Positions 1 to 64,000 of a DNA stretch of 64,000 bases are shown piece by piece; the stretch's first letter is position 1; the number at the start of each line of letters is the position of its first letter. The stretch spans positions 992,001-1,056,000 of the forward strand of contig NZ_QJTD01000001.1 of assembly GCF_003217215.1 (NCBI RefSeq). The letters are read 5' to 3'. The notes under the pieces are model-generated. The model was not told where the DNA came from. It saw nothing but the letters and a program-made list of their open reading frames with translations, and searched no databases. This DNA is from Winogradskyella epiphytica. GTDB taxonomy: Bacteria > Bacteroidota > Bacteroidia > Flavobacteriales > Flavobacteriaceae. The position numbers and the translations under genes are program-made.

Positions 1-1121
1 AATTGAAGAACATTATCTTCAAAAACTTTAATAATCCGCACATCGACCTTGCTCAGGTTTACCGCTTCGAAATTGAATTTTAAGTCTTTTGAATTTGGAA
101 GAATACTTCCGTTGCTAATAAGTCGGACTTCAGGTTTTAATTCTTCAAAATTTATGACTTCTGAATATGTTTTTTTAAGTTTAAAACCATCATTGCTTTT
201 GATGCCAGAAAACACATTAATTTTCACAGCCCCAACTAATTTGCTATTAGGGTATACTTTCAGGACATTACCATCAACAATATACTTTGGATTATTAACA
301 CCTTCAATTGAAACTAAACCTGAAAAATTCTGTTGTTTTGCTAATGGGTCTGAAAAATTTAGGGATAGAAAGCGTTCTTGACTTTGGATAACTTCAGTAT
401 TTACAACTACGAAATTGTTTTGACCGGGAATTAGTATTGAATTTTCTCCTTTCGTTTCAGCGTTGATAGGAGATCCATTCCATTTTAAGTCGATTTTACT
501 GTCTTCCACTAAGCGTTTAATACTATCAATTTTAAATTCGAAAAATTTCGAAGACGTATTTGTTTCGTTCCATACCAAATGGATTGCTTTATCGTTTTGT
601 GAAGCACTTACTAATTTTTTTGCTTCGTCTAGTGAAATCACATCAGCAGATCGTAATTGTGCAAACATGAACTGCCATTCTTTGTTATAGGATTGTAAGT
701 TTTGTGTGTTGATACTGAAACCAGGTGTAATGGTTTTAAACTGAAAAGTATAATCTTTAAAATCTGAAGGCATATGACTATAAATGTCATTTAATCTTAG
801 AGTCACCGTATATTCTGTAGATGGTTCTAGATTTTCATCAGGCGTAAAAATTAATATATGATTGTTCATGGCTTTCAATTGACCTTGAACATGAGGTGTG
901 ATCTTCAGTATTTCTGAAGGTAATTCTTTATCTATTTCCCAGCCTGCAACAGAATCGGCAAGACTAATTTTGATGGGGTCTGCTACAGAAACCAAGCCTG
1001 AAGTTGTATAGCTGATATAGTCTCTATATTTATATATATTATCTACATCTGTAGTTTTGTTCTTACAAGATATTACAATGGCTAAGAGGAGAAGTATAAT
1101 GAAGTGCTTTTTAATATGCAT
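1..1121 (-). CDS. Alpha-2-macroglobulin family lipoprotein, N-terminal part (cut by window edge)
   Basis: Reading leftwards from the ATG at 1121, the frame stays open for 373 codons to the window edge, so the gene is 3'-truncated by the window. The protein starts with a lipoprotein signal (hydrophobic stretch, lipobox VISC, lipidated Cys19). Ig-like beta-rich segments follow, typical of the first macroglobulin domains of bacterial alpha-2-macroglobulins (for example 'DPIKISLADSV' near residue 50). In this family the full protein is usually 1600-1900 aa, with a thioester or bait region far downstream, and acts in the periplasm as a protease trap, often next to pbpC. Neither the thioester nor the neighbour can be seen here. 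The assignment rests on N-terminal pattern recognition only. Confidence 0.7.
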   Translation of the reverse strand, partial: MHIKKHFIILLLLAIVISCKNKTTDVDNIYKYRDYISYTTSGLVSVADPIKISLADSVAGWEIDKELPSEILKITPHVQGQLKAMNNHILIFTPDENLEPSTEYTVTLRLNDIYSHMPSDFKDYTFQFKTITPGFSINTQNLQSYNKEWQFMFAQLRSADVISLDEAKKLVSASQNDKAIHLVWNETNTSSKFFEFKIDSIKRLVEDSKIDLKWNGSPINAETKGENSILIPGQNNFVVVNTEVIQSQERFLSLNFSDPLAKQQNFSGLVSIEGVNNPKYIVDGNVLKVYPNSKLVGAVKINVFSGIKSNDGFKLKKTYSEVINFEELKPEVRLISNGSILPNSKDLKFNFEAVNLSKVDVRIIKVFEDNVLQ

Positions 1122-1279
1122 AGAAATAGTATATTTATAGTAAGATTTTGCTTCAGGTTAAAGTGCGTTCTTTCTTGTTCAAAAAGTACGATTAATTATT
1201 TAAATACGAATGGAATTGACTTGAAAAAAGCAACTTATGATGAAAAAGGCTATTTTAGTTTAGAGTTATAATACATATA

Positions 1280-2350
1280 TTAGTTTTCATAAATGCCAAT
1301 ATGTAATTCGCCTTTGTCATTCATAGTTGCGCGATACATTCCAGCTGTATTAAATTCCATGACCATATTTCCATTTTTATCCACGGCAACGATGCCTCCT
1401 GTGCCTCCTAATTCGGTGAGTTTTTCTTGAATGACTACACGCGACGCTTCTTTTAATGATAAACCTTTGTATTCCATAAGTGCCGAAATATCATGAGCGA
1501 CCATTCCTCTAATAAAATATTCTCCCCAGCCTGTGCTCGACACCGCGCAGGTGGCATTATTAGCGTAAGTTCCCGCACCAATTATAGGTGTATCACCAAT
1601 TCTGCCATAACGTTTATTGGTCATTCCGCCAGTTGACGTTCCTGCAGTTAGGTTTCCATTTTTATCCAATGCGACACATCCAACGGTTCCAAATTTTGAA
1701 TCCTTTATGTTTGGGTCATAAAAAGCAGTCTTCCCGTCATGGTCGAGTTCTGTTTTTTCTTTGTCTTTTATGTTCTTAAGGGAATTGAATCTGCTTTCCG
1801 TAAAGAAATAATCTGGCTGAACAATTTCTAGACCTTGTTCTTGGGCAAATGTTTCGGCTCCTTCTCTTGATAGCATAACATGTTCAGATTTTTCCATAAT
1901 TACTCTTGCTAGATTGATAGGGTTTTTTACGGTTGTGGTTCCAGCAGACGCTCCCGCGTTTAGAGTTTTACCGTCCATAATAGAGGCATCTAGCTCATTG
2001 GTACCTTCGTTTGTAAAAACAGCACCTTTTCCGGCATTAAACAATGGTGAATCCTCCATAACATTGATGGTTTTTTCAACAGCATCTATGCTGCTTCCGC
2101 CATTTTTTAATATGTCATAACCGACTCTAATGGCTTCTTCAAGTTTAGCTTTGTATTCGGCCTCACGTTCTGGAGTCATATTTGCTTTTAAAATAGTTCC
2201 AGCACCTCCATGAATCACAATAGCGAAGTCTTGTTTTTCAACTTTCGTTTCAATAATGGTCTTATCTTTAGAGGTTTCTGTTTTTTGTCCATCCTTTTTG
2301 CAAGTAAAAAACAATAGAGATAGAAAAAGCAGTGTAATTGGTTTTTTCAT
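1280..2350 (-). CDS. Isoaspartyl peptidase / L-asparaginase (Ntn-hydrolase, asparaginase_2 family), lipoprotein
   Basis: A 356-aa protein. A lipoprotein signal (lipobox FFTC, Cys17) places it at the membrane or periplasm. The mature part matches plant-type asparaginase/isoaspartyl peptidases. These cleave themselves in front of a catalytic Thr, seen here as Thr222 in the FGTVG motif, followed by the conserved TSTGGMTNK and GRIGDTP blocks that bind substrate. 'VIHGGAG' near residue 46 is the family N-terminal signature. It probably hydrolyses isoaspartyl dipeptides or asparagine outside the cytoplasm. It lies 158 bp upstream of the A2M gene on the same strand and is divergent from the aldehyde dehydrogenase. 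Which substrate is preferred cannot be read from sequence. Confidence 0.88.
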   Translation of the reverse strand: MKKPITLLFLSLLFFTCKKDGQKTETSKDKTIIETKVEKQDFAIVIHGGAGTILKANMTPEREAEYKAKLEEAIRVGYDILKNGGSSIDAVEKTINVMEDSPLFNAGKGAVFTNEGTNELDASIMDGKTLNAGASAGTTTVKNPINLARVIMEKSEHVMLSREGAETFAQEQGLEIVQPDYFFTESRFNSLKNIKDKEKTELDHDGKTAFYDPNIKDSKFGTVGCVALDKNGNLTAGTSTGGMTNKRYGRIGDTPIIGAGTYANNATCAVSSTGWGEYFIRGMVAHDISALMEYKGLSLKEASRVVIQEKLTELGGTGGIVAVDKNGNMVMEFNTAGMYRATMNDKGELHIGIYEN

Positions 2351-2472
2351 TAGGCTAAAATATGGATTGTGTGCTTAAAATTACACAATTTAAGAATGTT
2401 GCGCTTCGACAAACTAACATTTTATTAGTAACTTCGCGGGAAAGTTTAATAATTCATAAAAAATAAGCAAAT

Positions 2473-4026
2473 ATGGAAGCAGTAGCTACCGATTTCGGAA
2501 TTAAAGAGGCCTTAAAGCAATTAGGCGTAAAAGATATAAATGAAGGGACCTCAACGGGTTCAAATAATTTTTCAAACGGAGAAATTATTGAGAGTTATTC
2601 TCCTGTAGATGGTCAATTAATTGCCAAGGTTAAATCTACAACTCGTGAAGATTATGATAAAGTGATGGATGCTGCAACAAGCGCATTTAAAACTTGGAGA
2701 GATATTCCTGCTCCGCAACGTGGCGAAATTGTTCGTCAGTTTGGTAATAAATTAAGAGAATTAAAAGAGCCATTAGGTAAGTTAGTGTCTTACGAAATGG
2801 GTAAATCTTTACAAGAGGGTTACGGTGAAGTTCAAGAAATGATTGATATCTGTGATTTCGCAGTTGGATTATCAAGACAATTAAACGGTCTTACCATTCC
2901 TTCAGAACGTCCAGGTCACGTAATGAGAGAGCAATGGCACCCAATTGGGGTAGTTGGAATTATCTCTGCATTTAACTTCCCGGTTGCAGTTTGGTCTTGG
3001 AACACAGCTTTAGCATGGGTTTGTGGTGATGTTTGTGTTTGGAAAGCATCTGAAAAAGCACCTTTATGTTCTATAGCTTGTCAAAATATTATTGCCGAAG
3101 TATTAAAAGAAAATAATTTACCAGAAGGAATTTCTTGTATCGTAAACGGAGACTACAAAGTAGGTGAGTTTATGACAAAGGATAGAAGAGTTGCTTTAGT
3201 TTCTGCAACAGGATCTACAAGAATGGGTAAAATTGTTGGAGTAACAGTTGCTGAGCGTTTTGGTAAATCTTTATTAGAATTAGGAGGAAACAACGCCATC
3301 ATTATTACACCAACAGCAGATTTAAAAGTAGTAGTTCCTGGTGCTGTATTTGGAGCTGTTGGAACTTGTGGTCAACGTTGTACTTCTACACGTCGTTTAA
3401 TTATTCACGAATCGGTTTACGATAAGGTGCGTGATGCGATTGTTGGAGCTTACAAACAAATTAAGATTGGTAACCCATTAGATGAAAATAATCACGTTGG
3501 ACCATTAATCGATAAAGATTCTGTAAACACGTATTTAGCGGCAATTGAAAAAGCTAAAGCTGAAGGTGGAAACGTTTTAGTTGAAGGTGGAGTTTTAGAA
3601 GGTGAAGGTTTTGAAAGTGGTTGCTACGTAAAACCAGCAATTATTGAAGCTGAAAACCATTTTGAAATTGTACAGCACGAAACATTTGCTCCAATTTTAT
3701 ACATCATGAAATACTCTGGAGATCTTGAAAACGCTATTGAAATGCAAAATGGTGTGGCTCAAGGTTTATCTTCTGCAATTATGACTAACGAAATGAAAGA
3801 AGCTGAAAGATTCTTATCATACGCTGGTTCAGATTGTGGTATTGCAAACGTAAACATTGGTACTTCTGGTGCGGAAATCGGAGGAGCTTTCGGTGGTGAA
3901 AAAGAAACAGGTGGTGGACGTGAGTCTGGATCTGATGCTTGGAAAGTGTACATGAGAAGACAAACAAATACTATTAACTACTCAGATGAATTGCCTTTAG
4001 CGCAAGGAATCAAATTTGACCTATAA
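2473..4026 (+). CDS. Aldehyde dehydrogenase, ALDH7 (antiquitin / aminoadipate-semialdehyde dehydrogenase) type
   Basis: A 517-aa cytoplasmic NAD(P)-dependent aldehyde dehydrogenase. Visible catalytic residues are Asn168 in SAFNFP, Glu269 in LLELGGNNA and the nucleophile Cys303 in CGQRCTSTRR. The LELGGNNA motif and the C-terminal GGAFGGEKETGGGRESGSDAWK block are typical of ALDH7, which oxidises alpha-aminoadipic semialdehyde (piperideine-6-carboxylate) in lysine breakdown. The role in lysine degradation is inferred from family. It is a single gene followed by a strong hairpin terminator. A weak promoter candidate (TAACTTCG, 2429-2436) lies 37 bp upstream of the ATG. Confidence 0.88.
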   Translation: MEAVATDFGIKEALKQLGVKDINEGTSTGSNNFSNGEIIESYSPVDGQLIAKVKSTTREDYDKVMDAATSAFKTWRDIPAPQRGEIVRQFGNKLRELKEPLGKLVSYEMGKSLQEGYGEVQEMIDICDFAVGLSRQLNGLTIPSERPGHVMREQWHPIGVVGIISAFNFPVAVWSWNTALAWVCGDVCVWKASEKAPLCSIACQNIIAEVLKENNLPEGISCIVNGDYKVGEFMTKDRRVALVSATGSTRMGKIVGVTVAERFGKSLLELGGNNAIIITPTADLKVVVPGAVFGAVGTCGQRCTSTRRLIIHESVYDKVRDAIVGAYKQIKIGNPLDENNHVGPLIDKDSVNTYLAAIEKAKAEGGNVLVEGGVLEGEGFESGCYVKPAIIEAENHFEIVQHETFAPILYIMKYSGDLENAIEMQNGVAQGLSSAIMTNEMKEAERFLSYAGSDCGIANVNIGTSGAEIGGAFGGEKETGGGRESGSDAWKVYMRRQTNTINYSDELPLAQGIKFDL

Positions 4027-4048
4027 GTATTATAATTAGATAAGGTTA

Positions 4049-4077
4049 AAAGCCGCATCGAGAGATGCGGCTTTTTT
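4049..4077 (+). terminator. Rho-independent terminator after the aldehyde dehydrogenase
   Basis: Stem AGCCGCAT / ATGCGGCT (4051-4058, 4065-4072) with a six-base loop and a run of six T, 24 bp after the stop codon. Confidence 0.9.
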
Positions 4078-4104
4078 ATGTTTTCATAACTTCGATAAAA
4101 TGCA

Positions 4105-4157
4105 TAAAAAAACCTTGTTTCAAATCCAGTTTTTGGGACTTTCAAGGAAACAAGGCT
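4105..4157 (-). terminator. Candidate terminator for the minus-strand gene 4319-5458
   Basis: Arms CCTTGTTTC (4113-4121) and GAAACAAGG (4147-4155) with a 25-base loop. On the minus strand the second arm is followed by seven T. It lies about 160 bp beyond the AlbA_2 gene, and the large loop makes it less certain. The rest of 4078-4318 shows no gene. Confidence 0.5.
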
Positions 4158-4318
4158 TAAAATAATTGATTAATAGCATTACAAAGATGTAAAATAATTT
4201 CACTCTTTAGCAATAAATATGATGAATGGTTAAAAAAAATGTATAATCAGTATGTTTTTTATATGTCAATCGGTAAAGTGTATAATATAGCGATGAAACG
4301 ATTATAATTTCCGACCAA

Positions 4319-5458
4319 CTAATTATATTTTACTTTTCTCAATATGCGAATAGTTTCTTTATAAGAAGAATACAGAGTAGAACTATAGTTCTTTAAATAT
4401 GGCTTTACAGCTTCCAATTTTATCAAGGCATTTTCAAAACCAAAACCGTTGAGGTAACAAATTAAATAACTGGCCGCTAAATTATGCAGGTCTTCAGTTT
4501 CTATTTGCGTCAAAGAAACATTCTTTTTTAGTTTCTCAAAAATCACATTATTTGTGTTAAAAATATGATGTAATACTTTTTTGTTGAATTGAGGTGGATT
4601 AAAAACAAGATTGGTTTCTATGGAATAATGTGCATTATCTCCAAAATGAATAATCTTTTCTTCAAGCTTATAAAAGTTGAAGGACGATTGTAAACCTAAT
4701 TTTACATACTCTGTTATTTTGAAAGCATCCTCGGTATATGAAATGGTCACTCTGTCTAGGGTTGAATAAAATAGCCGAACTTGTTCATTTACTAATTCAA
4801 TATCAACCCTTGAAAAAAAAGTTTCATCGTCGATCTGTTTTTTATCTCCCGACCAACACAGAACAAAATATTCTTTAAAAACTTTATACTGAGGGTTAAG
4901 ATCTTGGCGCTTGTTCATAAAATCAAAGACGCCATCCAGTGTCAATTTGATGTTATTCTGCGCATGTTTTTCTATCGCTTCAACAATCTTTGAATTAACA
5001 TCTTTAATATCAATATCGAAAACCTTAGGCATACTCATGCTTCCATCTCTAAGAAAGACAGCACCACCATAATATTTCCAAATATTTTTCTTCAGTGAGG
5101 TAATTTCGCCATTAGGTCTTATGGTAACTAATCCCACTACCTTATGATCTGGTAAATGTGGAAAAGGAATATTTTCATATTGAACAATTGGCGGATTGGA
5201 GAGGTAAGCATTAATGAGGTTCTGTATTTTGCTATCATCAAAGAAGTCAGCGCCCACAATACTATTGTCTTCGTCTTCAACACCAATAACGATATACGAG
5301 TTGTTTTTGGGATTACTATTAGAAAGGGCGCATACATGCTTCAAGAACTTGGCTTTACCTTCTTTATGAGTAATATCAATTTGTCTCTTTTTATCATAGA
5401 AACTATTCTCATCATTGTGAGCGAGCAAATGTTTTATGAGTAAGCGTTTGTTAATCAT
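4319..5458 (-). CDS. AlbA_2 (Schlafen-like) domain, putative DNA-binding / ATP-binding protein
   Basis: A 379-aa protein whose first 150 residues resemble the AlbA_2 domain: 'FLKHVCALSNSNP', then 'SYIVIGVEDEDN..IVGADFFDD', then a 'PNGEITSLKKNIWKYYGGAVFLRDGSM' block near residues 115-140. Proteins of this type are annotated as ATP-binding or transcriptional regulators. A biochemical function is not established for this subtype. The C-terminal 230 residues match nothing I know. It starts 27 bp after the SDR gene on the same strand, so it may be co-transcribed with the SDR and aldo/keto reductase genes. It could be a regulator or a stress/defence-linked protein. Confidence 0.6.
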   Translation of the reverse strand: MINKRLLIKHLLAHNDENSFYDKKRQIDITHKEGKAKFLKHVCALSNSNPKNNSYIVIGVEDEDNSIVGADFFDDSKIQNLINAYLSNPPIVQYENIPFPHLPDHKVVGLVTIRPNGEITSLKKNIWKYYGGAVFLRDGSMSMPKVFDIDIKDVNSKIVEAIEKHAQNNIKLTLDGVFDFMNKRQDLNPQYKVFKEYFVLCWSGDKKQIDDETFFSRVDIELVNEQVRLFYSTLDRVTISYTEDAFKITEYVKLGLQSSFNFYKLEEKIIHFGDNAHYSIETNLVFNPPQFNKKVLHHIFNTNNVIFEKLKKNVSLTQIETEDLHNLAASYLICYLNGFGFENALIKLEAVKPYLKNYSSTLYSSYKETIRILRKVKYN

Positions 5459-5485
5459 TATACTTCCTTAGATCATTTCGAAATG

Positions 5486-6238
5486 TTAGAATTCTTTTTT
5501 CACAATTGTTGAACTCGCTTGAGCAGTACAAAACATTAAAATATCTGCAATATTCACATGTGCTGGTCTCGATACTGCAAAATAGATCACTTCTGCAACG
5601 TCCTCTGCTTGTAAAGCTTTATAGCCTTTATACACATTATCAGCGGCAGAATCACCTTTAAATCTCACTTCTGAAAATTCGGTTTCTACTAAGCCGGGAT
5701 TGACTGCACCAACTTTAATTCCATAGGGATTTAAATCTATACGCATTCCTTCAGTTATCGCTAAAACTGCATGTTTACTACCACAATAGACATTCCCATT
5801 AGGATAGACCTCTTTTCCAGCCGAAGAACCGATATTAATTATATGACCAAATTTTCTTTCTGTCATTCCTGGAATAACGGCCTTGCTCACATAAAGTAAG
5901 CCTTTTACATTAATATCCATCATAGCATCCCAATCGTCTAAATCTCCCGACTGGATAGGGTCAAGACCATGTGCATTTCCAGCATTATTTATCAGAATGT
6001 CAATGTTTTTAAATTCTTTTGGTAAAGATGCAATCGCTTCAAGCGTTTTTTCTCTATCTCGTACATCAAAGTTTAAAGTATGCACATTGGTCTCTCTAGA
6101 TAAGGCTTTTTTAATACTATCTAATCGTTGTTGTCTGCGACCACATAAGATTAAGTCGATGTTATGTTTGGCGAATTCGTGAGCAGTTGCTCTACCTATT
6201 CCGCTTGTTGCACCTGTTATTAATGCTGTTTTTCTCAT
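5486..6238 (-). CDS. SDR-family oxidoreductase (YdfG-like, NADP-dependent)
   Basis: A 250-aa classical short-chain dehydrogenase. Cofactor motif TGATSGIG (residues 8-15), GRR near 33-35 suggesting NADP preference, NNAG at 84-87, and catalytic Asn109, Ser138, Tyr151 and Lys155 (YCGSK). The C-terminal 'AQAS' segment resembles YdfG, which oxidises serine/3-hydroxy acids or reduces malonic semialdehyde. The true substrate here is not known. The ATG is preceded by a TTCCTGC-GACG-GCAGGAA palindrome (6248-6265). It lies between the aldo/keto reductase (85 bp gap) and the AlbA_2 gene (27 bp gap). Confidence 0.85.
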   Translation of the reverse strand: MRKTALITGATSGIGRATAHEFAKHNIDLILCGRRQQRLDSIKKALSRETNVHTLNFDVRDREKTLEAIASLPKEFKNIDILINNAGNAHGLDPIQSGDLDDWDAMMDINVKGLLYVSKAVIPGMTERKFGHIINIGSSAGKEVYPNGNVYCGSKHAVLAITEGMRIDLNPYGIKVGAVNPGLVETEFSEVRFKGDSAADNVYKGYKALQAEDVAEVIYFAVSRPAHVNIADILMFCTAQASSTIVKKEF

Positions 6239-6247
6239 AGTGTATTA

Positions 6248-6265
6248 TTCCTGCGACGGCAGGAA
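6248..6265. repeat. TTCCTGC/GCAGGAA palindrome upstream of the SDR start
   Basis: Seven-base perfect arms around a GACG loop, ending 9 nt before the SDR ATG on the minus strand. A close relative (ATTCCTGCA/TGCAGGAAT) occurs at 22472-22491. It belongs to the loose family of TTCC...GGAA dyads described in the findings. Confidence 0.7.
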
Positions 6266-6323
6266 GCTTTTTGTTAATTATTGTTCTTAGTATAGTGGAG
6301 GTTTCTGATTTCTCGGGAATTTA

Positions 6324-7187
6324 TTAAGGAACCTTATGACCTTGACTAGCGACTAAAATCAAGAACCAATCCTCTAATTCTAAATTGATTTTTGAAGCTT
6401 CCACAGCTTGTTTTAGTCGTTCTTTGGAAGTTGTTCCAACAACAGGGTGAATTCCCGCCGGATGCTTCATAATCCAAGCTAGTAACAGCTGATCTTCTGT
6501 AGCATTGTATTTATCTTTTAATAGACCGAGTTGATTGTGTATGCGTCTAGTTTGTTCAGTATCTTCTTTAAATACTGATCCTAATGGCGACCACGCCATA
6601 GGCTTAATACCATTAGTCATCATATAGTCTAATGTGCCATCGTGCATTGCAGCATGTGCTGTGAGTGAAAATTCAATTTGGTTTACATCAATATCAGCAC
6701 GTAATCCAATTAAATCCATTTGTGAAGCATTAAAGTTGGAGACCCCAAAATCACTAATCTTTCCATCTTTTTTCAAAATCGTGATGGCTTCAGCAATTTC
6801 TTCAGCAACCATCAAAGGACTCGGGCGATGAAGCAGTAATAAATCTAAATATTCAGTGTTGAGATGCTTTAAAGATTGTTCAACTGACCAGATAATATAC
6901 TTTTTGCTATAATCATAATGCTTTACTTTGTTTGGTCTACTGTCACATAAGTATTGAATGCCACACTTGGAAATGAGTTGAATGTCTTTACGTTGAATTC
7001 CGGAATCCTTAAAAGCTTGACCAAAGGCTGCCTCTGTAGTGTAAGCGCCGTAAATATCAGCATGGTCAAATGTAGAAATGTTATGAGCAACGCAGAAGTC
7101 TATTAAATCTGCGGTCTCTTTTTTAGAAAGCTGTTTACCCCAGCTTCCCCAGGACATAGTGCCTGCAATTAATCGAGAATATGTCAC
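6324..7187 (-). CDS. Aldo/keto reductase (YdhF-like)
   Basis: A 287-aa single-domain (beta/alpha)8 NADPH-dependent oxidoreductase of the AKR superfamily. The catalytic tetrad is visible as Asp41 (DHADIYG), Tyr46, Lys74 (LISKCG) and His120 (LLLLHRPSP). The phosphate-binding region near the C-terminus is 'GTTSKERLKQA'. The N-terminus 'RLIAGTMSWGSW' is like E. coli YdhF, whose substrate is unknown. It is the first gene of a minus-strand group (AKR, SDR, AlbA_2), consistent with a small carbonyl-reduction unit, and is divergent from the DUF4382 lipoprotein gene. Confidence 0.87.
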   Translation of the reverse strand: MTYSRLIAGTMSWGSWGKQLSKKETADLIDFCVAHNISTFDHADIYGAYTTEAAFGQAFKDSGIQRKDIQLISKCGIQYLCDSRPNKVKHYDYSKKYIIWSVEQSLKHLNTEYLDLLLLHRPSPLMVAEEIAEAITILKKDGKISDFGVSNFNASQMDLIGLRADIDVNQIEFSLTAHAAMHDGTLDYMMTNGIKPMAWSPLGSVFKEDTEQTRRIHNQLGLLKDKYNATEDQLLLAWIMKHPAGIHPVVGTTSKERLKQAVEASKINLELEDWFLILVASQGHKVP

Positions 7188-7290
7188 TTTATTTTCAGTT
7201 TATATAGGTTTTTGTGCAATTCATGTATAAAAATACGCAAAACATAGATAATACGGTATTATTGAATAGTTATTAATCAACCTCTCATTT

Positions 7291-7857
7291 ATGAATTCTA
7301 TTACGACTTTCAGGTACGTCATTCTTGCATTTATTGTGCTACTTAGTGTGTCCAGTTGTTCAAAAGAGGATATGGATTCCAAAGGTCACTTAACAGGTGT
7401 TAACGTGAAACTAAAAAGTACAGCGGGAGTATTAGATAAGGTTTATGTAGATATTGCAGATGTTCAGTTGCAAGTAAAAGAGAATACAGATGCGCCAAAC
7501 GCTTGGAGAAGTCTAAATGCTATCAGTGGAACGCATAATGTTTCTGACTTACGCGATGGTGTGGAGCTTGTTCTGGTGGAAAGCGCTGCGGTAGAGTCAA
7601 CTTTTATCTATGCTATAAGATTAGTGTTAGGTGATAATAATTTTATAGACTATAATCATGTGTTATATAGTTTGGATGTTACAACAATTGGAAATGCTGC
7701 GCCTTCAAACTTAGTGCGATCGGAATTCATTTCTGATGGTTTTTATGACATTGTTATTGATATAGATATAGACAATTCCGTAAGGTATGACCAAGAAGAA
7801 TCATTGATAATTTTAGATCCAAAATTATATACTGAAATCAGAAAAATTAAATATTAA
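7291..7857 (+). CDS. DUF4382 lipoprotein (short form)
   Basis: A 188-aa protein with a lipobox (VSSC, Cys23), so membrane-anchored on the periplasmic or surface side. The mature part, 'VNVKLKSTAGVLDKVYVDIADVQLQV...', followed by 'DLRDGVELVLVESAAVESTFIYAIRLVLGDNN', matches DUF4382, a beta-rich domain common in Bacteroidota lipoproteins with no proven function. The next gene encodes the same domain with an added C-terminal domain, so the two look like a tandem duplication. A terminator follows the gene. Confidence 0.78.
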   Translation: MNSITTFRYVILAFIVLLSVSSCSKEDMDSKGHLTGVNVKLKSTAGVLDKVYVDIADVQLQVKENTDAPNAWRSLNAISGTHNVSDLRDGVELVLVESAAVESTFIYAIRLVLGDNNFIDYNHVLYSLDVTTIGNAAPSNLVRSEFISDGFYDIVIDIDIDNSVRYDQEESLIILDPKLYTEIRKIKY

Positions 7858-7876
7858 TTACCTAATCCTTAATTCA

Positions 7877-7938
7877 TAGGACGTGTTCAAGTGCGTCCTA
7901 AAATTGAAAAGAGTAGTATGAAAGTACTGCTTTTTTTT
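7877..7938 (+). terminator. Two hairpins after the first DUF4382 gene, the second with a T run
   Basis: First hairpin TAGGACG / CGTCCTA (7877-7883, 7894-7900). Second AGTAGTA / TACTGCT (7912-7918, 7925-7931), with one G-T pair, followed by eight T. The second is the likely terminator. The remaining bases to 8040 show nothing clear. Confidence 0.7.
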
Positions 7939-8040
7939 GTGGGAATTTTTAAGAGACTGGCAGTCATTGAATTGTGGCAAAATTGATCCAAACACCACTA
8001 TTTTCCGTATATACACTATAAACCTTAAAAATAGATAACC

Positions 8041-8862
8041 ATGAAATTTTTAAAACAAATTGCATCAATTTTAGTAATATTCGTAGCATTTTCATGTAGC
8101 GATTCAGATAATTCAGATAATTCGGGTACAGCAAAAATGTCTGTAAAATTAGTTGACGAACCAGGTGATTATGAACATGTTTTTGTTGAAGTGGTAGATG
8201 TCATGGTGAAGTATCAAAATAATTCTGAAAACGATGACGATAGCGGTTGGGAATCTATAGGAATTGTGAACCCTGGAGTTTATGATTTATTAGAATTAAC
8301 TGGTGGAGTTAGCCTAAGTTTAGTTGAAAATGCAGACATTCAAACAGGAACTATAAAGCAAATAAGATTATTATTAGGAGAGGATAACAGTGTTGTTTTA
8401 GCAGGAGAAACAGAGCCACGTTCGTTGAATACACCAAGTGCTCAACAGTCTGGATTGAAAGTGATGATTAATCAAGATATTGAAGCAGGTTATAATTACG
8501 ATTTTATCCTAGATTTCGATGTAGATGAATCTATCGTTGTGGCTGGTAATTCTGGAAACATTAATTTGAAACCAGTTTTAAGAGCGAGTTTAGAAGTGAA
8601 TTCAGGAACTTTGGCAGGTGTTATTACTAATGCAGATGTTGCAGTACAAGTTTCTATAGACAATGGTGAAGGTGTAACAGCATCTACCATGGTTAATGAA
8701 GCGGGAATTTTTGAAATACCAGGATTACCAGCAGGAGTTTATACTATTACTGTAACACCAGATCCTAATGCTTTACCATTATATCAAGCAGTAATTATAG
8801 AAAATGTTGAAATTACTGTAGGTACAACAAATACCATAGAAGCTATTACTTTGATGGAGTAA
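8041..8862 (+). CDS. DUF4382 lipoprotein with C-terminal carboxypeptidase-regulatory-like domain
   Basis: A 273-aa lipoprotein (lipobox FSCS, Cys19) with an Asp/Ser/Asn-rich linker. DUF4382 spans about residues 32-185 ('KMSVKLVDEPGDYEHVFVEV...' to 'FILDFDVDESI'). Residues about 190-270 ('GTLAGVITNADVAVQVSIDNGE...' and 'AGIFEIPGLPAGVYTITVTP') form a beta-sandwich of the CarboxypepD_reg or Cna-B type. Probably surface-exposed, possibly binding a ligand or matrix; no enzymatic residues are seen. It is a paralogue of the preceding gene and ends with a strong terminator. Confidence 0.8.
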   Translation: MKFLKQIASILVIFVAFSCSDSDNSDNSGTAKMSVKLVDEPGDYEHVFVEVVDVMVKYQNNSENDDDSGWESIGIVNPGVYDLLELTGGVSLSLVENADIQTGTIKQIRLLLGEDNSVVLAGETEPRSLNTPSAQQSGLKVMINQDIEAGYNYDFILDFDVDESIVVAGNSGNINLKPVLRASLEVNSGTLAGVITNADVAVQVSIDNGEGVTASTMVNEAGIFEIPGLPAGVYTITVTPDPNALPLYQAVIIENVEITVGTTNTIEAITLME

Positions 8863-8889
8863 TTAAAATGCTAAATCTTAATAATTTAT

Positions 8890-8923
8890 ATAGAGCGATA
8901 CTTTAGTGTCGCTCTATTTTTTT
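8890..8923 (+). terminator. Rho-independent terminator after the second DUF4382 gene
   Basis: A 12-bp stem ATAGAGCGATAC / GTGTCGCTCTAT (one G-T pair), loop TTTA, then seven T. Confidence 0.92.
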
Positions 8924-8962
8924 AACCAATTGTTAACAGCAACTCACAAAAAAAAATGACAC

Positions 8963-8998
8963 TTTGCAACGTCGAAAAACACTATAAAGTTAGTTTTG
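8963..8998 (+). promoter_or_regulatory. Candidate promoter of the Bat operon
   Basis: A -7 box TAGTTTTG (8991-8998), which fits TAnnTTTG exactly, lies 18 bp before the moxR ATG. A TTTG at 8963-8966 could serve as the -33 box, although the 24-base spacing is on the long side. Confidence 0.55.
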
Positions 8999-9016
8999 TT
9001 TTTAAAACCCTAAATA

Positions 9017-10018
9017 ATGGAAGAAACGAGTACAGTTGATATTAAGTCAATTAACGAAAAGATAGAAAGAGAAAGTGCATTTGTTGACTTGTTAACCTTT
9101 GAAATGAATAAGGTCATTGTTGGACAAAAGCATATGGTAGAACGATTACTCATCGGTTTATTAGGTCAAGGTCATATTTTATTAGAAGGTGTGCCTGGTT
9201 TAGCAAAAACTTTAGCCATTAATACCTTGTCAAAAGCTATTGATGCTAGTTTTAGTAGAATTCAGTTTACACCAGATTTATTACCTGCAGATGTTGTTGG
9301 TACCTTAATCTTTAATATGAAGGAGAACGATTTCTCTATTAAAAAAGGGCCCATCTTTGCCAATTTCGTATTAGCAGATGAGATTAACAGGGCACCTGCA
9401 AAAGTACAGTCGGCATTATTAGAAGCCATGCAGGAAAAGCAAGTAACCATTGGTGATGAAACTTTTGTTTTAGACAAGCCTTTCTTAGTAATGGCAACTC
9501 AAAACCCAGTTGAGCAAGAAGGAACTTATCCGTTACCGGAAGCGCAAGTGGATCGTTTTATGTTGAAAACCGTTATTGATTATCCAACTATCGACGATGA
9601 GCAAATGATTGTTAGAGCCAACCTAAGAGGAACTTATGAAAAAGTGAATCCTGTGGTTTCAATTTCTCAAATTCTGAGTGCTCAAGAAGCCGTTAGAGAA
9701 GTTTATATGGATGAAAAAATCGAAAAATATATTTTAGATATCATTTTTGCAACGCGTTATCCTGAAAAATATAAGTTAGCGGATTTAAAACCATTGATTT
9801 CTTTCGGAGCATCGCCTCGTGGTAGTATCAACTTGGCAACAGCTGCTAAATGCTATGCCTTTATTAAGAGAAGAGGTTATGTAATTCCTGAAGATGTTCG
9901 TGCTATTGTACACGATGTATTACGTCACAGAATCGGAATTACTTATGAAGCAGAAGCAGAGAATATAACTTCTGAAGACATTATCAATAAGATTGTAAAT
10001 CAAATAGAAGTACCTTAA
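9017..10018 (+). CDS. MoxR-family AAA+ ATPase
   Basis: A 333-aa cytoplasmic AAA+ ATPase. Walker A GVPGLAKT (residues 58-65), Walker B LADEINR (Asp121, Glu122), and the MoxR signature 'MATQNPVEQEGTYPLPEAQ' near residues 159-177. MoxR proteins act as chaperones that help fold or activate partner von Willebrand A (VWA) proteins. The following genes encode exactly such partners: a DUF58 protein and two VWA proteins. It is the first gene of the aerotolerance (Bat) operon and has its own promoter box. Confidence 0.93.
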   Translation: MEETSTVDIKSINEKIERESAFVDLLTFEMNKVIVGQKHMVERLLIGLLGQGHILLEGVPGLAKTLAINTLSKAIDASFSRIQFTPDLLPADVVGTLIFNMKENDFSIKKGPIFANFVLADEINRAPAKVQSALLEAMQEKQVTIGDETFVLDKPFLVMATQNPVEQEGTYPLPEAQVDRFMLKTVIDYPTIDDEQMIVRANLRGTYEKVNPVVSISQILSAQEAVREVYMDEKIEKYILDIIFATRYPEKYKLADLKPLISFGASPRGSINLATAAKCYAFIKRRGYVIPEDVRAIVHDVLRHRIGITYEAEAENITSEDIINKIVNQIEVP

Positions 10019-10115
10019 AAAAACTTCCCTGTATTCAGTCAGCAGTGACTTACTAGGAACTGAATACTACGACTGATTACTGCAAATTGAAGAATGCATA
10101 CTGCAAACTGACAAA
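10019..10115. repeat. Spacer with ACTG-rich repeats and a 9-bp dyad between moxR and the DUF58 gene
   Basis: The 97-bp gap contains GTATTCAGT (10031-10039) and its inverse ACTGAATAC (10059-10067). It also carries several near-repeats of TACTGCAAA and ACTGA towards the DUF58 start. The T run needed for a terminator is missing. See findings. Confidence 0.5.
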
Positions 10116-10982
10116 ATGGATACTAAAGAACTTCTTAAGAAAGTACGAAAAATAGAGATCAAGACGCGTCGTTTGTCTGATCATATATTTGGAGGTGAAT
10201 ACCATTCGACCTTTAAAGGACGTGGTATGACTTTTTCTGAAGTGCGTCAATATCAATTCGGTGATGACGTTAGAAATATAGATTGGAATGTTACAGCGCG
10301 TTACAACGAGCCTTATGTAAAAGTGTTTGAAGAAGAACGTGAACTCACCATGATGCTTATGGCCGACGTTTCCGGGAGTAAACTATTCGGAACTAAAAAT
10401 CAATTTAAAGAAGAAATAGTGACTGAAATTGCGGCGACATTGGCCTTTTCAGCAACACAGAATAATGATAAAATTGGTCTGATTTTATTTTCAGATGATA
10501 TAGAACTTTATATTCCACCGAAAAAAGGACGTTCGCATGTTCTTAGAATTATTCGTGAATTATTAGAGTTTGAACCAAAAAGTAAAAACACCAATATTGC
10601 GCAAGCATTTAAGTTTCTGTCGAATGTGATGAAGAAGAAAGCCATTGTTTTTGTGCTGTCAGATTTTATTGCCGACGACTATAAACACAATCTAAAAATT
10701 TCAGCGGGTAAACACGATATCACCGGAATAAGAATCTATGATAAACATGAAGCTGAGATTCCAAACTTAGGAATGGTGCAAATGCAAGATGCAGAGTCAG
10801 GCGAACTCCTGTTGGTTAATACCGCATCTAAAAAAGTAAGACGAGATTACAGTAAATATTATAACGATAGAGTTCAATATTTTAAAGAGAGCTTTAAAAA
10901 ATCTGGTGCAGGTAGTATGGATTGTCGTGTCGATGAAAGCTATGTGAAGAAATTGTTAGGATATTTTAAACAAAGAGGGTAA
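10116..10982 (+). CDS. DUF58 domain protein of the Bat operon
   Basis: A 288-aa protein with the DUF58 core. 'RGMTFSEVRQYQFGDD' and 'RNIDWNVTARYNEPYVKVFEEER' fall near residues 36-75, followed by a VWA-like segment with DVSGS (a MIDAS-type metal-site motif) near residue 88. It has no membrane segment, so it is probably cytoplasmic. In Bat operons this gene always follows moxR, and the protein is thought to be a MoxR client. The gap to the next gene is only 4 bp. Confidence 0.9.
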   Translation: MDTKELLKKVRKIEIKTRRLSDHIFGGEYHSTFKGRGMTFSEVRQYQFGDDVRNIDWNVTARYNEPYVKVFEEERELTMMLMADVSGSKLFGTKNQFKEEIVTEIAATLAFSATQNNDKIGLILFSDDIELYIPPKKGRSHVLRIIRELLEFEPKSKNTNIAQAFKFLSNVMKKKAIVFVLSDFIADDYKHNLKISAGKHDITGIRIYDKHEAEIPNLGMVQMQDAESGELLLVNTASKKVRRDYSKYYNDRVQYFKESFKKSGAGSMDCRVDESYVKKLLGYFKQRG

Positions 10983-10986
10983 ACGA

Positions 10987-12714
10987 ATGAGGTGTAAAGA
11001 TTTTCGATATATGATTTTCGGCGAGAAGAAAGCTTCGGTGTTTCACTCTCGGTCAACCGAGTTTAGTCTATTCACAATTTTCTTTTTTCTATTCTCATTA
11101 GTTTCCTTCGCTCAAGTTTCCACTGAAATTGATACGACAACAATCAGGATAGGAGAACAGATTGATTATAAAATTAATGTTGAAGCAGATTCAACGGCTC
11201 TTGTCGTATTTCCAGAAGGGCAAACCTTTATGCCATTAGAAGCTGTCGAAGCTTTAAAAATTGATACGACTAAAAAAGAGTCTAAATTTTTCTTATCTAG
11301 AATTTACAAACTCACACAATTCGATTCGGGAGCTTATACTATTCCAAGACAAAAAATACTTATTGACGATCAACCATTTTTCACAGATTCCTTGAGAGTT
11401 GTTGTGAATACGGTTGAGGTGGATACAACAAAACAAAAACTATACGACATAAAACCTATCATTGAAGTTGAAAAAAGCGGAAGTGAGATGTGGAAGTGGA
11501 TTATACTAGCAGTATTAGCCATTGTATTAGTAGCATTCTTATTGTATTGGTTTATCTGGAGAAAAAAGCCGCTCACGGAAGAAGAGGAAATCGCATTATT
11601 GCCACCTTATGATCGTGCAAAATTGGCATTGCAGAAACTTGACGAAAATGAATATTTAAGGCGTGATGAAATAAAGGAATACTATTCGGAATTAACCTTT
11701 ATCATTAGGAAATACCTAGACGAACAAGTATATGATCGTGCTTTAGAAAGTACTACATCAGAACTTATAAATCGATTAAACTTGTTGAAAGATGGTAATC
11801 AAATTCCACTTTCAAAAGAGATAATTCAAAACTTGGAGTCTATTCTTCAACGTGCCGATTTAGTAAAATTCGCCAAGTCTGCACCAGATCCTGAACTTGC
11901 TGCAATGGATAAATCTACAATAGATAAAGCCATTGACCACGTTAAAGTTAGTTTACCAGAGCCTTCTGAGGAAGAAAAGCTATTAGACCAGAAATACAAA
12001 GAAGAGCAAGAACGTAAAAAGAAACGAAGAAAAATTTGGTTAACCATTGGTATAGCACTGTTCTTACTCGTAGCAACTTTTATTGGTTTCGGTTTAAAAT
12101 ATGGTTTCGGCTACGTAAAAGATACCATTATTGGTCATGAAGGAAAAGAACTTCTAGAAGGTAATTGGGTAGAAAGTGCCTACGGTTACCCTCCAATCTT
12201 TATTGAAACACCACAGGTGTTAAAACGTGAAGACGTTGAAATTCCTGAAGAGTATAAGGATAAAATTAAGTCAGCTTTATTCAAATATGCGTCAAAGAAA
12301 TCAGGTGTCAGTATCGAGGTAAGTACTACAGCCTTCATTATGACAGACGAACAAGGTCAGCCCATTGAAATGTCGGAAGAAGAAAAAGCGCAAGACTTAT
12401 TAAATGCCACCGAATCACTTCTGAAGAAATTTGAGGATCAAGGTGCAACGGATATCACGGTAAGAAAAGATAAATACACTACGCCAAATGGTGCGGAAGG
12501 GCTATATACTTATGGTTCTATGAATATTGCATTAAATGGCGGAAGTAGCCAACCTTATAAGTATAATGTCTTTTTCTTTAGAGCAGAAAATGTTAGGCAG
12601 CAAATTGTTTTGAGATGGCGAGCTGATGATCACTATGTTGAGGATATCATTCAACGTATTAAAGATTCCATTGAGCTTGTTCCAGATGAAGTCACAGAAG
12701 AAGAGAAAAAATGA
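10987..12714 (+). CDS. BatD/DUF4381-like two-span membrane protein of the Bat operon
   Basis: A 575-aa protein from the first ATG. A signal peptide is buried at residues 26-43 (FSLFTIFFFLFSLVSFAQ), so the true start may be the in-frame ATG at 11011 or GTG at 11038. A periplasmic beta-rich domain (45-160) is followed by TM1 (168-191) and a cytoplasmic helical DUF4381-like domain (195-345: 'PPYDRAKLALQKLDENEYL'). TM2 (350-370) is followed by a second extracytoplasmic domain of about 200 aa. Between the DUF58 and batA genes this position usually holds a DUF4381-type protein. The extra C-terminal domain is less usual. The stop overlaps the batA start (ATGA). Its biochemical role is unknown. Confidence 0.7.
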   Translation: MRCKDFRYMIFGEKKASVFHSRSTEFSLFTIFFFLFSLVSFAQVSTEIDTTTIRIGEQIDYKINVEADSTALVVFPEGQTFMPLEAVEALKIDTTKKESKFFLSRIYKLTQFDSGAYTIPRQKILIDDQPFFTDSLRVVVNTVEVDTTKQKLYDIKPIIEVEKSGSEMWKWIILAVLAIVLVAFLLYWFIWRKKPLTEEEEIALLPPYDRAKLALQKLDENEYLRRDEIKEYYSELTFIIRKYLDEQVYDRALESTTSELINRLNLLKDGNQIPLSKEIIQNLESILQRADLVKFAKSAPDPELAAMDKSTIDKAIDHVKVSLPEPSEEEKLLDQKYKEEQERKKKRRKIWLTIGIALFLLVATFIGFGLKYGFGYVKDTIIGHEGKELLEGNWVESAYGYPPIFIETPQVLKREDVEIPEEYKDKIKSALFKYASKKSGVSIEVSTTAFIMTDEQGQPIEMSEEEKAQDLLNATESLLKKFEDQGATDITVRKDKYTTPNGAEGLYTYGSMNIALNGGSSQPYKYNVFFFRAENVRQQIVLRWRADDHYVEDIIQRIKDSIELVPDEVTEEEKK

Positions 12715-13718
12715 TGTTTGAGAATATAGAATTTTTAAATAAAGAATTATTCTGGCTGTTATTGCTTCTGCCAATAGCTATGCTTTGGTATGTGTTTAAG
12801 CATAGTAAACAAACGGCAGAATTAAAGATGTCTAGCTTAAAAGGCTTTAAGACTTCTTCGTCGTTTTGGTCAAAATTCAGACATGTGCTATTTGCTTTAC
12901 GAATAATTGCTTTAGGCTTATTAATTATAGCTTTAGCACGACCAAGAACCGTTGATGTGTCAACAAAAACTAAGACAACTCGTGGGATTGATATAGTTAT
13001 GGCTATTGATGTTTCTGCTAGTATGTTGGCCAAAGATTTACGTCCTAACAGGCTTGAGGCTTTAAAAGAAGTTGCCTCAGACTTTATAGATGGTCGTCCT
13101 AATGACAGAATTGGTTTGGTGGAATATGCAGGAGAAGCTTATACTAAAACGCCGATTACAAGTGATAAATCTATAGTAAAGCGCTCATTAAGAGATATCA
13201 ATTATAATACTATTATAGAAGGAGGAACGGCTATCGGAATGGGATTGGCAACCGCTGTAAACCGATTAAAAGATAGTAGAGCCAAGAGTAAGGTGATTAT
13301 TTTACTTACAGATGGTGTAAACAACTCTGGTTTTATAGATCCTAAAATCGCTAGTGAGCTTGCTGTAGAATACGGTATTAAAGTATATTCCATTGGATTG
13401 GGAACAAACGGAATGGCCTTATCGCCAATAGGTATTTATCCTAATGGTTCTTTTAGATATGGCAGACAGCAAGTAGAAATAGACGAAAAGTTGTTGAAGG
13501 AAATTGCAAATGAAACAGGAGGAAAATATTTTAGGGCAACTAACAATAAAAAGTTGGCTGAAATATATGAAGAAATTAATAAGCTGGAGAAAACTGAAAT
13601 TGAAGAAAAGAAATACTACAATTACGAAGAGAAATTCAGACCATTAGTACTCTTGGCAGGACTCTTATTATTGATTGAATTATTATTAAGAAACACAATA
13701 TTTAGAAGCTTTGTTTAG
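12711..13718 (+). CDS. batA: BatA: VWA-domain membrane protein
   Basis: A 335-aa protein. Two N-terminal membrane segments (about 12-28 and 58-76), then a VWA domain with MIDAS residues D100-x-S102-x-S104 (AIDVSASM), and one C-terminal membrane segment ('LVLLAGLLLLIELLL'). Bat proteins were described in Bacteroides fragilis as aiding aerotolerance; they form a membrane complex of unclear mechanism. Here it overlaps the previous gene by 4 bp (ATGA) and the next by 8 bp, showing translational coupling. An alternative start is the ATG at 12714. Confidence 0.9.
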   Translation: MMFENIEFLNKELFWLLLLLPIAMLWYVFKHSKQTAELKMSSLKGFKTSSSFWSKFRHVLFALRIIALGLLIIALARPRTVDVSTKTKTTRGIDIVMAIDVSASMLAKDLRPNRLEALKEVASDFIDGRPNDRIGLVEYAGEAYTKTPITSDKSIVKRSLRDINYNTIIEGGTAIGMGLATAVNRLKDSRAKSKVIILLTDGVNNSGFIDPKIASELAVEYGIKVYSIGLGTNGMALSPIGIYPNGSFRYGRQQVEIDEKLLKEIANETGGKYFRATNNKKLAEIYEEINKLEKTEIEEKKYYNYEEKFRPLVLLAGLLLLIELLLRNTIFRSFV

Positions 13719-14748
13719 ACTCGATGAAAAAATATGGTTTTGGACGTTACTGGTTATTCCGGTAATCATACTGTTGTTTGTCATACTTCAATATTGGAGA
13801 CGCTCGACCCAGAGAAAATTTGCAGATACAGATTTGCTAAATAGGTTGAGTCCAAACCAATCCTTATTCAAACGTATTTTAAAAGTACTTGTGCTTTGTG
13901 GAGCATTTGCTTGTCTATCATTGGCACTTGTGAATCCTAAAATTGGAACCAAATTAGAAACAGTACGTAGTGAAGGCGTAGATATTGTATTTGCTGTCGA
14001 TGTTTCTAAAAGTATGCTCGCTGAAGACATTGCGCCAAATCGTTTAGAAAAATCGAAACAGCTAGTAACTCAGGTTATTAACAGTTTGGTGAGCGATCGT
14101 GTTGGAATTATCGCTTATGCAGGTGCAGCATTTCCACAATTGCCTATCACAACAGATTATGCTTCTGCAAAAATGTTTTTGCAAAATATGAATACGGATA
14201 TGCTGTCTTCACAAGGGACAGCAATCAGTGAAGCTATTCAACTTTCTAAAACCTATTTTGATGATGAGACGCAAAACAATCGTGTCCTTATCATTATTTC
14301 AGATGGAGAAGATCATGACGGCAATGCTGTTGATGTGGCGGAAGAAGCAAGTGAAGAAGGCATAAGAATTCTCACAATTGGTGTTGGTCAAACCAAAGGT
14401 GGACCAATCCCTATAAAACGTAATGGCGTTGTCCTCAATTATATGAAGGATAAAGATGGTGAAACGGTAATTACACGTTTAGATGAAACCACACTTAAGA
14501 ATATTGCCAAAGAAGCCAATGGTATTTATATGAATGGTAGCAATACGGCAGAAGTGGTCAATGCAATTAAAGCCGAATTGGATAAAATGGATAAACAAGA
14601 ATTTGAATCAAAACAAATCGCAGATTTTAAAGATCAATTTCAGTGGTTTCTTGGTTTAGGAATTTTCTTATTATTCATTGATATTTTCTTTTTAGAACGA
14701 AAAACAGCTTGGTTAAAGAAACTCAACCTGTTCAATGAGAACTTTTAG
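13711..14748 (+). CDS. batB: BatB: VWA-domain membrane protein (TTG start)
   Basis: A 345-aa protein paralogous to BatA: two N-terminal membrane helices (about 8-27 and 57-74), a VWA domain with the MIDAS motif D97-x-S99-x-S101 (AVDVSKSM), and a C-terminal helix ('FLGLGIFLLFIDIFFL'). No in-frame ATG exists before about residue 100. The start must therefore be the TTG at 13711, inside the last codons of batA (8 bp overlap), which implies coupled translation. An ATG at 13724 is out of frame. It acts with BatA in the same membrane complex. Confidence 0.88.
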   Translation: MFRLDEKIWFWTLLVIPVIILLFVILQYWRRSTQRKFADTDLLNRLSPNQSLFKRILKVLVLCGAFACLSLALVNPKIGTKLETVRSEGVDIVFAVDVSKSMLAEDIAPNRLEKSKQLVTQVINSLVSDRVGIIAYAGAAFPQLPITTDYASAKMFLQNMNTDMLSSQGTAISEAIQLSKTYFDDETQNNRVLIIISDGEDHDGNAVDVAEEASEEGIRILTIGVGQTKGGPIPIKRNGVVLNYMKDKDGETVITRLDETTLKNIAKEANGIYMNGSNTAEVVNAIKAELDKMDKQEFESKQIADFKDQFQWFLGLGIFLLFIDIFFLERKTAWLKKLNLFNENF

Positions 14749-14816
14749 ATATTTTTTAACGCTAAGTGAGTATTGGCTTTAGTAATTTAGAGGTCGTTTT
14801 CATAATCAAAATAAAC

Positions 14817-15671
14817 ATGAGATTTTACATACTACTTATCACACTTATAATAGGAAGTTTCGGGTTTGCCCAAGATCTCGATAAGCAGCAATTGGAGGCT
14901 GAAAAAAAAGCGGCGGACCTTGTTTATAAGGCTAACACTTTAGTGGAAGAAGATAATTATGTAGAAGCCGAAATGGAATACCGAAAAGCTATTTCGGAAG
15001 CACCTAACAAAGCCGTTGGCGCTTATAATTTAGCACATACCTATTATAAAAAAGGCAGTTTTGAAGAAGCTTTATTCAGAAGTCAAGAAGCAGCAAAAAA
15101 TGCAACTACAAAAGACGAAAAACACAGAGCATTTCATAATACAGGAAATATCTTGATGCAAAGAGAGATGTGTAAGGAAGCTGTTGAAGCCTTTAAAAAT
15201 GCATTAAGAAACAACCCGAATGATGAAGAAACGCGTTATAATTTCGCTTTAGCAAAAGAATGTGCTGAACAGCAAAAGCAAGATGGCGGCGGCGAAGAAG
15301 ATAAAGAAGACGAGGACAAGGAATCCGAACAAGATAAAAAAGATCAAGAACAGAAGGACGAGAATAATAAAGACGATCAAGAGGATAAGGATAATAAAGA
15401 CAAGAAAGACGAAGGCGACCAAGATAAAAAAGATGGAGATAAGGACGAAGATGAAGATGGAAAGCCTAAAGATGATAAAAATGACGAAGGCAAAGGCGAC
15501 GATGATAAGAATGACAAAAACCAAAAACCAAAACCACAGCCTGGACAAATGTCTCCTCAGCAGATAAAGAATATTTTAGATGCTATGCAAAATCAAGAGC
15601 AAAAGGTTCAAGAAAAAATGAACGCTCAGAAACAAAAAGGCGCAAAAGTTCAGACTGATAAGGATTGGTAG
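14817..15671 (+). CDS. batC: BatC: TPR protein with a long charged tail
   Basis: 284 aa from the ATG at 14817. A longer frame exists from GTG 14766, but the signal peptide (MRFYILLITLIIGSFGFAQ) starts at 14817. TPR repeats follow ('AVGAYNLAHTYYKKGSFEEAL', then 'EETRYNFALAKECAEQ' near residue 150). About 90 residues made almost only of D, E, K, N and Q come next, and a conserved C-terminal 'MSPQQIKNILDAMQNQEQ' segment ends it. The protein is extracytoplasmic and probably a scaffold for BatA/BatB. The charged tract is low-complexity, so its length is likely to vary between strains. Confidence 0.87.
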   Translation: MRFYILLITLIIGSFGFAQDLDKQQLEAEKKAADLVYKANTLVEEDNYVEAEMEYRKAISEAPNKAVGAYNLAHTYYKKGSFEEALFRSQEAAKNATTKDEKHRAFHNTGNILMQREMCKEAVEAFKNALRNNPNDEETRYNFALAKECAEQQKQDGGGEEDKEDEDKESEQDKKDQEQKDENNKDDQEDKDNKDKKDEGDQDKKDGDKDEDEDGKPKDDKNDEGKGDDDKNDKNQKPKPQPGQMSPQQIKNILDAMQNQEQKVQEKMNAQKQKGAKVQTDKDW

Positions 15672-15781
15672 ATTAGTCGATGGTTTTTAGTTGTTTGCTC
15701 TTGTGAAAAAGTTATCAGTCTCAGTGGTTCTTTCTAGTGTTCTACAAGATTTTAAAACCTTGTAAGTATTTAAGATTAAAG

Positions 15782-17560
15782 ATGAAATCAATATTAAAAA
15801 ACATATTAATAGTATTCTTAATACTTGCGACAAGTATTGCTTCAGCACAAGTCAAGTTTGAAGCTAAAGTCAGCAAGAAAACCTTAGGAGTTAACGAACG
15901 TTTACGTATCGATTTTGAAATGAATCAAGATGGCGACAATTTTGTTCCGCCTAACTTTGAAGGTTTTGATGTGGTTGGTGGCCCTAATACCTCAGTAAGT
16001 AATTCATGGATTAACGGTAAACGAAGTTATACCAAAACTTACAGCTATTTTTTAGCGCCTCAAAAACGAGGAAAATTTACAATTAAACAGGCTATTATTG
16101 AGATTGATGGCGAGTCTTATAAAACTTTTCCCATAACCATTACTGTTACAGAAGCAGTGAATGCGCCTAACGGTAATGGAACTGTTTCAGATGTCGCCGC
16201 AGATAAGGTTCATCTGGTGGCTGAGGTTTCTAATTCAAATCCTTATTTAAACGAAGCAATAACAGTGGTTTACAAGCTCTATGTGGCAAGAGACATTGGT
16301 GTTAGTAATAACTGGAGAGAAAAAGATATTCCTAGGTATAATGATTTTTGGAGTCAGAATATTGAAATGCAAAACCTGACCATTGAAAGTGGAGAATATA
16401 AGGGGGAGGATTATCGCTATGTGGTTTTAAGAAAAACTGTCCTTTATCCACAAAAATCAGGAGCTTTAAAAATAGAACCTTTAGTTTTAGATGTAACCGT
16501 TGAGGTGCCAATCAATCGTACAGATATTTTTGGAAGACGATTAACGACGAATGTACCAAAGGTAGTAACTGCTGGAACAAGAACCATTAATGTAAAACCT
16601 TTGCCAGAACAAGGACAACCTTCCGACTTCAAAGGTGCTGTTGGTGACTTCTCATTTAATGTGACTACTTCCAAAACAGAATTGAACGCTACGGAATCAC
16701 TTCAGGCTAAAATTGAAGTTTCAGGACGAGGAAATTTAAAATTATTCGAACTACCTAAGCTAACCGCACCGAGTTCATTAGAAGTTTATGAGCCGGAGCA
16801 CGAAGAAAATGTTAGAACAAATTTAGGCGGAATGCAGGGGCGTATTTCTGATACCTATACAATTGTTCCTCAATACAAGGGGAAATATCCCATACCAACG
16901 ATTTCATTTTCCTATTTCGATTTGAAGACGGAGAGTTATAAGCGAATCTCTTCAGAAGATATTGTAATTGATGTTTTAGAAGGCCCAACGGCTTCTGTGA
17001 ATAATGAAAATAATGCAGGAGTATCTTCAACGAAGCAAGCTGTGAATCCTAACACTAATACCTTTGCCTTTATTAAAACATCTACAGATTGGTCAAGTAT
17101 AAAATCAGAGCCTTTCTTTAAGTCTAAAGAATTTTGGGCCTTATTAGTCTTGCCATTTTTAGTTATTCCAATAGCGATTGCTATGAGACGAAATAAAGAT
17201 AAACGCGATGCAGATGTTGAAGGCAACCGAATCAGAAAAGCAGATCGTTTAGCTCGAAAATATTTGAGTGAAGCTAAAAAAGCGATGGGTCAGAAAGAAA
17301 GTTTTTACCTAGCTCTAGAAAAAGCACTTCATAATTATTTAAAAGCAAAATTGAATATTGAAACCAGTGATTTCAATAAAGAAAAAATTGAAAATCTCTT
17401 AGTGGATCGTCAAGTGGAAAAACCAGTCGTTTCAGATTTTATATCAATTTTAGAGAATTGCGAGTTAGCACGTTACACACCAATTGAACAAGTAACCATG
17501 CAAAATGATTATGATAAAGCGGCAAAAACGATTTCATTAATAGATAAGCAACTGAGATAA
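15782..17560 (+). CDS. batD: BatD: oxygen-tolerance protein
   Basis: 592 aa from the ATG at 15782; the frame extends to a GTG at 15737, but the signal peptide ('LIVFLILATSIASAQV') fits the inner ATG. It has several Ig-like beta domains in the periplasm ('VKFEAKVSKKTLGVNERLRI...' is the typical BatD opening). A membrane helix lies near residues 455-475 ('FWALLVLPFLVIPIAIAM'), and a cytoplasmic helical tail of about 120 aa follows. It is the BatD member of the aerotolerance operon and ends 1 bp before batE. Confidence 0.9.
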   Translation: MKSILKNILIVFLILATSIASAQVKFEAKVSKKTLGVNERLRIDFEMNQDGDNFVPPNFEGFDVVGGPNTSVSNSWINGKRSYTKTYSYFLAPQKRGKFTIKQAIIEIDGESYKTFPITITVTEAVNAPNGNGTVSDVAADKVHLVAEVSNSNPYLNEAITVVYKLYVARDIGVSNNWREKDIPRYNDFWSQNIEMQNLTIESGEYKGEDYRYVVLRKTVLYPQKSGALKIEPLVLDVTVEVPINRTDIFGRRLTTNVPKVVTAGTRTINVKPLPEQGQPSDFKGAVGDFSFNVTTSKTELNATESLQAKIEVSGRGNLKLFELPKLTAPSSLEVYEPEHEENVRTNLGGMQGRISDTYTIVPQYKGKYPIPTISFSYFDLKTESYKRISSEDIVIDVLEGPTASVNNENNAGVSSTKQAVNPNTNTFAFIKTSTDWSSIKSEPFFKSKEFWALLVLPFLVIPIAIAMRRNKDKRDADVEGNRIRKADRLARKYLSEAKKAMGQKESFYLALEKALHNYLKAKLNIETSDFNKEKIENLLVDRQVEKPVVSDFISILENCELARYTPIEQVTMQNDYDKAAKTISLIDKQLR

Positions 17561-17561
17561 T

Positions 17562-18317
17562 ATGAGAGCAATCACTATTTTACTTTTATGTTGTTTTAGC
17601 TTCATTGGTTTTTCTCAGAACGATAAAACGTTCAGTGAAGCTAATGACTTATATAACGATGGAAAATACGCTGAAGCAATTGATAAATACGAATCTATAT
17701 TGGATTCAAAGATGCATTCTGCAGAATTGTATTTTAACCTTGGGAATGCCAATTATAAGCTCAACAATATAGCTCCGAGTATTTATTACTACGAAAAAGC
17801 ATTGCAGTTAGATCCTAATGACAAGGAGATACAAAATAACTTAGCCTTTGCGCAAAATATGACTATTGACGCGATTGAAAAAGTACCAGATGTGGGATTT
17901 TCAAGAATCACAAAATCGGTTGTGAATACCTTTAGCGCAGATACTTGGGCAAAAATAGCCATTGGTGGTGTTTTCGTATTTGTATTGCTGTTTCTGATGT
18001 ATCATTTTACATATACCAGTTCAAAAAAACGATTAGCATTTGTTGTAAGTGTGGTGAGTTTAGGGGTAGCATGTTTTTCGATAGCTATGGCATTTCAAAA
18101 AAATGGTTTTGATTCGAAAGATAACCCTGCTATTGTTTTTGCGTCTGAAAGTAGAGTGAAAGCTGATCCGAATCAAGCCAGCGAAGAACTATTTAGACTG
18201 CATGAAGGGACCAAGGTCCAAGTCATTGAGACCTATAATGATTGGAAAAAAATTGAACTTTCTGATAAATCTGTAGGGTGGATTCCTCTAAAAGATATTA
18301 AATTGCTGAAAATTTAA
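17562..18317 (+). CDS. batE: BatE: TPR plus SH3-like protein
   Basis: A 251-aa protein. Signal peptide (cleavage near GFSQ), two or three TPR units in residues 20-110 ('AELYFNLGNANYKLNNIAPSIYYYEKAL'), two membrane helices (about 132-150 and 158-175), and a C-terminal SH3-like domain ('RVKADPNQASEELFRLHEGTKVQV' to the end). This architecture is diagnostic for BatE, the last gene of the operon. The carbonic anhydrase gene starts 24 bp later, so it may be co-transcribed. Confidence 0.9.
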   Translation: MRAITILLLCCFSFIGFSQNDKTFSEANDLYNDGKYAEAIDKYESILDSKMHSAELYFNLGNANYKLNNIAPSIYYYEKALQLDPNDKEIQNNLAFAQNMTIDAIEKVPDVGFSRITKSVVNTFSADTWAKIAIGGVFVFVLLFLMYHFTYTSSKKRLAFVVSVVSLGVACFSIAMAFQKNGFDSKDNPAIVFASESRVKADPNQASEELFRLHEGTKVQVIETYNDWKKIELSDKSVGWIPLKDIKLLKI

Positions 18318-18341
18318 TAAGTCAACAACTAAATAGAACTC

Positions 18342-18968
18342 ATGAATTTATCTAAAGTATTTAAAAACAACGAAAAATGGATTAAAGATAAACTTTCTGC
18401 TAATTCAAAATACTTTGAAAATTTAGGAAAAGGACAAAATCCTGAGTTACTTTATATAGGCTGTTCGGATAGTCGTGTTACTGCCGAAGATTTAATGGGT
18501 CTTCAACCAGGTGAAGTATTTGTTCATAGAAACATTGCTAATATGGTCATCGGGACAGACGTGAATGCAATGTCTGTGGTGAACTACGCCGTAACAAACT
18601 TAGAGGTGAAAGATGTTGTGGTATGTGGACACTACGCATGTGGTGGCGTAGAAGCCGCAATGAAATCGGCAGACTTAGGTGTTCTAAATGGTTGGTTAAG
18701 AAATATTCGAGATGTGTACAGATTACACCGTGAGGAGTTGAATGCTATCGAGGATGAGCGTCAGAAATATGATCGTTTGGTAGAGCTTAATGTACAAGAG
18801 CAATGTATTAATTTACTTAAAACGGCTGCTGTTCAAAAGGCGTATAGGAATCGTGGATTAAAAGTTCACGGATGGGTATTCGATGTGCACTCTGGAAAAT
18901 TAATTGATTTAAAAATTGACTTCGAGAAACATCTTAGAGATATCATGGAGATTTATCATCTCGATTAA
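18342..18968 (+). CDS. Beta-class carbonic anhydrase
   Basis: A 208-aa cytoplasmic zinc enzyme interconverting CO2 and bicarbonate. Zinc ligands are visible as Cys41, His97 and Cys100, and the Asp43-Arg45 dyad is present (CSDSR at 41-45; GHYACGG at 96-102). 'HRNIANMV' is another family block. Length fits the Can/CynT type. It lies close behind batE and converges with a small membrane-protein gene. Confidence 0.95.
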   Translation: MNLSKVFKNNEKWIKDKLSANSKYFENLGKGQNPELLYIGCSDSRVTAEDLMGLQPGEVFVHRNIANMVIGTDVNAMSVVNYAVTNLEVKDVVVCGHYACGGVEAAMKSADLGVLNGWLRNIRDVYRLHREELNAIEDERQKYDRLVELNVQEQCINLLKTAAVQKAYRNRGLKVHGWVFDVHSGKLIDLKIDFEKHLRDIMEIYHLD

Positions 18969-18986
18969 TCATCATTGATACGACGC

Positions 18987-19211
18987 TTAGAAAGTCAAAA
19001 TATCAGCCCATTCTAAGATGTAAATTATCAGTATTGTAAGCAGGCTGCTTATGATAATGGCGCCTTCCCAATAGAAGGTTCGCTGTCCCCAGAGTTTTCT
19101 TCTTTTTTCACCATATTCTCTTTTGAAATGACCGATAGTAGTCTTCCAATATATAAAAAGGATGACTAAAAAAGTTAAGAAGACTATTCCTATTAGCTCA
19201 GTATTTTCCAT
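18987..19211 (-). CDS. Small two-span membrane protein, unknown
   Basis: A 74-aa protein with two predicted helices (about 5-22, 'LIGIVFLTFLVILFIYW', and 49-67, 'GAIIISSLLTILIIYIL') joined by a strongly basic loop (KREYGEKRRKLWGQR). The positive loop suggests both ends lie outside and the loop in the cytoplasm. I recognise no family. It lies 99 bp downstream of cvpA on the same strand and converges with the carbonic anhydrase gene. The even hydrophobic pattern and clean start and stop support a real gene. Confidence 0.6.
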   Translation of the reverse strand: MENTELIGIVFLTFLVILFIYWKTTIGHFKREYGEKRRKLWGQRTFYWEGAIIISSLLTILIIYILEWADILTF

Positions 19212-19310
19212 AGCTATATCTTTAGTTTAAGCTATCTCATTTTGGCAGCTCAGGTAGTATGTAAGATAAGCTATTTATTTACTTAAACAGGATACTAAGT
19301 ATTAAGTTTT

Positions 19311-19841
19311 TTAGGCCGTTGCCTCTTCTTGTTCCTGTTCTTCTGTAGAAGGTTCGGCTTCGCTTTTTATTAAATCAGGAAAAATCATCGGAGCTAAGGA
19401 TTTTACAGGTTCGTACAGAGAACTTTGTTCCAGATCTTCTTTCTCCATAAAGGGTAAGTTGTTATTCATTTTGTGAAAAACGATCAAAATCACACTGAGG
19501 ATTAGTCCAATTTTTACAGCTCCAAACACACCGCCTAAAAGTTTGTTGATTAAGCCTAATGCGGCAAAATTAGCAAGTTTTGTAAGTGCTTTTCCGGCTA
19601 AGCTAATTGTTAAAACTATGACTACAAAGGTGATGGCGAAGGCTACAATATTCATGGTTTTTTCATTCCAATCGACTTTAGGGTCTAGCCAGGCAGCGGC
19701 ATAATGACTAAAGTGAATGGCACCATAAACACCTAAAACCAAGGCGGCCAATGAAGCGATTTCTACAAAAAAACCTTTGAATAAGCCGCGTATAAATCCA
19801 AACAACAAAAGTGCAGCTAAAATGATGTCTATTATGCTCAT
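19311..19841 (-). CDS. CvpA family membrane protein
   Basis: A 176-aa protein with four membrane helices and the CvpA opening 'MSIIDIILAALLLFGFIRGLFKGF', then 'ALVLGVYGAIHFS' and 'INKLLGGVFGAVKIGLILSV'. The C-terminus is Glu-rich (EQEQEEA) and probably cytoplasmic. CvpA is linked to colicin V production and envelope stress resistance in E. coli; its exact role is unknown. A TAGGTTTG box (19859-19866) lies 17 bp upstream of the ATG. Confidence 0.85.
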   Translation of the reverse strand: MSIIDIILAALLLFGFIRGLFKGFFVEIASLAALVLGVYGAIHFSHYAAAWLDPKVDWNEKTMNIVAFAITFVVIVLTISLAGKALTKLANFAALGLINKLLGGVFGAVKIGLILSVILIVFHKMNNNLPFMEKEDLEQSSLYEPVKSLAPMIFPDLIKSEAEPSTEEQEQEEATA

Positions 19842-19858
19842 ATAATATATTGTTTAAG

Positions 19859-19866
19859 CAAACCTA
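19859..19866 (-). promoter_or_regulatory. -7 box of cvpA
   Basis: TAGGTTTG on the minus strand, an exact TAnnTTTG match 17 bp upstream of the cvpA ATG. No clear -33 TTG was found. Confidence 0.5.
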
Positions 19867-19919
19867 CACTTTTTTTGGCATTTTAGAATAATATAGGAAT
19901 TCAAGATGTTTAAGTTTCT

Positions 19920-19991
19920 TAACTTTGAAGCCTCATAAGAAAATAAGATTGAACGCTTTGTTGAAATTGAAAATCAACATAAAACGTTCAA
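19920..19991 (+). promoter_or_regulatory. -7 box and structured leader upstream of the 20048 gene
   Basis: TAACTTTG (19920-19927) is an exact -7 box. Downstream, TTGAACG (19949-19955) pairs with CGTTCAA (19985-19991), enclosing an inner TGTTGA / TCAACA stem. This makes a two-step hairpin in the putative 5' leader. No known RNA class is recognised. Confidence 0.4.
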
Positions 19992-20020
19992 ATTTAATCT
20001 GTGAACTAACAATTAAAAGA

Positions 20021-20037
20021 TTCCCGTTTATAGGGAA
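20021..20037 (+). repeat. TTCCC-N7-GGGAA palindrome before the 20048 gene
   Basis: TTCCC (20021-20025) and GGGAA (20033-20037), ending 10 nt before the ATG at 20048. It is preceded by GA, as in the copy at 32762. It is one of a family placed just upstream of start codons; see findings. Confidence 0.6.
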
Positions 20038-20047
20038 ATGAGTGACT

Positions 20048-20404
20048 ATGGCAAGAGACGAACAATTAAAAGAACGATGGGATTTGGTGGTAGAGAAACT
20101 ATCCAATCAATTTGCAGATGGCGATAAGTTGGATCTGGATTCTATCATATACCTCATCGGAGTACAAGAGCTAGGTCAGCTGCATAGGGAGTTTAAAAAA
20201 GATCATAAACTCGATTTGATGCATATTGCGATTTGCAAAGTTTTAGAGCCTTATGGTTTTTATGAATTTGATTTTGTAGATGATGATGGGTGGCCGCATT
20301 ATAAAGTAAAAGCACAATTACCGCATCTTAAAGCAGGTGAGCAAAGCGTTTTGATGAAAGAAGCAATTGTTAATTATTTTGTAGAAACGGAGTATATAGA
20401 ATAA
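20048..20404 (+). CDS. Conserved-looking hypothetical protein
   Basis: 118 aa from the ATG at 20048; a GTG at 20042 is in frame but less likely. It is a soluble, mixed alpha/beta protein with a Leu-rich helix ('IIYLIGVQELGQLHREFKKDHKLDLMHIAICKVL') and a C-terminal 'GWPHYKVKAQLPHLKAGEQSVLMKEAI'. No catalytic motif or membrane segment is seen. The good codon structure and isolated position with its own leader suggest a genuine gene. I do not recognise the family and assign no function. Confidence 0.65.
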   Translation: MARDEQLKERWDLVVEKLSNQFADGDKLDLDSIIYLIGVQELGQLHREFKKDHKLDLMHIAICKVLEPYGFYEFDFVDDDGWPHYKVKAQLPHLKAGEQSVLMKEAIVNYFVETEYIE

Positions 20405-20480
20405 ATTCATTGATTTATTCTTATAAAAATTTATATAAATTATTATTTTCGCAATTACTTAATAATTTATATATCAAAAT

Positions 20481-20882
20481 ATGAAAAAAATAATTTTACT
20501 TTTTAGCGTATTTGCACTTGTTTTTGCATCTTGTAGTAGTGACGACGACAATGGGTCTGAAGATCCTTTCGTTGGAACCTGGAAATATTACAAATATTTC
20601 GAAAATGGTGTAGAAATTCCTTTAGAGGAATGCGAGGAATTAACAACATTAGTTATAACCTCAAATGGTGTTTTTAAAACAACCGTTTATGAAAACATGG
20701 GCAATGGGTGCGAAGTAGAATATGTTGCCACGGGAACTTGGGAAAACGTAGGTTCAGGTATGTATTCGACAACGTTGGATGGTGATACTTATGTCCAAGA
20801 AGCTAAATTTGAAGGCAACACAATGTATTTTGAAGAAATTGATGGAGGTGAGACTTATAAAGATGTATTTATGAGACAATAA
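20481..20882 (+). CDS. Lipocalin-like lipoprotein
   Basis: A 133-aa lipoprotein (lipobox FASC, Cys17, then the acidic run SSDDDNGSED). The mature part begins FVGTWKYYKYFENG and ends TYKDVFMRQ, the pattern of small Bacteroidota lipocalin-like/DUF4923-type proteins ('VGTW' start, then strands such as 'LVITSNGVFKTTVYE' and 'ATGTWENVGSGMYSTTLDG'). Probably a ligand-binding beta barrel on the cell surface or periplasmic face; the ligand is unknown. A strong terminator follows. Confidence 0.72.
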   Translation: MKKIILLFSVFALVFASCSSDDDNGSEDPFVGTWKYYKYFENGVEIPLEECEELTTLVITSNGVFKTTVYENMGNGCEVEYVATGTWENVGSGMYSTTLDGDTYVQEAKFEGNTMYFEEIDGGETYKDVFMRQ

Positions 20883-20904
20883 CTAAAATCTTGAAAAATA
20901 GTTA

Positions 20905-20933
20905 AAAACGCCTTCAATTAGAAGGCGTTTTTT
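20905..20933 (+). terminator. Terminator after the lipocalin-like gene
   Basis: An 11-bp perfect stem AAAACGCCTTC / GAAGGCGTTTT with loop AATTA, running into T. Confidence 0.93.
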
Positions 20934-20947
20934 GTTCATAAAATCAC

Positions 20948-20955
20948 TAAATTTG
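20948..20955 (+). promoter_or_regulatory. -7 box of pheS
   Basis: TAAATTTG, an exact -7 match 20 bp before the pheS ATG and just after the preceding terminator. Confidence 0.55.
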
Positions 20956-20975
20956 CCATCTATTTTTAAGATATC

Positions 20976-21995
20976 ATGATAGACAAGATTAAAGAACTTA
21001 TAGCTGAAGCAGAAGCTTTTAAAGCACAATCTAAAGAAGAGGTTGAAGCCTTTAGAATTAAATATTTAGGCTCAAAAGGCTTATTAAAAGAATTTTATGG
21101 CGAATTAAAAAATGTAGCGAATGATCAGAAACGTGAATTCGGACTCGTGATTAATGAACTTAAAAATACGGCTGAAGCTAAAGTAAATGACTTAAAAGAA
21201 GCCTTAGAAAATGAGGAAGAAGAGAAAGGAATCTACGGAGACTTATCTCGTCCAGGTGAACCGATTGCTATTGGGGCTCGTCATCCAATTTCTATTGTAA
21301 AAAATGAAATTATTGATGTGTTTTCAAGAATAGGCTTTAACGTCAGTGAAGGACCAGAAATTGAAGATGATTGGCATAACTTTACAGCATTAAACTTACC
21401 GGAATATCATCCAGCAAGAGATATGCAGGATACCTTCTTTATCCAAACCGATCCTGATATTTTATTACGTACGCATACCAGTTCGGTACAAGTGCGTTAT
21501 ATGGAAAACAATCAACCTCCAATTCGAACTATTTCTCCAGGCCGTGTCTATAGAAATGAAGCGATTTCGTCGCGTTCACATTGTTTCTTTCACCAAGTAG
21601 AAGGCTTGTATATTGATAAAGATGTGAGTTTTGCTGATTTAAAACAAACACTTCAATATTTTACAACGGAAATGTTCGGAAAATCTAAAATTAGATTGCG
21701 TCCTTCTTACTTCCCGTTTACAGAGCCAAGTGCTGAAGTAGATGTGTATTGGGGCTTAGAAACCGAAACCGATTATAAAATTACTAAAGGAACAGGTTGG
21801 TTAGAAATTATGGGTTGTGGTATGGTAGACCCTAATGTTTTAGATAACTGCGGAATTGATTCTAAGCAATATTCTGGATTCGCATTCGGAATGGGAATTG
21901 ATCGTATTGCAATGTTACTGAATCAAATTAGTGATATTCGCCTATTAAGTGAGAATGATGTGAGATTCTTAGAGCAATTTAAAAGCGCCCTATAA
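20976..21995 (+). CDS. pheS: Phenylalanine--tRNA ligase alpha subunit
   Basis: A 339-aa class II aminoacyl-tRNA synthetase subunit, which charges tRNA-Phe as an alpha2beta2 complex with PheT (not in this window). An N-terminal coiled coil of about 85 residues is followed by the catalytic core. Motif 2 is 'GRVYRNEAISSRSHCFFHQVEG', phenylalanine-binding region 'SAEVDVYWG', motif 3 'GFAFGMGIDRIAML'. Length matches the family. It stands alone with its own promoter box. Confidence 0.97.
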   Translation: MIDKIKELIAEAEAFKAQSKEEVEAFRIKYLGSKGLLKEFYGELKNVANDQKREFGLVINELKNTAEAKVNDLKEALENEEEEKGIYGDLSRPGEPIAIGARHPISIVKNEIIDVFSRIGFNVSEGPEIEDDWHNFTALNLPEYHPARDMQDTFFIQTDPDILLRTHTSSVQVRYMENNQPPIRTISPGRVYRNEAISSRSHCFFHQVEGLYIDKDVSFADLKQTLQYFTTEMFGKSKIRLRPSYFPFTEPSAEVDVYWGLETETDYKITKGTGWLEIMGCGMVDPNVLDNCGIDSKQYSGFAFGMGIDRIAMLLNQISDIRLLSENDVRFLEQFKSAL

Positions 21996-22023
21996 TTTGT
22001 AATACCATTCTATTAATTTTGTT

Positions 22024-22045
22024 ATTCCGTATGAAAATGAGGAAT
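22024..22045. repeat. Degenerate ATTCC...GGAAT dyad
   Basis: ATTCC (22024-22028) and GGAAT (22041-22045) in the pheS-22075 gap, 29 nt before the next start. Probably a decayed member of the same intergenic palindrome family. Confidence 0.35.
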
Positions 22046-22074
22046 CACAAAATCTCAATTAGCTTTTTGCGTTT

Positions 22075-22470
22075 ATGAAAAAAGACATAAAAATTCCTGA
22101 GGTAAAGGATGTTCATGTGGCTGTTGTTCAAGAAGAACATTTGGAATATAAAACTCAAGATTGGAACGCCTATATCATTAATAATAGTGATAAGGATTTA
22201 GATACGGTTTTAATAGTAACTAAAGGATATAACGATAAAAAAATTACGCCTGTAATGCGACATACCATCGCAAAACTACCGGCGAGAAGTTACGCCAAAA
22301 TAGAATACCTACAAGAACAAGTATTAGAGCTTAATAACGAGTTTAAAATTACCTTTTTTGAAGGGAATCAAATGTTTGATAAAACCTATTTGTTTAGAAA
22401 GAATACCATAAACGTAAAGGCTTTGCAAACTGTTCCTTTAATGCAGTTACGCGGTGTTTTAGTAAAATAA
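22075..22470 (+). CDS. Hypothetical protein downstream of pheS
   Basis: A 131-aa soluble protein, beta-rich. 'WNAYIINNSDKDLDTVLIVTKGY' followed by 'RHTIAKLPARSYAKIEYL' and 'LNNEFKITFFEGNQMFDKTYLF' reads like a single Ig-like sandwich. There is no signal peptide. Its position directly behind pheS may be conserved in flavobacteria, but I assign no function. It ends at a palindrome (22472-22491) shared as a possible two-way terminator with gpsA. Confidence 0.65.
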   Translation: MKKDIKIPEVKDVHVAVVQEEHLEYKTQDWNAYIINNSDKDLDTVLIVTKGYNDKKITPVMRHTIAKLPARSYAKIEYLQEQVLELNNEFKITFFEGNQMFDKTYLFRKNTINVKALQTVPLMQLRGVLVK

Positions 22471-22471
22471 A

Positions 22472-22491
22472 ATTCCTGCATGTGCAGGAAT
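22472..22491. repeat. Perfect ATTCCTGCA/TGCAGGAAT palindrome between convergent genes
   Basis: Nine-base arms with a 2-base centre, between the 22075 gene and gpsA. On the minus strand it is followed by TTTTATTTT, so it may terminate gpsA. It is also a relative of the palindrome at 6248-6265. Confidence 0.65.
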
Positions 22492-22552
22492 CTTATTTAC
22501 AGTTTATGAATTTATTTCAATAGGAATACTCACTATTAAATTGAGCTTGGCA

Positions 22553-23554
22553 CTAATCTAACTTTTCGGTTAATTTTTTAAATACCTTTTTCGGATCTTT
22601 ATTTTCGTAAAGAATCGCATAAACGGCATTTATTATTGGAAGTTGAGCTTTCTTTTTATTGGTTTTATTAAGTAAGTGTGCACTCTTGGTGGCGTAGTAA
22701 CCTTCAGCAATCATGTTCATTTCCATTTGTGCCGATTTCACCGTATAGCCTTTGCCAATCATATTTCCGAACATTCGGTTTCGTGAAAAAACAGAGTAGC
22801 CTGTTACTAATAAATCGCCTAAATAAGCCGAGTTATTAATGTTTCGCTTCATCTTATGCATTTTCTTTATAAAGCGTTTCATTTCGCGAATGGCATTACT
22901 CATCAGTACACTTTGGAAGTTATCGCCATAACCTAAACCATGTGCAATTCCAGCAGCAATAGCGTAAATGTTTTTCATCATTACAGCGTATTCAACACCA
23001 ATAACATCATCGCTGATTTTCGTTTTTATATAATCGCTTGCTAAGTTATCGGCTATGGCTTGAGCTTTTACGGGATCAGCACAAGAAATAGTGAGGTAAG
23101 AAAGTCGTTCTAAAGCCACTTCTTCCGCATGACAAGGACCAGCAATAACAGCGATATTTTCAAAAGGAATCTTATAAATATCATGAAAATGCTCACCAAC
23201 CAACAATCCCGATTCTGGAATAATTCCCTTTACTGCAGAGACAATAGTTTTATTACTAATATCTACAGTTAGCTTTTCTAATTCCGAATACATAAAAGCA
23301 GAGGGAATCACAAAAACAAGGACATCTGCCCAGTCTGCTAATTCATTAATATCATTGCTAAGTTTTAATTGTTCGGTATGGAATTCAACTGAACTTAAAT
23401 AACTTGGATTATGTTTTTCTTTTAAGATGTGTTCTTTAGCATAAACGCTTCGCATATACCAACCGACTTCGTCTAAATTTTCACAAAGCATTTTCACAAT
23501 TGCGGTAGCCCAGCTTCCTGCACCAAATACCGCGTATTTTGTAGTATCACTCAT
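22553..23554 (-). CDS. gpsA: NAD(P)H-dependent glycerol-3-phosphate dehydrogenase
   Basis: A 333-aa cytoplasmic enzyme making sn-glycerol-3-phosphate from dihydroxyacetone phosphate for phospholipid synthesis. N-terminal Rossmann motif FGAGSWATA (residues 10-18), then 'VIPSAFMY', 'IAGPCHAEEVA' and the catalytic-lysine helix 'VEYAVMMKNIYAIAAGI'. Length is normal. A TATTTTTG -7 box (23577-23584) lies 22 bp upstream of the ATG. Confidence 0.95.
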   Translation of the reverse strand: MSDTTKYAVFGAGSWATAIVKMLCENLDEVGWYMRSVYAKEHILKEKHNPSYLSSVEFHTEQLKLSNDINELADWADVLVFVIPSAFMYSELEKLTVDISNKTIVSAVKGIIPESGLLVGEHFHDIYKIPFENIAVIAGPCHAEEVALERLSYLTISCADPVKAQAIADNLASDYIKTKISDDVIGVEYAVMMKNIYAIAAGIAHGLGYGDNFQSVLMSNAIREMKRFIKKMHKMKRNINNSAYLGDLLVTGYSVFSRNRMFGNMIGKGYTVKSAQMEMNMIAEGYYATKSAHLLNKTNKKKAQLPIINAVYAILYENKDPKKVFKKLTEKLD

Positions 23555-23576
23555 AGATCTTGTTCATTTTGTTAAT

Positions 23577-23584
23577 CAAAAATA
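23577..23584 (-). promoter_or_regulatory. -7 box of gpsA
   Basis: TATTTTTG on the minus strand, an exact TAnnTTTG match 22 bp before the gpsA ATG. Confidence 0.5.
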
Positions 23585-23764
23585 CGTAAAATTTATAGAA
23601 AGATTATCTATAATAATAGGCTTTGCGCCGTGTAAGTAAAGTACCTCCATAGGTCTTCGGCTAATGAACTTATGAAGCCCTAAGCATAAAGCTTTCTAAA
23701 CTTCAATTTTATTTTTGGCACATGTTTTGAAACTTACATTACAATAACTTTAAATTGTTGGATT

Positions 23765-24706
23765 ATGAAATCATTAAAACTACTCTTAGGATTCGCACTT
23801 AGTGCAACCCTCTTCACCTCATGTTATAAGGAGGAAATACATTATGCAGATACTCCAACAGTTTCATTAAATCAGTTATTAAACTCTTACGATTTATGGT
23901 ATGTAGATATTAATGCGACCCAAGGTTATGGTGAAACGCCATTTCTTCAAATTGCATTTACTTTATCGTTTAAGAACGGAAGGTTATATGCTAATAATAA
24001 TTTAGTTGGATTTGGTAGTCAAGGTGGCGGCTATGGTGTGCAAATAGGAAATTACGACGCTTATGATATGATTTTGGATGTAGACCACGTTATTGACGGA
24101 TTTGATAGTTTTGATGTGTATCAGGTGGACTACAATACTATAGAATTATATAATCCGTATAACGATACTTCTTATTTTTTAGATGGATATCAAAAATCTA
24201 ATTTCGACTATGATTATATCTTCTATGATAATATTCATTATTTCTTACAGGAGTATGAAGCTTGGGAAAAGACATATACCAGTAATTATGGAGCGTTAAA
24301 TGAATTTGATAATGAGAATTATTTACAGTTTTTATCTGGAGGAAATGACAATACGTTTAGAAGCTCTCAAGACGTGAATGTGTATAATTATGATTCTATT
24401 TATTGGGATTATACAGGAGCTTATGGAATAGGAGATGTTTCGGGCGATATGTATTTAAAAACATTAACATTAGATTATGATTTCTTCGATAATGAATTCT
24501 TTGAACTCGACGTTATTAATGATAGTACGATAGAGTTGTTCCATGCAAACTCTGGCACGGTTTATGAATTTAAAGGAAGAGGATACATACAGTATTACAG
24601 AAGTGCAGATGTAGAAGGAAAGTCAACTTTAGAAGTTGAAAGAGCTAAAAAGCGCAAACAAAGAACAAAGAAAGTAGAGAATAAAAGAACAAATACAAGA
24701 AGCTAA
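23765..24706 (+). CDS. Tyr/Asp-rich lipoprotein with basic C-terminal tail, unknown
   Basis: A 313-aa lipoprotein (lipobox FTSC, Cys20). The mature part is unusually rich in Tyr, Asp, Asn and Phe (for example 'FDYDYIFYDNIHYF' and 'NYDSIYWDYTGAYG'), with repeated 'Y/F-x-L/V-D-x-D' strands suggesting a beta-rich extracellular fold. The last 30 residues are strongly basic (KKRKQRTKK...), in sharp contrast. No catalytic motif is seen. A TATTTTTG box (23710-23717) lies 47 bp upstream and a strong terminator follows. Related proteins are sometimes mislabelled as NMN adenylyltransferase; nothing here supports that. Confidence 0.65.
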   Translation: MKSLKLLLGFALSATLFTSCYKEEIHYADTPTVSLNQLLNSYDLWYVDINATQGYGETPFLQIAFTLSFKNGRLYANNNLVGFGSQGGGYGVQIGNYDAYDMILDVDHVIDGFDSFDVYQVDYNTIELYNPYNDTSYFLDGYQKSNFDYDYIFYDNIHYFLQEYEAWEKTYTSNYGALNEFDNENYLQFLSGGNDNTFRSSQDVNVYNYDSIYWDYTGAYGIGDVSGDMYLKTLTLDYDFFDNEFFELDVINDSTIELFHANSGTVYEFKGRGYIQYYRSADVEGKSTLEVERAKKRKQRTKKVENKRTNTRS

Positions 24707-24729
24707 ATTTTGGTTGGTTATTTAGTTTC

Positions 24730-24770
24730 AAAACGCCCAGATAAGACACTTGTTTTATTGGGCGTTTTTC
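24730..24770 (+). terminator. Long-stem terminator after the Tyr-rich lipoprotein gene
   Basis: Outer stem AAAACGCCCA / TGGGCGTTTT (24730-24739, 24759-24768) continued by inner ATAAGAC / GTTTTAT, then T run. Confidence 0.92.
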
Positions 24771-24816
24771 TTTTGATAAGTTTTAATCAGCCAGGCTGAA
24801 TTTGGAAAGCGAAGTT

Positions 24817-26118
24817 TTATAAATCTTCTAAAGCGGCCTTTACATCATCATACCCATAAGGCTTTGCAATAATAATTTTTGAAGCATCTAACAAAAAGTA
24901 CATTGGTGTTGCTGAAATTCCATAGGTTTTTACTAGAGGATGGTCCCATTTTTCTAATCCTATGTCATGAATAAAATCGGGATAATTTTTAATCTCTCTT
25001 TCCCAATTTCTCTTTTCATTTTCTAAACCAAAAGCCACTACTTTTAAGTTGCTTTTACCTTCAACTAATCGTTTTACTTTTGGTAATTCATTTAAGCAAT
25101 GTCCACATTCACTGCTCCAAAAAATAAGAAGGTAATAGTCTGCACCTTCTAATTGATGTAGACTTGTTTCTTGGTTATTGTAAGTGATTTCAAAATTTGG
25201 AGCTTTTGAACCAAGAGAAGTGTTTTTATAAGACATTAGAACGTTTTCTAAAACCTTATTATTGGTTGATTTTGCTAATTCTAATAAATAAGAATCTGCG
25301 ATATAATTGGCCACATTATTGTTTTCTAATTGAACAAAACGCTGCCAGATCATTTCTAAAAGACTTGTTTTAATTTTTAAATCATCACTACCAATGGCTG
25401 CAGCTACATCATCGATATGAGATTTATAAATTTCATCAGTCGGATTGGCAACCATATTAAAAACATAAGCAGAAACACGCTCCGTTAAATACGATGAACT
25501 CTGTAATAAGTCATCACTAAAATTAACTTGGCTTAAATAATGTTGCTTTAAATTATTTGAATAGGTCGAAATATCTTCATAATTCTTCGGCATATAGGGT
25601 CTGTTAGAAACAATAAATTTTGAAACTAATTTGCCTTCAGCTAATTCTTCATAAGCTTCTTGGGTATCTTTTAAAGTCTTAAAAATTGCTTTAAAGCCTT
25701 TTTCATCTGAATTGGCTCTGCTGTAATAATTACTGATGGTTTGGTTCACCATATCAATACTCTTTAAATAGGATTCCCAAAGTTTATTTTCTTCAGATTC
25801 AGTGAAATTAACGCCTTTCTCTTGACTGAAATTAAACGCTACGGTTTCTTTACCATCGTAAATGAAATCGAAATTATTTTCTTCTGGTGGAATGGCATAT
25901 ACAATCTTATAAATTCCTGGTATCATTGTAGAATCTAAAGGAATTTCAAAATGACCTTCACTATCTAATTGCCCTCTATTAATATAATTCGCACTTTCCG
26001 GAGTTGCTTTGTATAAAAAGGCATAGGTATAGTCTTCAGCAGGAGAAAAAGTGCCTTTCACACTTTGAGCAATCGATACTAAAGGTAAAACCAAAAACAG
26101 CAATAATAATTTCTTCAT
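24817..26118 (-). CDS. TlpA-like periplasmic thiol-disulfide protein
   Basis: A 433-aa protein with a signal peptide (cleavage near SIAQ), a beta-rich N-terminal domain (about 20-110, DUF4369/DUF5106-like), a helical middle, and a C-terminal thioredoxin fold (about 305-433). The active-site pair is Cys338-Gly-His-Cys341 (SSECGHC), with cis-Pro405 (ISATP). It probably reduces or isomerises disulfides in the periplasm. The cysteine pair is complete, so it should be redox-active. It lies 51 bp behind the EamA gene on the same strand. Confidence 0.83.
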   Translation of the reverse strand: MKKLLLLFLVLPLVSIAQSVKGTFSPAEDYTYAFLYKATPESANYINRGQLDSEGHFEIPLDSTMIPGIYKIVYAIPPEENNFDFIYDGKETVAFNFSQEKGVNFTESEENKLWESYLKSIDMVNQTISNYYSRANSDEKGFKAIFKTLKDTQEAYEELAEGKLVSKFIVSNRPYMPKNYEDISTYSNNLKQHYLSQVNFSDDLLQSSSYLTERVSAYVFNMVANPTDEIYKSHIDDVAAAIGSDDLKIKTSLLEMIWQRFVQLENNNVANYIADSYLLELAKSTNNKVLENVLMSYKNTSLGSKAPNFEITYNNQETSLHQLEGADYYLLIFWSSECGHCLNELPKVKRLVEGKSNLKVVAFGLENEKRNWEREIKNYPDFIHDIGLEKWDHPLVKTYGISATPMYFLLDASKIIIAKPYGYDDVKAALEDL

Positions 26119-26169
26119 AATTAGATATCTTTTTATTCTAGAATAGCCGCAACAACTGAGCCAGTAAAT

Positions 26170-27033
26170 TTATTTACGTCTAGATCTTATACTTTCAATA
26201 ACTACGGTTGCCAATATGAGACTTCCTCCCGCTAAGGTACTCATTGTAGGAATCTCATTCAAAAATAAATAGGCAATAATAATCCCAAACACAGGTTGCA
26301 TACTTCCAATTATACTTGCGGTACTTACTTTAAAATGTTTTAAGCTATTTACAAACATCGTATGACCTATGGCTGTGGCTAGTAAAGCTAGTAATATAAC
26401 ATAAGGATACTGCGTTTTGATATTAGAACTATCCATAAAAAACAAAACAGGAATTAAGACAATAGAAATAATTACCACCTGGTAAAACATCAGCATCGTG
26501 GGATTGTAATTAGTAACGTGCTGTTTTAATATTAAAGTACGAATGGCATAACAGAAAGCCGAAAGAATTCCGAACAAAATGCCAAGAACATGATCATTCT
26601 CTAAACTAAATTCTGGCGCCAAAATATAAATACCTAAGAGAATGATAAGTCCTAAAATAATATGAATAGGATCTAACTTCACTTTAGAAAACAAAGGTTC
26701 TAATAGAGCTGTAATTATTGGATAAGTGAATAATGCTAATACAGAAAGAGCAACATTAGATAATTTTAAAGCATAAACATATGTAATCCAATGCGCTCCC
26801 ATCAGGAGTCCGCTAATTATAAAGGTTCTATAATCCCTTGCAGAATTAATCTTTAGGTCAAGGCCCTTGTAGCGACAAAACAAGTATAAAATTCCCACAG
26901 CAAAAGCAGCTCTCCACCAAATTAAAACGGGGGCAGGTAAGGCGATATATCTTCCTAAGGCTCCAGAAGTGCTGATGCAAAGCGTTGCAACGGTAAGCCA
27001 AAAAACGTGTTTGATGTGACTATTTTCATTCAT
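26170..27033 (-). CDS. EamA-family (DMT) transporter
   Basis: A 287-aa integral membrane protein with ten predicted helices in two EamA repeats (about 10-140 and 150-280), as in RhaT/RarD-like drug/metabolite exporters. Typical segments are 'PVLIWWRAAFAVGILYLF' in repeat 1 and 'TASIIGSMQPVFGIIIAYLFLNE' in repeat 2. The substrate cannot be told. It lies 56 bp downstream of mfd and may be part of an mfd-EamA-tlpA transcript. Confidence 0.85.
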   Translation of the reverse strand: MNENSHIKHVFWLTVATLCISTSGALGRYIALPAPVLIWWRAAFAVGILYLFCRYKGLDLKINSARDYRTFIISGLLMGAHWITYVYALKLSNVALSVLALFTYPIITALLEPLFSKVKLDPIHIILGLIILLGIYILAPEFSLENDHVLGILFGILSAFCYAIRTLILKQHVTNYNPTMLMFYQVVIISIVLIPVLFFMDSSNIKTQYPYVILLALLATAIGHTMFVNSLKHFKVSTASIIGSMQPVFGIIIAYLFLNEIPTMSTLAGGSLILATVVIESIRSRRK

Positions 27034-27089
27034 ATAAAAGAGTCATTTTCCGCTTTAATCACGAAAGTTTACCTATATGTTAAGACTTG

Positions 27090-30000
27090 CTAAACGTCAG
27101 AAAGTGCAGCCAATGCTTGTTTTACAGATTTTATTTTGTCGAAAGTTATAATTAAACGCAAACCATTTCGGGTTGGTTTTTCTTTCATCTTGCATTTGCC
27201 AGCATTCATTTGAACAAATTGCAATACTCTCGAAAAATCCTCACTTTGATAGAATCCACTATTCTGATCTTGGATAAAATAACCGACCATCTTACCTTGT
27301 TTCATAATCAGTTTTTCAATACCCATTTTGATGGCTAGCCACTTCAAACGAACACTGTCTAATAAATCTGAAACTTGAGTTGGTAATTCGCCAAATCGGT
27401 CAATAATTTCAGTTTCAAACTTGGTTAATTCCTCTTCAGTTTTAAGTTCGTTTAGCTTGGTATAAAGGTTTAATCGTTCGGTAATATTATTGATATAATC
27501 ATCTGGGAATAGCAGTTCAAAATCGGTATCTATGGTAATATCCTTGACATATTTTTTCGGCTTACCATCGTCTTTATATAAATCGGCAAATTCGGTTTCT
27601 TTTAATTCCTCTATGGCTTCATTCAATATTTTCTGATAAGTATCAAATCCAATATCATTAATAAATCCACTTTGTTCGCCGCCTAATAAATCTCCTGCAC
27701 CTCGAATTTCTAAATCCTTCATCGCAATATTGAATCCACTGCCTAATTCGGTAAATTGCTCTAAAGCTGTAATACGTTTACGGGCATCGGCGGTCATAGC
27801 AGAATATTCCGGAGTTATAAAATAACAGAAGGCTTTTTTGTTGCTTCTACCAACACGACCACGCATCTGATGTAAATCACTTAATCCAAAATTATTGGCA
27901 TTATTTATAAAAATAGTGTTGGCATTTGGTACGTCCAATCCACTTTCAACAATGGTGGTGCTGACTAATACATCAAATTCACCGTTCATAAAGGCAAGCA
28001 TTAATTCTTCGAGTTTTTTACCATCGAGTTGTCCGTGACCAATTCCAATTTTTGCGTCCGGAACCAAACGTTGAATCATTCCCGCAACTTCCTTAATATT
28101 TTCTATTCTATTGTGAATAAAATAAACCTGTCCACCACGTTGAATTTCATAACTAATAGCATCTCTAATGGTTTCTTCCCCAAAACGAATCACATGACTT
28201 TCAATAGGGTATCTGTTTGGTGGTGGTGTTGTAATCACCGATAAATCACGTGCGGCCATTAAACTAAACTGAAGTGTTCTCGGAATCGGTGTTGCTGTTA
28301 AGGTTAAAACATCTACATTTTCCCTAATAGTCTTTAATTTTTCTTTTACAGCGACACCAAATTTTTGTTCCTCATCGACAATGAGCAGACCTAAATTTTT
28401 GAATTTTACATTTTTATTGGCCAATTGATGAGTTCCAATTATAATATCAACGGTTCCTTTTTCAAGGCCTTCTAGAGTTTCGCGCTTTTCTTTCGCTGTT
28501 CTGAATCGGTTCACGTAATCTACAGTGACAGGGAAGTCTTTTAATCGCTCCGTAAATGTTCTATGATGCTGATAAGCTAATATGGTCGTTGGTACTAAAA
28601 CAGCGACTTGCTTACCGTTATCTACAGCTTTAAAAGCCGCTCTAATCGCTACTTCCGTTTTGCCAAAACCAACATCACCACAAATCAATCGATCCATAGG
28701 ACGTTCACTTTCCATATCTGCCTTTATATCTGCAGTAGACGTCATTTGATCTGGAGTATCCTCATAAATAAAAGAGGCTTCCAATTCTAATTGCATATGG
28801 CTATCTGGTGCGTATTGAAACCCTTTTTTTAGTTTTCGTTTTGCATACAGTTTTATGAGGTTGAATGCAATTTCCTTGACGCGAGACTTGGTTTTTTGTT
28901 TTAGGGTTTTCCATGCTTTACTTCCTAACTTATAAACCGTTGGTGGCTTTCCGTCTTTTCCGTTAAACTTGGTGATTTTATGTAAAGAGTGAATGCTGAG
29001 GTATAATATATCACGCTCACCATAAACTAACTTTATAGCTTCTTGTTTTTTACCTTCTACATCAATTTTTTGAAGACCACCGAATTTACCAATACCGTGA
29101 TCTATATGTGTCACGTAATCGCCAATTTCAAGGCTGGTTAATTCTTTTAAGGTGATGGCTTGCTTTTTAGCATAGCCATTTTTAAGATGGAATTTATGGT
29201 AACGATCAAATATTTGATGATCGGTGTAAACGGCAATATGATGCTCTGGATCTATAAAACCTTGGTATAATGAAAGGACAACGGTTTTATAATGAATTTC
29301 CTCTTGCTCAGCATCTTCAAAAATATCGTGAAAGCGTTTCGCTTGTTGCTCGCTTACGCAGGCGATATAATTGGTAATGCCATTCTTATGATTTTCATTC
29401 AAATCTTCAATTAACAAATTGAATTGTTTATTGAAGGCAGGCTGAGGTTGAGTATTAAACCTTATAATTTGACTATCATCACTTTTTGTTGAAGATGAAA
29501 AATAACTTTGAGTCCCAAATTCAACTAAAGAATAGTCTATAAACTCTCGCTTCAACATTTCAGAATTACAGAATAGTTCTTCAGGAGCAGCCCGTTTAAT
29601 ATCACTTGTTAAACCTCTAAAAGCCTCTTCTGCTTTTCCATAAAAATCATCAATCCTCGAAAACATTAATGAAGCATTCTTAGAGAAAACAACCGTTTTA
29701 TTTGAAATATATTTTAAAAAACTTTCGCGTTGTTCTGCAATGAGTTTATTCGCTACATTCGGAATAATACTCACTTTTTTTATACGTTCTGTTGAGAGCT
29801 GTGTTTCAACATCAAAAGTTCTAATACTATCTACTTCATCTCCAAAAAACTCAATTCTGTAGGGCTCATCATGTGAAAATGAAAATACATCTACAATCCC
29901 ACCTCTAACCGAAAAATCACCAGGTTCGGTAACAAAATCGACACGCTTAAATTTGTATTCGAATAATACCTCATTGACAAAATCGATGCTGAGTTCGTTG

Positions 30001-30443
30001 CCAACAGAGATTTTTAAAGTATTCTTTTCGAGTTCCTTTTTAGTGACCACCTTTTCAAAAAGGGCATCCGGATAAGTGACAATAATACAAGGTTTCTTAC
30101 GCGAATTAATTCGGTTTAAAACTTCGGCACGTAATAGTACATTGGCATTATTAGTCTCTTCGATTTGGTAAGGTCTGCGATAACTTCCTGGATAGAATAA
30201 CACATCTTTATCGTTGATGAGTTGTTCGAGATCATTAAGGTAATATGCCGCTTCTTCTTTATCGTCAAAAACTAATAAAAATGGTTTTTCGGCCGTTTTA
30301 AATGCTTCTGAAACCGCAATGGACAATGAAGAGCCAATTAAACCTTTTAAATGAACTTTCTGTTGAGATTGGGCAATAGCAGTTTGCAAACTTTGCAGTT
30401 GCGAAGTTTGTGCGAACGTTTGGGCAATAGATACTTTACTCAA
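27090..30443 (-). CDS. mfd: Transcription-repair coupling factor
   Basis: 1117 aa from a TTG at 30443. The frame runs on to 30539, but an exact -7 box (TATATTTG, 30463-30470) sits inside that extension, and the family normally begins near 'SKVSIAQTF'. Mfd removes stalled RNA polymerase and recruits UvrA. The UvrB-homology region, the RNA-polymerase-interacting domain ('GDYVTHIDHGIGKF'), the helicase motifs (Walker A 'CGDVGFGKTEVA', DEEQ box 'VDEEQKFGV', 'TATPIPRTL') and the TRCF C-terminal domain are all visible. No disruption was found. Confidence 0.95.
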   Translation of the reverse strand: MSKVSIAQTFAQTSQLQSLQTAIAQSQQKVHLKGLIGSSLSIAVSEAFKTAEKPFLLVFDDKEEAAYYLNDLEQLINDKDVLFYPGSYRRPYQIEETNNANVLLRAEVLNRINSRKKPCIIVTYPDALFEKVVTKKELEKNTLKISVGNELSIDFVNEVLFEYKFKRVDFVTEPGDFSVRGGIVDVFSFSHDEPYRIEFFGDEVDSIRTFDVETQLSTERIKKVSIIPNVANKLIAEQRESFLKYISNKTVVFSKNASLMFSRIDDFYGKAEEAFRGLTSDIKRAAPEELFCNSEMLKREFIDYSLVEFGTQSYFSSSTKSDDSQIIRFNTQPQPAFNKQFNLLIEDLNENHKNGITNYIACVSEQQAKRFHDIFEDAEQEEIHYKTVVLSLYQGFIDPEHHIAVYTDHQIFDRYHKFHLKNGYAKKQAITLKELTSLEIGDYVTHIDHGIGKFGGLQKIDVEGKKQEAIKLVYGERDILYLSIHSLHKITKFNGKDGKPPTVYKLGSKAWKTLKQKTKSRVKEIAFNLIKLYAKRKLKKGFQYAPDSHMQLELEASFIYEDTPDQMTSTADIKADMESERPMDRLICGDVGFGKTEVAIRAAFKAVDNGKQVAVLVPTTILAYQHHRTFTERLKDFPVTVDYVNRFRTAKEKRETLEGLEKGTVDIIIGTHQLANKNVKFKNLGLLIVDEEQKFGVAVKEKLKTIRENVDVLTLTATPIPRTLQFSLMAARDLSVITTPPPNRYPIESHVIRFGEETIRDAISYEIQRGGQVYFIHNRIENIKEVAGMIQRLVPDAKIGIGHGQLDGKKLEELMLAFMNGEFDVLVSTTIVESGLDVPNANTIFINNANNFGLSDLHQMRGRVGRSNKKAFCYFITPEYSAMTADARKRITALEQFTELGSGFNIAMKDLEIRGAGDLLGGEQSGFINDIGFDTYQKILNEAIEELKETEFADLYKDDGKPKKYVKDITIDTDFELLFPDDYINNITERLNLYTKLNELKTEEELTKFETEIIDRFGELPTQVSDLLDSVRLKWLAIKMGIEKLIMKQGKMVGYFIQDQNSGFYQSEDFSRVLQFVQMNAGKCKMKEKPTRNGLRLIITFDKIKSVKQALAALSDV

Positions 30444-30462
30444 GTTTCTTTGTTTGGAAGTG

Positions 30463-30470
30463 CAAATATA
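30463..30470 (-). promoter_or_regulatory. -7 box of mfd
   Basis: TATATTTG on the minus strand, 19 bp before the proposed TTG start, which supports that start. Confidence 0.6.
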
Positions 30471-30495
30471 AAATTTTTGAAGCGGACCATACTGA

Positions 30496-30522
30496 ATAAT
30501 TCTACGAATAGAATTATATTTG
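30496..30522 (+). promoter_or_regulatory. Perfect dyad overlapping the -7 box of the TerB-like gene
   Basis: ATAATTCTA (30496-30504), CGAA, TAGAATTAT (30509-30517). The right arm overlaps the exact plus-strand -7 box TATATTTG (30515-30522), 36 bp before the TerB ATG. The mfd promoter lies about 25 bp to the left. Candidate operator for one or both divergent genes. Confidence 0.55.
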
Positions 30523-30558
30523 TTCGGATTTAATAACAAGATACTTAAAAAAACATAT

Positions 30559-30990
30559 ATGTCATTTTCAAATTTATTTGATAGCGGATTTAAAAAACGT
30601 AACGAAGATCATTTTGCAGCAATCGTGAGAGTTGCAATGAGTGATGGTGTAATTTCGGAGAAAGAAAAAGCGTTTTTAGACCGTTTAGCGACCAGATTAG
30701 ATATTTCAGAAAGCGAATACAAAGAAATATTAAAGGACTATAAAAGTCATCCAATAAACCCTCCGGCATCGTACGACAAACGTTTAGAGCGTCTTTACGA
30801 TTTAGCGCGTATGGTTTGGGCTGATGATATCGAAGGACCAAATCAGCATTGGTTATTAGAGAAGCTGTGTGTTGGTTTAGGGTTTAACTCGGCCAATGTA
30901 AAGTATATCGCTGATAAGGCTTTATCCTTAGCTCATGATAAGGTAGATTTAGAAGCTTTTATTGATGGCATTAAGTCGATGAACGAGTAA
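30559..30990 (+). CDS. TerB-like tellurite resistance family protein
   Basis: 143 aa from the ATG at 30559. The frame extends to a TTG at 30520, but that lies inside the promoter box. The core 'HFAAIVRVAMSDGVISEKEKAFLDRLATRLDISESEYKEIL' is a TerB/TerB-like helical domain (COG3793 type), with acidic residues that in TerB bind calcium. Function in tellurite or membrane stress is a family label only. The gene is divergent from mfd and shares a short intergenic region with a perfect dyad. A strong terminator follows. Confidence 0.82.
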   Translation: MSFSNLFDSGFKKRNEDHFAAIVRVAMSDGVISEKEKAFLDRLATRLDISESEYKEILKDYKSHPINPPASYDKRLERLYDLARMVWADDIEGPNQHWLLEKLCVGLGFNSANVKYIADKALSLAHDKVDLEAFIDGIKSMNE

Positions 30991-31014
30991 CCGTTAGTAC
31001 GGCTTAAAAATATG

Positions 31015-31062
31015 AAGTGACCATAAATAACTAGTATTAGTTAAATTATGGTCACTTTTTTT
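31015..31062 (+). terminator. Terminator after the TerB-like gene
   Basis: An 11-bp stem AGTGACCATAA / TTATGGTCACT (31016-31026, 31046-31056) with an inner AACTA/TAGTT stem and seven T. Confidence 0.93.
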
Positions 31063-31075
31063 ATACAATTAAATG

Positions 31076-31132
31076 TTTCGGTTGTAGTCCGTGCAAGCCG
31101 ATTTAATGTTAGCGAACCATTTTAAACCGAAA
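31076..31132. repeat. 8-bp inverted repeat between TerB terminator and fbp
   Basis: TTTCGGTT (31076-31083) and AACCGAAA (31125-31132), enclosing 41 bp. It could be the fbp 3' end structure. No T run follows. Confidence 0.35.
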
Positions 31133-31137
31133 ATAAT

Positions 31138-32145
31138 TTATTGTTCGTTACGCATAAATTCTTCAGCTTTTTCCACCATATTTTTACTACCGCAAATAAA
31201 TGGAACTCTTTGGTGAAGCTCAGTAGGTTCAATATCTAAAATCCTTGTGAAACCATCGCTCGCCTTACCATTTGCTTGTTCTGCAATAAAAGCCATTGGA
31301 TTGCATTCGTATAATAAACGAAGTTTACCATTAGAACTTTTAGAACTCTTTGGATACATATAAATGCCTCCTTTGATCATATTTCTATGAAAATCTGAAA
31401 CTAAAGATCCAATATATCTACTTGTATAAGGTCGGTCGCCTTCTTCCTCTTGGCAGTATTTAATATACTTTTTAATACCTGCAGGGAAATGAATATAGTT
31501 TCCTTCGTTTACTGAATAGATATGACCATCTTCAGGAAACTGCATATCAGGATGTGATAAATAGAAAGTTCCAATTGCTGGGTTTAATGTAAATCCGTTA
31601 ACACCATGTCCAGTAGTATAAACAAGCATCGTTGAGGTTCCGTATACCACATAACCGGCTGCAACTTGTTGGTTTCCTTTTTGTAGAAAATCTTCTTTGG
31701 TTACAGGTGTTCCAATTGGCGTAATTCGTCGGTAGATAGAAAAAATAGTTCCAACTGAAACGTTCACATCAATATTAGAAGATCCATCTAAAGGATCTAT
31801 TAAAACGACATATTTATTGTTGTAATTTTCATCTTGACTATTAATTGCGATAAAGTCATCTTCTTCTTCACTCGCAATACCACAAACAATATTTCTTTTT
31901 GTCATGGTTTGTATAAACTTGTCGTTAGCGTATACATCTAATTTTTGTTGGTCTTCGCCTTGTACATTAACGTCTCCAGCGGTTCCAATAATATCTACTA
32001 GTCCTGCTTTGTTAACCTCGTGGTTGACAACTTTAGCAGCTAAACGAATTGAATTTATAAGACGGGAAAGTTCTCCAGAAGTGTATTTAAAAGAAGATTG
32101 ATTCTCAATTATAAATTCACCTAAGGTTTGATTTCTATTCGACAT
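31138..32145 (-). CDS. fbp: Class I fructose-1,6-bisphosphatase
   Basis: 335 aa from the ATG at 32145; a TTG-initiated extension to 32193 is unlikely because the family starts near '[12 protein letters not shown]'. The enzyme removes the 1-phosphate of fructose-1,6-bisphosphate in gluconeogenesis. The metal/phosphate site motif '[13 protein letters not shown]' is intact. Also visible are the acidic metal ligands in 'IASEEEDDF' and the substrate region '[24 protein letters not shown]'. Cytoplasmic, single gene, divergent from the GNAT gene. Confidence 0.95.
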
Positions 32146-32221
32146 GAAATGGGTTATTGATTTATAGCTCACAAATATCGTGATTTTTAACAAACTATAT
32201 CGTTTTCGAACTTGAAATAAA

Positions 32222-32253
32222 TTGTGGTGTGAAGTCAGTTTAGATTATATTTG
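32222..32253 (+). promoter_or_regulatory. Promoter of the GNAT gene
   Basis: TTG (32222-32224), 21-base spacer, exact -7 box TATATTTG (32246-32253), 23 bp before the ATG. The best-formed Bacteroidetes promoter in the window. Confidence 0.65.
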
Positions 32254-32276
32254 ACCTCTCTTTTTTTTTATAGATA

Positions 32277-32756
32277 ATGAACCAACCTCGATTAGCACAA
32301 AAGCAAGATGTACCGCGTATTTTAGAACTAATTCAAGAATTAGCCACCTTTGAAAAAGAAGCAGATGCTGTAGAATTAAGTGTTTCTCAGTTAGAAGAAG
32401 ATGGTTTTGGAGAACAACCAAAATTTACCTGTTTTGTTTTAGAGGTAGAAAATAAAATTGAAGGAATGGCGTTGGTTTACCCAAGGTATTCTACATGGAA
32501 AGGTGAAGTATTGCACTTAGAAGACTTAATTGTGAGTGAAGCTAAAAGAGGACAGGGTTTAGGAACAAAACTCTTAGACAAAGTTATACGTTATGCTAAA
32601 CAATTAGGTGTAAAGCGTGTGAGTTGGGAGGTCTTAGATTGGAATGACCCTGCCATAAAATTTTACGAAAGTAAAGGGGCAAACGTTATGAGAGATTGGG
32701 ACGTAGTGCAATTGGATGAACAAGGAATTGAGCATTATCTCAATAATATTAATTAA
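32277..32756 (+). CDS. GNAT family N-acetyltransferase
   Basis: A 159-aa single-domain acetyltransferase that uses acetyl-CoA. The acetyl-CoA loop is 'EAKRGQGLGTKLLDKVI' (residues about 88-104), preceded by 'HLEDLIV' and followed by 'WNDPAIKFYESKGA'. It resembles the diamine/thialysine acetyltransferase (SSAT-like) group, but the acceptor is not certain. An aspartate kinase gene follows on the same strand, with a palindrome in the 29-bp gap. Confidence 0.85.
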   Translation: MNQPRLAQKQDVPRILELIQELATFEKEADAVELSVSQLEEDGFGEQPKFTCFVLEVENKIEGMALVYPRYSTWKGEVLHLEDLIVSEAKRGQGLGTKLLDKVIRYAKQLGVKRVSWEVLDWNDPAIKFYESKGANVMRDWDVVQLDEQGIEHYLNNIN

Positions 32757-32761
32757 AACGA

Positions 32762-32779
32762 TTCCCGAATTTAAGGGAA
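32762..32779 (+). repeat. TTCCC-N8-GGGAA palindrome before the aspartate kinase gene
   Basis: TTCCC (32762-32766) and GGGAA (32775-32779), 6 nt before the ATG at 32786. Same layout as at 38468 and 55833. Confidence 0.6.
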
Positions 32780-32785
32780 ATGTGT

Positions 32786-34036
32786 ATGCGAGTTTATAAG
32801 TTTGGTGGAGCATCGGTTAAGGATGCTGAAGGCGTAAAGAATTTAGCTAAAGTATTACAAACTACAGGTTATACGAATACCTTAGTTGTGGTTTCTGCAA
32901 TGGGAAAAACCACGAACGCTATGGAGGTGGTGATTAAAAATTACTTTGATAATAAACCTGAATTACAAAGTGCAATTCATGAAGTTATTAAATACCACAA
33001 CCAAATTATATTGGATTTATTTGATAATGAAAACCACCAAGTTTTTAAAAAGGTAAAATTACTTTTCGATGAATTAAGTTTGTTTTTTAAGAGTAATAAG
33101 TCGCCAGATTATAATTATGTGTACGATCAAGTTATTGGATATGGTGAGTTAATTTCTTCTACTATTATAAGTCAGTATCTCAATGAAATTGGATTGAATA
33201 ATAATTGGTTAGATGTAAGAGAATTTATCAAAACAGATAATTATTACAGAAGAGCTAATGTAAATTGGGAGCAAACTCAAGAGCATATTTCATCGAAATT
33301 AGATGCTTCTGTATTAAATATTACTCAAGGGTTTTTAGCGAGTGATGCCAACAATTTTACAACAACCTTAGGTAGAGAAGGAAGTGATTATACGGCTGCA
33401 ATTTTTGCCTATTGCTTAAATGCTAATAGTGTGACGATTTGGAAAGATGTACCAGGCGTGCTCAATGCCGATCCACGCTATTTTGAAAATGCACAATTAC
33501 TACATCAAATATCCTATAGAGAAGCTATTGAATTAGCCTTTTACGGTGCTTCGGTTATTCACCCGAAAACACTTCAACCTTTGCAACAAAAAGAAATACC
33601 ATTATATGTAAAATCATTTTTAAATCCAGAAGGTGATGGTACGTGTGTGAGTAAGGTTAAGGAGCTAATTCCAGAGATTCCATGCTTTATTGTAAAGAAG
33701 AATCAAACTTTAATTTCACTATCTTCTTTAGATTTTTCTTATATCGTAGAGGAGAATATTAGCGAAATTTTTAGTTTATTGCATTTATATAAGATGAAAG
33801 TTGATGTCATTCAGAATTCAGCAATTAGTTTTTCTGTTTGTATTGATAACTTATATGATAATTTAGAGAAGTTACTTCAGCATTTAAGAGCGAAGTTTAG
33901 AGTTACCTATAACACTAATGTGAGTCTTTATACGATTAGACATTATAATACCGACGCAATTCAGGAGTTGGAGAAGGATAAGGCTGTGTTATTGAAACAA
34001 TTAACACAAGGAACAGTACAGATAGTCACTAAATAA
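32786..34036 (+). CDS. Aspartate kinase (monofunctional)
   Basis: 416 aa from ATG 32786, or 418 from ATG 32780; the family starts near 'VYKFGGASV', so the inner start is preferred. It phosphorylates aspartate in the lysine/threonine/methionine pathway. The kinase domain carries KFGGASV, 'TLGREGSDYTAAIFA' and 'WKDVPGVLNADPRY'. The C-terminus is ACT-like but divergent, so feedback control is uncertain. It is one of the short flavobacterial forms. The palindrome just upstream may affect its translation. Confidence 0.88.
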   Translation: MRVYKFGGASVKDAEGVKNLAKVLQTTGYTNTLVVVSAMGKTTNAMEVVIKNYFDNKPELQSAIHEVIKYHNQIILDLFDNENHQVFKKVKLLFDELSLFFKSNKSPDYNYVYDQVIGYGELISSTIISQYLNEIGLNNNWLDVREFIKTDNYYRRANVNWEQTQEHISSKLDASVLNITQGFLASDANNFTTTLGREGSDYTAAIFAYCLNANSVTIWKDVPGVLNADPRYFENAQLLHQISYREAIELAFYGASVIHPKTLQPLQQKEIPLYVKSFLNPEGDGTCVSKVKELIPEIPCFIVKKNQTLISLSSLDFSYIVEENISEIFSLLHLYKMKVDVIQNSAISFSVCIDNLYDNLEKLLQHLRAKFRVTYNTNVSLYTIRHYNTDAIQELEKDKAVLLKQLTQGTVQIVTK

Positions 34037-34056
34037 ATAGTTATTACATTTGCTTC

Positions 34057-35925
34057 ATGAGGAAAACGTCGGATAAGGGTTTAGTAACAGCTAAAGAAGT
34101 TGCAAAAGTTATTCATACAGATAAGTATGGGTTCTTAGGCACATTTTCTGGTTGGTTATTGATGAAGGTACTTAAAATAGATACCTTAAATAAATTTTAC
34201 GACCGTAATAAACACCTTAGTAATGTCGATTTCCTAGATGCTATATTAGATGAATTTCAGATTAAATTCGAAATTCCTGAAGAAGACATGAAGCGCCTTC
34301 CAAAAGAAGGCCCTTATATTACCATATCTAATCACCCACTTGGAGGAATAGACGGTATTTTATTGCTGAAGCTAATGTTAGAACAACGCAGTGATTTTAA
34401 AATCATTGCTAACTTTCTTTTACATCGAATTGAACCGTTAAAGCCTTATATCATGCCTGTTAATCCTTTTGAAAATCATAAGGATGCGAAAAGTAGTATA
34501 GCGGGTTTTAAAAATGCAATTAGACATTTGCGAGATGGCCATCCATTAGGCGTGTTTCCAGCAGGTGAAGTTTCTACGTATAGAGACGGAAAATTAGTAG
34601 TAGACAAAGAATGGGAAGTTGCTGCAATGAAATTAATTCAGAAAGCTGAAGTTCCTGTAGTGCCTATTTATTTTCATGCTAAGAACAGCCGCTTATTTTA
34701 CCGTCTCTCTAAATTAAGTGATACCCTAAGAACAGCAAAACTGCCTTCGGAACTATTGACTCAAAAAAGACGTGTAATTAAGGTAAGGGTGGGAAAACCA
34801 ATTACAGTTAAAGATCAGCAAGAACATGAAAGTCTTGACGATTTCACCTCCTTTTTAAGACGAAAAACCTATATGTTATCCAAAACTTTTGAGGATAAAC
34901 CGAAAATATTAGGCAATATTCAAAACCAACTAAAAGTTGCTAAACAACCTAAGCGAATTGTAACGCCTATTGCTCCAGAATTAATGATTGCTGAAGTAGA
35001 TAAGTTACGAGATGGCGATGGCAGGTTGTTAATTAGTAAAAATTACGAGGTCTTTTTAAGTGCACCGACTGAGATTCCTAATATACTAAGGGAAATAGGT
35101 AGACTTCGTGAAATTACGTTTAGAGAAGTTGGGGAAGGAACTAATGAGGCAATTGATTTAGATAAATTTGATACTTATTATCACCATATGTTTTTGTGGG
35201 ATAATGATAAAAAAATTATAGCTGGAGCTTATAGGATGGGACTAGGCTCTAAAATTTTCGAGCGCTTTGGAATCGATGGGTTCTATCTTCAGGATTTGTT
35301 TCGTTTTGAACCTGAGTTATACAAAATGATGAGTCAATCCATAGAAATGGGTCGTGCGTTCATCATTAAAGAATATCAGCAGAAACCAATGCCTTTATTC
35401 TTACTTTGGAAAGGTATTGTACATATCACATTACGTTATCCTGAGCATAAATATTTAATTGGAGGTGTGAGTATTAGTAATCAGTTTTCTAACTTTTCTA
35501 AAAGTTTGATGATTGAGTTTATGAAATCTCATTATTACGACCCTTATGTAGCGCAGTATGTACGACCTAAAAAGGAATTTAAGGTCAAGTTGAAAGATGC
35601 CGACAAAGACTTTGTTTTTGATGCTACTGAAGCCGATTTAAATAAGTTTGATAAGATTATAGACGAAGTTGAGCCAGGAGCATTACGATTGCCTGTATTA
35701 CTTAAGAAGTATATTAAACAAAATGCAAGACTTGTCGCCTTTAACGTAGATCCGTTATTTAATAATGCTGTTGATGGTTTAATGTATATCAAAATAGAAG
35801 ACCTTCCTGAAAGTACGGTAAGACCAGTAATGGAAGAGTTTCAAGAAGAATTAGAGCGCAAGTTTAATGATAACCACCAGGATAATCACGATGCGCCACA
35901 GGACAAAGAGAAAAACGAGAATTAA
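34057..35925 (+). CDS. Fused acyltransferase, OlsF-like (ornithine/glycine lipid synthesis)
   Basis: A 622-aa two-domain protein. Residues about 60-290 form a PlsC-type lysophospholipid acyltransferase: NHPLGGIDG with His93 and Asp99, and FPAGEVS as the second motif. Residues about 320-600 form a GNAT-related N-acyltransferase of the OlsB kind ('REITFREVGEGTNEAIDLDKFDTYYHHMFLWD', then 'IEMGRAFI'). In Flavobacterium and Serratia the fused protein OlsF makes ornithine lipid; in Bacteroides the split enzymes make glycine lipids. Which amino acid is used here is not shown. It follows the aspartate kinase by 20 bp. Confidence 0.82.
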   Translation: MRKTSDKGLVTAKEVAKVIHTDKYGFLGTFSGWLLMKVLKIDTLNKFYDRNKHLSNVDFLDAILDEFQIKFEIPEEDMKRLPKEGPYITISNHPLGGIDGILLLKLMLEQRSDFKIIANFLLHRIEPLKPYIMPVNPFENHKDAKSSIAGFKNAIRHLRDGHPLGVFPAGEVSTYRDGKLVVDKEWEVAAMKLIQKAEVPVVPIYFHAKNSRLFYRLSKLSDTLRTAKLPSELLTQKRRVIKVRVGKPITVKDQQEHESLDDFTSFLRRKTYMLSKTFEDKPKILGNIQNQLKVAKQPKRIVTPIAPELMIAEVDKLRDGDGRLLISKNYEVFLSAPTEIPNILREIGRLREITFREVGEGTNEAIDLDKFDTYYHHMFLWDNDKKIIAGAYRMGLGSKIFERFGIDGFYLQDLFRFEPELYKMMSQSIEMGRAFIIKEYQQKPMPLFLLWKGIVHITLRYPEHKYLIGGVSISNQFSNFSKSLMIEFMKSHYYDPYVAQYVRPKKEFKVKLKDADKDFVFDATEADLNKFDKIIDEVEPGALRLPVLLKKYIKQNARLVAFNVDPLFNNAVDGLMYIKIEDLPESTVRPVMEEFQEELERKFNDNHQDNHDAPQDKEKNEN

Positions 35926-35954
35926 TAAATTACCGCTCTCCTAGATTTATAATT

Positions 35955-35987
35955 AAAAAACCCAGAACGAAAGTTCTGGGTTTTTTT
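35955..35987. terminator. Two-way terminator between OlsF-like and the 35993 gene
   Basis: A 14-bp stem AAAAAACCCAGAAC / GTTCTGGGTTTTTT with GAAA loop, giving A and T runs on both sides of the convergent genes. Confidence 0.95.
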
Positions 35988-35992
35988 AATGT

Positions 35993-36472
35993 TTAAAGTC
36001 CTTTAAACCATTCTTGGAATTTGTCACCAAGAATGAACGTCGGTTTCATTTCGCCTCCTAAGGCACTCACTAAGCTCATTATCCAAGCGACAATTAGGAC
36101 AATAGCCACGATAAATCCAATAATAGGAATCCAACCCACTAAAAGACCAATTAAGCCTAAGCCTAACATTTGTCGAATGTAGAAGGAACCAAATTCTGAT
36201 TTGTTACTGCTGTTCATTATAAGCGCAATAATCCATCCAAATATGGTGATATGCGCAATGATAGCGACATTCTTTCCGTCACTTAAAACTTCTTTTGCAT
36301 CATTTTTAAACTCCGAAGCTTTCTCTTTGGCGTCTCGTCCAAACTCTTTAGCATCGTTGGAAAATTCATTAGTCTTCTGGCTAATTTTATCCCCAGTTTT
36401 TCTAGCTCCTTCTTTAGCGTCGTCTAAAATATCATTTAGATCGTCTCCTAAATCTTTATTCTCATTTGACAT
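35993..36472 (-). CDS. Membrane protein with N-terminal charged helical repeats (DUF4870/YtxH-like)
   Basis: 159 aa. Residues 1-70 are a hydrophilic amphipathic helix with repeats such as 'NDAKEFGRDAKEKASEF' and 'DAKE', like YtxH or LEA proteins. Residues 70-140 hold three membrane helices ('VAIIAHITIFGWIIALIM', 'MLGLGLIGLLVGWIPIIGF', 'IVAIVLIVAWIMSLVSAL'), like DUF4870. Inner-membrane location and a stress role are inferred. It is read convergently to the acyltransferase gene. Confidence 0.7.
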   Translation of the reverse strand: MSNENKDLGDDLNDILDDAKEGARKTGDKISQKTNEFSNDAKEFGRDAKEKASEFKNDAKEVLSDGKNVAIIAHITIFGWIIALIMNSSNKSEFGSFYIRQMLGLGLIGLLVGWIPIIGFIVAIVLIVAWIMSLVSALGGEMKPTFILGDKFQEWFKGL

Positions 36473-36542
36473 TGTAAATTATTTAATTGGTTAGTATTAT
36501 AAATTGATTACACGTCTAAATTTAGTAAAAAAAAGATTACAA

Positions 36543-36929
36543 TTACTGAAAAGCAGCATCAATAGGTTCCCATAACTCAATCTTATTGAGTTCATTATCT
36601 AAAATCCAAGCGAATTTACCATAGTCGAAAGTTTGCATGTCACCAACAATGGTCACACCTTCCTCTTTTAAAACTTTTAGAAGTTCCTCTAAATTTTCAA
36701 CTCTATAGTTGAACATAAATTGTTTTTCTGAAGGTTCAAAATACGTAGTATCCTCTGGAAAAGGACTCCATTGAGTAGAACAATCGCTTCCTTCTTTATC
36801 TTTCCACCAAAAGGTTGAACCGTAATCGTCCGTATTAAAACCTAAATGTTTTTTATACCAATCTTTTGAAGCTTTAGGATCTTTGGTTTTAAAGAATAAA
36901 CCACCAATTCCTGTGACGCGTTTTTTCAT
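36543..36929 (-). CDS. VOC-family (glyoxalase-like) protein
   Basis: A 128-aa vicinal-oxygen-chelate fold protein: 'GIGGLFFKTKDPKASKDWYKKHLGF' at the N-terminus, a second half 'YRVENLEELLKVLKEEGVTIVGD', and a C-terminal 'GKFAWILDNELNKIELWEP'. The terminal Glu in 'IELWEP' is a typical metal ligand. It may be a lyase, dioxygenase or binding protein; the reaction cannot be told. It lies in a minus-strand group with the DUF1801 and dehydrogenase genes. Confidence 0.82.
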   Translation of the reverse strand: MKKRVTGIGGLFFKTKDPKASKDWYKKHLGFNTDDYGSTFWWKDKEGSDCSTQWSPFPEDTTYFEPSEKQFMFNYRVENLEELLKVLKEEGVTIVGDMQTFDYGKFAWILDNELNKIELWEPIDAAFQ

Positions 36930-37006
36930 TGAATTTATTTTTGCTCCCCTGAAAAAGAGAAGACAATTAAACTTATTTTAATAATCATTGGTCTTCAAAA
37001 CCTCCC

Positions 37007-37462
37007 TTATTTTTTTATGGCAGTTTCATAGATGTTAATGTAATCGTCTGCAGACATCTTTGTGACTAATTCTCCAATCAAATAAAAAGGTATTTCGTCA
37101 ATTTTCTTAAATCGAACACAACTTTTTCCCATGTCTAATTTGCGCTTACAGTGTTTGGGGTACTCTTTTACAAACCAATCGTGTAATTCTTGATTGGCAT
37201 AAATGCCACTATGATAAAAGTTAATAGAATTTTTTTGTGAAGCAAAACTCATAAACGGTAATGGGATTTTGGGATCACAGTGATAACCATCTGGGTATTT
37301 TGAATGCGGTATGAAATAACCAACCATTCCATATTGAATGCCTTCTTCAAATCCTTCAGGTAAATTGTCGTTTATTGTTTTTCGTAATTTATTTAGGACG
37401 TCATGACGTTCTTCAGGGGTTTGACTAATATAATCTTCAACAGATGTAGCTTTGTATTGCAT
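37007..37462 (-). CDS. DUF1801 domain protein
   Basis: A 151-aa protein. 'DYISQTPEERHDVLNKLRKTINDNLPEGFEEGIQYGMVGYFIP' is the DUF1801 (YdhG-like) N-terminus, and 'KLDMGKSCVRFKKIDEIPFYLIGELV' the C-terminal half. The fold is related to frataxin-like/YdhG proteins; function is unknown. It begins 24 bp behind the 2-hydroxyacid dehydrogenase gene and is probably co-transcribed. Confidence 0.8.
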   Translation of the reverse strand: MQYKATSVEDYISQTPEERHDVLNKLRKTINDNLPEGFEEGIQYGMVGYFIPHSKYPDGYHCDPKIPLPFMSFASQKNSINFYHSGIYANQELHDWFVKEYPKHCKRKLDMGKSCVRFKKIDEIPFYLIGELVTKMSADDYINIYETAIKK

Positions 37463-37486
37463 AAATTATAATTGTATTTGAGGTGT

Positions 37487-38461
37487 TTAGTAAAACTTAT
37501 TTTTCACTTTGTTTACTATAGTTTGAGCTAATTTAATATTAGATTCTACAGACCACCCTGCCACATGCGGTGAGAGTAGAACATTTTCAGAATTGATTAA
37601 ATATTGAAACGCTTCAGGCAAATTCTCAACTGAATGATGGTTGTCGCCTTCGATTGTATCTGATGGCTTAAACATATTTTCAAATGATGCTTTCTCATAT
37701 TCTAAAACGTCGAGTCCAGCGCCTAAAATTTTGCCAGATTTCAAGGCTTCAACTAAGTCTTCCGTAACAACACTTTTACCACGAGCTGTATTTATAAGCC
37801 AAAACGGTTTTTTAAAATCGTTGATAAAATCTGAATTTACCAAATTTAAAGTAAACTCTGTTTGTGGTGTATGAAGACTTAAGACGTCAGCTTTCTCTTT
37901 AATCTCTTCAAGAATAACTTGCTTGGCGTTAGCGTCTCCGACATTGGTTTTAATATCATGGCAAATGACTTTGACGTCAAATCCTTTGAGTTTTTTTGCA
38001 AAAGCCTTGCCCATATTCCCATAGCCAATAATTCCTACCGTTTTGCCGTCTAATTCTAATCCACGATTTTCTTCTCGTAGCCATTTCCCTTGTCTAATTT
38101 CTCTATCCCCTTTATTGAGCTTATTGAATAGAGACAATAACATCCCTAAAGCGTGTTCCCCTACAGCGTTTCTATTTCCTTCGGGTGCTGAAATGAGATA
38201 AATCCCTTTTTTTTCTGCATAATGACAATCAATATTTTCTAAACCAGCACCGACACGTCCTATAAATTTTAGGTTAGTAGCAGCGTCTAGAAACTGTTGG
38301 TCAATGGTAAATCGACTTCTGATGATCAGTCCTTCATATTCAGAAATTTTGGCTTCAATTTCCGATTTTGAAGAGCTGTAATCTTTATGATTTGTGCATC
38401 CTAAAGCTTTTAATTCATTGATAAGAAGCGGATGATTGGAGTCTAAGTGTAGTACTTTCAT
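37487..38461 (-). CDS. D-2-hydroxyacid dehydrogenase (phosphoglycerate dehydrogenase-like)
   Basis: A 324-aa NAD-dependent dehydrogenase. Rossmann motif GYGNMG (146-151), catalytic Arg227 (NTARGK), Glu254 and His299 (SPHVAGW). It resembles the short SerA type, which oxidises 3-phosphoglycerate in serine synthesis, but lacks the ACT domain. It could equally act on another 2-hydroxy acid. The start codon lies 6 nt behind a TTCCC-N8-GGGAA palindrome. Confidence 0.82.
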   Translation of the reverse strand: MKVLHLDSNHPLLINELKALGCTNHKDYSSSKSEIEAKISEYEGLIIRSRFTIDQQFLDAATNLKFIGRVGAGLENIDCHYAEKKGIYLISAPEGNRNAVGEHALGMLLSLFNKLNKGDREIRQGKWLREENRGLELDGKTVGIIGYGNMGKAFAKKLKGFDVKVICHDIKTNVGDANAKQVILEEIKEKADVLSLHTPQTEFTLNLVNSDFINDFKKPFWLINTARGKSVVTEDLVEALKSGKILGAGLDVLEYEKASFENMFKPSDTIEGDNHHSVENLPEAFQYLINSENVLLSPHVAGWSVESNIKLAQTIVNKVKNKFY

Positions 38462-38467
38462 GTGTGC

Positions 38468-38485
38468 TTCCCACGAAATTGGGAA
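38468..38485 (-). repeat. TTCCC-N8-GGGAA palindrome before the 2-hydroxyacid dehydrogenase gene
   Basis: TTCCC (38468-38472) and GGGAA (38481-38485), ending 6 nt upstream of the ATG at 38461. Confidence 0.6.
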
Positions 38486-38671
38486 TCTGTTTTAAAAAGA
38501 TTAAATTCTATAAAACCTGATAAGTATGGCTTATTGGTTTCTAAACATAAATTTAATCATAAAAATAGCTTGAAGCAAGTTTGAAACCTTTAATTGAGGC
38601 CTATTTTAAGAGAAAGTTAGGCATGTTTGCTCTAAGCACAATCGGGTATTCTTTGTTAGCAATGGTATCAT

Positions 38672-38768
38672 AATTACTGCGTTAAGGATTGAACGGTATG
38701 TTTGAGCTCTTTTACTTTTTGTAAAAAGCGAGTAGTGAAAGCCTGACCCTTGTGGTAACGCCCAAAAA
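38672..38768. ncRNA. Candidate structured intergenic RNA (Flavo-1-like)
   Basis: In the 310-bp gap between two minus-strand genes, nested pairings are visible: GCGTTA (38679-38684) with TAACGC (38756-38761), AAGG next to CCTT just inside, and a central GCTCTTTTAC / GTAAAAAGCGAG hairpin. Flanking unpaired motifs are GTTTGAGCTC and AGTGAAAGCC. From memory, the same arrangement recurs between genes in many flavobacteria and is reminiscent of the Flavo-1 motif; this is not verified. The strand is uncertain. The rest of 38486-38671 shows nothing clear. Confidence 0.5.
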
Positions 38769-38771
38769 ATA

Positions 38772-40145
38772 TTAAATACCTAAAATAAGTTTTGCGATGA
38801 GAAAATAGGTTAAAATTCCAAATACATCATTGCTCGTTGTAATAAAAGGACCCGTCGCCACGGCAGGATCAATACCTCTTTTGTCTAAAAATATAGGAAT
38901 AAAAGTGCCAATTATAGCGGCCATTACAATCACCGTTACTAGAGCAATACTTATGGTAAATGAAACCATATATGTAGTGCCAAATATAAAATGAGTAATT
39001 AATATGGCGATGAGTGCGATGGCAATTCCATTGACCAATCCAATTAAGAATTCTTTAAATAAGCGTTTGAATATTTTACCATCTATGGTGCCATTAGCTA
39101 TACCCTGAACTACAATTGCTGAAGATTGAACCCCAACATTTCCTGCTGTTGCTTGAATTAATGGTACGAAACTTAGAAGTATAATAAAATCACCCATGTT
39201 GACATTGAACTGCTCAATAATAGTAGCCGCACCAAGACCTCCAAACATACCTATCAATAACCATGGTAAACGTGCAATGGTTAACTTGAATACACTATCA
39301 TCGGCTTCAACGCCACGAGAAATACCTGCGGCTAATTGATAATCTTTATCGGCTTCTTCTCGGATCACATCTACAATATCATCAATTGTGATACGGCCTA
39401 ATAAGACCTGATTGTCATTGACAACCGGTATTGCTTCTAAATCGTATTTTGCCATGATTTTAGCCACGTCTTCTACATTATCGTTAACATGTACCCAATC
39501 CACATTTTCTTTAGCTATATCTGCTATTTTTTGATCACTTCTAGAAGTAATTAAATCTTTTAATGATAATCTTCCAATAAGCTGCTCTTTTTTATTAACC
39601 ACATAAACAGAGTGAACACGGGTCACATCTTTTGCTTGACCTCTAATTCTACGTAGACATCCAGCAACGGTCCATGTTTCATAAACTTTTACAAGTTCTT
39701 TTGCCATGAGTCCACCAGCCGTATCTTCTGGGTAAGCTAAAAGTTCTTGAATTTCCTCCCTATGATCAACGTCTTCTATCTGTGAGATCACTTCAGCTTG
39801 CCTGTCTTCTGGAAGTTCGGCAATCATATCGGCAGCATCATCGGTATCAAGTTCCTCTATTTCTTCGGCAATCTCTTTATTAGAAAGATTTTTAAGAACC
39901 TTTTCCCTGATGTCCTCATCGAGTTCAATTAATATTTCTGAAGTCGTTTCAGAATCTAGAAGCTTTATGACATAAACGGAGTCTTCAGGATCTAATTCAT
40001 CAAGAATATCTGCGATATCTGCGTGGTGAAACTCATTTAATAAGGCTTTTAATTTTTTGTCGTTTTTATCTTCAACTAAGACTTCTACCTGTTCGATAAG
40101 CTCATCAGTTAGTTGAAACTGTATTTTTTCTTGGATTTCTTCCAC
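38772..40145 (-). CDS. mgtE: Magnesium transporter MgtE
   Basis: A 457-aa protein. The N-terminal MgtE domain (about 15-135) holds the acidic repeats 'HHADIADILDELDPED' and 'DTDDAADMIAELPEDRQAEVI'. Two CBS domains (about 145-265) follow, then five membrane helices with 'VPLIQATAGNVGVQSSAIVVQG' in the pore region. The acidic N-terminal and CBS parts sense cytoplasmic Mg2+ and gate the channel. It lies 58 bp behind rsmA, a pairing I believe is common in flavobacteria. Confidence 0.95.
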   Translation of the reverse strand: MEEIQEKIQFQLTDELIEQVEVLVEDKNDKKLKALLNEFHHADIADILDELDPEDSVYVIKLLDSETTSEILIELDEDIREKVLKNLSNKEIAEEIEELDTDDAADMIAELPEDRQAEVISQIEDVDHREEIQELLAYPEDTAGGLMAKELVKVYETWTVAGCLRRIRGQAKDVTRVHSVYVVNKKEQLIGRLSLKDLITSRSDQKIADIAKENVDWVHVNDNVEDVAKIMAKYDLEAIPVVNDNQVLLGRITIDDIVDVIREEADKDYQLAAGISRGVEADDSVFKLTIARLPWLLIGMFGGLGAATIIEQFNVNMGDFIILLSFVPLIQATAGNVGVQSSAIVVQGIANGTIDGKIFKRLFKEFLIGLVNGIAIALIAILITHFIFGTTYMVSFTISIALVTVIVMAAIIGTFIPIFLDKRGIDPAVATGPFITTSNDVFGILTYFLIAKLILGI

Positions 40146-40203
40146 GTGATGATAGATGTATTTTCTTATGCCTTAGATAAGGATCTTTATGGCAATAAGG
40201 AAG

Positions 40204-40992
40204 TTAATTAATGTCGTTTTCAATTAACGAAGTGAGCTCTATAAATGCCGAAACACTTAACTGCTCTGGTCGCTGCCCAAAGATAGTATTTGGTTTTAGA
40301 TTATCCGAAAGATTGAAGATTTTTAAGCTGTTTCTCAATGTTTTTCTGCGTTGTTGAAATGCCGTTTTTACCACCTTAAAAAACAATTTTTCATCGCAGG
40401 GTAACGTGTAATTTTCTTTTCGTTTGAGTAACAAAACGCCCGAATCTACTTTTGGTGGTGGATTAAAGACTGTTGGGGGTACGGTGAATAAATATTCGGC
40501 ATCATAAAAAGCCTGAGTTAATACAGATAAGATGCCATAAACTTTTGAGCCTTCTTTGGAACAAATTCTCATCGCCACCTCTTTTTGAAACATTCCAGAA
40601 AATTCTGGGATTTGATGTCGTAACTCTAAGGTTTTAAATAGAATTTGAGAGGAAATATTATAAGGAAAATTACCAATGATTGCGAAAGGTTTGTCTTTAA
40701 ACACGAGGTTTAAATCGTATTTTAAAAAATCCTTTTCTATAATTCTATCCGCAAGGTTGAGGTAGTTGTTTTTAAGAAACTCTACCGATTCTGTGTCAAT
40801 TTCAATAACATGTGTGGTCGTATCTTTCTTGAGAAGGTACTTGGTAAGTACCCCCATTCCTGGTCCAATTTCTAAGACATCGTCGTAGCCTTTATAAGAC
40901 AAGCTGTCTGCAATGTCTTGGGCTATCGATTCGTCCGTTAAGAAATGCTGACCTAAATGTTTTTTTGCTTTTACTTGGTTATGATTTGCCAC
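40204..40992 (-). CDS. rsmA: 16S rRNA (adenine1518/1519-N6) dimethyltransferase
   Basis: A 262-aa SAM-dependent enzyme that dimethylates two adjacent adenines near the 3' end of 16S rRNA. N-terminus '[13 protein letters not shown]' is diagnostic, the SAM site is '[13 protein letters not shown]' (41-53), and the target-base motif NFPY is at 108-111. The C-terminal helical domain is present. Length is normal. A 10-bp inverted repeat (41022-41058) lies just upstream. Confidence 0.96.
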
Positions 40993-41021
40993 GAATACTT
41001 GAATTATTTAATTAGTTGTTT

Positions 41022-41058
41022 ATAAAGAGACGTTAGCGGTATAAATTTGTCTCTTTAT
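41022..41058. repeat. 10-bp perfect inverted repeat upstream of rsmA
   Basis: ATAAAGAGAC (41022-41031) and GTCTCTTTAT (41049-41058) with a 17-base centre, 30 bp before the rsmA start. It could be the DUF4286 gene's 3' structure or an operator; neither strand has a terminator-like T run. Confidence 0.4.
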
Positions 41059-41114
41059 TTGGACTTCAAAATGAGATGCGATTCATATGATTAATGACCT
41101 CTACCGTTCTTAAT

Positions 41115-41435
41115 TTATTTGAATGTAACCGAATATTCATCTACAACCTCTAACTCTGTCCTAAAGGAAAGCATTTTATCTCCAAAACGTTGTAAACCAT
41201 CTGCTTTTAATCGCTCCGCATGATCAGCGTAGTAAGATTCTAATGCTTCTCTTGAATCCGCTCTGTACTGTACAGAATAAGTTTCGGCGCCTTCATCATC
41301 TACTAATACTTTAGTAAGTTTAGCTTCAACGAATTTACCTGTTGCTAAAACTTGTGGTATATGCTCTTTTATCCACTCTAACCATTCGGTATGAATGCTC
41401 TTATCTATGTTAAGGGTAACGTTGTATATGATCAT
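41115..41435 (-). CDS. DUF4286 family protein
   Basis: A 106-aa single-domain protein starting 'MIIYNVTLNIDKSIHTEWLEWIKEHIPQVLATGKF', with 'YSVQYRADSREALESYYADHAERL' later: a ferredoxin-like alpha/beta fold typical of DUF4286, often grouped with dimeric alpha-beta barrel proteins. No catalytic residues are known. It lies between the TPR gene and rsmA on the same strand. Confidence 0.85.
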   Translation of the reverse strand: MIIYNVTLNIDKSIHTEWLEWIKEHIPQVLATGKFVEAKLTKVLVDDEGAETYSVQYRADSREALESYYADHAERLKADGLQRFGDKMLSFRTELEVVDEYSVTFK

Positions 41436-41530
41436 GATATAGGAGTTAAAAGTACAAAAGTATGAATTTAGAGACGAAGTGGGCTTTGAATTGCGTTTTA
41501 TAGTTCAATCAGCTTTGAGCTTAAAAACAA

Positions 41531-43315
41531 CTAATTGATGGTATCTCCTCGCAATAGTCTAAACTTTCGCCGAGCTTCAATGAAATAGATACTGTCTTGA
41601 TGCTCAAAAATGATTTTTTCATACAAAGTTTTAGCCTCTTCAGGTTGCGCTAAATGCGTGTTACAAAGTTCGGCTAAATAATAATGAGCATCATCTGATA
41701 AAATACCATCACCATAATCGCTTATAATTCGTTGGTAATTCGTTTCGGCTTTATGGTATTGCTTTTTTAGTTCGAAAAGTTTAGCCTGCTGATAAAGTGT
41801 TTGATCAATAATGCTTTCACCTTGATGTTCTTCAAGTATTTTATCTAAGAGTGTAATCGCCTCATCTGTTTTATTTTGAAAAGCTAATAAATCTGCTTTT
41901 GCATAATGCTTCAATGCGGTTTGAGTACTGTCTTCATACTTATTATCTGAAATCATTAGTTTTAATTCTAAGGCATCATTAGCTATTAATTGTGATGTCG
42001 ATGACTTTAGGATTTTTAGTTGTGATTCTGCCCAATCAAAATCACCTTTATAATAACTTGTTTTAGCGACCTTAAATCGTGCTTCTTGAGCAATCGGACT
42101 GTTTTTAAGATTCACTTGAATTTGAGAATAAAAAATTAACGCTTCATTAAACTTTTCTTGAAGGACTAATATATCTGCCAAAAGTAATTTTACTTTGGCT
42201 TCTTGAAATTTAGAGAGGTTTTGTTTTAAACTCTCTCTTAGAAATAGTGTTGCAGTTTGTGTTTCTTTTAAGTTGAAAGCTAAGAATTTTCCAAAGGCTA
42301 ATTGTAGAGGTATGGTACGTTCTGATCGACCAAATTCAGCGAATAACGAATGATAGGTTTTGTCAATTTCCGTTAGCATTTTCTCGTCAGCATTGTTGGT
42401 GTCAATTTCTAAGATATACTGATGCGCCGTTAAAGCCGTGGTTGCATTTTGGGTTGTTTGTAAAATATAGTTGAAAATGCTTTTAGCAGTATCATCGTCC
42501 TTATCGTTATGAGCTATGACTGCTAATTCGATAATCCGATCTAAACTTTCTGGCTGACGCATATATAACGCTTTCTCTTGAATGAAAGATTTATTATAGG
42601 CCTTTTCCTGTACATACAACCAGCTCAGTAATTCGTACCAATAGGTTTTAGGCTCTTGTTGAATTTTTTTTAAGAGTAATCGTCTAAGAAATATATTATT
42701 TTCGTTGTCTTTGTTTTCGGAAATAAAGTCGCTGATTAAACGTTTTATGGTGTTGAGGTAATTAGGTTGGTAATCAATGTATTCAATATAGTTGGCAAAC
42801 ATTTTTTCTATATTCCCTTGGTCACCATAGATTCTGGCCAACTGAATGCTGTAGTCTCTATCTGGTGATAATACCTTTCCTTTTTCGTAGGCTTTTATGG
42901 CGTAATCTAAAAGTGAATAATCTTCAAATTTTCTACCAATCGAATAAATATAATTTGGGTTTTTATCTACAAAGCCTAAAGCATCTTCATAAAGTTGATT
43001 TGCATATGTGATGCTGTCTTTAAGTTGATAATTGTAACCTAAAGTGATAACCATAGCCGGATTTTGACGTTTTTCTAATCGTTGTCGAATAAGATTTTCG
43101 GCATCATCATATTGTTCTAATTGCTGATGGATATCAACAAGTTTGTAGGTGAAGTTTGAATTATAAGGTTGTTCCTTTAGTAGATTTTCATAGATGATTA
43201 AGGCTTTTTTGAATTCACCTTTTTTATAATAACTATCAGCTTGTGCCTCGCTACTTTGTGCGAAAGTAATAGAACCGCTTAGTATAAAAAGCAGAATGAA
43301 ATATAACCTAGGCAT
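41531..43315 (-). CDS. Secreted tetratricopeptide-repeat protein
   Basis: A 594-aa protein with a signal peptide ('LYFILLFILSGSITFAQ') followed by TPR units along its whole length ('ADSYYKKGEFKKALIIYENLLKEQP' near residue 30, 'QAKLFELKKQYHKAETNYQRIISDYGDGI' near residue 535). No enzymatic domain is present. It is probably a periplasmic or outer-membrane scaffold. A near -7 box TATATTTA (43329-43336) lies 13 bp upstream. Confidence 0.82.
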   Translation of the reverse strand: MPRLYFILLFILSGSITFAQSSEAQADSYYKKGEFKKALIIYENLLKEQPYNSNFTYKLVDIHQQLEQYDDAENLIRQRLEKRQNPAMVITLGYNYQLKDSITYANQLYEDALGFVDKNPNYIYSIGRKFEDYSLLDYAIKAYEKGKVLSPDRDYSIQLARIYGDQGNIEKMFANYIEYIDYQPNYLNTIKRLISDFISENKDNENNIFLRRLLLKKIQQEPKTYWYELLSWLYVQEKAYNKSFIQEKALYMRQPESLDRIIELAVIAHNDKDDDTAKSIFNYILQTTQNATTALTAHQYILEIDTNNADEKMLTEIDKTYHSLFAEFGRSERTIPLQLAFGKFLAFNLKETQTATLFLRESLKQNLSKFQEAKVKLLLADILVLQEKFNEALIFYSQIQVNLKNSPIAQEARFKVAKTSYYKGDFDWAESQLKILKSSTSQLIANDALELKLMISDNKYEDSTQTALKHYAKADLLAFQNKTDEAITLLDKILEEHQGESIIDQTLYQQAKLFELKKQYHKAETNYQRIISDYGDGILSDDAHYYLAELCNTHLAQPEEAKTLYEKIIFEHQDSIYFIEARRKFRLLRGDTIN

Positions 43316-43369
43316 TTTTGTCTTTTTGTAAATATAGCGAATACCTTATTTGGAAATTCTAAAAATAAT

Positions 43370-43407
43370 TATAAAAAAAATGTCTAAACATTGAGTTTAG
43401 ACATTTT
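43370..43407 (-). terminator. Terminator 290 bp downstream of serS
   Basis: A 13-bp perfect stem AAAATGTCTAAAC / GTTTAGACATTTT (43377-43389, 43395-43407), loop ATTGA, with eight T on the minus strand. It would end transcripts covering the 22-aa ORF. Confidence 0.9.
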
Positions 43408-43494
43408 GACCAGTTAAATAAATGTGCTATTAATCATTATTTTGTAAATATGATTCAAGTATTCAAACCTGGTTGCGTTTATATATTTTAATTA

Positions 43495-43563
43495 TTAAAA
43501 AAGTATTTTGCTTGCGATAACTATTAACGAAACGAGCAAAACAATTCGCTTAACATTTTTCAT
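43495..43563 (-). CDS. Possible 22-aa membrane peptide
   Basis: ATG at 43563 to TAA at 43495. The peptide is MKNVKR followed by a continuous hydrophobic run (IVLLVSLIVIA) and SKILF: positive N-terminus and one membrane span. It lies in the 380-bp gap between serS and the TPR gene, on the same strand as both, with a strong terminator about 90 bp beyond it. TATATTTT about 37 bp upstream could be a weak -7 box. It is too short for standard gene callers; real translation is unproven. Confidence 0.35.
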   Translation of the reverse strand: MKNVKRIVLLVSLIVIASKILF

Positions 43564-43694
43564 AATCAGGAGATTCACTTTTGGGTGCTACTAATGTCTA
43601 AAAATATATTAGATAATGCGGAGAAATACATAATTAATCGATAAAAAGCGCAATTATTTAACATTTATAGTTTGAAATAGGTTTAGATTAATAC

Positions 43695-44966
43695 CTAAGA
43701 GATCATATCAAAACCTGTATAAGGTATTAATACATCAGGGATTTTTATACCATCTTCAGTTTGATAGTTTTCTAAAATACCCGCTAAAACTCGAGGTAGT
43801 GCTAATGAACTTCCGTTTAGCGTGTGACATAATTCGTTTTTACCTTCACTGTTTTTAAAGCGTAATTTTAAACGATTTGCTTGGAAGGTCTCAAAATTAG
43901 AAACAGAAGATATTTCTAACCAGCGGTCTTGGGCTGTAGAGAATACTTCAAAATCATAAGTTAAGGCAGAAGTGAAACCTAGGTCTCCACCGCATAGCCT
44001 TAAGATTCTATAAGGTAATTTAAGTTCTCTTAATAGTCCTTTTATATGCTCTACCATTCCGTCTAATGCTTTATATGAATTGTCTGGATGTTCTACACGT
44101 AAAATTTCAACTTTATCAAATTGGTGTAAACGGTTTAACCCGCGGACGTGTGCACCATAGCTTCCGGCTTCACGTCTAAAGCAAGGAGTGTAGCCAGTAA
44201 TACCTATTGGTAAATCGCTTTCGTTTAATAAGGTATCTCTAAAAATATTTGTTGCCGGAACTTCAGCTGTTGGAATCAAGTATAAGTTATCAGCTGTGAC
44301 ATGATACATTTGACCTTCTTTATCTGGCAATTGCCCTGTTCCAAAACCAGAAGCTTCATTAACCAAATGTGGGACTTGGTATTCTTTGTATCCTGCTTCA
44401 GTATTTTTGTCCAAGAAGTATGAAATAAGTGCGCGTTGCAATCTAGCTCCTTTTCCAATATAAACAGGGAATCCTGCACCTGTGATTTTATTACCTAATT
44501 CAAAATCAATGATGTTGTACTTTTTTGCTAATTCCCAATGAGGTAATGCAGCACCATGGAGTTTAGGAATATCGCCTTCCCTGAATGTTTCCTCATTGTC
44601 CTCATCAGTATTACCAGCTGGCACAATAGGATTTGGTACGTTGGGGATTAGATATAATAATTGTGATAGTGCTTCAATTTTATCATTGAGCTCTTGCTCT
44701 AAGTTTTTAGTTGTTTCTTTAAGTTGAGTTGTTTTCTCTTTTAAAAGGTTAGCCTTTTGAGTTTCACCAGACTTGAACAAGTTTCCAATTTCTTTAGATA
44801 AGGTATTCGACTCCGCCTTTGTATTGTCTAATTCAGTTTGGAGTGCTCTACGATTTTCATCTAAATCAATCGCTTCATTAATCATTTCTGTAGCATCAAT
44901 ATTTCGTTTTGCTAAACGTTCTATGATGTCTTCTTTATTTTCTCGAATAAAAGCAACTTGTAACAT
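43695..44966 (-). CDS. serS: Serine--tRNA ligase
   Basis: 423 aa from the ATG at 44966 (MLQVAFIRENKEDIIERL). The longer frame to 45008 begins with a non-family extension, and a -7 box (45013-45020) lies just outside it. It is a class II synthetase charging tRNA-Ser (and tRNA-Sec where present). The N-terminal coiled-coil arm spans about 25-110. Motif 2 is 'GYTPCFRREAGSYGAHVRGLNRLHQF', and motif 3 'NGSSLALPRVLAGILENYQ' lies near the C-terminus. Confidence 0.96.
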   Translation of the reverse strand: MLQVAFIRENKEDIIERLAKRNIDATEMINEAIDLDENRRALQTELDNTKAESNTLSKEIGNLFKSGETQKANLLKEKTTQLKETTKNLEQELNDKIEALSQLLYLIPNVPNPIVPAGNTDEDNEETFREGDIPKLHGAALPHWELAKKYNIIDFELGNKITGAGFPVYIGKGARLQRALISYFLDKNTEAGYKEYQVPHLVNEASGFGTGQLPDKEGQMYHVTADNLYLIPTAEVPATNIFRDTLLNESDLPIGITGYTPCFRREAGSYGAHVRGLNRLHQFDKVEILRVEHPDNSYKALDGMVEHIKGLLRELKLPYRILRLCGGDLGFTSALTYDFEVFSTAQDRWLEISSVSNFETFQANRLKLRFKNSEGKNELCHTLNGSSLALPRVLAGILENYQTEDGIKIPDVLIPYTGFDMIS

Positions 44967-45012
44967 ATCTTTAATTTTAGTTAAGGCCAATTGGCGCAAG
45001 AAAAACAAGAAA

Positions 45013-45020
45013 CAAAAGTA
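45013..45020 (-). promoter_or_regulatory. -7 box of serS
   Basis: TACTTTTG on the minus strand, exact TAnnTTTG, 46 bp before the ATG at 44966. Confidence 0.5.
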
Positions 45021-45154
45021 TAAAGAAAATGACCAGGAAAAAACTTATAAGTTCTGTTTTATGATTAGAATTTAGAAATGTATAATAATAGTATTATTAC
45101 AGGTATAAATTCCTGCTTCATATTTAATAATAAATACCGAAGATAGAGTGGAGG

Positions 45155-46477
45155 TTAGTTAAACTCTTTATGGGTTGAAGGTAAAATCCAATCGTGATGC
45201 TTAAAGTGATGCCATTTTTCATTAGCAAGGTCAACTTTTGGATCTATTAGTTGTTTTGATGCTTTTCCATTAACACTAACAAACGATTTTACATACACCT
45301 TGACAGGAACTCCTTTTTTCGCAAAGTCTTTTTTGAGATGTTGAGCAAACTGCCAAATAATATCGGGTTTATTACTTGCACCACGTTGCTGTTTCTTGGT
45401 TAAATAATCATCTAAATCAATGGTAATAGCTTCATTCGTATTGGTATTAACAACAGAATAAGTGGTACGACCTCCTTTAGACCGTAACATCATTCTCCAG
45501 GATAGACGATGACCCTCTTCCGTCCATAGAACATCATCTTTAAAAAAATGATGTCTTAGTGGCAGCGCTACTTGAATTATAAAATAAACAGAAGCGATTG
45601 AAATCAGCACAGGCTTGTATTTAGGTACAAAAACGTCGTGAGCTTCGTAAAGTGGTTTCTTTTTTAAGAAAATATTTTTAATGGTTTTGGGTTCGAAAAA
45701 GAATAAGCTAAATGCTAAAGATAAATAAGGGAAAATTCCAATTTGAAACACAAACGAATTAAACAAGTGAAAGAAGATTGAAGCAAAAAACGCATATTTT
45801 CTTGTCGGCTTATAAAGTAATAAAGGAATGATTAAACCATCAAATAAAATGCCGCCGTAGGCCATGAAATAATGTGCTGCTTTTTGTTGCAATAACTCAC
45901 CCACTACATAGTAATTTGATTTGCTTCGCATTAATATTTCCATTACAGTGGCGTCTAGCCAATCTGGATATAATTTCGCGATAGAAGCATAAGAATAGAG
46001 TATAAATAACTGAAGAACAAAAACCCATTTACACCAACTAGGCATGGATAATTGTTTTAGAGAGGGATTTTGTTTTACATCTAGTGAAACATAACGGTTT
46101 GCAGGGAGAAATACCATTATAAAACTCAATAAACATAAGAGATAATAGTGATTATTATAGGAGGATTTTTGCATGAGATAAGTGGCTGACCACATTAGGG
46201 CAAACATGAGCATGCTAAATCTGTATTTATATCCTAGCATGATAAATAAGCCAAAAGTTCCCATGACCATAAAATAGACATACATCCAATTTCCTGGAAG
46301 CGGTTGTAACCATTCAAAACCAATAAATGAAAAGGTGAATTGAGGTTCAATTAAAGTACGTCTTAGCCATCCTGTGGCTATGGCTCCAAAAGCCTCTAAA
46401 GCACAGAGTAAACCAAAGACGATTCTAAAAACAATAAGTCCTGAATTGTCAATATGTTTGAATAAAAATTTATTCAT
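45155..46477 (-). CDS. HTTM-domain (vitamin K carboxylase-like) membrane protein
   Basis: A 440-aa protein. Residues 1-300 hold about seven or eight membrane helices with HTTM features ('GLIVFRIVFGLLCALEAFGAI', 'KSSYNNHYYLLCLLSFIMVFLPANRYVSLD', 'ASIAKLYPDWLDATVMEILM', 'FHLFNSFVFQIGIFPYLSL'). A soluble C-terminal domain of about 130 residues follows. Bacterial HTTM proteins are related to gamma-glutamyl carboxylase, but their reaction is mostly unknown. It overlaps the ribF stop by 8 bp, so it is co-translated with ribF. Confidence 0.83.
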   Translation of the reverse strand: MNKFLFKHIDNSGLIVFRIVFGLLCALEAFGAIATGWLRRTLIEPQFTFSFIGFEWLQPLPGNWMYVYFMVMGTFGLFIMLGYKYRFSMLMFALMWSATYLMQKSSYNNHYYLLCLLSFIMVFLPANRYVSLDVKQNPSLKQLSMPSWCKWVFVLQLFILYSYASIAKLYPDWLDATVMEILMRSKSNYYVVGELLQQKAAHYFMAYGGILFDGLIIPLLLYKPTRKYAFFASIFFHLFNSFVFQIGIFPYLSLAFSLFFFEPKTIKNIFLKKKPLYEAHDVFVPKYKPVLISIASVYFIIQVALPLRHHFFKDDVLWTEEGHRLSWRMMLRSKGGRTTYSVVNTNTNEAITIDLDDYLTKKQQRGASNKPDIIWQFAQHLKKDFAKKGVPVKVYVKSFVSVNGKASKQLIDPKVDLANEKWHHFKHHDWILPSTHKEFN

Positions 46478-47378
46478 TTAAGGTATCTATATAGGCCTTT
46501 GCATTTTGCATATCCGTTTGGAGTTGAAGTTTTAGAGCCTCTAAATTTTCAAATTTTTGCTCGCTTCGAAGACGTTTCAGAAATTCTATTTTCAATTCAG
46601 CACTATAAATATCAGCGTTAAAATTGAAGAAATGAACTTCTATAGATCGCGATTTACCATCTACCGTTGGATTTGTACCAATATTCATCATTCCAAAAAT
46701 AGTTTTATCATCAAAATAGGATTTAACGACATAAACTCCATCGCTTGGAATTAACTTATAAGTTGCTGTAACCTGAATATTTGCAGTAGGAAAATCAATG
46801 GTTCTTCCTAAGCCTTTACCTTTAATAACAGTGCCTGTGATAAAAAAATTATAACCTAAATATGAATTGGCTAAATCGACTTTACCATGATCTAAAGCTC
46901 TTCTAATTTTTGTAGAACTCACCGTAACATCTTCAATATCTTGCGCTGAAATTTCTTGAACTTTAAAATCAAAACGCTTCGCAAAAGATTTAAGATCGGT
47001 GATATTTGCGCTTCGGTTTTTACCGAAATGATGGTCGTAACCAATGACTATATGTTTGGTATTAAGCTCATCAACTAAAATACCTTTAACGTAGTCTTCA
47101 GCAGATAGATTAGAAAATTCTTTGGTGAACTCTTTTACAATTACCTCTTTAATTCCCATTTTTTTTAACAATTCTACACGTTCTTCAATGGTGTTCAAGA
47201 GCTTTATAGAATCGTCTTTTTGAAGCACCATTCTTGGGTGAGGAAACAAGGTTAAAACAACAGGAACATAACCTTGTTCTTCAGCAAGTTTTACTACCTG
47301 TTTAAGTATTTTTTGATGACCAATATGAATGCCATCAAAGGTGCCTATCGTTGTTACTTTTGCTAGAATCGAAGTCAA
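46470..47378 (-). CDS. ribF: Bifunctional riboflavin kinase / FAD synthetase
   Basis: A 302-aa enzyme making FMN and FAD. The FAD-synthetase half has 'TIGTFDGIHIGHQKIL' and 'VIGYDHHFGKNR'; the kinase half has 'GKGLGRTIDFPTANI' and 'DGVYVV'. The only plausible start is a TTG at 47378, which leaves just 10 residues before the TIGTFDG motif, 15 or so fewer than usual. A -7 box (47434-47441) is well placed for it. It overlaps the HTTM gene by 8 bp. Confidence 0.92.
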   Translation of the reverse strand: MTSILAKVTTIGTFDGIHIGHQKILKQVVKLAEEQGYVPVVLTLFPHPRMVLQKDDSIKLLNTIEERVELLKKMGIKEVIVKEFTKEFSNLSAEDYVKGILVDELNTKHIVIGYDHHFGKNRSANITDLKSFAKRFDFKVQEISAQDIEDVTVSSTKIRRALDHGKVDLANSYLGYNFFITGTVIKGKGLGRTIDFPTANIQVTATYKLIPSDGVYVVKSYFDDKTIFGMMNIGTNPTVDGKSRSIEVHFFNFNADIYSAELKIEFLKRLRSEQKFENLEALKLQLQTDMQNAKAYIDTLNE

Positions 47379-47433
47379 GCCTTGAGATTTTGGATGGTTG
47401 ATGATATAATTTCCTATTCAATTAAAGGTAAAA

Positions 47434-47441
47434 CAAAACTA
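47434..47441 (-). promoter_or_regulatory. -7 box of ribF
   Basis: TAGTTTTG on the minus strand, exact match, 55 bp before the TTG start. It lies within a local AAACAAAA/TTTTGTTT dyad. Confidence 0.45.
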
Positions 47442-47575
47442 CATTTTGTTTTGTCATTAATCCTATTTTATTGGTAATTTAAGTGATTAGATATTTCAAT
47501 TGTGGGACATTTATTGCTGAACTATTCATTAGAAATGTTTGAATGTTCTTTTAGGTTTTCAATTGAAATCTACGA

Positions 47576-48208
47576 CTATTTGCCATTAAATTGGTTCATA
47601 GTGTTGTTGACACCTGCTAATGCGAAAGATTTGATAAGTTCTGCAGAAACTTTTAAACGTTCATTAAGAAGCTTATTTTCTTCGTCATTCCATTCTCCTA
47701 ACACATAGTCGACTTGACGGCCTTTGGTAAATTTATCACTGATGCCAAATCTGAATCGGTTATACTTCACCGTTTGTAGTTTATCTTGAGTGTCTTTAAG
47801 TCCATTATGACCACCATCACTACCTTTTGTTTTTAATCGAAGTGTTCCAAATGGTAGGTTTAAATCGTCAGTGACAACGAGTAAATTTTCCATGGGAATC
47901 TTTTCTTTTTCTAGCCAATATTTAATGGCTTTTCCACTGAGATTCATATAGGTGCTAGGCTTTAAAAGAATTAATGTGCGACCTTTAATTTTTAAAGTAC
48001 AAATATCTCCTAGCTTGGCAGTTTCAAAGGAACCGTCACGGGTTTCCGCTAAATACTCGAGAATTTTAAAACCGATATTATGTCTAGTGTTGGCATATTT
48101 GTCACCTATGTTACCAAGGCCTACGATTAAGAATTTTTTCATTTTCTCTTCTTCTGTGAGTTCTGTTTTAATACTGGGAGTAAACCATTTTGTAAAAAAC
48201 GTACACAT
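47576..48208 (-). CDS. pth: Aminoacyl-tRNA (peptidyl-tRNA) hydrolase
   Basis: A 210-aa enzyme freeing tRNA from stalled peptidyl-tRNA. Core from 'MKKFLIVGLGNIGDKYANTRHNIGF' (catalytic His in NTRHNIGF), with 'KPSTYMNLSG', 'VTDDLNLPFG' and 'GGHNGLKD'. The frame carries about 22 residues before that Met (MCTFFTKWF...). From memory, flavobacterial Pth often has such an extension, so the longer start is kept; the inner ATG remains possible. It lies 80 bp behind rplY with a terminator in between. Confidence 0.93.
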   Translation of the reverse strand: MCTFFTKWFTPSIKTELTEEEKMKKFLIVGLGNIGDKYANTRHNIGFKILEYLAETRDGSFETAKLGDICTLKIKGRTLILLKPSTYMNLSGKAIKYWLEKEKIPMENLLVVTDDLNLPFGTLRLKTKGSDGGHNGLKDTQDKLQTVKYNRFRFGISDKFTKGRQVDYVLGEWNDEENKLLNERLKVSAELIKSFALAGVNNTMNQFNGK

Positions 48209-48233
48209 GGTGTGTTTTTCTTTTTTATAAAAA

Positions 48234-48257
48234 TAAAAAAAGCATCCTATGAATAGA
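48234..48257 (-). terminator. Terminator of rplY
   Basis: AAAAAAGCATCCTAT / ATAGAATGCTTTTTT stem with one mismatch, symmetrical A/T tails. On the minus strand it follows rplY and precedes pth. Confidence 0.8.
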
Positions 48258-48288
48258 ATGCTTTTTTATTATTTGAAATAGTTATAAT

Positions 48289-48918
48289 CTATTCTTGTGC
48301 AGCTGCAGTGTCTTCACCTTCAGTTGCTTCTTCATCTTCTTCTTCTTCATCGTCATCAGCGTCTACAACAGCTAATCTACTACGTCTTACTTGACATACT
48401 ACAGTGTTGTCAGGGTGTAAGAACTTGTAATCTTTACTTTCTAATTCAGTGATATATAGTTTACTACCTATTCCTAAGTGAGTAATGTCTATTTCGATTG
48501 TGTCAGGAAGTAACGATGGGATCGCTTTTACTCTTAACTTACGGTATGGAGTTCTTAAGTTACCACCATTTCTAACACCTTTAGAAACACCTACAAATGA
48601 AACAGGAATTTCCATAGTGATTTCTTTATCCTCAAAAATTTGGTAGAAATCCACGTGGATAATTCTATCTGTTACAGGGTGAAATTGAATATCTTGCATA
48701 ACTGCGTTATACTCTTCCCCATTATCCAATGTAATCACAACTGTGTGCGCATTAGGAGTATATACTAATTTTGAGAAAGCTAATTCTGGTGCTGAGAAAT
48801 GCAAAGCTTTGTCTCTTCCGTATATAACGCAAGGAACCTGACCAGCATTACGTAAGGCTTTAGTTGCTTTTTTGCCTACGCTTTCTCTTTGAGATCCATT
48901 AATTGAAATTGATTTCAT
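48289..48918 (-). CDS. rplY: 50S ribosomal protein L25 / general stress protein Ctc
   Basis: A 209-aa protein of the long (Ctc) type. The N-terminal L25 domain ('[19 protein letters not shown]', 'HVDFYQI') binds 5S rRNA, the C-terminal TL5 beta domain follows ('[31 protein letters not shown]'), and the tail is acidic ('[12 protein letters not shown]'). A -7 box and a 6-bp hairpin lie in its leader. Confidence 0.95.
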
Positions 48919-48950
48919 TGTTTGAAATGTTTGTTTATTAAAAATTTAAT

Positions 48951-48977
48951 TCCCTCATTTTGAGGGCTGCAAATTTA
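48951..48977 (-). promoter_or_regulatory. rplY promoter and leader hairpin
   Basis: -7 box TAAATTTG (48970-48977, minus), then a CCCTCA / TGAGGG hairpin with four-base loop (48951-48966) right where the transcript would start. Confidence 0.5.
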
Positions 48978-49099
48978 GAAATTTTATATGATATTATTGC
49001 TGTAAGATCGCGTTTTTTTACAAAGCCGCTATTTCTTGTGGTTTAATGGCTACGTTTTAGCTATTTTAACTACTATTAACTCTGTAACAAACAGGTGAT

Positions 49100-50041
49100 T
49101 TACATTACAAATGTATTACTTATAGACTTATTGTGGTGTACATTATGCATCACGTCTGCAAATAAGTTAGCACAACTTAAGACACGTAATTTTTTGCTCT
49201 CTTTTCTTAAAGGAATAGAGTTTGTTACTATAAGTTCTTCAAGTTTAGATTTTTCTAATTTTTCGTAAGCGTCTCCAGATAAGATAGGGTGTGTACAAAT
49301 CGCTCTTACACTTAATGCACCTCGCTCCATCATTAAATCTGCAGCAGCAGTTAAAGTACCTGCGGTATCTACCATATCATCTACTAAGACCACATTTTTT
49401 CCGGTAACATCTCCAATAAGTTCCATATGCGAAATGATATTCGCTTTTTCACGTTGTTTGTAACATATAACAACGTCGCTTTTTAAAGCTTTAGAATAGG
49501 CATAAGCACGTTTAGAACCTCCCATATCTGGAGAAGCAATTGTAAGATTGTCTAAGTTTAAGCTCTGTAAGTATGGTAAAAATATTGTTGAAGCGAATAA
49601 GTGATCTACAGGTTTTTCGAAGAATCCTTGGATTTGATCAGCATGTAAATCCATGGTAATAATACGAGTTGCACCAGCAGCTTCGAGCATTTTGGCTACT
49701 AATTTTGCTGCAATAGGAACTCTAGGCTTATCTTTTCTATCTTGTCTTGCCCATCCGAAATAAGGTATCACAGCTGTGACGTGTCTGGCTGAAGCACGCT
49801 TAGCGGCATCAATCATTAAAAGCATCTCCATTAAATTTTCTGGGCCAGGATGCGTTGAACCAATGATGAACACACGTGATCCTCGGATAGATTCTTCATA
49901 AGATGGCTGAAATTCACCATCGCTATAAGTTGATGTAATTACATTGCCTAATTCTGCTCCATAGGCTTTAGCAATCTGTTCTGCAAGGTAAGTGCTCTGT
50001 GTACAAGCAAAAAATTTTGCTTCTGTAGTTTTGTAAGACAT
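49100..50041 (-). CDS. prs: Ribose-phosphate pyrophosphokinase
   Basis: A 313-aa enzyme making PRPP from ribose-5-phosphate and ATP for nucleotide, His and Trp synthesis. Visible are 'ADQIQGFF' (flexible loop/ATP region), the PRPP loop 'VLVDDMVDTAGTL' and 'PYFGWARQDRKDKPRVPI'. Length is normal. A -7 box (50090-50097) lies 48 bp upstream. It is divergent from tRNA-Leu. Confidence 0.96.
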   Translation of the reverse strand: MSYKTTEAKFFACTQSTYLAEQIAKAYGAELGNVITSTYSDGEFQPSYEESIRGSRVFIIGSTHPGPENLMEMLLMIDAAKRASARHVTAVIPYFGWARQDRKDKPRVPIAAKLVAKMLEAAGATRIITMDLHADQIQGFFEKPVDHLFASTIFLPYLQSLNLDNLTIASPDMGGSKRAYAYSKALKSDVVICYKQREKANIISHMELIGDVTGKNVVLVDDMVDTAGTLTAAADLMMERGALSVRAICTHPILSGDAYEKLEKSKLEELIVTNSIPLRKESKKLRVLSCANLFADVMHNVHHNKSISNTFVM

Positions 50042-50089
50042 TTGTTATTAGTTGTTTAGTTGTTGTAGTGAAGCTTTTTTTGTTGCGTT

Positions 50090-50097
50090 CAAATTTA
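50090..50097 (-). promoter_or_regulatory. -7 box of prs
   Basis: TAAATTTG on the minus strand, exact match, 48 bp before the ATG. Confidence 0.5.
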
Positions 50098-50145
50098 GAT
50101 AAATATTTTTTCTACTTAAAGTATAAAACCTACTAATTTTAATAG

Positions 50146-50172
50146 TTTGCGAGAAATATTTTTATATTTTTG
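50146..50172 (+). promoter_or_regulatory. Promoter of tRNA-Leu
   Basis: TTTG (50146-50149), 15-base spacer, exact -7 box TATTTTTG (50165-50172), 12 bp before the tRNA. Confidence 0.6.
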
Positions 50173-50184
50173 CGTTCCGAAATT

Positions 50185-50266
50185 GCTCAAGTGGTGGAAT
50201 TGGTAGACACGTTGGATTCAAAATCCAATGTCGCAAGACGTGCGGGTTCGATTCCCGCCTTGAGTA
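50185..50266 (+). tRNA. tRNA-Leu (CAA)
   Basis: An 82-nt cloverleaf. Acceptor GCTCAAG pairs with CTTGAGT (one G-U), discriminator A, no encoded CCA. The anticodon loop TTCAAAA on stem TTGGA/TCCAA gives anticodon CAA. The variable arm is long (GTCGCAAGAC), as in class II tRNAs, and the T loop is GGTTCGATTCC. Its last 23 bases form attL of the integrated element that follows; the gene stays intact. Confidence 0.97.
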
Positions 50267-50267
50267 C
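50244..50267 (+). repeat. attL: 24-bp direct repeat at the tRNA 3' end
   Basis: GGGTTC, then G, then ATTCCCGCCTTGAGTAC. It matches attR (54727-54750) except for one base (G50250 versus T54733). The unbroken identical core is 17 bp, 50251-50267. Confidence 0.93.
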
Positions 50268-50284
50268 TTATAATTTCTAAAAAT

Positions 50285-50320
50285 GCCCTATTTTCAATAT
50301 GTTTGAAGATAGGGCGTTTC
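50285..50320 (+). terminator. Terminator supplied to the tRNA by the element
   Basis: Arms GCCCTATTTTCAA (50285-50297) and TTGAAGATAGGGC (50303-50315) with one G-T pair, then GTTTC. It lies 19 bp past the tRNA, inside the element, and would replace the host terminator displaced to 54757-54799. Confidence 0.75.
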
Positions 50321-50324
50321 ATTT

Positions 50325-50353
50325 GTGCCGACATAGTGTACAACAATTGCATA
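50325..50353 (+). repeat. Left arm repeat of the element
   Basis: Starts GTGCCGACATAGTGTACAAC, then AATTGCATAA. The same 29 bp with two changes lies at 54575-54603 in direct orientation. A reverse-orientation TGTACACTAT core lies at 50494-50503. Probable integrase arm sites. Confidence 0.75.
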
Positions 50354-50617
50354 AAACCTAATTGTATTTAATGAACTGGTATCGATTTAATTAAATTAAA
50401 TATACTGGTTAAGATCATAAGTATATTATTCATTCAATAAACTAAGCCCCCCCTTACAAAGTTGCCGTGAGTATTATTCTGACTAAGTGGCGATGTACAC
50501 TATTTTAAAAGTCTAGTGATTATACCCAACCCCTTGTTTTAGATTTGAAATAAAAATGTGTGTGAACTATATATACACTCTTTTATTAACTTTAGTATAA
50601 GTATATTATATATATAA

Positions 50618-50723
50618 TACACCTACAGGTTGATTGCTATACACCTACAGGTTGATTGCTATACACCTACAGGTTGATTGCTATACACCTACAGGTTGAT
50701 TGCTATACACCTACAGGTTGATT
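50618..50723. repeat. Iteron array, 22-bp unit, 4.8 copies
   Basis: Four identical 22-bp units beginning TACACCTACAGG (starts at 50618, 50640, 50662, 50684) and a fifth of 18 bp (50706-50723). Each holds an ACCT-AC-AGGT dyad, so the dyads recur every two helical turns. The array touches the stop codon of the Rep-like gene (50724). The copies are contiguous and identical, as in plasmid replication origins. The rest of 50354-50617 holds only short AT-rich dyads and a run of seven C near 50449. Confidence 0.93.
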
Positions 50724-51200
50724 TTATTTTAAAACATATTGTTGAATTTCTTTTGTGTTGTTTCTTATATTCTCGAAAACTGTTTCTCTTTCCTGTTCTG
50801 ATAATTCATGAGGTATTTTGTAAACATTGTGTTCCGTAGTAAGTATAAAATCCCCAACATCATTTTTATTTAAAAATACAGACCCCTTATCTAAATACGG
50901 ACAATAAATAAGTCGTTGGTTTGTCTCATTTACTATTGATATTAGTTTGAGTGTTTTTAATAATTTAATTGTTCTATTTATATGATTAATAGATACATTA
51001 AATATTTTAACAAAATAGTCATCTTTTGCATAACATGGTTTCGGGTCGAATTGATTTTTTTTATTGTTGCACAACCCTCTTATCAAACAAAATAAATCTC
51101 TTTGAAATGGTGTTAAAAAAATTGGAGATTTTTTATTTGAAGTTAGTTTAATCAACCATATTGGAATAGCAATATATTGTTCTTTTTGATTTATATTCAT
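50724..51200 (-). CDS. Winged-helix protein, possible replication initiator or regulator of the element
   Basis: 158 aa. Central segment 'LTPFQRDLFCLIRGLCNNKKN', then 'CYAKDDYFVKIFNVSINHINRTIKLLKTLKLISIVNETNQRLIY' (about 60-105), reads as a winged helix: two helices, a recognition helix 'NHINRTIKLLKTL' and a wing. Such domains occur in plasmid and phage initiators and in regulators. The five 22-bp iterons begin at its stop codon, which favours a Rep role. It forms its own transcript, separated from the upstream gene by a terminator. Not assigned to a named family. Confidence 0.6.
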   Translation of the reverse strand: MNINQKEQYIAIPIWLIKLTSNKKSPIFLTPFQRDLFCLIRGLCNNKKNQFDPKPCYAKDDYFVKIFNVSINHINRTIKLLKTLKLISIVNETNQRLIYCPYLDKGSVFLNKNDVGDFILTTEHNVYKIPHELSEQERETVFENIRNNTKEIQQYVLK

Positions 51201-51221
51201 TATCTTTACTTTGTATTAGCG

Positions 51222-51244
51222 TAGCCAGTTAGTGCAATTTGAAC
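51222..51244 (-). promoter_or_regulatory. Shared upstream motif, copy 1
   Basis: TAGCCAGTT, AGTGC, AATTTGAAC (plus strand), 21 bp before the Rep-like start. A close relative (TAGCCAGTT, TGTA, AATTGAAC) lies at 52929-52949, before the 266-aa gene. Likely a common regulatory element within the mobile element. Confidence 0.4.
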
Positions 51245-51250
51245 AAAAGA

Positions 51251-51280
51251 AAAGAGCCGTTTTATAAACGGTTCTTTTTT
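51251..51280. terminator. Two-way terminator between the 160-aa and Rep-like genes
   Basis: A 12-bp stem AAAGAGCCGTTT / AAACGGTTCTTT (51251-51262, 51266-51277), loop TAT, with T and A tails. The stop codon of the 160-aa gene lies in the loop. Confidence 0.9.
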
Positions 51281-51744
51281 GTATAAATATGTTTTATGTA
51301 ATGATCTCTTAAAAATAGAAGTAGGAGGGTTTTATCAGTTATGTAGAAGTCTTTAAATATATCAACTACAAACTTCTTTTTTATATCGGATCCATAAACA
51401 AAAATGAGGTGTTGAGGGTTTTCAAAATCTTTACCTTTATTTGTTTTAGTTATAAGGTTTAGTGTTCTAGGAATATCCCCATAAAATATATTAGTAATGT
51501 TTGAATTGGCTAAACCTGTTTTACTACTTCTTACCCATGCATCAGATTTAAAATATATCCAGTATTCAAAAAACCGACTTCGATCATGAAAACCATTGTC
51601 TAGTTCTAAACGTGCAATATCAGTTAACAATGTATTGTTTTGTGTTACTGGTGTGATTCGTTTAAAATCTATTCGGGTGCCATCTTTATTACTAGACGTT
51701 TTTTCATATACGCCCCTTATAAAATCAATATTAGCCGTTTCCAT
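51262..51744 (-). CDS. 160-aa protein of the element, unknown
   Basis: A soluble 160-aa protein with no membrane segment and no motif I recognise. Features: 'RIDFKRITPVTQNNTLLTDIARLELDNGFHDRSRFFEYWIYFKSD', 'HLIFVYGSDIKKKFVVDIFKDFY' and a basic C-terminus. It overlaps the upstream HTH gene by 14 bp and is surely co-translated with it, as with replication, mobilisation or anti-host accessory proteins. No function is assigned. Confidence 0.6.
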   Translation of the reverse strand: METANIDFIRGVYEKTSSNKDGTRIDFKRITPVTQNNTLLTDIARLELDNGFHDRSRFFEYWIYFKSDAWVRSSKTGLANSNITNIFYGDIPRTLNLITKTNKGKDFENPQHLIFVYGSDIKKKFVVDIFKDFYITDKTLLLLFLRDHYIKHIYTKKNRL

Positions 51745-52036
51745 TGCTATGTGATTTATTAGAATTATAAAGGGTTTCTAGTACCTCTTTTCGACTAAAA
51801 TATGTTTTGTTCCCCATTTTATAGGGTTTCAAAATTTGTTTATGAACCCATTCATGCAAGGTCACGTAGGATATTTTTAAAAGGTTTGCCGTTTCTTTTC
51901 TAGACATAAAGTCGTCGGGTTCCTTTGGCGTCCAGTTGGTTTTTAACTCATCTAATTGAGCCTTAATTTTTTCGTCGATGAGGTTTGCCAGTGCATTAGG
52001 TGTAGTGCCTAAGAATTGAATTGTTTCAGTTGCCAT
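51731..52036 (-). CDS. MerR/excisionase-type helix-turn-helix protein
   Basis: 101 aa. The HTH_17-type domain lies at about residues 42-92: 'DDFMSRKETANLLKISYVTLHEWVHKQILKPYKMGNKTYFSRKEVLETL', with the classical 'ETANLLKIS...LHEWV' helix pair and 'GNKTYFSRKEV' wing. Proteins of this kind serve as excisionases (Xis, bending att DNA) or regulators in Bacteroidota mobile elements. The N-terminal 40 residues form a probable helix for dimerisation. It overlaps the following gene by 14 bp. Confidence 0.82.
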   Translation of the reverse strand: MATETIQFLGTTPNALANLIDEKIKAQLDELKTNWTPKEPDDFMSRKETANLLKISYVTLHEWVHKQILKPYKMGNKTYFSRKEVLETLYNSNKSHSNGNG

Positions 52037-52125
52037 AATATCTTATTTATTTGTTATTATGGTAAAACTAAGACCTGAACTAGTAGATAATAGAAGTTAA
52101 ATAGTAGTTATTAATCTACTCTTAC

Positions 52126-52926
52126 TTAATTTGTTCTTTGATACTCAAAATCATTTAATGTATCTATTAATTTAAGTCTGTATTCTTTAGGTATATGATA
52201 TTTGAATTTTGGCTGTTTTGTGTCTTTGAACTCATAAATATGAGAGAAATTCTTATTCCAATACTCGGCAAATTTTCTATGACCTTTTTTAATTCTATAA
52301 GGTAAATCTGCAATTCTCTCAAAAGTTGTATCTATCCATAAATATTGATATAAACATGCTATCGCTGTACTTTTATGAGGTTCGGTTTCTATCCAGTTAC
52401 TCACGGCGAACATGAAAAATTTTTCACTATCTATATTTTCAAATGTTTCTCTATCAAAATCAATATCTTTTAGGGTTGTTATATTTTCTTTTATGTATTC
52501 TTTTATCTCTTTTGCATTATTAATAGAATAGTAGTTTGTTATTAACCAGTCGATAAGTTGTACACGTAAAATGTTTTGAAGTACTTTTTGTGCCCTTGCT
52601 GTATCGTCTAGAACCCTATATGTAGAAATAAAAATATAAAGGTTTTCATCTTGTTTGAACTCAACAAATCCATTTTTAAAATAAACAACATCTTTAAAAC
52701 CCTCATTATATTCGAGATCGTATATAGTGTGATATTTAATTCTTTCAAGTTCTCGAGTTATGTTTTCATTAGTAACACAAGTACTTATTTCGTCATCTAA
52801 GTATATTTTTTCATCCTCAACATAATTATCTAGTGTTTTTTTGAGATTGGATAAATTTTCTTGAATTTGTTTTTTTTCATCCTCGTTAGGTATCCAAATA
52901 CCCCATTTATTAAAATTAGATTTCAT
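52126..52926 (-). CDS. 266-aa protein of the element, unknown
   Basis: A soluble, charged 266-aa protein. The N-terminal 60 residues are a predicted coiled-coil helix ('NEDEKKQIQENLSNLKKTLDNYVEDEK'), then an alpha/beta part ('GFKDVVYFKNGFVEFKQDENLYIFISTYR') and a helical C-terminus with several Trp ('WIETEPHKSTAIACLYQYLWIDTTFERIADLPYR'). I see no nuclease, ATPase, toxin or methylase motif. It is the largest non-integrase gene of the element, so it may be the cargo. A motif shared with the Rep-like gene lies 2 bp upstream. Confidence 0.6.
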   Translation of the reverse strand: MKSNFNKWGIWIPNEDEKKQIQENLSNLKKTLDNYVEDEKIYLDDEISTCVTNENITRELERIKYHTIYDLEYNEGFKDVVYFKNGFVEFKQDENLYIFISTYRVLDDTARAQKVLQNILRVQLIDWLITNYYSINNAKEIKEYIKENITTLKDIDFDRETFENIDSEKFFMFAVSNWIETEPHKSTAIACLYQYLWIDTTFERIADLPYRIKKGHRKFAEYWNKNFSHIYEFKDTKQPKFKYHIPKEYRLKLIDTLNDFEYQRTN

Positions 52927-52928
52927 TT

Positions 52929-52949
52929 TAGCCAGTTTGTAAATTGAAC
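52929..52949 (-). promoter_or_regulatory. Shared upstream motif, copy 2
   Basis: TAGCCAGTT, TGTA, AATTGAAC directly before the 266-aa gene; relative of 51222-51244. Confidence 0.4.
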
Positions 52950-53036
52950 GTAGTACTTTAACTACATAGAGTATTGAGCCTTTTTAGTCTTTTCTTTATG
53001 AGTTAAAAATATGTTTTTGATAGTGTTACCAGTTTA

Positions 53037-53213
53037 TTATTTGAGCATAGTTTTACTTTTAAACTCGTTGAAGTCTTTAAAAGGTTTTTTACCAGTTATA
53101 AACTCAACTTCATTATTTAAGTATTCAAAGGTTTCAGTTGTGGTATTAAAAAACTTGAGTAGATCAAAATAGGTATTAAAAAAACCTAGAGTAGTTGTTA
53201 TGTCGTTTTTCAT
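53037..53213 (-). CDS. 58-aa protein overlapping the integrase stop
   Basis: ATG at 53213 overlaps the integrase TGA (53210-53212) as ATGA; TAA at 53037. The 58-aa product begins MKNDITTTLGFFNTYFDLL and ends with the basic stretch 'FITGKKPFKDFNEFKSKTMLK'. It has a hydrophobic amphipathic N-terminal half and a basic tail, the size and position of recombination directionality factors or small integrase partners. It shares no HTH with known Xis. The coupled start makes translation likely. Confidence 0.65.
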   Translation of the reverse strand: MKNDITTTLGFFNTYFDLLKFFNTTTETFEYLNNEVEFITGKKPFKDFNEFKSKTMLK

Positions 53214-54523
53214 GCGGTTTCAGTTTTAACAATATCAAGTATTGGTTTTTGTTGTTTCTTTTGTTCCTGTAGTTGCCAAAATTCGTTTAATGTATTCGCG
53301 TTATCATTGGCGGTTTTATTTATATAGTTTAAAAAAACACGCTCTGTTTTATGCCCTGTTATAGCCATTAAAACTGGTGTAGGTAGTTTGCCGTAATGGT
53401 TGGTTGCAAATGATCTACGACATATATGTGAACTTACTAACTCATGTTTTGAAAATTCCCCTTTTACTTTACGCCAAACTTTCTTTTTAAGTTTCTTTGA
53501 TTTTGAGCCTTTTACCATTTCATTAATTCCCGCCAGTTCACAAACCTTTTTTATATAATCGTTAAATCGTTGACTTGAAATTTCTCGAGGAAATTCGCCT
53601 TTATTGTTTTCTAAAATTTCTTTGACTTGTGGGTGTAGTGGTAGTATTATTTTTTGATTCGTCTTTTTTGCGGTGTATTCAATAAAACCATTGTGTATAT
53701 TATCTTTTGTGAATTTCAATAAGTCACTAACTCGGGCACCAGTCCAAACGCCTATAATTAACCAGTTTCGAGCATTCTCTAAATAGGGCGTTTCTGTAAA
53801 ATCATGTTTAAAAATGGTTTGTATTTCAGTTTCCGAAAGTGTTATAAAATTTACTTTCTCTTTTGTGGCTCTAAATTCCCCATTCAATACACTAGGGTTT
53901 ATTTTGATTCCGTGTTTTTTTGCATCAAGGCACAAAGTTTTAATGTAGTTAATATAACGGCCAGTTGTATTGAGGTTTAATTTTTCAACCTTAGAGAGGT
54001 AGTTTTTAAAATCATTATAAAATTTAAGATCAACCGATTCAAAAGTATAACGTCTCTTTTGGTAAGATTCAAACGCCGAGACTTTATTTATAATGGTGTT
54101 ATATCGTTTTTTCGTGTTATCTGTTACGCCAGTATTCCCAGTATTTAAAACTTTAGTGTCGAGATTTTCTTTGTATTGTTTTGCGTAATCTAGTAAGTAA
54201 TTTAAATCGGTATTGTCATTTTGATTAAAGTATTGTTTAATCGTCTTATTTAACCATTCTGAATTAATGATACCACCACTAGAGTAATGATCGTTAAAAC
54301 TGTTTAAAATAGTTGTCTCGAGGTTGTTGAGGTCGTTTTGTAAATTCTTTTTGTTCACAAAACCCGCAATTTGTTTAACCGAGCCTTTTTGAGTATTCCA
54401 GTATTTCGGATTTATAAGTAATGAAGTAGAACGTTTTAAATCAATTTTACGCCCATGAGTAAAACGTAAATAAATAGTTGTTGGGTTTTGATTCCCTTTT
54501 GTGAAATACTTTAACGAAGCCAT
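53210..54523 (-). CDS. Tyrosine integrase of the element
   Basis: 437 aa from the ATG at 54523 (MASLKYFTKG). The frame runs back to a TTG at 54553, but that lies within the -7 box (54551-54558). It is a Bacteroidetes-type tyrosine recombinase: N-terminal arm-binding domain, SAM-like core-binding domain (about 105-220) and catalytic domain. Catalytic residues are Arg264 (GARVSD), His366 and Arg369 (SSHICRR), His391 (TGHK) and Tyr400 (FLNYI). All are present, so it should be active. A lysine-rich insertion ('KGSKSKKLKKKVWRKVKG') lies before the HxxR box. It starts 204 bp from attR. Confidence 0.93.
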   Translation of the reverse strand: MASLKYFTKGNQNPTTIYLRFTHGRKIDLKRSTSLLINPKYWNTQKGSVKQIAGFVNKKNLQNDLNNLETTILNSFNDHYSSGGIINSEWLNKTIKQYFNQNDNTDLNYLLDYAKQYKENLDTKVLNTGNTGVTDNTKKRYNTIINKVSAFESYQKRRYTFESVDLKFYNDFKNYLSKVEKLNLNTTGRYINYIKTLCLDAKKHGIKINPSVLNGEFRATKEKVNFITLSETEIQTIFKHDFTETPYLENARNWLIIGVWTGARVSDLLKFTKDNIHNGFIEYTAKKTNQKIILPLHPQVKEILENNKGEFPREISSQRFNDYIKKVCELAGINEMVKGSKSKKLKKKVWRKVKGEFSKHELVSSHICRRSFATNHYGKLPTPVLMAITGHKTERVFLNYINKTANDNANTLNEFWQLQEQKKQQKPILDIVKTETA

Positions 54524-54550
54524 AATGTGTAATCTAATAATTGAACAAAC

Positions 54551-54558
54551 CAAATATA
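54551..54558 (-). promoter_or_regulatory. -7 box of the integrase gene
   Basis: TATATTTG on the minus strand, exact match, 27 bp before the ATG at 54523. The arm repeat (54575-54603) lies just upstream, so integrase binding could repress its own promoter. Confidence 0.6.
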
Positions 54559-54574
54559 ATAAATAAATACAATG

Positions 54575-54603
54575 GTGCCGACATAGTGTACAACATTTGC
54601 CTA
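54575..54603 (+). repeat. Right arm repeat of the element
   Basis: Starts GTGCCGACATAGTGTACAAC, then ATTTGCCTAA; direct copy of 50325-50353 with two changes. Confidence 0.75.
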
Positions 54604-54634
54604 ATTTATACGAACTATTGCTAATTTATACGAA
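54601..54634 (+). repeat. Tandem CTAATTTATACGAA repeat next to attR
   Basis: Identical 14-bp blocks at 54601-54614 and 54621-54634 (20-bp period), about 95 bp from attR. Probable further binding sites for integrase or Xis. Confidence 0.65.
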
Positions 54635-54726
54635 TAGTAAAATTTAATTATAATCTTTTGAAGTAGTAATAAAATCAAGGGTTTGAGGTTGTTTTTATAG
54701 GGTTTAAAGAACTATCTCAATTAACT

Positions 54727-54750
54727 GGGTTCTATTCCCGCCTTGAGTAC
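54727..54750 (+). repeat. attR: 24-bp direct repeat
   Basis: GGGTTC, T, ATTCCCGCCTTGAGTAC; mate of attL. Not part of a tRNA: the upstream sequence lacks the rest of the cloverleaf. Confidence 0.93.
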
Positions 54751-54756
54751 AATTTA

Positions 54757-54799
54757 AAATCGCAACAATCTAATATAAAGACTGTTGCGATTTTTTTTT
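54757..54799 (+). terminator. Displaced original terminator of tRNA-Leu
   Basis: An 11-bp stem AAATCGCAACA / TGTTGCGATTT (54757-54767, 54783-54793) followed by T. It sits immediately after attR where the uninterrupted tRNA would have ended. Confidence 0.85.
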
Positions 54800-54869
54800 G
54801 ATTTAAAGTCCAATTTATTAAAAAAAATACGATAGGCTGAAGTTTAATTACGAAGGCCTAGCTTTTTAG

Positions 54870-55826
54870 TTAAAACAACTTTGATGCGATGGTTCTTATA
54901 TTATCACTTCTCCCCATAGAATAATAATGTAAAATAGGGATACCTGCTTTTTGAAGTTCTTTAGATTGCTCAATGCACCATTCAATGCCTACCTGTTTTA
55001 CCGCTTTATTATCCTTACATTTTACAATGGCTATAATTAAATCTTCTGGTAAATCTACATGAAACCGATGTGGAATAAGGTTGAGCTGTTTACGTGTCGC
55101 AATCGGTTTTAAACCTGGAATAATAGGAACCGTTATGCCTTCAGCTCGGCATTTAGACAAAAAATCGAAATACTTTTGATTGTCAAAAAACATTTGTGTA
55201 ACGACGTAAGAGGCTCCATTTTTAATTTTCTTCTTTAAAAAATGAATATCACTATCTAAACTTGGCGCTTCCATATGTTTTTCAGGATAGGCAGCAACAC
55301 CAATACAAAAGTTAGTGGTTGATGAATTGAGTAATTCCTCATCTAAGTATTTTCCTTTGTTCAAATTTTCTATTTGGGATACAAGCTCATTGGCATAAGC
55401 GTGTCCATCTTTTTCTGGTTTAAAATAAGTTTCACTTTTAACAGCATCACCTCGCAAAGCCATGACATTATCAATACCCAAAAAGTCTAAATCAATTAAA
55501 AAATTTTCAGTGTCTTCTTTAGAAAATCCACCACATAAGATATGCGGAATAGCGTCTACCGCATATTTATTTTGAATAGCAGCACAGATTCCAACCGTTC
55601 CAGGCCGTTTTTTAACTACTTGTTTTTTGAGAAGACCGTTTTCCATTTCCTTAAAAACATACTCTTCCCTATGATAGGTCACATCAATAAACGGTGGTTT
55701 AAATTCCATTAAAGGATCTATATTATCAAAAATAGATTGAATATGTTGTCCTTTTAAAGGAGGTAAAATTTCGAAAGAAAACTGTGTCTTTCCATTAGCT
55801 TTTATGATGTGTTCGGTTACTTTCAT
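54870..55826 (-). CDS. metF: Methylenetetrahydrofolate reductase
   Basis: A 318-aa FAD enzyme making 5-methyl-THF, the methyl donor for methionine synthase. 'FSFEILPPLKG' opens the barrel, with 'VTYHRE', 'ALRGD' (folate/FAD region), 'GVAAYPEKH' and 'ASYVVTQMFFD' as family motifs. It is the last gene of the metH-metH-metF operon, 46 bp behind it, and so under the SAM riboswitch. A TTCCC...GGG palindrome ends 6 nt before its ATG. Confidence 0.95.
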   Translation of the reverse strand: MKVTEHIIKANGKTQFSFEILPPLKGQHIQSIFDNIDPLMEFKPPFIDVTYHREEYVFKEMENGLLKKQVVKKRPGTVGICAAIQNKYAVDAIPHILCGGFSKEDTENFLIDLDFLGIDNVMALRGDAVKSETYFKPEKDGHAYANELVSQIENLNKGKYLDEELLNSSTTNFCIGVAAYPEKHMEAPSLDSDIHFLKKKIKNGASYVVTQMFFDNQKYFDFLSKCRAEGITVPIIPGLKPIATRKQLNLIPHRFHVDLPEDLIIAIVKCKDNKAVKQVGIEWCIEQSKELQKAGIPILHYYSMGRSDNIRTIASKLF

Positions 55827-55832
55827 ATGTAC

Positions 55833-55849
55833 TTCCCATGACGATAGGG
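55833..55849 (-). repeat. TTCCC-N9-GGG palindrome before metF
   Basis: TTCCC (55833-55837) and GGG (55847-55849), ending 6 nt upstream of the metF ATG at 55826. Confidence 0.5.
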
Positions 55850-55872
55850 TCTCTTTAAGGTGTTATGATGTT

Positions 55873-58590
55873 TTAATCAGCAATATTTGGACTTAACCAT
55901 CTTGTAGCATCTTCTAATGCTATGCCGCGACGTTGACTGTAATCCTCAACTTGGTCTTCTTTAATTTTTCCTAAACCAAAATATCTAGCTTCAGGATTTG
56001 CAAAATAGTAACCACTGACACTTGCCGCCGGCCACATTGCTAAACTTTCTGTAAGCTCAACGCCAATGTTTTCTTCAACATTTAAAATATTCCAAATTGT
56101 TTTCTTTTCTAAATGATCCGGACAGGCAGGGTATCCTGGCGCTGGTCTTATACCTTTATAGCTTTCTTTGATTAAATCATCATTACTTAAATTTTCATTT
56201 TGATCGTAACACCAATATTTAGTTCTTACTTCTCTATGCAAATATTCTGCAAAAGCTTCGGCTAAACGGTCGGCTAAAGCTTTTATCATTATTGAATTGT
56301 AATCGTCGTTATCCTTTTCAAATTGTGCTGCTAATTCAGCCGTGCCAAATCCAGCCGATACACAGAAACAACCTATATAATCTTGCAGACCTGTTTCTTT
56401 TGGTGCAATAAAATCAGACAGAGCAATATTTGGCTTACCTGCGGCTTTTTTAGATTGTTGACGAAGGGTTAAAAATTTAACTGTGCTTTTACTAGCTTTA
56501 GACTCGGTGTTTTGAACTAAAACTTCAATGTCATCATCATTTACGGTGTTTGCTTCAAACAAACCAAAAATTGCTTTCGCTTTTAAAAGTTTGTTTTTAA
56601 AAATATCTTGTAGTAATTCTTGAGCATCAGCAAATAATTCTGTGGCCTGCTTTCCAACAAGTTCATCACTTAATATATTTGGATATTTACCATGTAAGTC
56701 CCAACTTCTAAAAAATGGAGACCAATCTATAAATGCTTCTAGTTTACTAATGTCAAACTCTTCAATAACCTGAATACCTAATGCTTTTGGTTTCACAATT
56801 TCCGAAGTGTCCCAATTAATATTAAACTTGTTTTTTCGAGCTTCTTTAAGGCTTAGATATTCTTTTTTTCGGGTGCGTTTTAAAAATTGTTCTCGGAACA
56901 AATCGTACTCCTCACGGATTTGATCTTTATAAAGCTGACTGTCTTTTTTAAGTAAATCGCCAACTACAGTTACAGCTCTTGAGGCATCATTTATATACAC
57001 TACAGTATTGCTATAATGAGGTGCAATCTTTACAGCGGAATGTGCTCGCGACGTTGTTGCGCCACCAATAATTATAGGAATATCTAAATTCCGTTTTTCA
57101 AGCGCTTGAGACACGTAAACCATTTCGTCAAGCGAAGGTGTAATTAATCCACTTAATCCAATAATGTCCACCTTCTCTCTAATTGCCGTTTCAACAATTT
57201 TTTCGGGAGGTACCATGACGCCGAGATCAATAATTTCATAATTATTACAGCCTAGAACAACACTAACTATATTTTTCCCAATATCGTGAACATCGCCTTT
57301 AACGGTTGCCATTAAAATTCGACCTGCAAATTCTTGCTTGCCATCTTTCTCTGCTTCAATAAATGGTTGAAGGTAAGCGACCGCTTTTTTCATAACTCTG
57401 GCTGACTTCACTACCTGAGGTAAAAACATTTTTCCACTTCCAAATAAGTCGCCTACCACGTTCATACCAATCATTAAATGACCTTCGATAACATGAATCG
57501 GTTTTTCCGATGCTAATCGGGCTTCTTCTACATCTTCAATAATAAAAGTGTTAATTCCCTTTACTAGAGCATGTGTAATTCTATCTTGTAAAGGGTCGCT
57601 TCGCCATTCTAGAATTTTATCTTCATGAACTTTCTTCTGGTCTTTGATAGATTCTGCAAAATCTAATAAGCGTTCTGTAGCATCTTCACGTCTATCAAAT
57701 AAAACATCTTCAACAAGTTCTAATAACTCTTTATCTATTTCATCATAAATTTCAAGCATTGAAGGGTTGACAATTCCTAAATTCATTCCGTTTTTAATAG
57801 CATGATAAAGGAAAGAGGAATGCATAGCTTCCCGAACGATGTTATTACCCCTAAATGAAAAGGAGACATTACTGACACCTCCAGATACATTTGCAAATGG
57901 CAGGTTTTCTCTAATCCATTTTGTAGCTTCAAAAAAATCAATCGCATTTCTACGATGTTCGTCCATGCCGGTAGCCACAGGGAAAATATTTGGATCGAAA
58001 ATTATGTCTTGAGGTGGGAAATTGAGCTCGTTGACTAGTATATGGTATGTGCGTTTACATATTTCTATCCGTCTTTTATAAGTGTCTGCTTGACCATCTT
58101 CATCAAAAGCCATGACGACTACAGCGGCGCCATAACGTTTAATAAGTTTAGCATGATGTTTAAATTCTGCTTCACCTTCCTTTAAACTTATAGAGTTTAC
58201 CACAGATTTTCCTTGTACTACTTGCAGACCTGCTTCTATAATTTCCCATTTTGAACTATCTATCATAATAGGAATTCGGGAGATATCAGGTTCTGAAGCT
58301 ATTAGGTTGAGGAAGGTGGTCATGGCATATACGCCATCTAACATACCTTCATCCATATTGACATCCAAGATTTGAGCACCTCCTTCTACTTGATTTCGTG
58401 CCACTTCTAAGGCCTCTGAAAACTTCTCTTCTTTAATTAATCGCAGAAATTTTCTGGAGCCAGTAACATTTGTGCGCTCTCCTATATTAATAAAATTACT
58501 CTCTGGAGTAACCACTAGAGGCTCTAGTCCAGATAAAGTTAGATACTTGCGGTGGTTAGTTGTTGGGTGATTGTAGTAAGATGCACTCAT
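55873..58590 (-). CDS. metH: Methionine synthase, pterin / cobalamin / activation part
   Basis: 905 aa. It holds the C-terminal two thirds of MetH: pterin-binding domain (about 25-300, '[19 protein letters not shown]', '[11 protein letters not shown]'), cobalamin cap and binding domain with the cobalt ligand His435 (GDVHDIGKN), and the SAM-dependent reactivation domain ('[14 protein letters not shown]'). The homocysteine part is the separate upstream gene, 21 bp away. The two must work as a complex, passing the methyl from 5-methyl-THF to homocysteine through cobalamin. Confidence 0.95.
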
Positions 58591-58611
58591 AATTTTTTTG
58601 ATTTCAGATTA

Positions 58612-59625
58612 CTAAACTCTAAGAGCTATTTGTCTTGGTTGATAATTTTGAGCCACTTCAGCAATTGCTTTGATATGTGCCGGACTAGTGCCGCAGCAGC
58701 CTCCAATAATATTTATTAAGCCATTTTTGAGATAATCTTCAATAAATTGCTGCATCTGTTCGGGTGATTGGTCGTATTCTCCAAACGCATTTGGTAAGCC
58801 CGCATTAGGGTGCGCTGAGGTATAGTGATGGGTAGCGTTGGAAAGTCGTTGTAAGTAGGGTTTTAACTGTTCGGCGCCTAGGGCGCAATTAAATCCCACA
58901 CTTAACATGGGGATGTGTGAAATTGAAGTCAAAAATGCTTCAACCGTTTGACCAGATAAGGTGCGGCCTGAAGCATCTGTTATGGTGCCCGAAATCATAA
59001 TGGGTATCGTGATTTGGCGTTCTTCTTTAACTTCTTCAATAGCAAATAAGGCTGCTTTAGCATTTAAGGTGTCAAATATAGTTTCTACTAAAAGTAAATC
59101 TACACCACCATCAATAAGTGCTTCAACTTGCTCTTTGTAAGCCATACGCAATTCATCAAATGTAATTGCTCTATATTCTGGTCGGTTTACATCTGGAGAC
59201 AAGCTTGCTGTTTTATTGGTTGGGCCTATGCTGCCAGCGACGAAACGAGGTTTATCAGGATTGTCATTGGTGAATTTTTCGGCGACTTGTTTGGCTATTT
59301 TGGCAGATTCAAAATTTAACTCGTAGACCAAGTCTTCCATATCGTAATCGGACATAGCAATAGACGTCCCGGAGAACGTATTAGTTTCTACAATATCAGC
59401 ACCAGCTTCAAAATATTTGGCATGAACTTCTGCAATAGCTTTTGGTTGAGTTAAGGATAATAGATCATTATTGCCTTTTAATGAGGAGGGATAATCTTTA
59501 AAACGTTCGCCTCTAAAGTCTTCTTCTGAGAATTTATACTGTTGAAGCATAGTTCCCATGGCGCCATCTAACACTAGAATTCGTTTTGATAGTTCTGCTT
59601 CAATATTACTTTTTATTATACTCAT
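58612..59625 (-). CDS. metH: Methionine synthase, homocysteine-binding part
   Basis: A 337-aa (beta/alpha)8 homocysteine S-methyltransferase domain. Zinc ligands Cys247 (GFNCALG) and Cys310/Cys311 (GGCCGTSP) are intact; the opening '[15 protein letters not shown]' is typical of MetH. The stop and the next start are both normal, so this is a true two-gene MetH, not a frameshift. It is the first gene behind the SAM-I riboswitch, with a leader of about 100 nt between them. Confidence 0.95.
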
Positions 59626-59689
59626 AGTTATACTCTTTAGGTTAAACCAAAAGTCAAATGAGGCTCGCTGAGACGAGTTATTATGAAAA

Positions 59690-59723
59690 TGCTAAAAAGA
59701 AATTGAATTACAGGCGTGTAATT
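59690..59723 (-). terminator. Candidate riboswitch terminator
   Basis: AATTACA / TGTAATT (59706-59712, 59717-59723), loop GGCG, followed on the minus strand by CAATTTCTTTTT. It lies directly behind the riboswitch aptamer and before metH, as expected for transcriptional control. A second short dyad (CTCG...CGAG) lies nearer the start. Confidence 0.55.
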
Positions 59724-59729
59724 TCGTTT

Positions 59730-59852
59730 GGTTATCTATCCAATTACTCGATTTATACATCGAACAATTAAGTAGAATTTAGCACCTTCTTAAAAAGTTT
59801 AAGGGTTGCTAAGGTTTCAAAGGGTCTAATCCCTCCACCTTTCTTGATAACA
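59730..59852 (-). promoter_or_regulatory. SAM-I (S-box) riboswitch
   Basis: Read on the minus strand: P1 GTTATC / GATAAC closes the aptamer. Conserved blocks occur in order: AAGAAAGGTGGAGGGA, TTAGACCC, TTTGAAACC, TTAGCAACC, then AAGGTGCTAA. P4 is TCGAT / ATCGA. These are the S-box signature elements, including the kink-turn GA pairs and SAM-contacting bases. SAM binding should reduce expression of the downstream metH-metH-metF operon. Confidence 0.95.
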
Positions 59853-59958
59853 ATTAAATAAGTTATTTGAACTTCGTGAATTGTAAATGTGCAAAAGAAA
59901 TCAGTGAAATGCAAATTTTATTCACTTTATTTTTAATGTGAATATGTGGCTATTATTG

Positions 59959-59966
59959 TAACTTTG
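59959..59966 (+). promoter_or_regulatory. -7 box of the HupE/UreJ-like gene
   Basis: TAACTTTG, exact match, 19 bp before the ATG at 59986. No -33 TTG is clear. Confidence 0.5.
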
Positions 59967-59985
59967 AGCACCCAAATACAAAATT

Positions 59986-60576
59986 ATGTTAGAAAATTTT
60001 TGGTTCAACGTGCAATACGGAATGAACCACGTGTTAGATATTAACGGTTACGATCACATTCTTTTTTTAATGGTGCTTACAGTACCTTATGTATTTAATG
60101 ATTGGAAAAGAGTTTTAATATTAGTGACCACTTTTACCTTAGGTCATACTTTATCCTTGATTTTGGCAGCCTATGGAGTAGTGAGTGTTAACGGTGAATT
60201 GGTAGAGTTTTTAATACCTATAACTATATTAGTTACGGCTATTTATAACGTATTCACAGCAAGTAAAAAGCCAAAATCTAATAAGATGGGGCTGCTGTTT
60301 TTTGCTACCTTGTTTTTTGGTCTTGTCCATGGCTTAGGGTTTGCAAGAGAATTTAAAATGTTTGCCGGTCAGTCTGAAGGTAAATTAAAACTTCTACTAG
60401 AATTTGCTTTAGGTATAGAATTGGCACAAGTTATTATAGTATTTGTAGTTTTATTTATCGGTTTTATTTGCCAGACGGTGTTTAGGTTTTCACGCCGAGA
60501 CTGGGTGATGGTGATTTCTTCTATAGTTATTGGTTTAGTTATTCCTATGATTATGGGAAGTGATTTGCTCAATTAG
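59986..60576 (+). CDS. HupE/UreJ-family membrane protein
   Basis: A 196-aa membrane protein with about six helices. The N-terminal 'GMNHVLDINGYDHILFLM' carries the His/Asp motif HxxDxxxxDH of HupE/UreJ, followed by 'FTLGHTLSLILA' and 'FFGLVHGLGFA', with conserved His in the membrane core. Family members import nickel or cobalt for hydrogenase or urease. Given the adjacent B12-dependent MetH operon, cobalt is possible, but this is inference; no hydrogenase or urease genes are seen. Confidence 0.85.
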   Translation: MLENFWFNVQYGMNHVLDINGYDHILFLMVLTVPYVFNDWKRVLILVTTFTLGHTLSLILAAYGVVSVNGELVEFLIPITILVTAIYNVFTASKKPKSNKMGLLFFATLFFGLVHGLGFAREFKMFAGQSEGKLKLLLEFALGIELAQVIIVFVVLFIGFICQTVFRFSRRDWVMVISSIVIGLVIPMIMGSDLLN

Positions 60577-60611
60577 GTAGAAAGATTGGTAAAACTTTAA
60601 CTACAAGTACG

Positions 60612-60642
60612 TTGTATTTGAAATACTATCGAATTATATTCG
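60612..60642 (+). promoter_or_regulatory. Promoter candidate of the dCMP deaminase gene
   Basis: TTG (60612-60614), 20-base spacer, TATATTCG (60635-60642, seven of eight fixed or free positions as TAnnTTTG), 37 bp before the ATG. Confidence 0.4.
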
Positions 60643-60679
60643 TTATGAACAGTGTGCATGTATAAAATATTCATTATTA

Positions 60680-61111
60680 ATGTCAAAGACAAAACAGTTA
60701 CGTTACGATAAAGCTTATTTACGAATTGCACAAGAATGGGGAAAGTTATCCCATTGTAAACGCAAGCAAGTTGGTGCCCTAATTGTTAAAGACCGAATGA
60801 TTATTTCGGATGGATATAATGGGACACCTACCGGATTTGAAAATTATTGTGAAGACGACGAAGGCTATACGAAATGGTACGTTTTGCATGCTGAAGCAAA
60901 TGCAATTCTTAAAGTAGCATCATCTACACAATCTTGTAAAGGAGCTACATTATATATTACATTATCACCTTGTAAAGAGTGTAGTAAATTAATTCATCAA
61001 GCAGGAATTGTAAGAGTAGTTTATCATCAAGGTTATAAAGATGATTCCGGTCTTCAGTTTTTAGAAAAAGCAGGTATTGAATTAGAATTGATAGAGGATT
61101 TAAATAATTAA
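60680..61111 (+). CDS. dCMP deaminase family protein
   Basis: A 143-aa zinc cytidine/deoxycytidylate deaminase. Zinc site His70-Ala-Glu72 (catalytic Glu72), Cys98 and Cys101 (SPCKEC). 'CKRKQVGALIVKD' and 'SDGYNGTPTG' (phosphate binding) match dCMP deaminase, which supplies dUMP for thymidylate synthesis; ComEB is a relative. The stop overlaps the next start by 1 bp. Confidence 0.92.
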   Translation: MSKTKQLRYDKAYLRIAQEWGKLSHCKRKQVGALIVKDRMIISDGYNGTPTGFENYCEDDEGYTKWYVLHAEANAILKVASSTQSCKGATLYITLSPCKECSKLIHQAGIVRVVYHQGYKDDSGLQFLEKAGIELELIEDLNN

Positions 61112-62718
61112 TGGCAACGAAAAATAAATACATACCACTTATTGTTGGGGTTGCAATTGCGGCTGGGGTATTTATTGGCGGAAAATTAAATTTTACAGAC
61201 ACTTCAGATAAACTATTTACGACAAATAGTAAAAAGGATAAACTTAATCGTCTTATAGATTATATCGATTATGAATATGTTGAGGACGTAAATACAGATA
61301 GCATTGTCGATGTGACCGTAAATGGGATTTTAGATAATCTAGATCCTCACTCCACGTATATTCCTAAAGAGGATTTAGAGCGTGTCACTGAAAATATGAA
61401 AGGTGGTTTTGTAGGTATCGGGATTAATTTTTATCCTTATAAAGATAGTATAGCTGTAATTAAACCCACTGAAAACGGCCCAAGTGAACGAGCTGGAATA
61501 TTGGGTGGAGATCGCATTTTATTAGCTGATGGAGATACCTTGTATGGTCGTAATGTTTTAGTGGATGATATTGGTGAAAAATTGCGCGGCGATAAAAACA
61601 CTTCAATAAGGCTTACCGTATACAGAAAAGGTGAGGATGATTTATTGGAGTTTGATGTTGAACGACAAGCGATTCCAATTAAAAGTGTGGACGCCGCATA
61701 TATGTTGACAGATGACTTAGGGTATATAAAAATTAATCGCTTCGCTGAGTCGACATTTAAAGAATTTAAATCTGCACTAAGTGAGCTTAAAGATTTAGGC
61801 GCTTCGAAACTGGCGCTAGATTTAAGGGATAATCCCGGTGGCTTTTTAGGTATTGCAGAACAAATTGTCGATGAGTTTTTAGAAGATGATAAATTAATCT
61901 TATTTACACGAGACAAGAAAGGCAAGGAGGAACGTATTTATGCCACGCGTAGAGGTGATTTCGAGGAAGGAGAGGTCTATATATTAATCAACGAAAATTC
62001 GGCATCGGCTAGTGAAGTTATTGCTGGAGCGCTTCAGGATAATGATAAAGGAATTATTGTTGGTCGTCGCTCTTATGGAAAAGGTTTGGTTCAAAGAGAA
62101 ATGGCTTTAGGCGATGGTAGTGCAGTGAGATTAACAGTTTCAAAATATTATACACCTACTGGGCGATCTATCCAAAGACCTTATACTAATGGCGATAACG
62201 AAACCTATTATAGAGATTATGCCAAACGATTACGTACTGGTGAATTAGCTGATGAAGAAAGTATTGATGTCAATGACTCTCTTAAATTTACCACTCCTAA
62301 AGGAAAGGTGGTTTATGGGGGAGGAGGTATTATCCCAGATGTATTTGTACCTGTAGATCGTTTGTTTGATAATGAAACTATGAACTATTTAAGACGAAGA
62401 GGGCATTTTGGTTATTTCGTTTTTGAAGAATTAGATAAAGATCGCACGGCCTTTCAAGATATGGCTAAATACGATTTTATAAATAATTTTGAAGTCAGTG
62501 ATGAGATGATTCTTCGTTTTCAAAATTTTGTAAATGCAAAAGAGCGAACTAACATCACCTTTGTTGCCTACAATAATGAAATAAGGCGATTAATTAAGGC
62601 CACACTTGCACTTCAGTTATACGATGATAATGCTTTTGAAGAGGTTATCAATAAAGAAGATCTTATGGTTAAAGAGGTGACTCTATTAAGTAGTGAATAC
62701 CCTAATTACAAACAATAG
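61111..62718 (+). CDS. S41-family C-terminal processing protease
   Basis: A 535-aa periplasmic protease. N-terminal signal anchor (about 7-22), PDZ domain (about 95-185, 'GGFVGIGINFYPYKDSIAVIKP', 'ERAGILGGDRILLADG'), then the S41 core with catalytic dyad Ser299 (NSASASE) and Lys324 (SYGKGLVQ). It resembles Prc/CtpA, which cleaves proteins from their C-terminus in envelope quality control. It overlaps the dCMP deaminase gene by 1 bp, so the two are co-expressed. Confidence 0.94.
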   Translation: MATKNKYIPLIVGVAIAAGVFIGGKLNFTDTSDKLFTTNSKKDKLNRLIDYIDYEYVEDVNTDSIVDVTVNGILDNLDPHSTYIPKEDLERVTENMKGGFVGIGINFYPYKDSIAVIKPTENGPSERAGILGGDRILLADGDTLYGRNVLVDDIGEKLRGDKNTSIRLTVYRKGEDDLLEFDVERQAIPIKSVDAAYMLTDDLGYIKINRFAESTFKEFKSALSELKDLGASKLALDLRDNPGGFLGIAEQIVDEFLEDDKLILFTRDKKGKEERIYATRRGDFEEGEVYILINENSASASEVIAGALQDNDKGIIVGRRSYGKGLVQREMALGDGSAVRLTVSKYYTPTGRSIQRPYTNGDNETYYRDYAKRLRTGELADEESIDVNDSLKFTTPKGKVVYGGGGIIPDVFVPVDRLFDNETMNYLRRRGHFGYFVFEELDKDRTAFQDMAKYDFINNFEVSDEMILRFQNFVNAKERTNITFVAYNNEIRRLIKATLALQLYDDNAFEEVINKEDLMVKEVTLLSSEYPNYKQ

Positions 62719-62729
62719 TAGCAGTTAGC

Positions 62730-63347
62730 TTATAAAGGTTCAATGGCCTTATCGTGAACTTTAGAATGTTTGCCATCATTCCACAAGGTTAAAATATCAG
62801 TGGCAACATGCGATCCACTACCACAAGCGACTGAAAATTGACTCCTCCAGCCTGCTAAAGTACCAGCGACATACAAGTTTTCGGCAATAAGGTGATCTGT
62901 ATTTTTTAGCCAAATTCTATCTTTTGCAATAGCCTCCCTTGGATGAGGTTCTGTATAGTCTTCAAGACCTTTTATGGTCATTAAACTCGTGTATCCTACT
63001 GCAATAACTGCTAATTTAGTTCTATAGGAGTTCTTGTTTGTGCTAACGATGAAAAAGTCTTTCTCCTTTTCAATAGATGTAACCTTTTCCTTATCTATTT
63101 GGGTGATATGTGGATAAAGATTCGAAAGTTGTTTTTTTCCGTCTTTTAAAATGTTAGTACCTAAAGTGCCAGGTGGCAATCCTAATACATTATTAAATAA
63201 TGCGGTTTGAAGGTGGGATGATCTTTGGTGTACTATAATTCCAATTTTCTTGTCCTCTGCATAAGGTTTAGGTTTAGCAGACCCCAATATTAAAGCGCAA
63301 GATAATCCTGCGGCTCCACCACCAATAATTAAGGCATCAAAAATCAT
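62730..63347 (-). CDS. Short FAD-dependent oxidoreductase (thioredoxin-reductase-like, reduced)
   Basis: A 205-aa protein with the FAD dinucleotide motif GGGAAG (residues 9-14) and the second FAD motif near the C-terminus ('NLYVAGTLAGWRSQFSVACGSGSHVATDI'). Compared with thioredoxin reductase (about 310 aa) it lacks the inserted NAD(P)H domain and the CxxC pair. It could be a single-domain flavoprotein using another electron donor. It is convergent with the protease and overlaps the next gene by 4 bp (ATGA). Confidence 0.78.
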   Translation of the reverse strand: MIFDALIIGGGAAGLSCALILGSAKPKPYAEDKKIGIIVHQRSSHLQTALFNNVLGLPPGTLGTNILKDGKKQLSNLYPHITQIDKEKVTSIEKEKDFFIVSTNKNSYRTKLAVIAVGYTSLMTIKGLEDYTEPHPREAIAKDRIWLKNTDHLIAENLYVAGTLAGWRSQFSVACGSGSHVATDILTLWNDGKHSKVHDKAIEPL

Positions 63348-63547
63348 TTTCTCTGTTTATGTAGTTTTTCTATTTTTTTAGATAACCTAAGGATTTGTAA
63401 AAGAACTAGAGCGCAACAGGCAGCAACAATCGTGATTATAGCAGTATGGCTTTCACCTTCAAATAAGGCGTCAAAATTTAATTTTGTAGCATTAAAAATG
63501 ACTAAGGCCACAGCTATGATGGATAAGATAAGAGTGAAAATTTTCAT
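63344..63547 (-). CDS. Small two-span membrane protein
   Basis: 67 aa, two hydrophobic segments (about 2-19 and 35-53, the latter with a CC pair) and a basic, Lys-rich C-terminus (KKIEKLHKQRK). No known family. It overlaps the flavoprotein start by 4 bp and lies 10 bp behind marC, so it belongs to that transcript. Confidence 0.65.
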   Translation of the reverse strand: MKIFTLILSIIAVALVIFNATKLNFDALFEGESHTAIITIVAACCALVLLQILRLSKKIEKLHKQRK

Positions 63548-63557
63548 AGTTTAAGTT

Positions 63558-64000
63558 TTAAGCTAATAATTCTTTAATATTATGTGCAAATAATTTCACA
63601 GCAATCGCTAACAAAATTACACCAAAAATCTTTCTTATAATCTTAATTCCGTTGGCGCCAATTAAACGTTCAATTCTAGCGGATGTTTTTAATACTATAA
63701 AGATAACAATCACGTTGCTAATTACAGCTACAATGATATTTTCAATAGCGAATTCTGCTCGTAGTGATAGTAATGTGGTTAAAGTACCAGGACCGGCCAT
63801 AAGAGGAAAGGCTAATGGAAATACAGAAGCTGTCATCGAGTCACCATCATCATCTTTATAAAGGGTAATGCCTAAAACCATTTCTAGAGCAATAAAGAAT
63901 ATAACAAAAGCACCGGCAACGGCAAATGAATTCACGTCTACACCAATAAGCGATAATAAACTCTGTCCAACAAATAGAAATATAATCATAATAACACCAG
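63558..64000 (-). CDS. MarC-family membrane protein (5' part outside window)
   Basis: The frame is open from the right edge; 147 codons are visible and the full family length is about 195-215, so roughly 55 N-terminal residues lie beyond. Family features: 'FAVAGAFVIFFIALEMVLG', 'VFPLAFPLMAGPGTLTTLL' (the MarC signature), then three helices. The role is unclear despite the old multiple-antibiotic-resistance name. It is the first visible gene of a three-gene minus-strand unit. Confidence 0.88.
   Translation of the reverse strand, partial: GVIMIIFLFVGQSLLSLIGVDVNSFAVAGAFVIFFIALEMVLGITLYKDDDGDSMTASVFPLAFPLMAGPGTLTTLLSLRAEFAIENIIVAVISNVIVIFIVLKTSARIERLIGANGIKIIRKIFGVILLAIAVKLFAHNIKELLA

Follow-up and report, generated by a model that had tools for sequence, protein, structure and literature searches.

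A 4483-bp element integrated at tRNA-Leu(CAA) of Winogradskyella epiphytica is a member of a family of very small integrating elements not named before

A compact element behind tRNA-Leu(CAA)

The window analysed here is a stretch of 64,000 nucleotides of the Winogradskyella epiphytica genome. An element of 4483 bp is integrated in it at the 3' end of a tRNA-Leu(CAA) gene, flanked by 24-bp direct repeats that are identical at 23 of 24 positions. This bears out the initial annotation, made from the sequence of the window, which had described 4.48 kb bounded by 24-bp repeats behind this tRNA: ARAGORN calls the tRNA, and the two repeats lie 4483 bp apart. The element contains six genes, and all its open reading frames are on the minus strand. 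The five that had been named at the outset, as well as the iterons, are present; the sixth gene, of 58 aa, had been overlooked. The features are as follows.

50185..50267, plus strand: tRNA-Leu(CAA), the integration target (ARAGORN; Rfam RF00005, 61.2 bits), with the tRNA-side att core at its 3' end
50244..50267, plus strand: att core on the tRNA side (attL), 24-bp direct repeat, 23/24 against 54727-54750
50281..50319, plus strand: strong hairpin immediately within the tRNA-side end (RNA fold -23 kcal/mol, z -6.55, 0/200 shuffles as good)
50320..50354, plus strand: inner direct repeat, tRNA side, putative integrase arm site, 89% identical to 54570-54604
50617..50723, no strand assigned: iterons, 4.9 copies of 22 bp, putative origin (TRF, 100% matches, score 214), abutting the rep stop codon
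50724..51200, minus strand: rep, 158-aa winged-helix-like replication initiator (PHROG 270 replication initiation protein, E 1.3e-5; PHROG 186 DnaD-like helicase loader, 2.7e-4)
51262..51744, minus strand: P160, the 160-aa family signature protein (AF2 pLDDT 82.3, mostly beta)
51731..52036, minus strand: HTH_17 protein, 101 aa (PF12728, 1.5e-10; PHROG 66 excisionase/regulator, 9.2e-8)
52126..52926, minus strand: P2, 266-aa variable helical protein (AF2 pLDDT 73.7)
53037..53213, minus strand: 58-aa gene, known from its translation (the family-library scans covered the other five proteins), whose start overlaps the int stop by 4 nt (ATGA)
53210-54523, minus strand: int, 437-aa tyrosine recombinase (PF13102, 6.7e-11; PF00589, 4.4e-8; PHROG 1 integrase, 5.6e-27)
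54570..54604, plus strand: inner direct repeat, int side, putative integrase arm site, 89% identical to 50320-50354
54727..54750, plus strand: att core on the int side (attR), 24-bp direct repeat with one mismatch against the last 24 nt of tRNA-Leu

The next best match to the att core in the whole 64 kb reaches 15/24 on the plus strand and 16/24 on the minus strand. The element has a G+C content of 29.1%, lower than that of its flanks (33.5% and 35.4%). The inner repeats agree exactly over 21 bp, at 78 bp from the core, a length that none of 100 shuffles reaches. The hairpin is probably a terminator brought by the element; DNA 82% identical to the region around it (50271-50361) is present in genome G187. 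Between rep and the tRNA there is no open reading frame of at least 60 aa, leaving what we describe below as an empty cargo slot. A search of phage records found no match for the non-coding stretch 50268-50723, and its ten plasmid matches (E 0.4) were taken as chance. A DNA search of 397 genomes of the bacterial family for CRISPR-type traces of the element gave, among the matches listed, relatives, hits to integrases and numerous short, weak hits, with no clear spacer recognised.

Genes of the element

The integrase has relatives in 48 phage records, all below 60% identity, the Cellulophaga phages listed being about 29.5% identical. Proteins similar to the 58-aa protein occupy the same slot in five related loci described below (L072, L073, L074, L075 and L069); the overlap of this small gene with int is 4 nt in the first three and 8 nt in L075, and there is none in L068, L069 and L079. 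P2 is 13-32% identical to the same-slot proteins of eight other close members of the family. The HTH_17 protein is, judging from its profile matches, a probable excisionase or regulator, and its match to TIGR01764 excise (4.3e-6, 27 bits) falls below the cut-off of 28.8.

P160 has no Pfam or NCBIfam match at cut-off, and a DNGxHDRSRxF motif is conserved in all eight close copies aligned. Structure prediction, suggested at the outset for the 158-, 160- and 266-aa proteins, yielded AF2 models of P160 and P2; neither fold has a PDB match at E <= 0.001, nor has that of P160 a BFVD match at the same threshold. Rep shares 42% identity over 140 aa with its 145-aa counterpart in L073, and its Pfam matches stay below cut-off. 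Together with the 4.9 copies of the 22-bp iteron it forms the initiator-with-iterons arrangement of an iteron plasmid, and Rep is predicted to bind these repeats.

The initial annotation had reported no capsid or conjugation genes, and none was recognised in the five proteins scanned (all except the 58-aa one). The same scans revealed no relaxase, mobilisation or transfer genes, no prophage structural, packaging or lysis genes and no primase family, and their PHROG, Pfam and NCBIfam matches included no TerS, capsid or interference genes for the redirection of packaging.

A family of small elements in Bacteroidia

This element of a marine flavobacterium is one of a family of very small integrating elements that had not been named before. 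We inspected 16 loci in Bacteroidia genomes, the present one counted, ten of which are close members. All 16 show, whole or in part, the same gene order: integrase, often a small int-adjacent gene, a variable protein, an HTH_17 protein, P160, a replication protein and optional cargo. P160 relatives occur in 15 of the 16, and a tRNA or tmRNA gene adjoins 14. The relatives are integrated at tRNA-Leu(TAA), tRNA-Asp, tRNA-Cys or tmRNA, as compared with tRNA-Leu(CAA) in the window. In 12 of 14 loci tested, the end of the RNA gene and the int side share a direct repeat that is exact over 13 bp or more. The same gene set, sought in relatives on the advice of the initial annotation, is found in the same order in other genera, where it has its own att repeats.

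Ten loci were measured. The elements are 4343 to 9619 bp long, and their inner, arm-like motif keeps a near-constant distance from either core, 143-155 bp on the int side and 65-88 bp on the RNA side. In the exact-match test, 0/100 shuffles equalled the motif in four of the ten, and shuffles often matched the inner repeats of L095 (22/100), L075 (47/100) and L093 (83/100). In a gapped arm test, which the exact-match test replaced, no shuffle was as good for the window and L069 only; for the other eight, 1-24 of 200 shuffles were. Nine of the ten close members have tandem repeats (22-23 or 11 bp) within rep or at most 122 bp behind it, and the sequences of these repeats differ.

Two of the ten close members are damaged. 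L078 has int only as a fragment, and a 17/24 match there, without an exact end, was left out of the count of att repeats above; L076 has transposase-like open reading frames at the int position and no att repeat. Core genes are full-length in Oceanihabitans sediminis S9-10, Algibacter pacificus H164 and Polaribacter sp. BAL334. Estimates of dN/dS, for each protein computable in three of five pairs and with dS above 1 throughout, range from 0.08 to 0.16 for Int and from 0.17 to 0.37 for P160. In five elements int and prs have diverged to a similar degree, with third positions 42-59% identical, which lends no support to recent transfer between their genera.

Within the genus the P160 profile matches in only 2 of 68 genomes. 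A search for empty tRNA-Leu sites, proposed at the outset, found one: an empty prs/tRNA-Leu/metF site in a same-genus relative (G081). At the 30 sites examined among 67 others of the genus, no second copy of the tRNA end (at least 18/24) was present in the 1.35-2.5 kb covered downstream, a span too short to call these sites empty. Several candidates were rejected. The longer tRNA-Leu to metF spaces L091 and L092 have no match to family proteins, the matches of the 266-aa protein in G125 and G139 (L070, L071) lie among open reading frames that look like ordinary genes, and no core gene was found in G213; judged by their open reading frames, L098 resembles a stretch of phage structural genes accompanied by a generic HTH protein, and L097 a set of restriction-type genes.

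An optional cargo slot

The place for cargo in the family is between rep or the origin and the end of the RNA gene. Defence-type genes lie in this slot in L075, L078 and L093, with a weak case in L094. AbiH was recognised in two loci (E 4.9e-21 and 3.7e-26), although the PADLOC AbiH model matched one of these proteins weakly (1.3e-4) and the other not at all, and a candidate defence protein in one locus (PDC-M64B, 5.6e-30). The cargo of L069 is a tape-measure protein (7.2e-26) and an HNH nuclease (1.8e-17); tape-measure cargo is limited to this one of the 16 loci, and a look for a resident helper found no second tape-measure gene in G132. Since the window, L072, L074 and L079 have no open reading frame of at least 60 aa between rep and the RNA gene, cargo is optional and the mobility core is kept. 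Being empty there, the slot could not be seen from the window alone.

Comparison with known elements

Most of what is known about phage satellites and other small helper-dependent elements comes from Proteobacteria and Firmicutes. PICIs and cf-PICIs are likewise islands at an att site with an integrase, a small regulator and a replication gene. They are usually larger, and carry TerS, capsid or interference genes that redirect packaging, which were not recognised in our element. Bacteroides IMEs such as NBU1 share with it a Bacteroidota tyrosine integrase and a tRNA-Leu target, but carry a relaxase or mob gene, not recognised among the five proteins scanned. Tycheposons and VEIMEs are, by description, marine satellite-like elements of other hosts that combine integrases with variable cargo. 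Both are named in PMC11389934. Tape-measure genes such as that of L069 are also found in print, in putative satellites and, as putative genes, in some cf-PICIs (PMC12987554). The Charybdis elements (PMC12324425) are similar in size (about 4.6 kb), marine, and adjoin tRNA genes in several integrated copies, but as described there they have about 10 genes, the integrase is only accessory and confirmed integration is in Marine Group II archaea. In the literature searched, with most subscription papers outside its scope, no published description of such elements in Flavobacteriaceae was found; the nearest item is a 50-kb island in Riemerella anatipestifer (PMC9745183).

The closest layout is that of the phage-inducible chromosomal minimalist islands (PICMIs) of Vibrionaceae. 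According to PMC10803314, the prototype has 6110 bp and six genes, PICMI115 consisting of int, an int-overlapping gene (ATGA), alpA, up1 and prim, plus up2. Like it, our element is small, places an ATGA-overlapping gene after int, has a small DNA-binding regulator and a gene without assigned function before the replication gene, is flanked by short direct repeats at one chromosomal site and has no recognised capsid-remodelling genes. PICMIs protect against other phages, and the defence-type cargo of some members of our family may do likewise. The tyrosine integrase (PF13102, PF00589, PHROG 1) and the int-overlapping gene, common in PICMIs but not required, are present. Nevertheless, the element is not a PICMI, because the HTH_17 protein stands in place of AlpA (no AlpA family match at E <= 1), a winged-helix Rep with iterons in place of the primase, and tRNA or tmRNA sites in place of fis. 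The hosts are Bacteroidia instead of Vibrionaceae, and the P2 gene is an extra one, between the overlapping gene and the HTH gene. The best explanation is that the element would work in a PICMI-like manner with an iteron initiator replacing the primase.

Proposed life cycle and alternatives

The initial view of a compact element, integrated and equipped with a replicon of its own, resembling an integrative plasmid or satellite and belonging to no named family, is supported. Two of the checks proposed with it, for empty sites and for the same gene set in relatives, turned out favourably, and the apparent completeness of the element is consistent with the intact reading frames. On balance, we read it as a minimal integrative element that depends on a helper and is most likely a phage satellite, and hold this reading with slightly more confidence than doubt. 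The sequence itself shows the integrated state with its att repeats, an empty site, intact reading frames, a conserved gene order, the arm-like repeats, iterons beside rep and, in relatives, defence-type cargo. Excision, replication, packaging by a phage and what the small gene, P2 and P160 do are what we infer in the following scheme. Int would integrate a circular form at the 3' end of tRNA-Leu(CAA), restoring the tRNA gene, and the HTH_17 protein would act as excisionase, perhaps together with the 58-aa int-overlapping protein. After excision, Rep could start theta-type replication on the 22-bp iterons behind its own gene, using a host or phage helicase, and copies or concatemers of the element would be packaged in particles of an infecting tailed phage, in PICMI-like fashion and without capsid-remodelling genes. 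The slot between the origin and the tRNA-side end would take up cargo, such as the AbiH and other defence-type genes of some relatives. The family probably spreads by hitchhiking in viruses, with some members carrying anti-virus genes. Since no P160-bearing member was found in IMG/VR (seven scans, two of them with P160) or in phage records, packaging by a phage is a step that we infer. The host genome contains no PF03237 terminase, the one terminase family searched, and thus no resident helper of that type.

The lack of P160-bearing members among viral contigs and phage records also suits a self-replicating integrative plasmid, which would be excised by Int, replicate from its iterons and move, free of phages, by natural transformation or, via an unrecognised oriT, by mobilisation in trans. 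Rep and the iterons are a plasmid-type replicon, and those genes of the element that can be named serve integration and replication only. However, 72,556 plasmid records gave no match for Rep (limit 1e-5), P2 (limit 1) or P160 (limit 0.01, L079 copy), relaxase and transfer genes were not recognised in the five proteins scanned, and the defence-type cargo and the tape-measure and HNH genes of L069 better suit phage-linked elements. The satellite-like reading is favoured, and the plasmid is an unlikely alternative, if one deserving of attention.

More improbable is a remnant of a prophage or larger integrative element, stripped of transfer or structural genes and now serving mainly to carry genes for integration and defence. 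The two damaged close members and the several Reps that match phage initiator or helicase-loader families would agree with such an origin, but a collinear core with full-length open reading frames, att repeats and arm-like repeats recurs in several genera, the same compact core is not expected from independent decay, and the low dN/dS of Int in those pairs with an estimate argues against it. Finally, a vehicle for defence islands, rarely mobile and kept for the host benefit of AbiH and similar genes, is suggested by the defence-type cargo of relatives but is very improbable given that cargo is optional and the mobility core retained.

If the elements are satellites, they are among the smallest, reach several Bacteroidia families and in some cases carry defence genes; the named strains with full-length core genes make the satellite idea directly testable. 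More tentatively, and here our doubts slightly outweigh our confidence, the family could represent a class-wide Bacteroidia lineage of minimal phage satellites, built from a constant recombination-control block (Int, often the small int-adjacent gene, P2, HTH_17 and P160), a swappable replication module and a swappable slot for defence or phage interference, with P160 as a new satellite function. The replication module in such a lineage would be of two types, one without family match and the other an iteron-type winged-helix Rep.

A tRNA-integrated element with its own putative replicon

The initial annotation described a compact element beside tRNA-Leu(CAA), bounded by 24-bp repeats, and this observation is confirmed: the element is real. 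The last 24 nt of the tRNA gene recur 4483 bp away with one mismatch, and the next best match to this tRNA end within the 64 kb is 16/24. Six genes lie between the repeats, listed here from the far end.

54727-54750, repeat of the tRNA end
minus strand, int (437 aa)
minus strand, 58-aa gene, its start shared with the int stop (ATGA)
minus strand, P2 (266 aa)
minus strand, HTH_17 protein (101 aa)
minus strand, P160 (160 aa), overlapping the HTH gene
minus strand, rep (158 aa), followed by iterons (4.9 copies of 22 bp)
50185-50267, tRNA-Leu(CAA), integration target

The integrase, HTH and Rep proteins, two unrecognised proteins and iterons of the annotation are all present; the 58-aa gene, too short for an ORF list that starts at 60 aa, had been missed. 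Int matches PF13102, PF00589 and the PHROG 1 integrase, the HTH protein PF12728 and excisionase-type families, and Rep the PHROG replication initiators and helicase loaders. P2 and P160 indeed match nothing at the curated cut-off. Their AlphaFold2 models are helical (P2, pLDDT 73.7) and mostly beta with a C-terminal helix (P160, pLDDT 82.3), and neither matched the PDB at E <= 0.001. Among phage records Int found matches in 48, all below 60% identity, the best of those listed being Cellulophaga phages (29.5%).

The proposed integration is borne out by an empty site in a genome of the same genus (G081), where prs, tRNA-Leu(CAA) and metF keep the same order and the metF-side match begins 28 nt after the tRNA. 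By what is established for tyrosine integrases and excisionases, the element would integrate at the tRNA 3' end, restoring the tRNA, and the HTH protein would take part in excision; its anatomy suggests that Rep and the iterons would support replication. At another locus (L092, G004:C1:1619383-1619453) a 71-bp stretch matching the 3' end of metF lies between tRNA-Leu and metF, about 7.7 kb from metF, in a region where no protein of the P160-element family was found.

Relatives and integration sites

Sixteen loci were accepted, 10 close and 6 distant.

Accepted loci, integration sites and exact direct repeats of the RNA gene end (att, at least 13 bp; 14 loci tested, L068 and L094 left out)
Close loci
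Window element; tRNA-Leu(CAA); repeat
L068, Aureibaculum marinum (same record as L077); ends with its contig
L069, G132; tRNA-Leu(TAA); repeat
L072, Oceanihabitans sediminis; tRNA-Leu(CAA); repeat
L073, Subsaxibacter; tRNA-Leu(CAA); repeat
L074, Algibacter pacificus; tRNA-Leu(CAA); repeat
L075, Altibacter MAG; tmRNA; repeat
L076, Urechidicola MAG; tmRNA; none found
L078, Polaribacter irgensii; tmRNA; none found
L079, Polaribacter BAL334; tRNA-Leu(CAA); repeat
Distant loci
L090; tRNA-Leu(TAA); repeat
L093; tRNA-Leu(TAA); repeat
L094; no RNA gene within the stretch examined
L095; tRNA-Asp; repeat
L116, another family of the class; tRNA-Leu(TAA); repeat
L117, another family of the class; tRNA-Cys; repeat

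Repeats were thus found in 12/14 loci, and the five elements at tRNA-Leu(CAA) all lie beside prs. Wherever the genes are present their order is Int - P2 - HTH - P160 - Rep, P2 being named by position in the distant loci, with sequence support in L116 only. The same gene set recurs; the element is a member of a family that keeps its anatomy and has no name, and the annotation too knew of no named family at this size and gene content. All 16 loci have the HTH gene and 15 a P160 relative (the exception is L069), some of those in distant loci being weak (1e-4 to 1e-13); P160 presence is partly due to selection, since most loci were found with P160. The integrase is full-length in 14/16, and the small int-adjacent gene is recognisable by similarity in fewer loci. 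Damaged members carry transposase-like ORFs in place of int (L076, 6017-7347, no integrase) or an int fragment (L078, 6336-6653). Candidates in G125, G139 and G213 were inspected and rejected.

Profile matches (E <= 0.001) were obtained in 2/68 genomes of the genus (P160 profile; the genome that holds the window, and G061, with a distant element at tRNA-Leu(TAA)), 8/397 of the family (counting the rejected G213) and 5/395 of the class (counting G728 from the profile match alone), in samples that overlap. Among genome contigs a relative was encoded in 8/66 candidate stretches. With the seven other full-length integrases of the close loci, window Int shares 61-80% identity in six cases and 35% in the seventh, L068. 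In a comparison of five elements int has diverged about as much as prs, so recent spread between those genera is not evident.

The longest exact motif common to both inner flanks was measured in ten elements (L116 and L117 left out); its start lies 143-155 bp from the core repeat on the int side and 65-88 bp before the one on the RNA side. Shuffled sequences reached it in 0/100 cases for the window, L069, L072 and L073, 2-4/100 for L074, L079 and L090, and 22, 47 and 83/100 for L095, L075 and L093, respectively. TRF reported 11-12-bp double units at these positions in several elements. Paired integrase arm sites would have this appearance. DNA resembling the tRNA-side inner end of the window element (about 50274-50359) also occurs, with none of the other core genes, near a tmRNA (L109, G456, 8320-8390) and near another integrase (L110, G262, 9466-9550). 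On the int side of L093 (G368) the motif of the tRNA-Leu(TAA) end is present three times, at 5213, 5327 and 5441 (114 bp spacing), an arrangement that repeated insertions or accumulated att scars might leave.

The replication module

Among these elements Rep is far more variable than Int. Compared with the 9 other close Reps, that of the window matches L073 well (42%, 1e-33) and L069 and L075 weakly (3e-5 and 0.002), and the remaining six gave no match at E <= 0.01. The window, L068, L073, L074 and L078 have tandem repeats of 22-23 bp behind rep (about 2 copies, starting 122 bp behind the gene, in L078), and L069, L072 and L075 have them inside rep; L076 has an 11-bp repeat inside rep, and L079 alone among the ten close members has no tandem repeat in or behind the gene. 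Iterons within an initiator gene are reminiscent of lambda O. Distant members have a different protein of 320-424 aa in this position, with no informative family match.

Comparison with PICMIs

The closest working model, by analogy, is PICMI115. According to its description (PMC10803314), excision needs int, an int-overlapping gene and alpA, replication needs prim, and concatemers are packaged by a virulent phage. Replication there is by rolling circle (same paper), whereas the iterons of the window element suggest theta initiation. The gene layouts are parallel, but none of the three PICMI features tested (AlpA, primase, fis site) was found, so the window element may work like a PICMI yet is not one.

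The element is at present best explained by a satellite lifestyle, a reading that we favour with moderate confidence. Against it, searches of IMG/VR and of phage records turned up no P160-bearing member, and there is no known helper phage. One IMG/VR contig (L112, UViG_3300039008_000299, locus 1990-9924) has a tape-measure gene and, downstream of it, genes for an integrase (39% identity to window Int), a same-family HTH protein and a protein distantly related to the second (320-424 aa) replication type; no P160 was seen within the 13.3 of 24.9 kb examined.

The cargo slot

ORFs between rep and the RNA gene were taken as cargo. The slot holds no ORF of at least 60 aa in the window, L072, L074 and L079, and three ORFs in L116. 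L075 and L078 carry AbiH (PF14253), PADLOC's own AbiH model matching L075 only, and weakly; L093 carries PDC-M64B (a PADLOC candidate) and an HTH_3 protein, L094 a weakly HEPN-like protein and L073 an unrecognised 200-aa protein. L069 encodes an HNH nuclease, a 169-aa protein, a 793-aa tape-measure protein and a 96-aa winged-helix protein; the tape-measure gene is less odd because published putative satellites carry such genes (PMC12987554). At the end of L117 (G862, 6733-7068), near tRNA-Cys, a 111-aa protein without a match in phage records matches phrog_8771 (2e-6), a phage family of unknown function, and, judged by eye alone, resembles a terminase-small-subunit-like protein.
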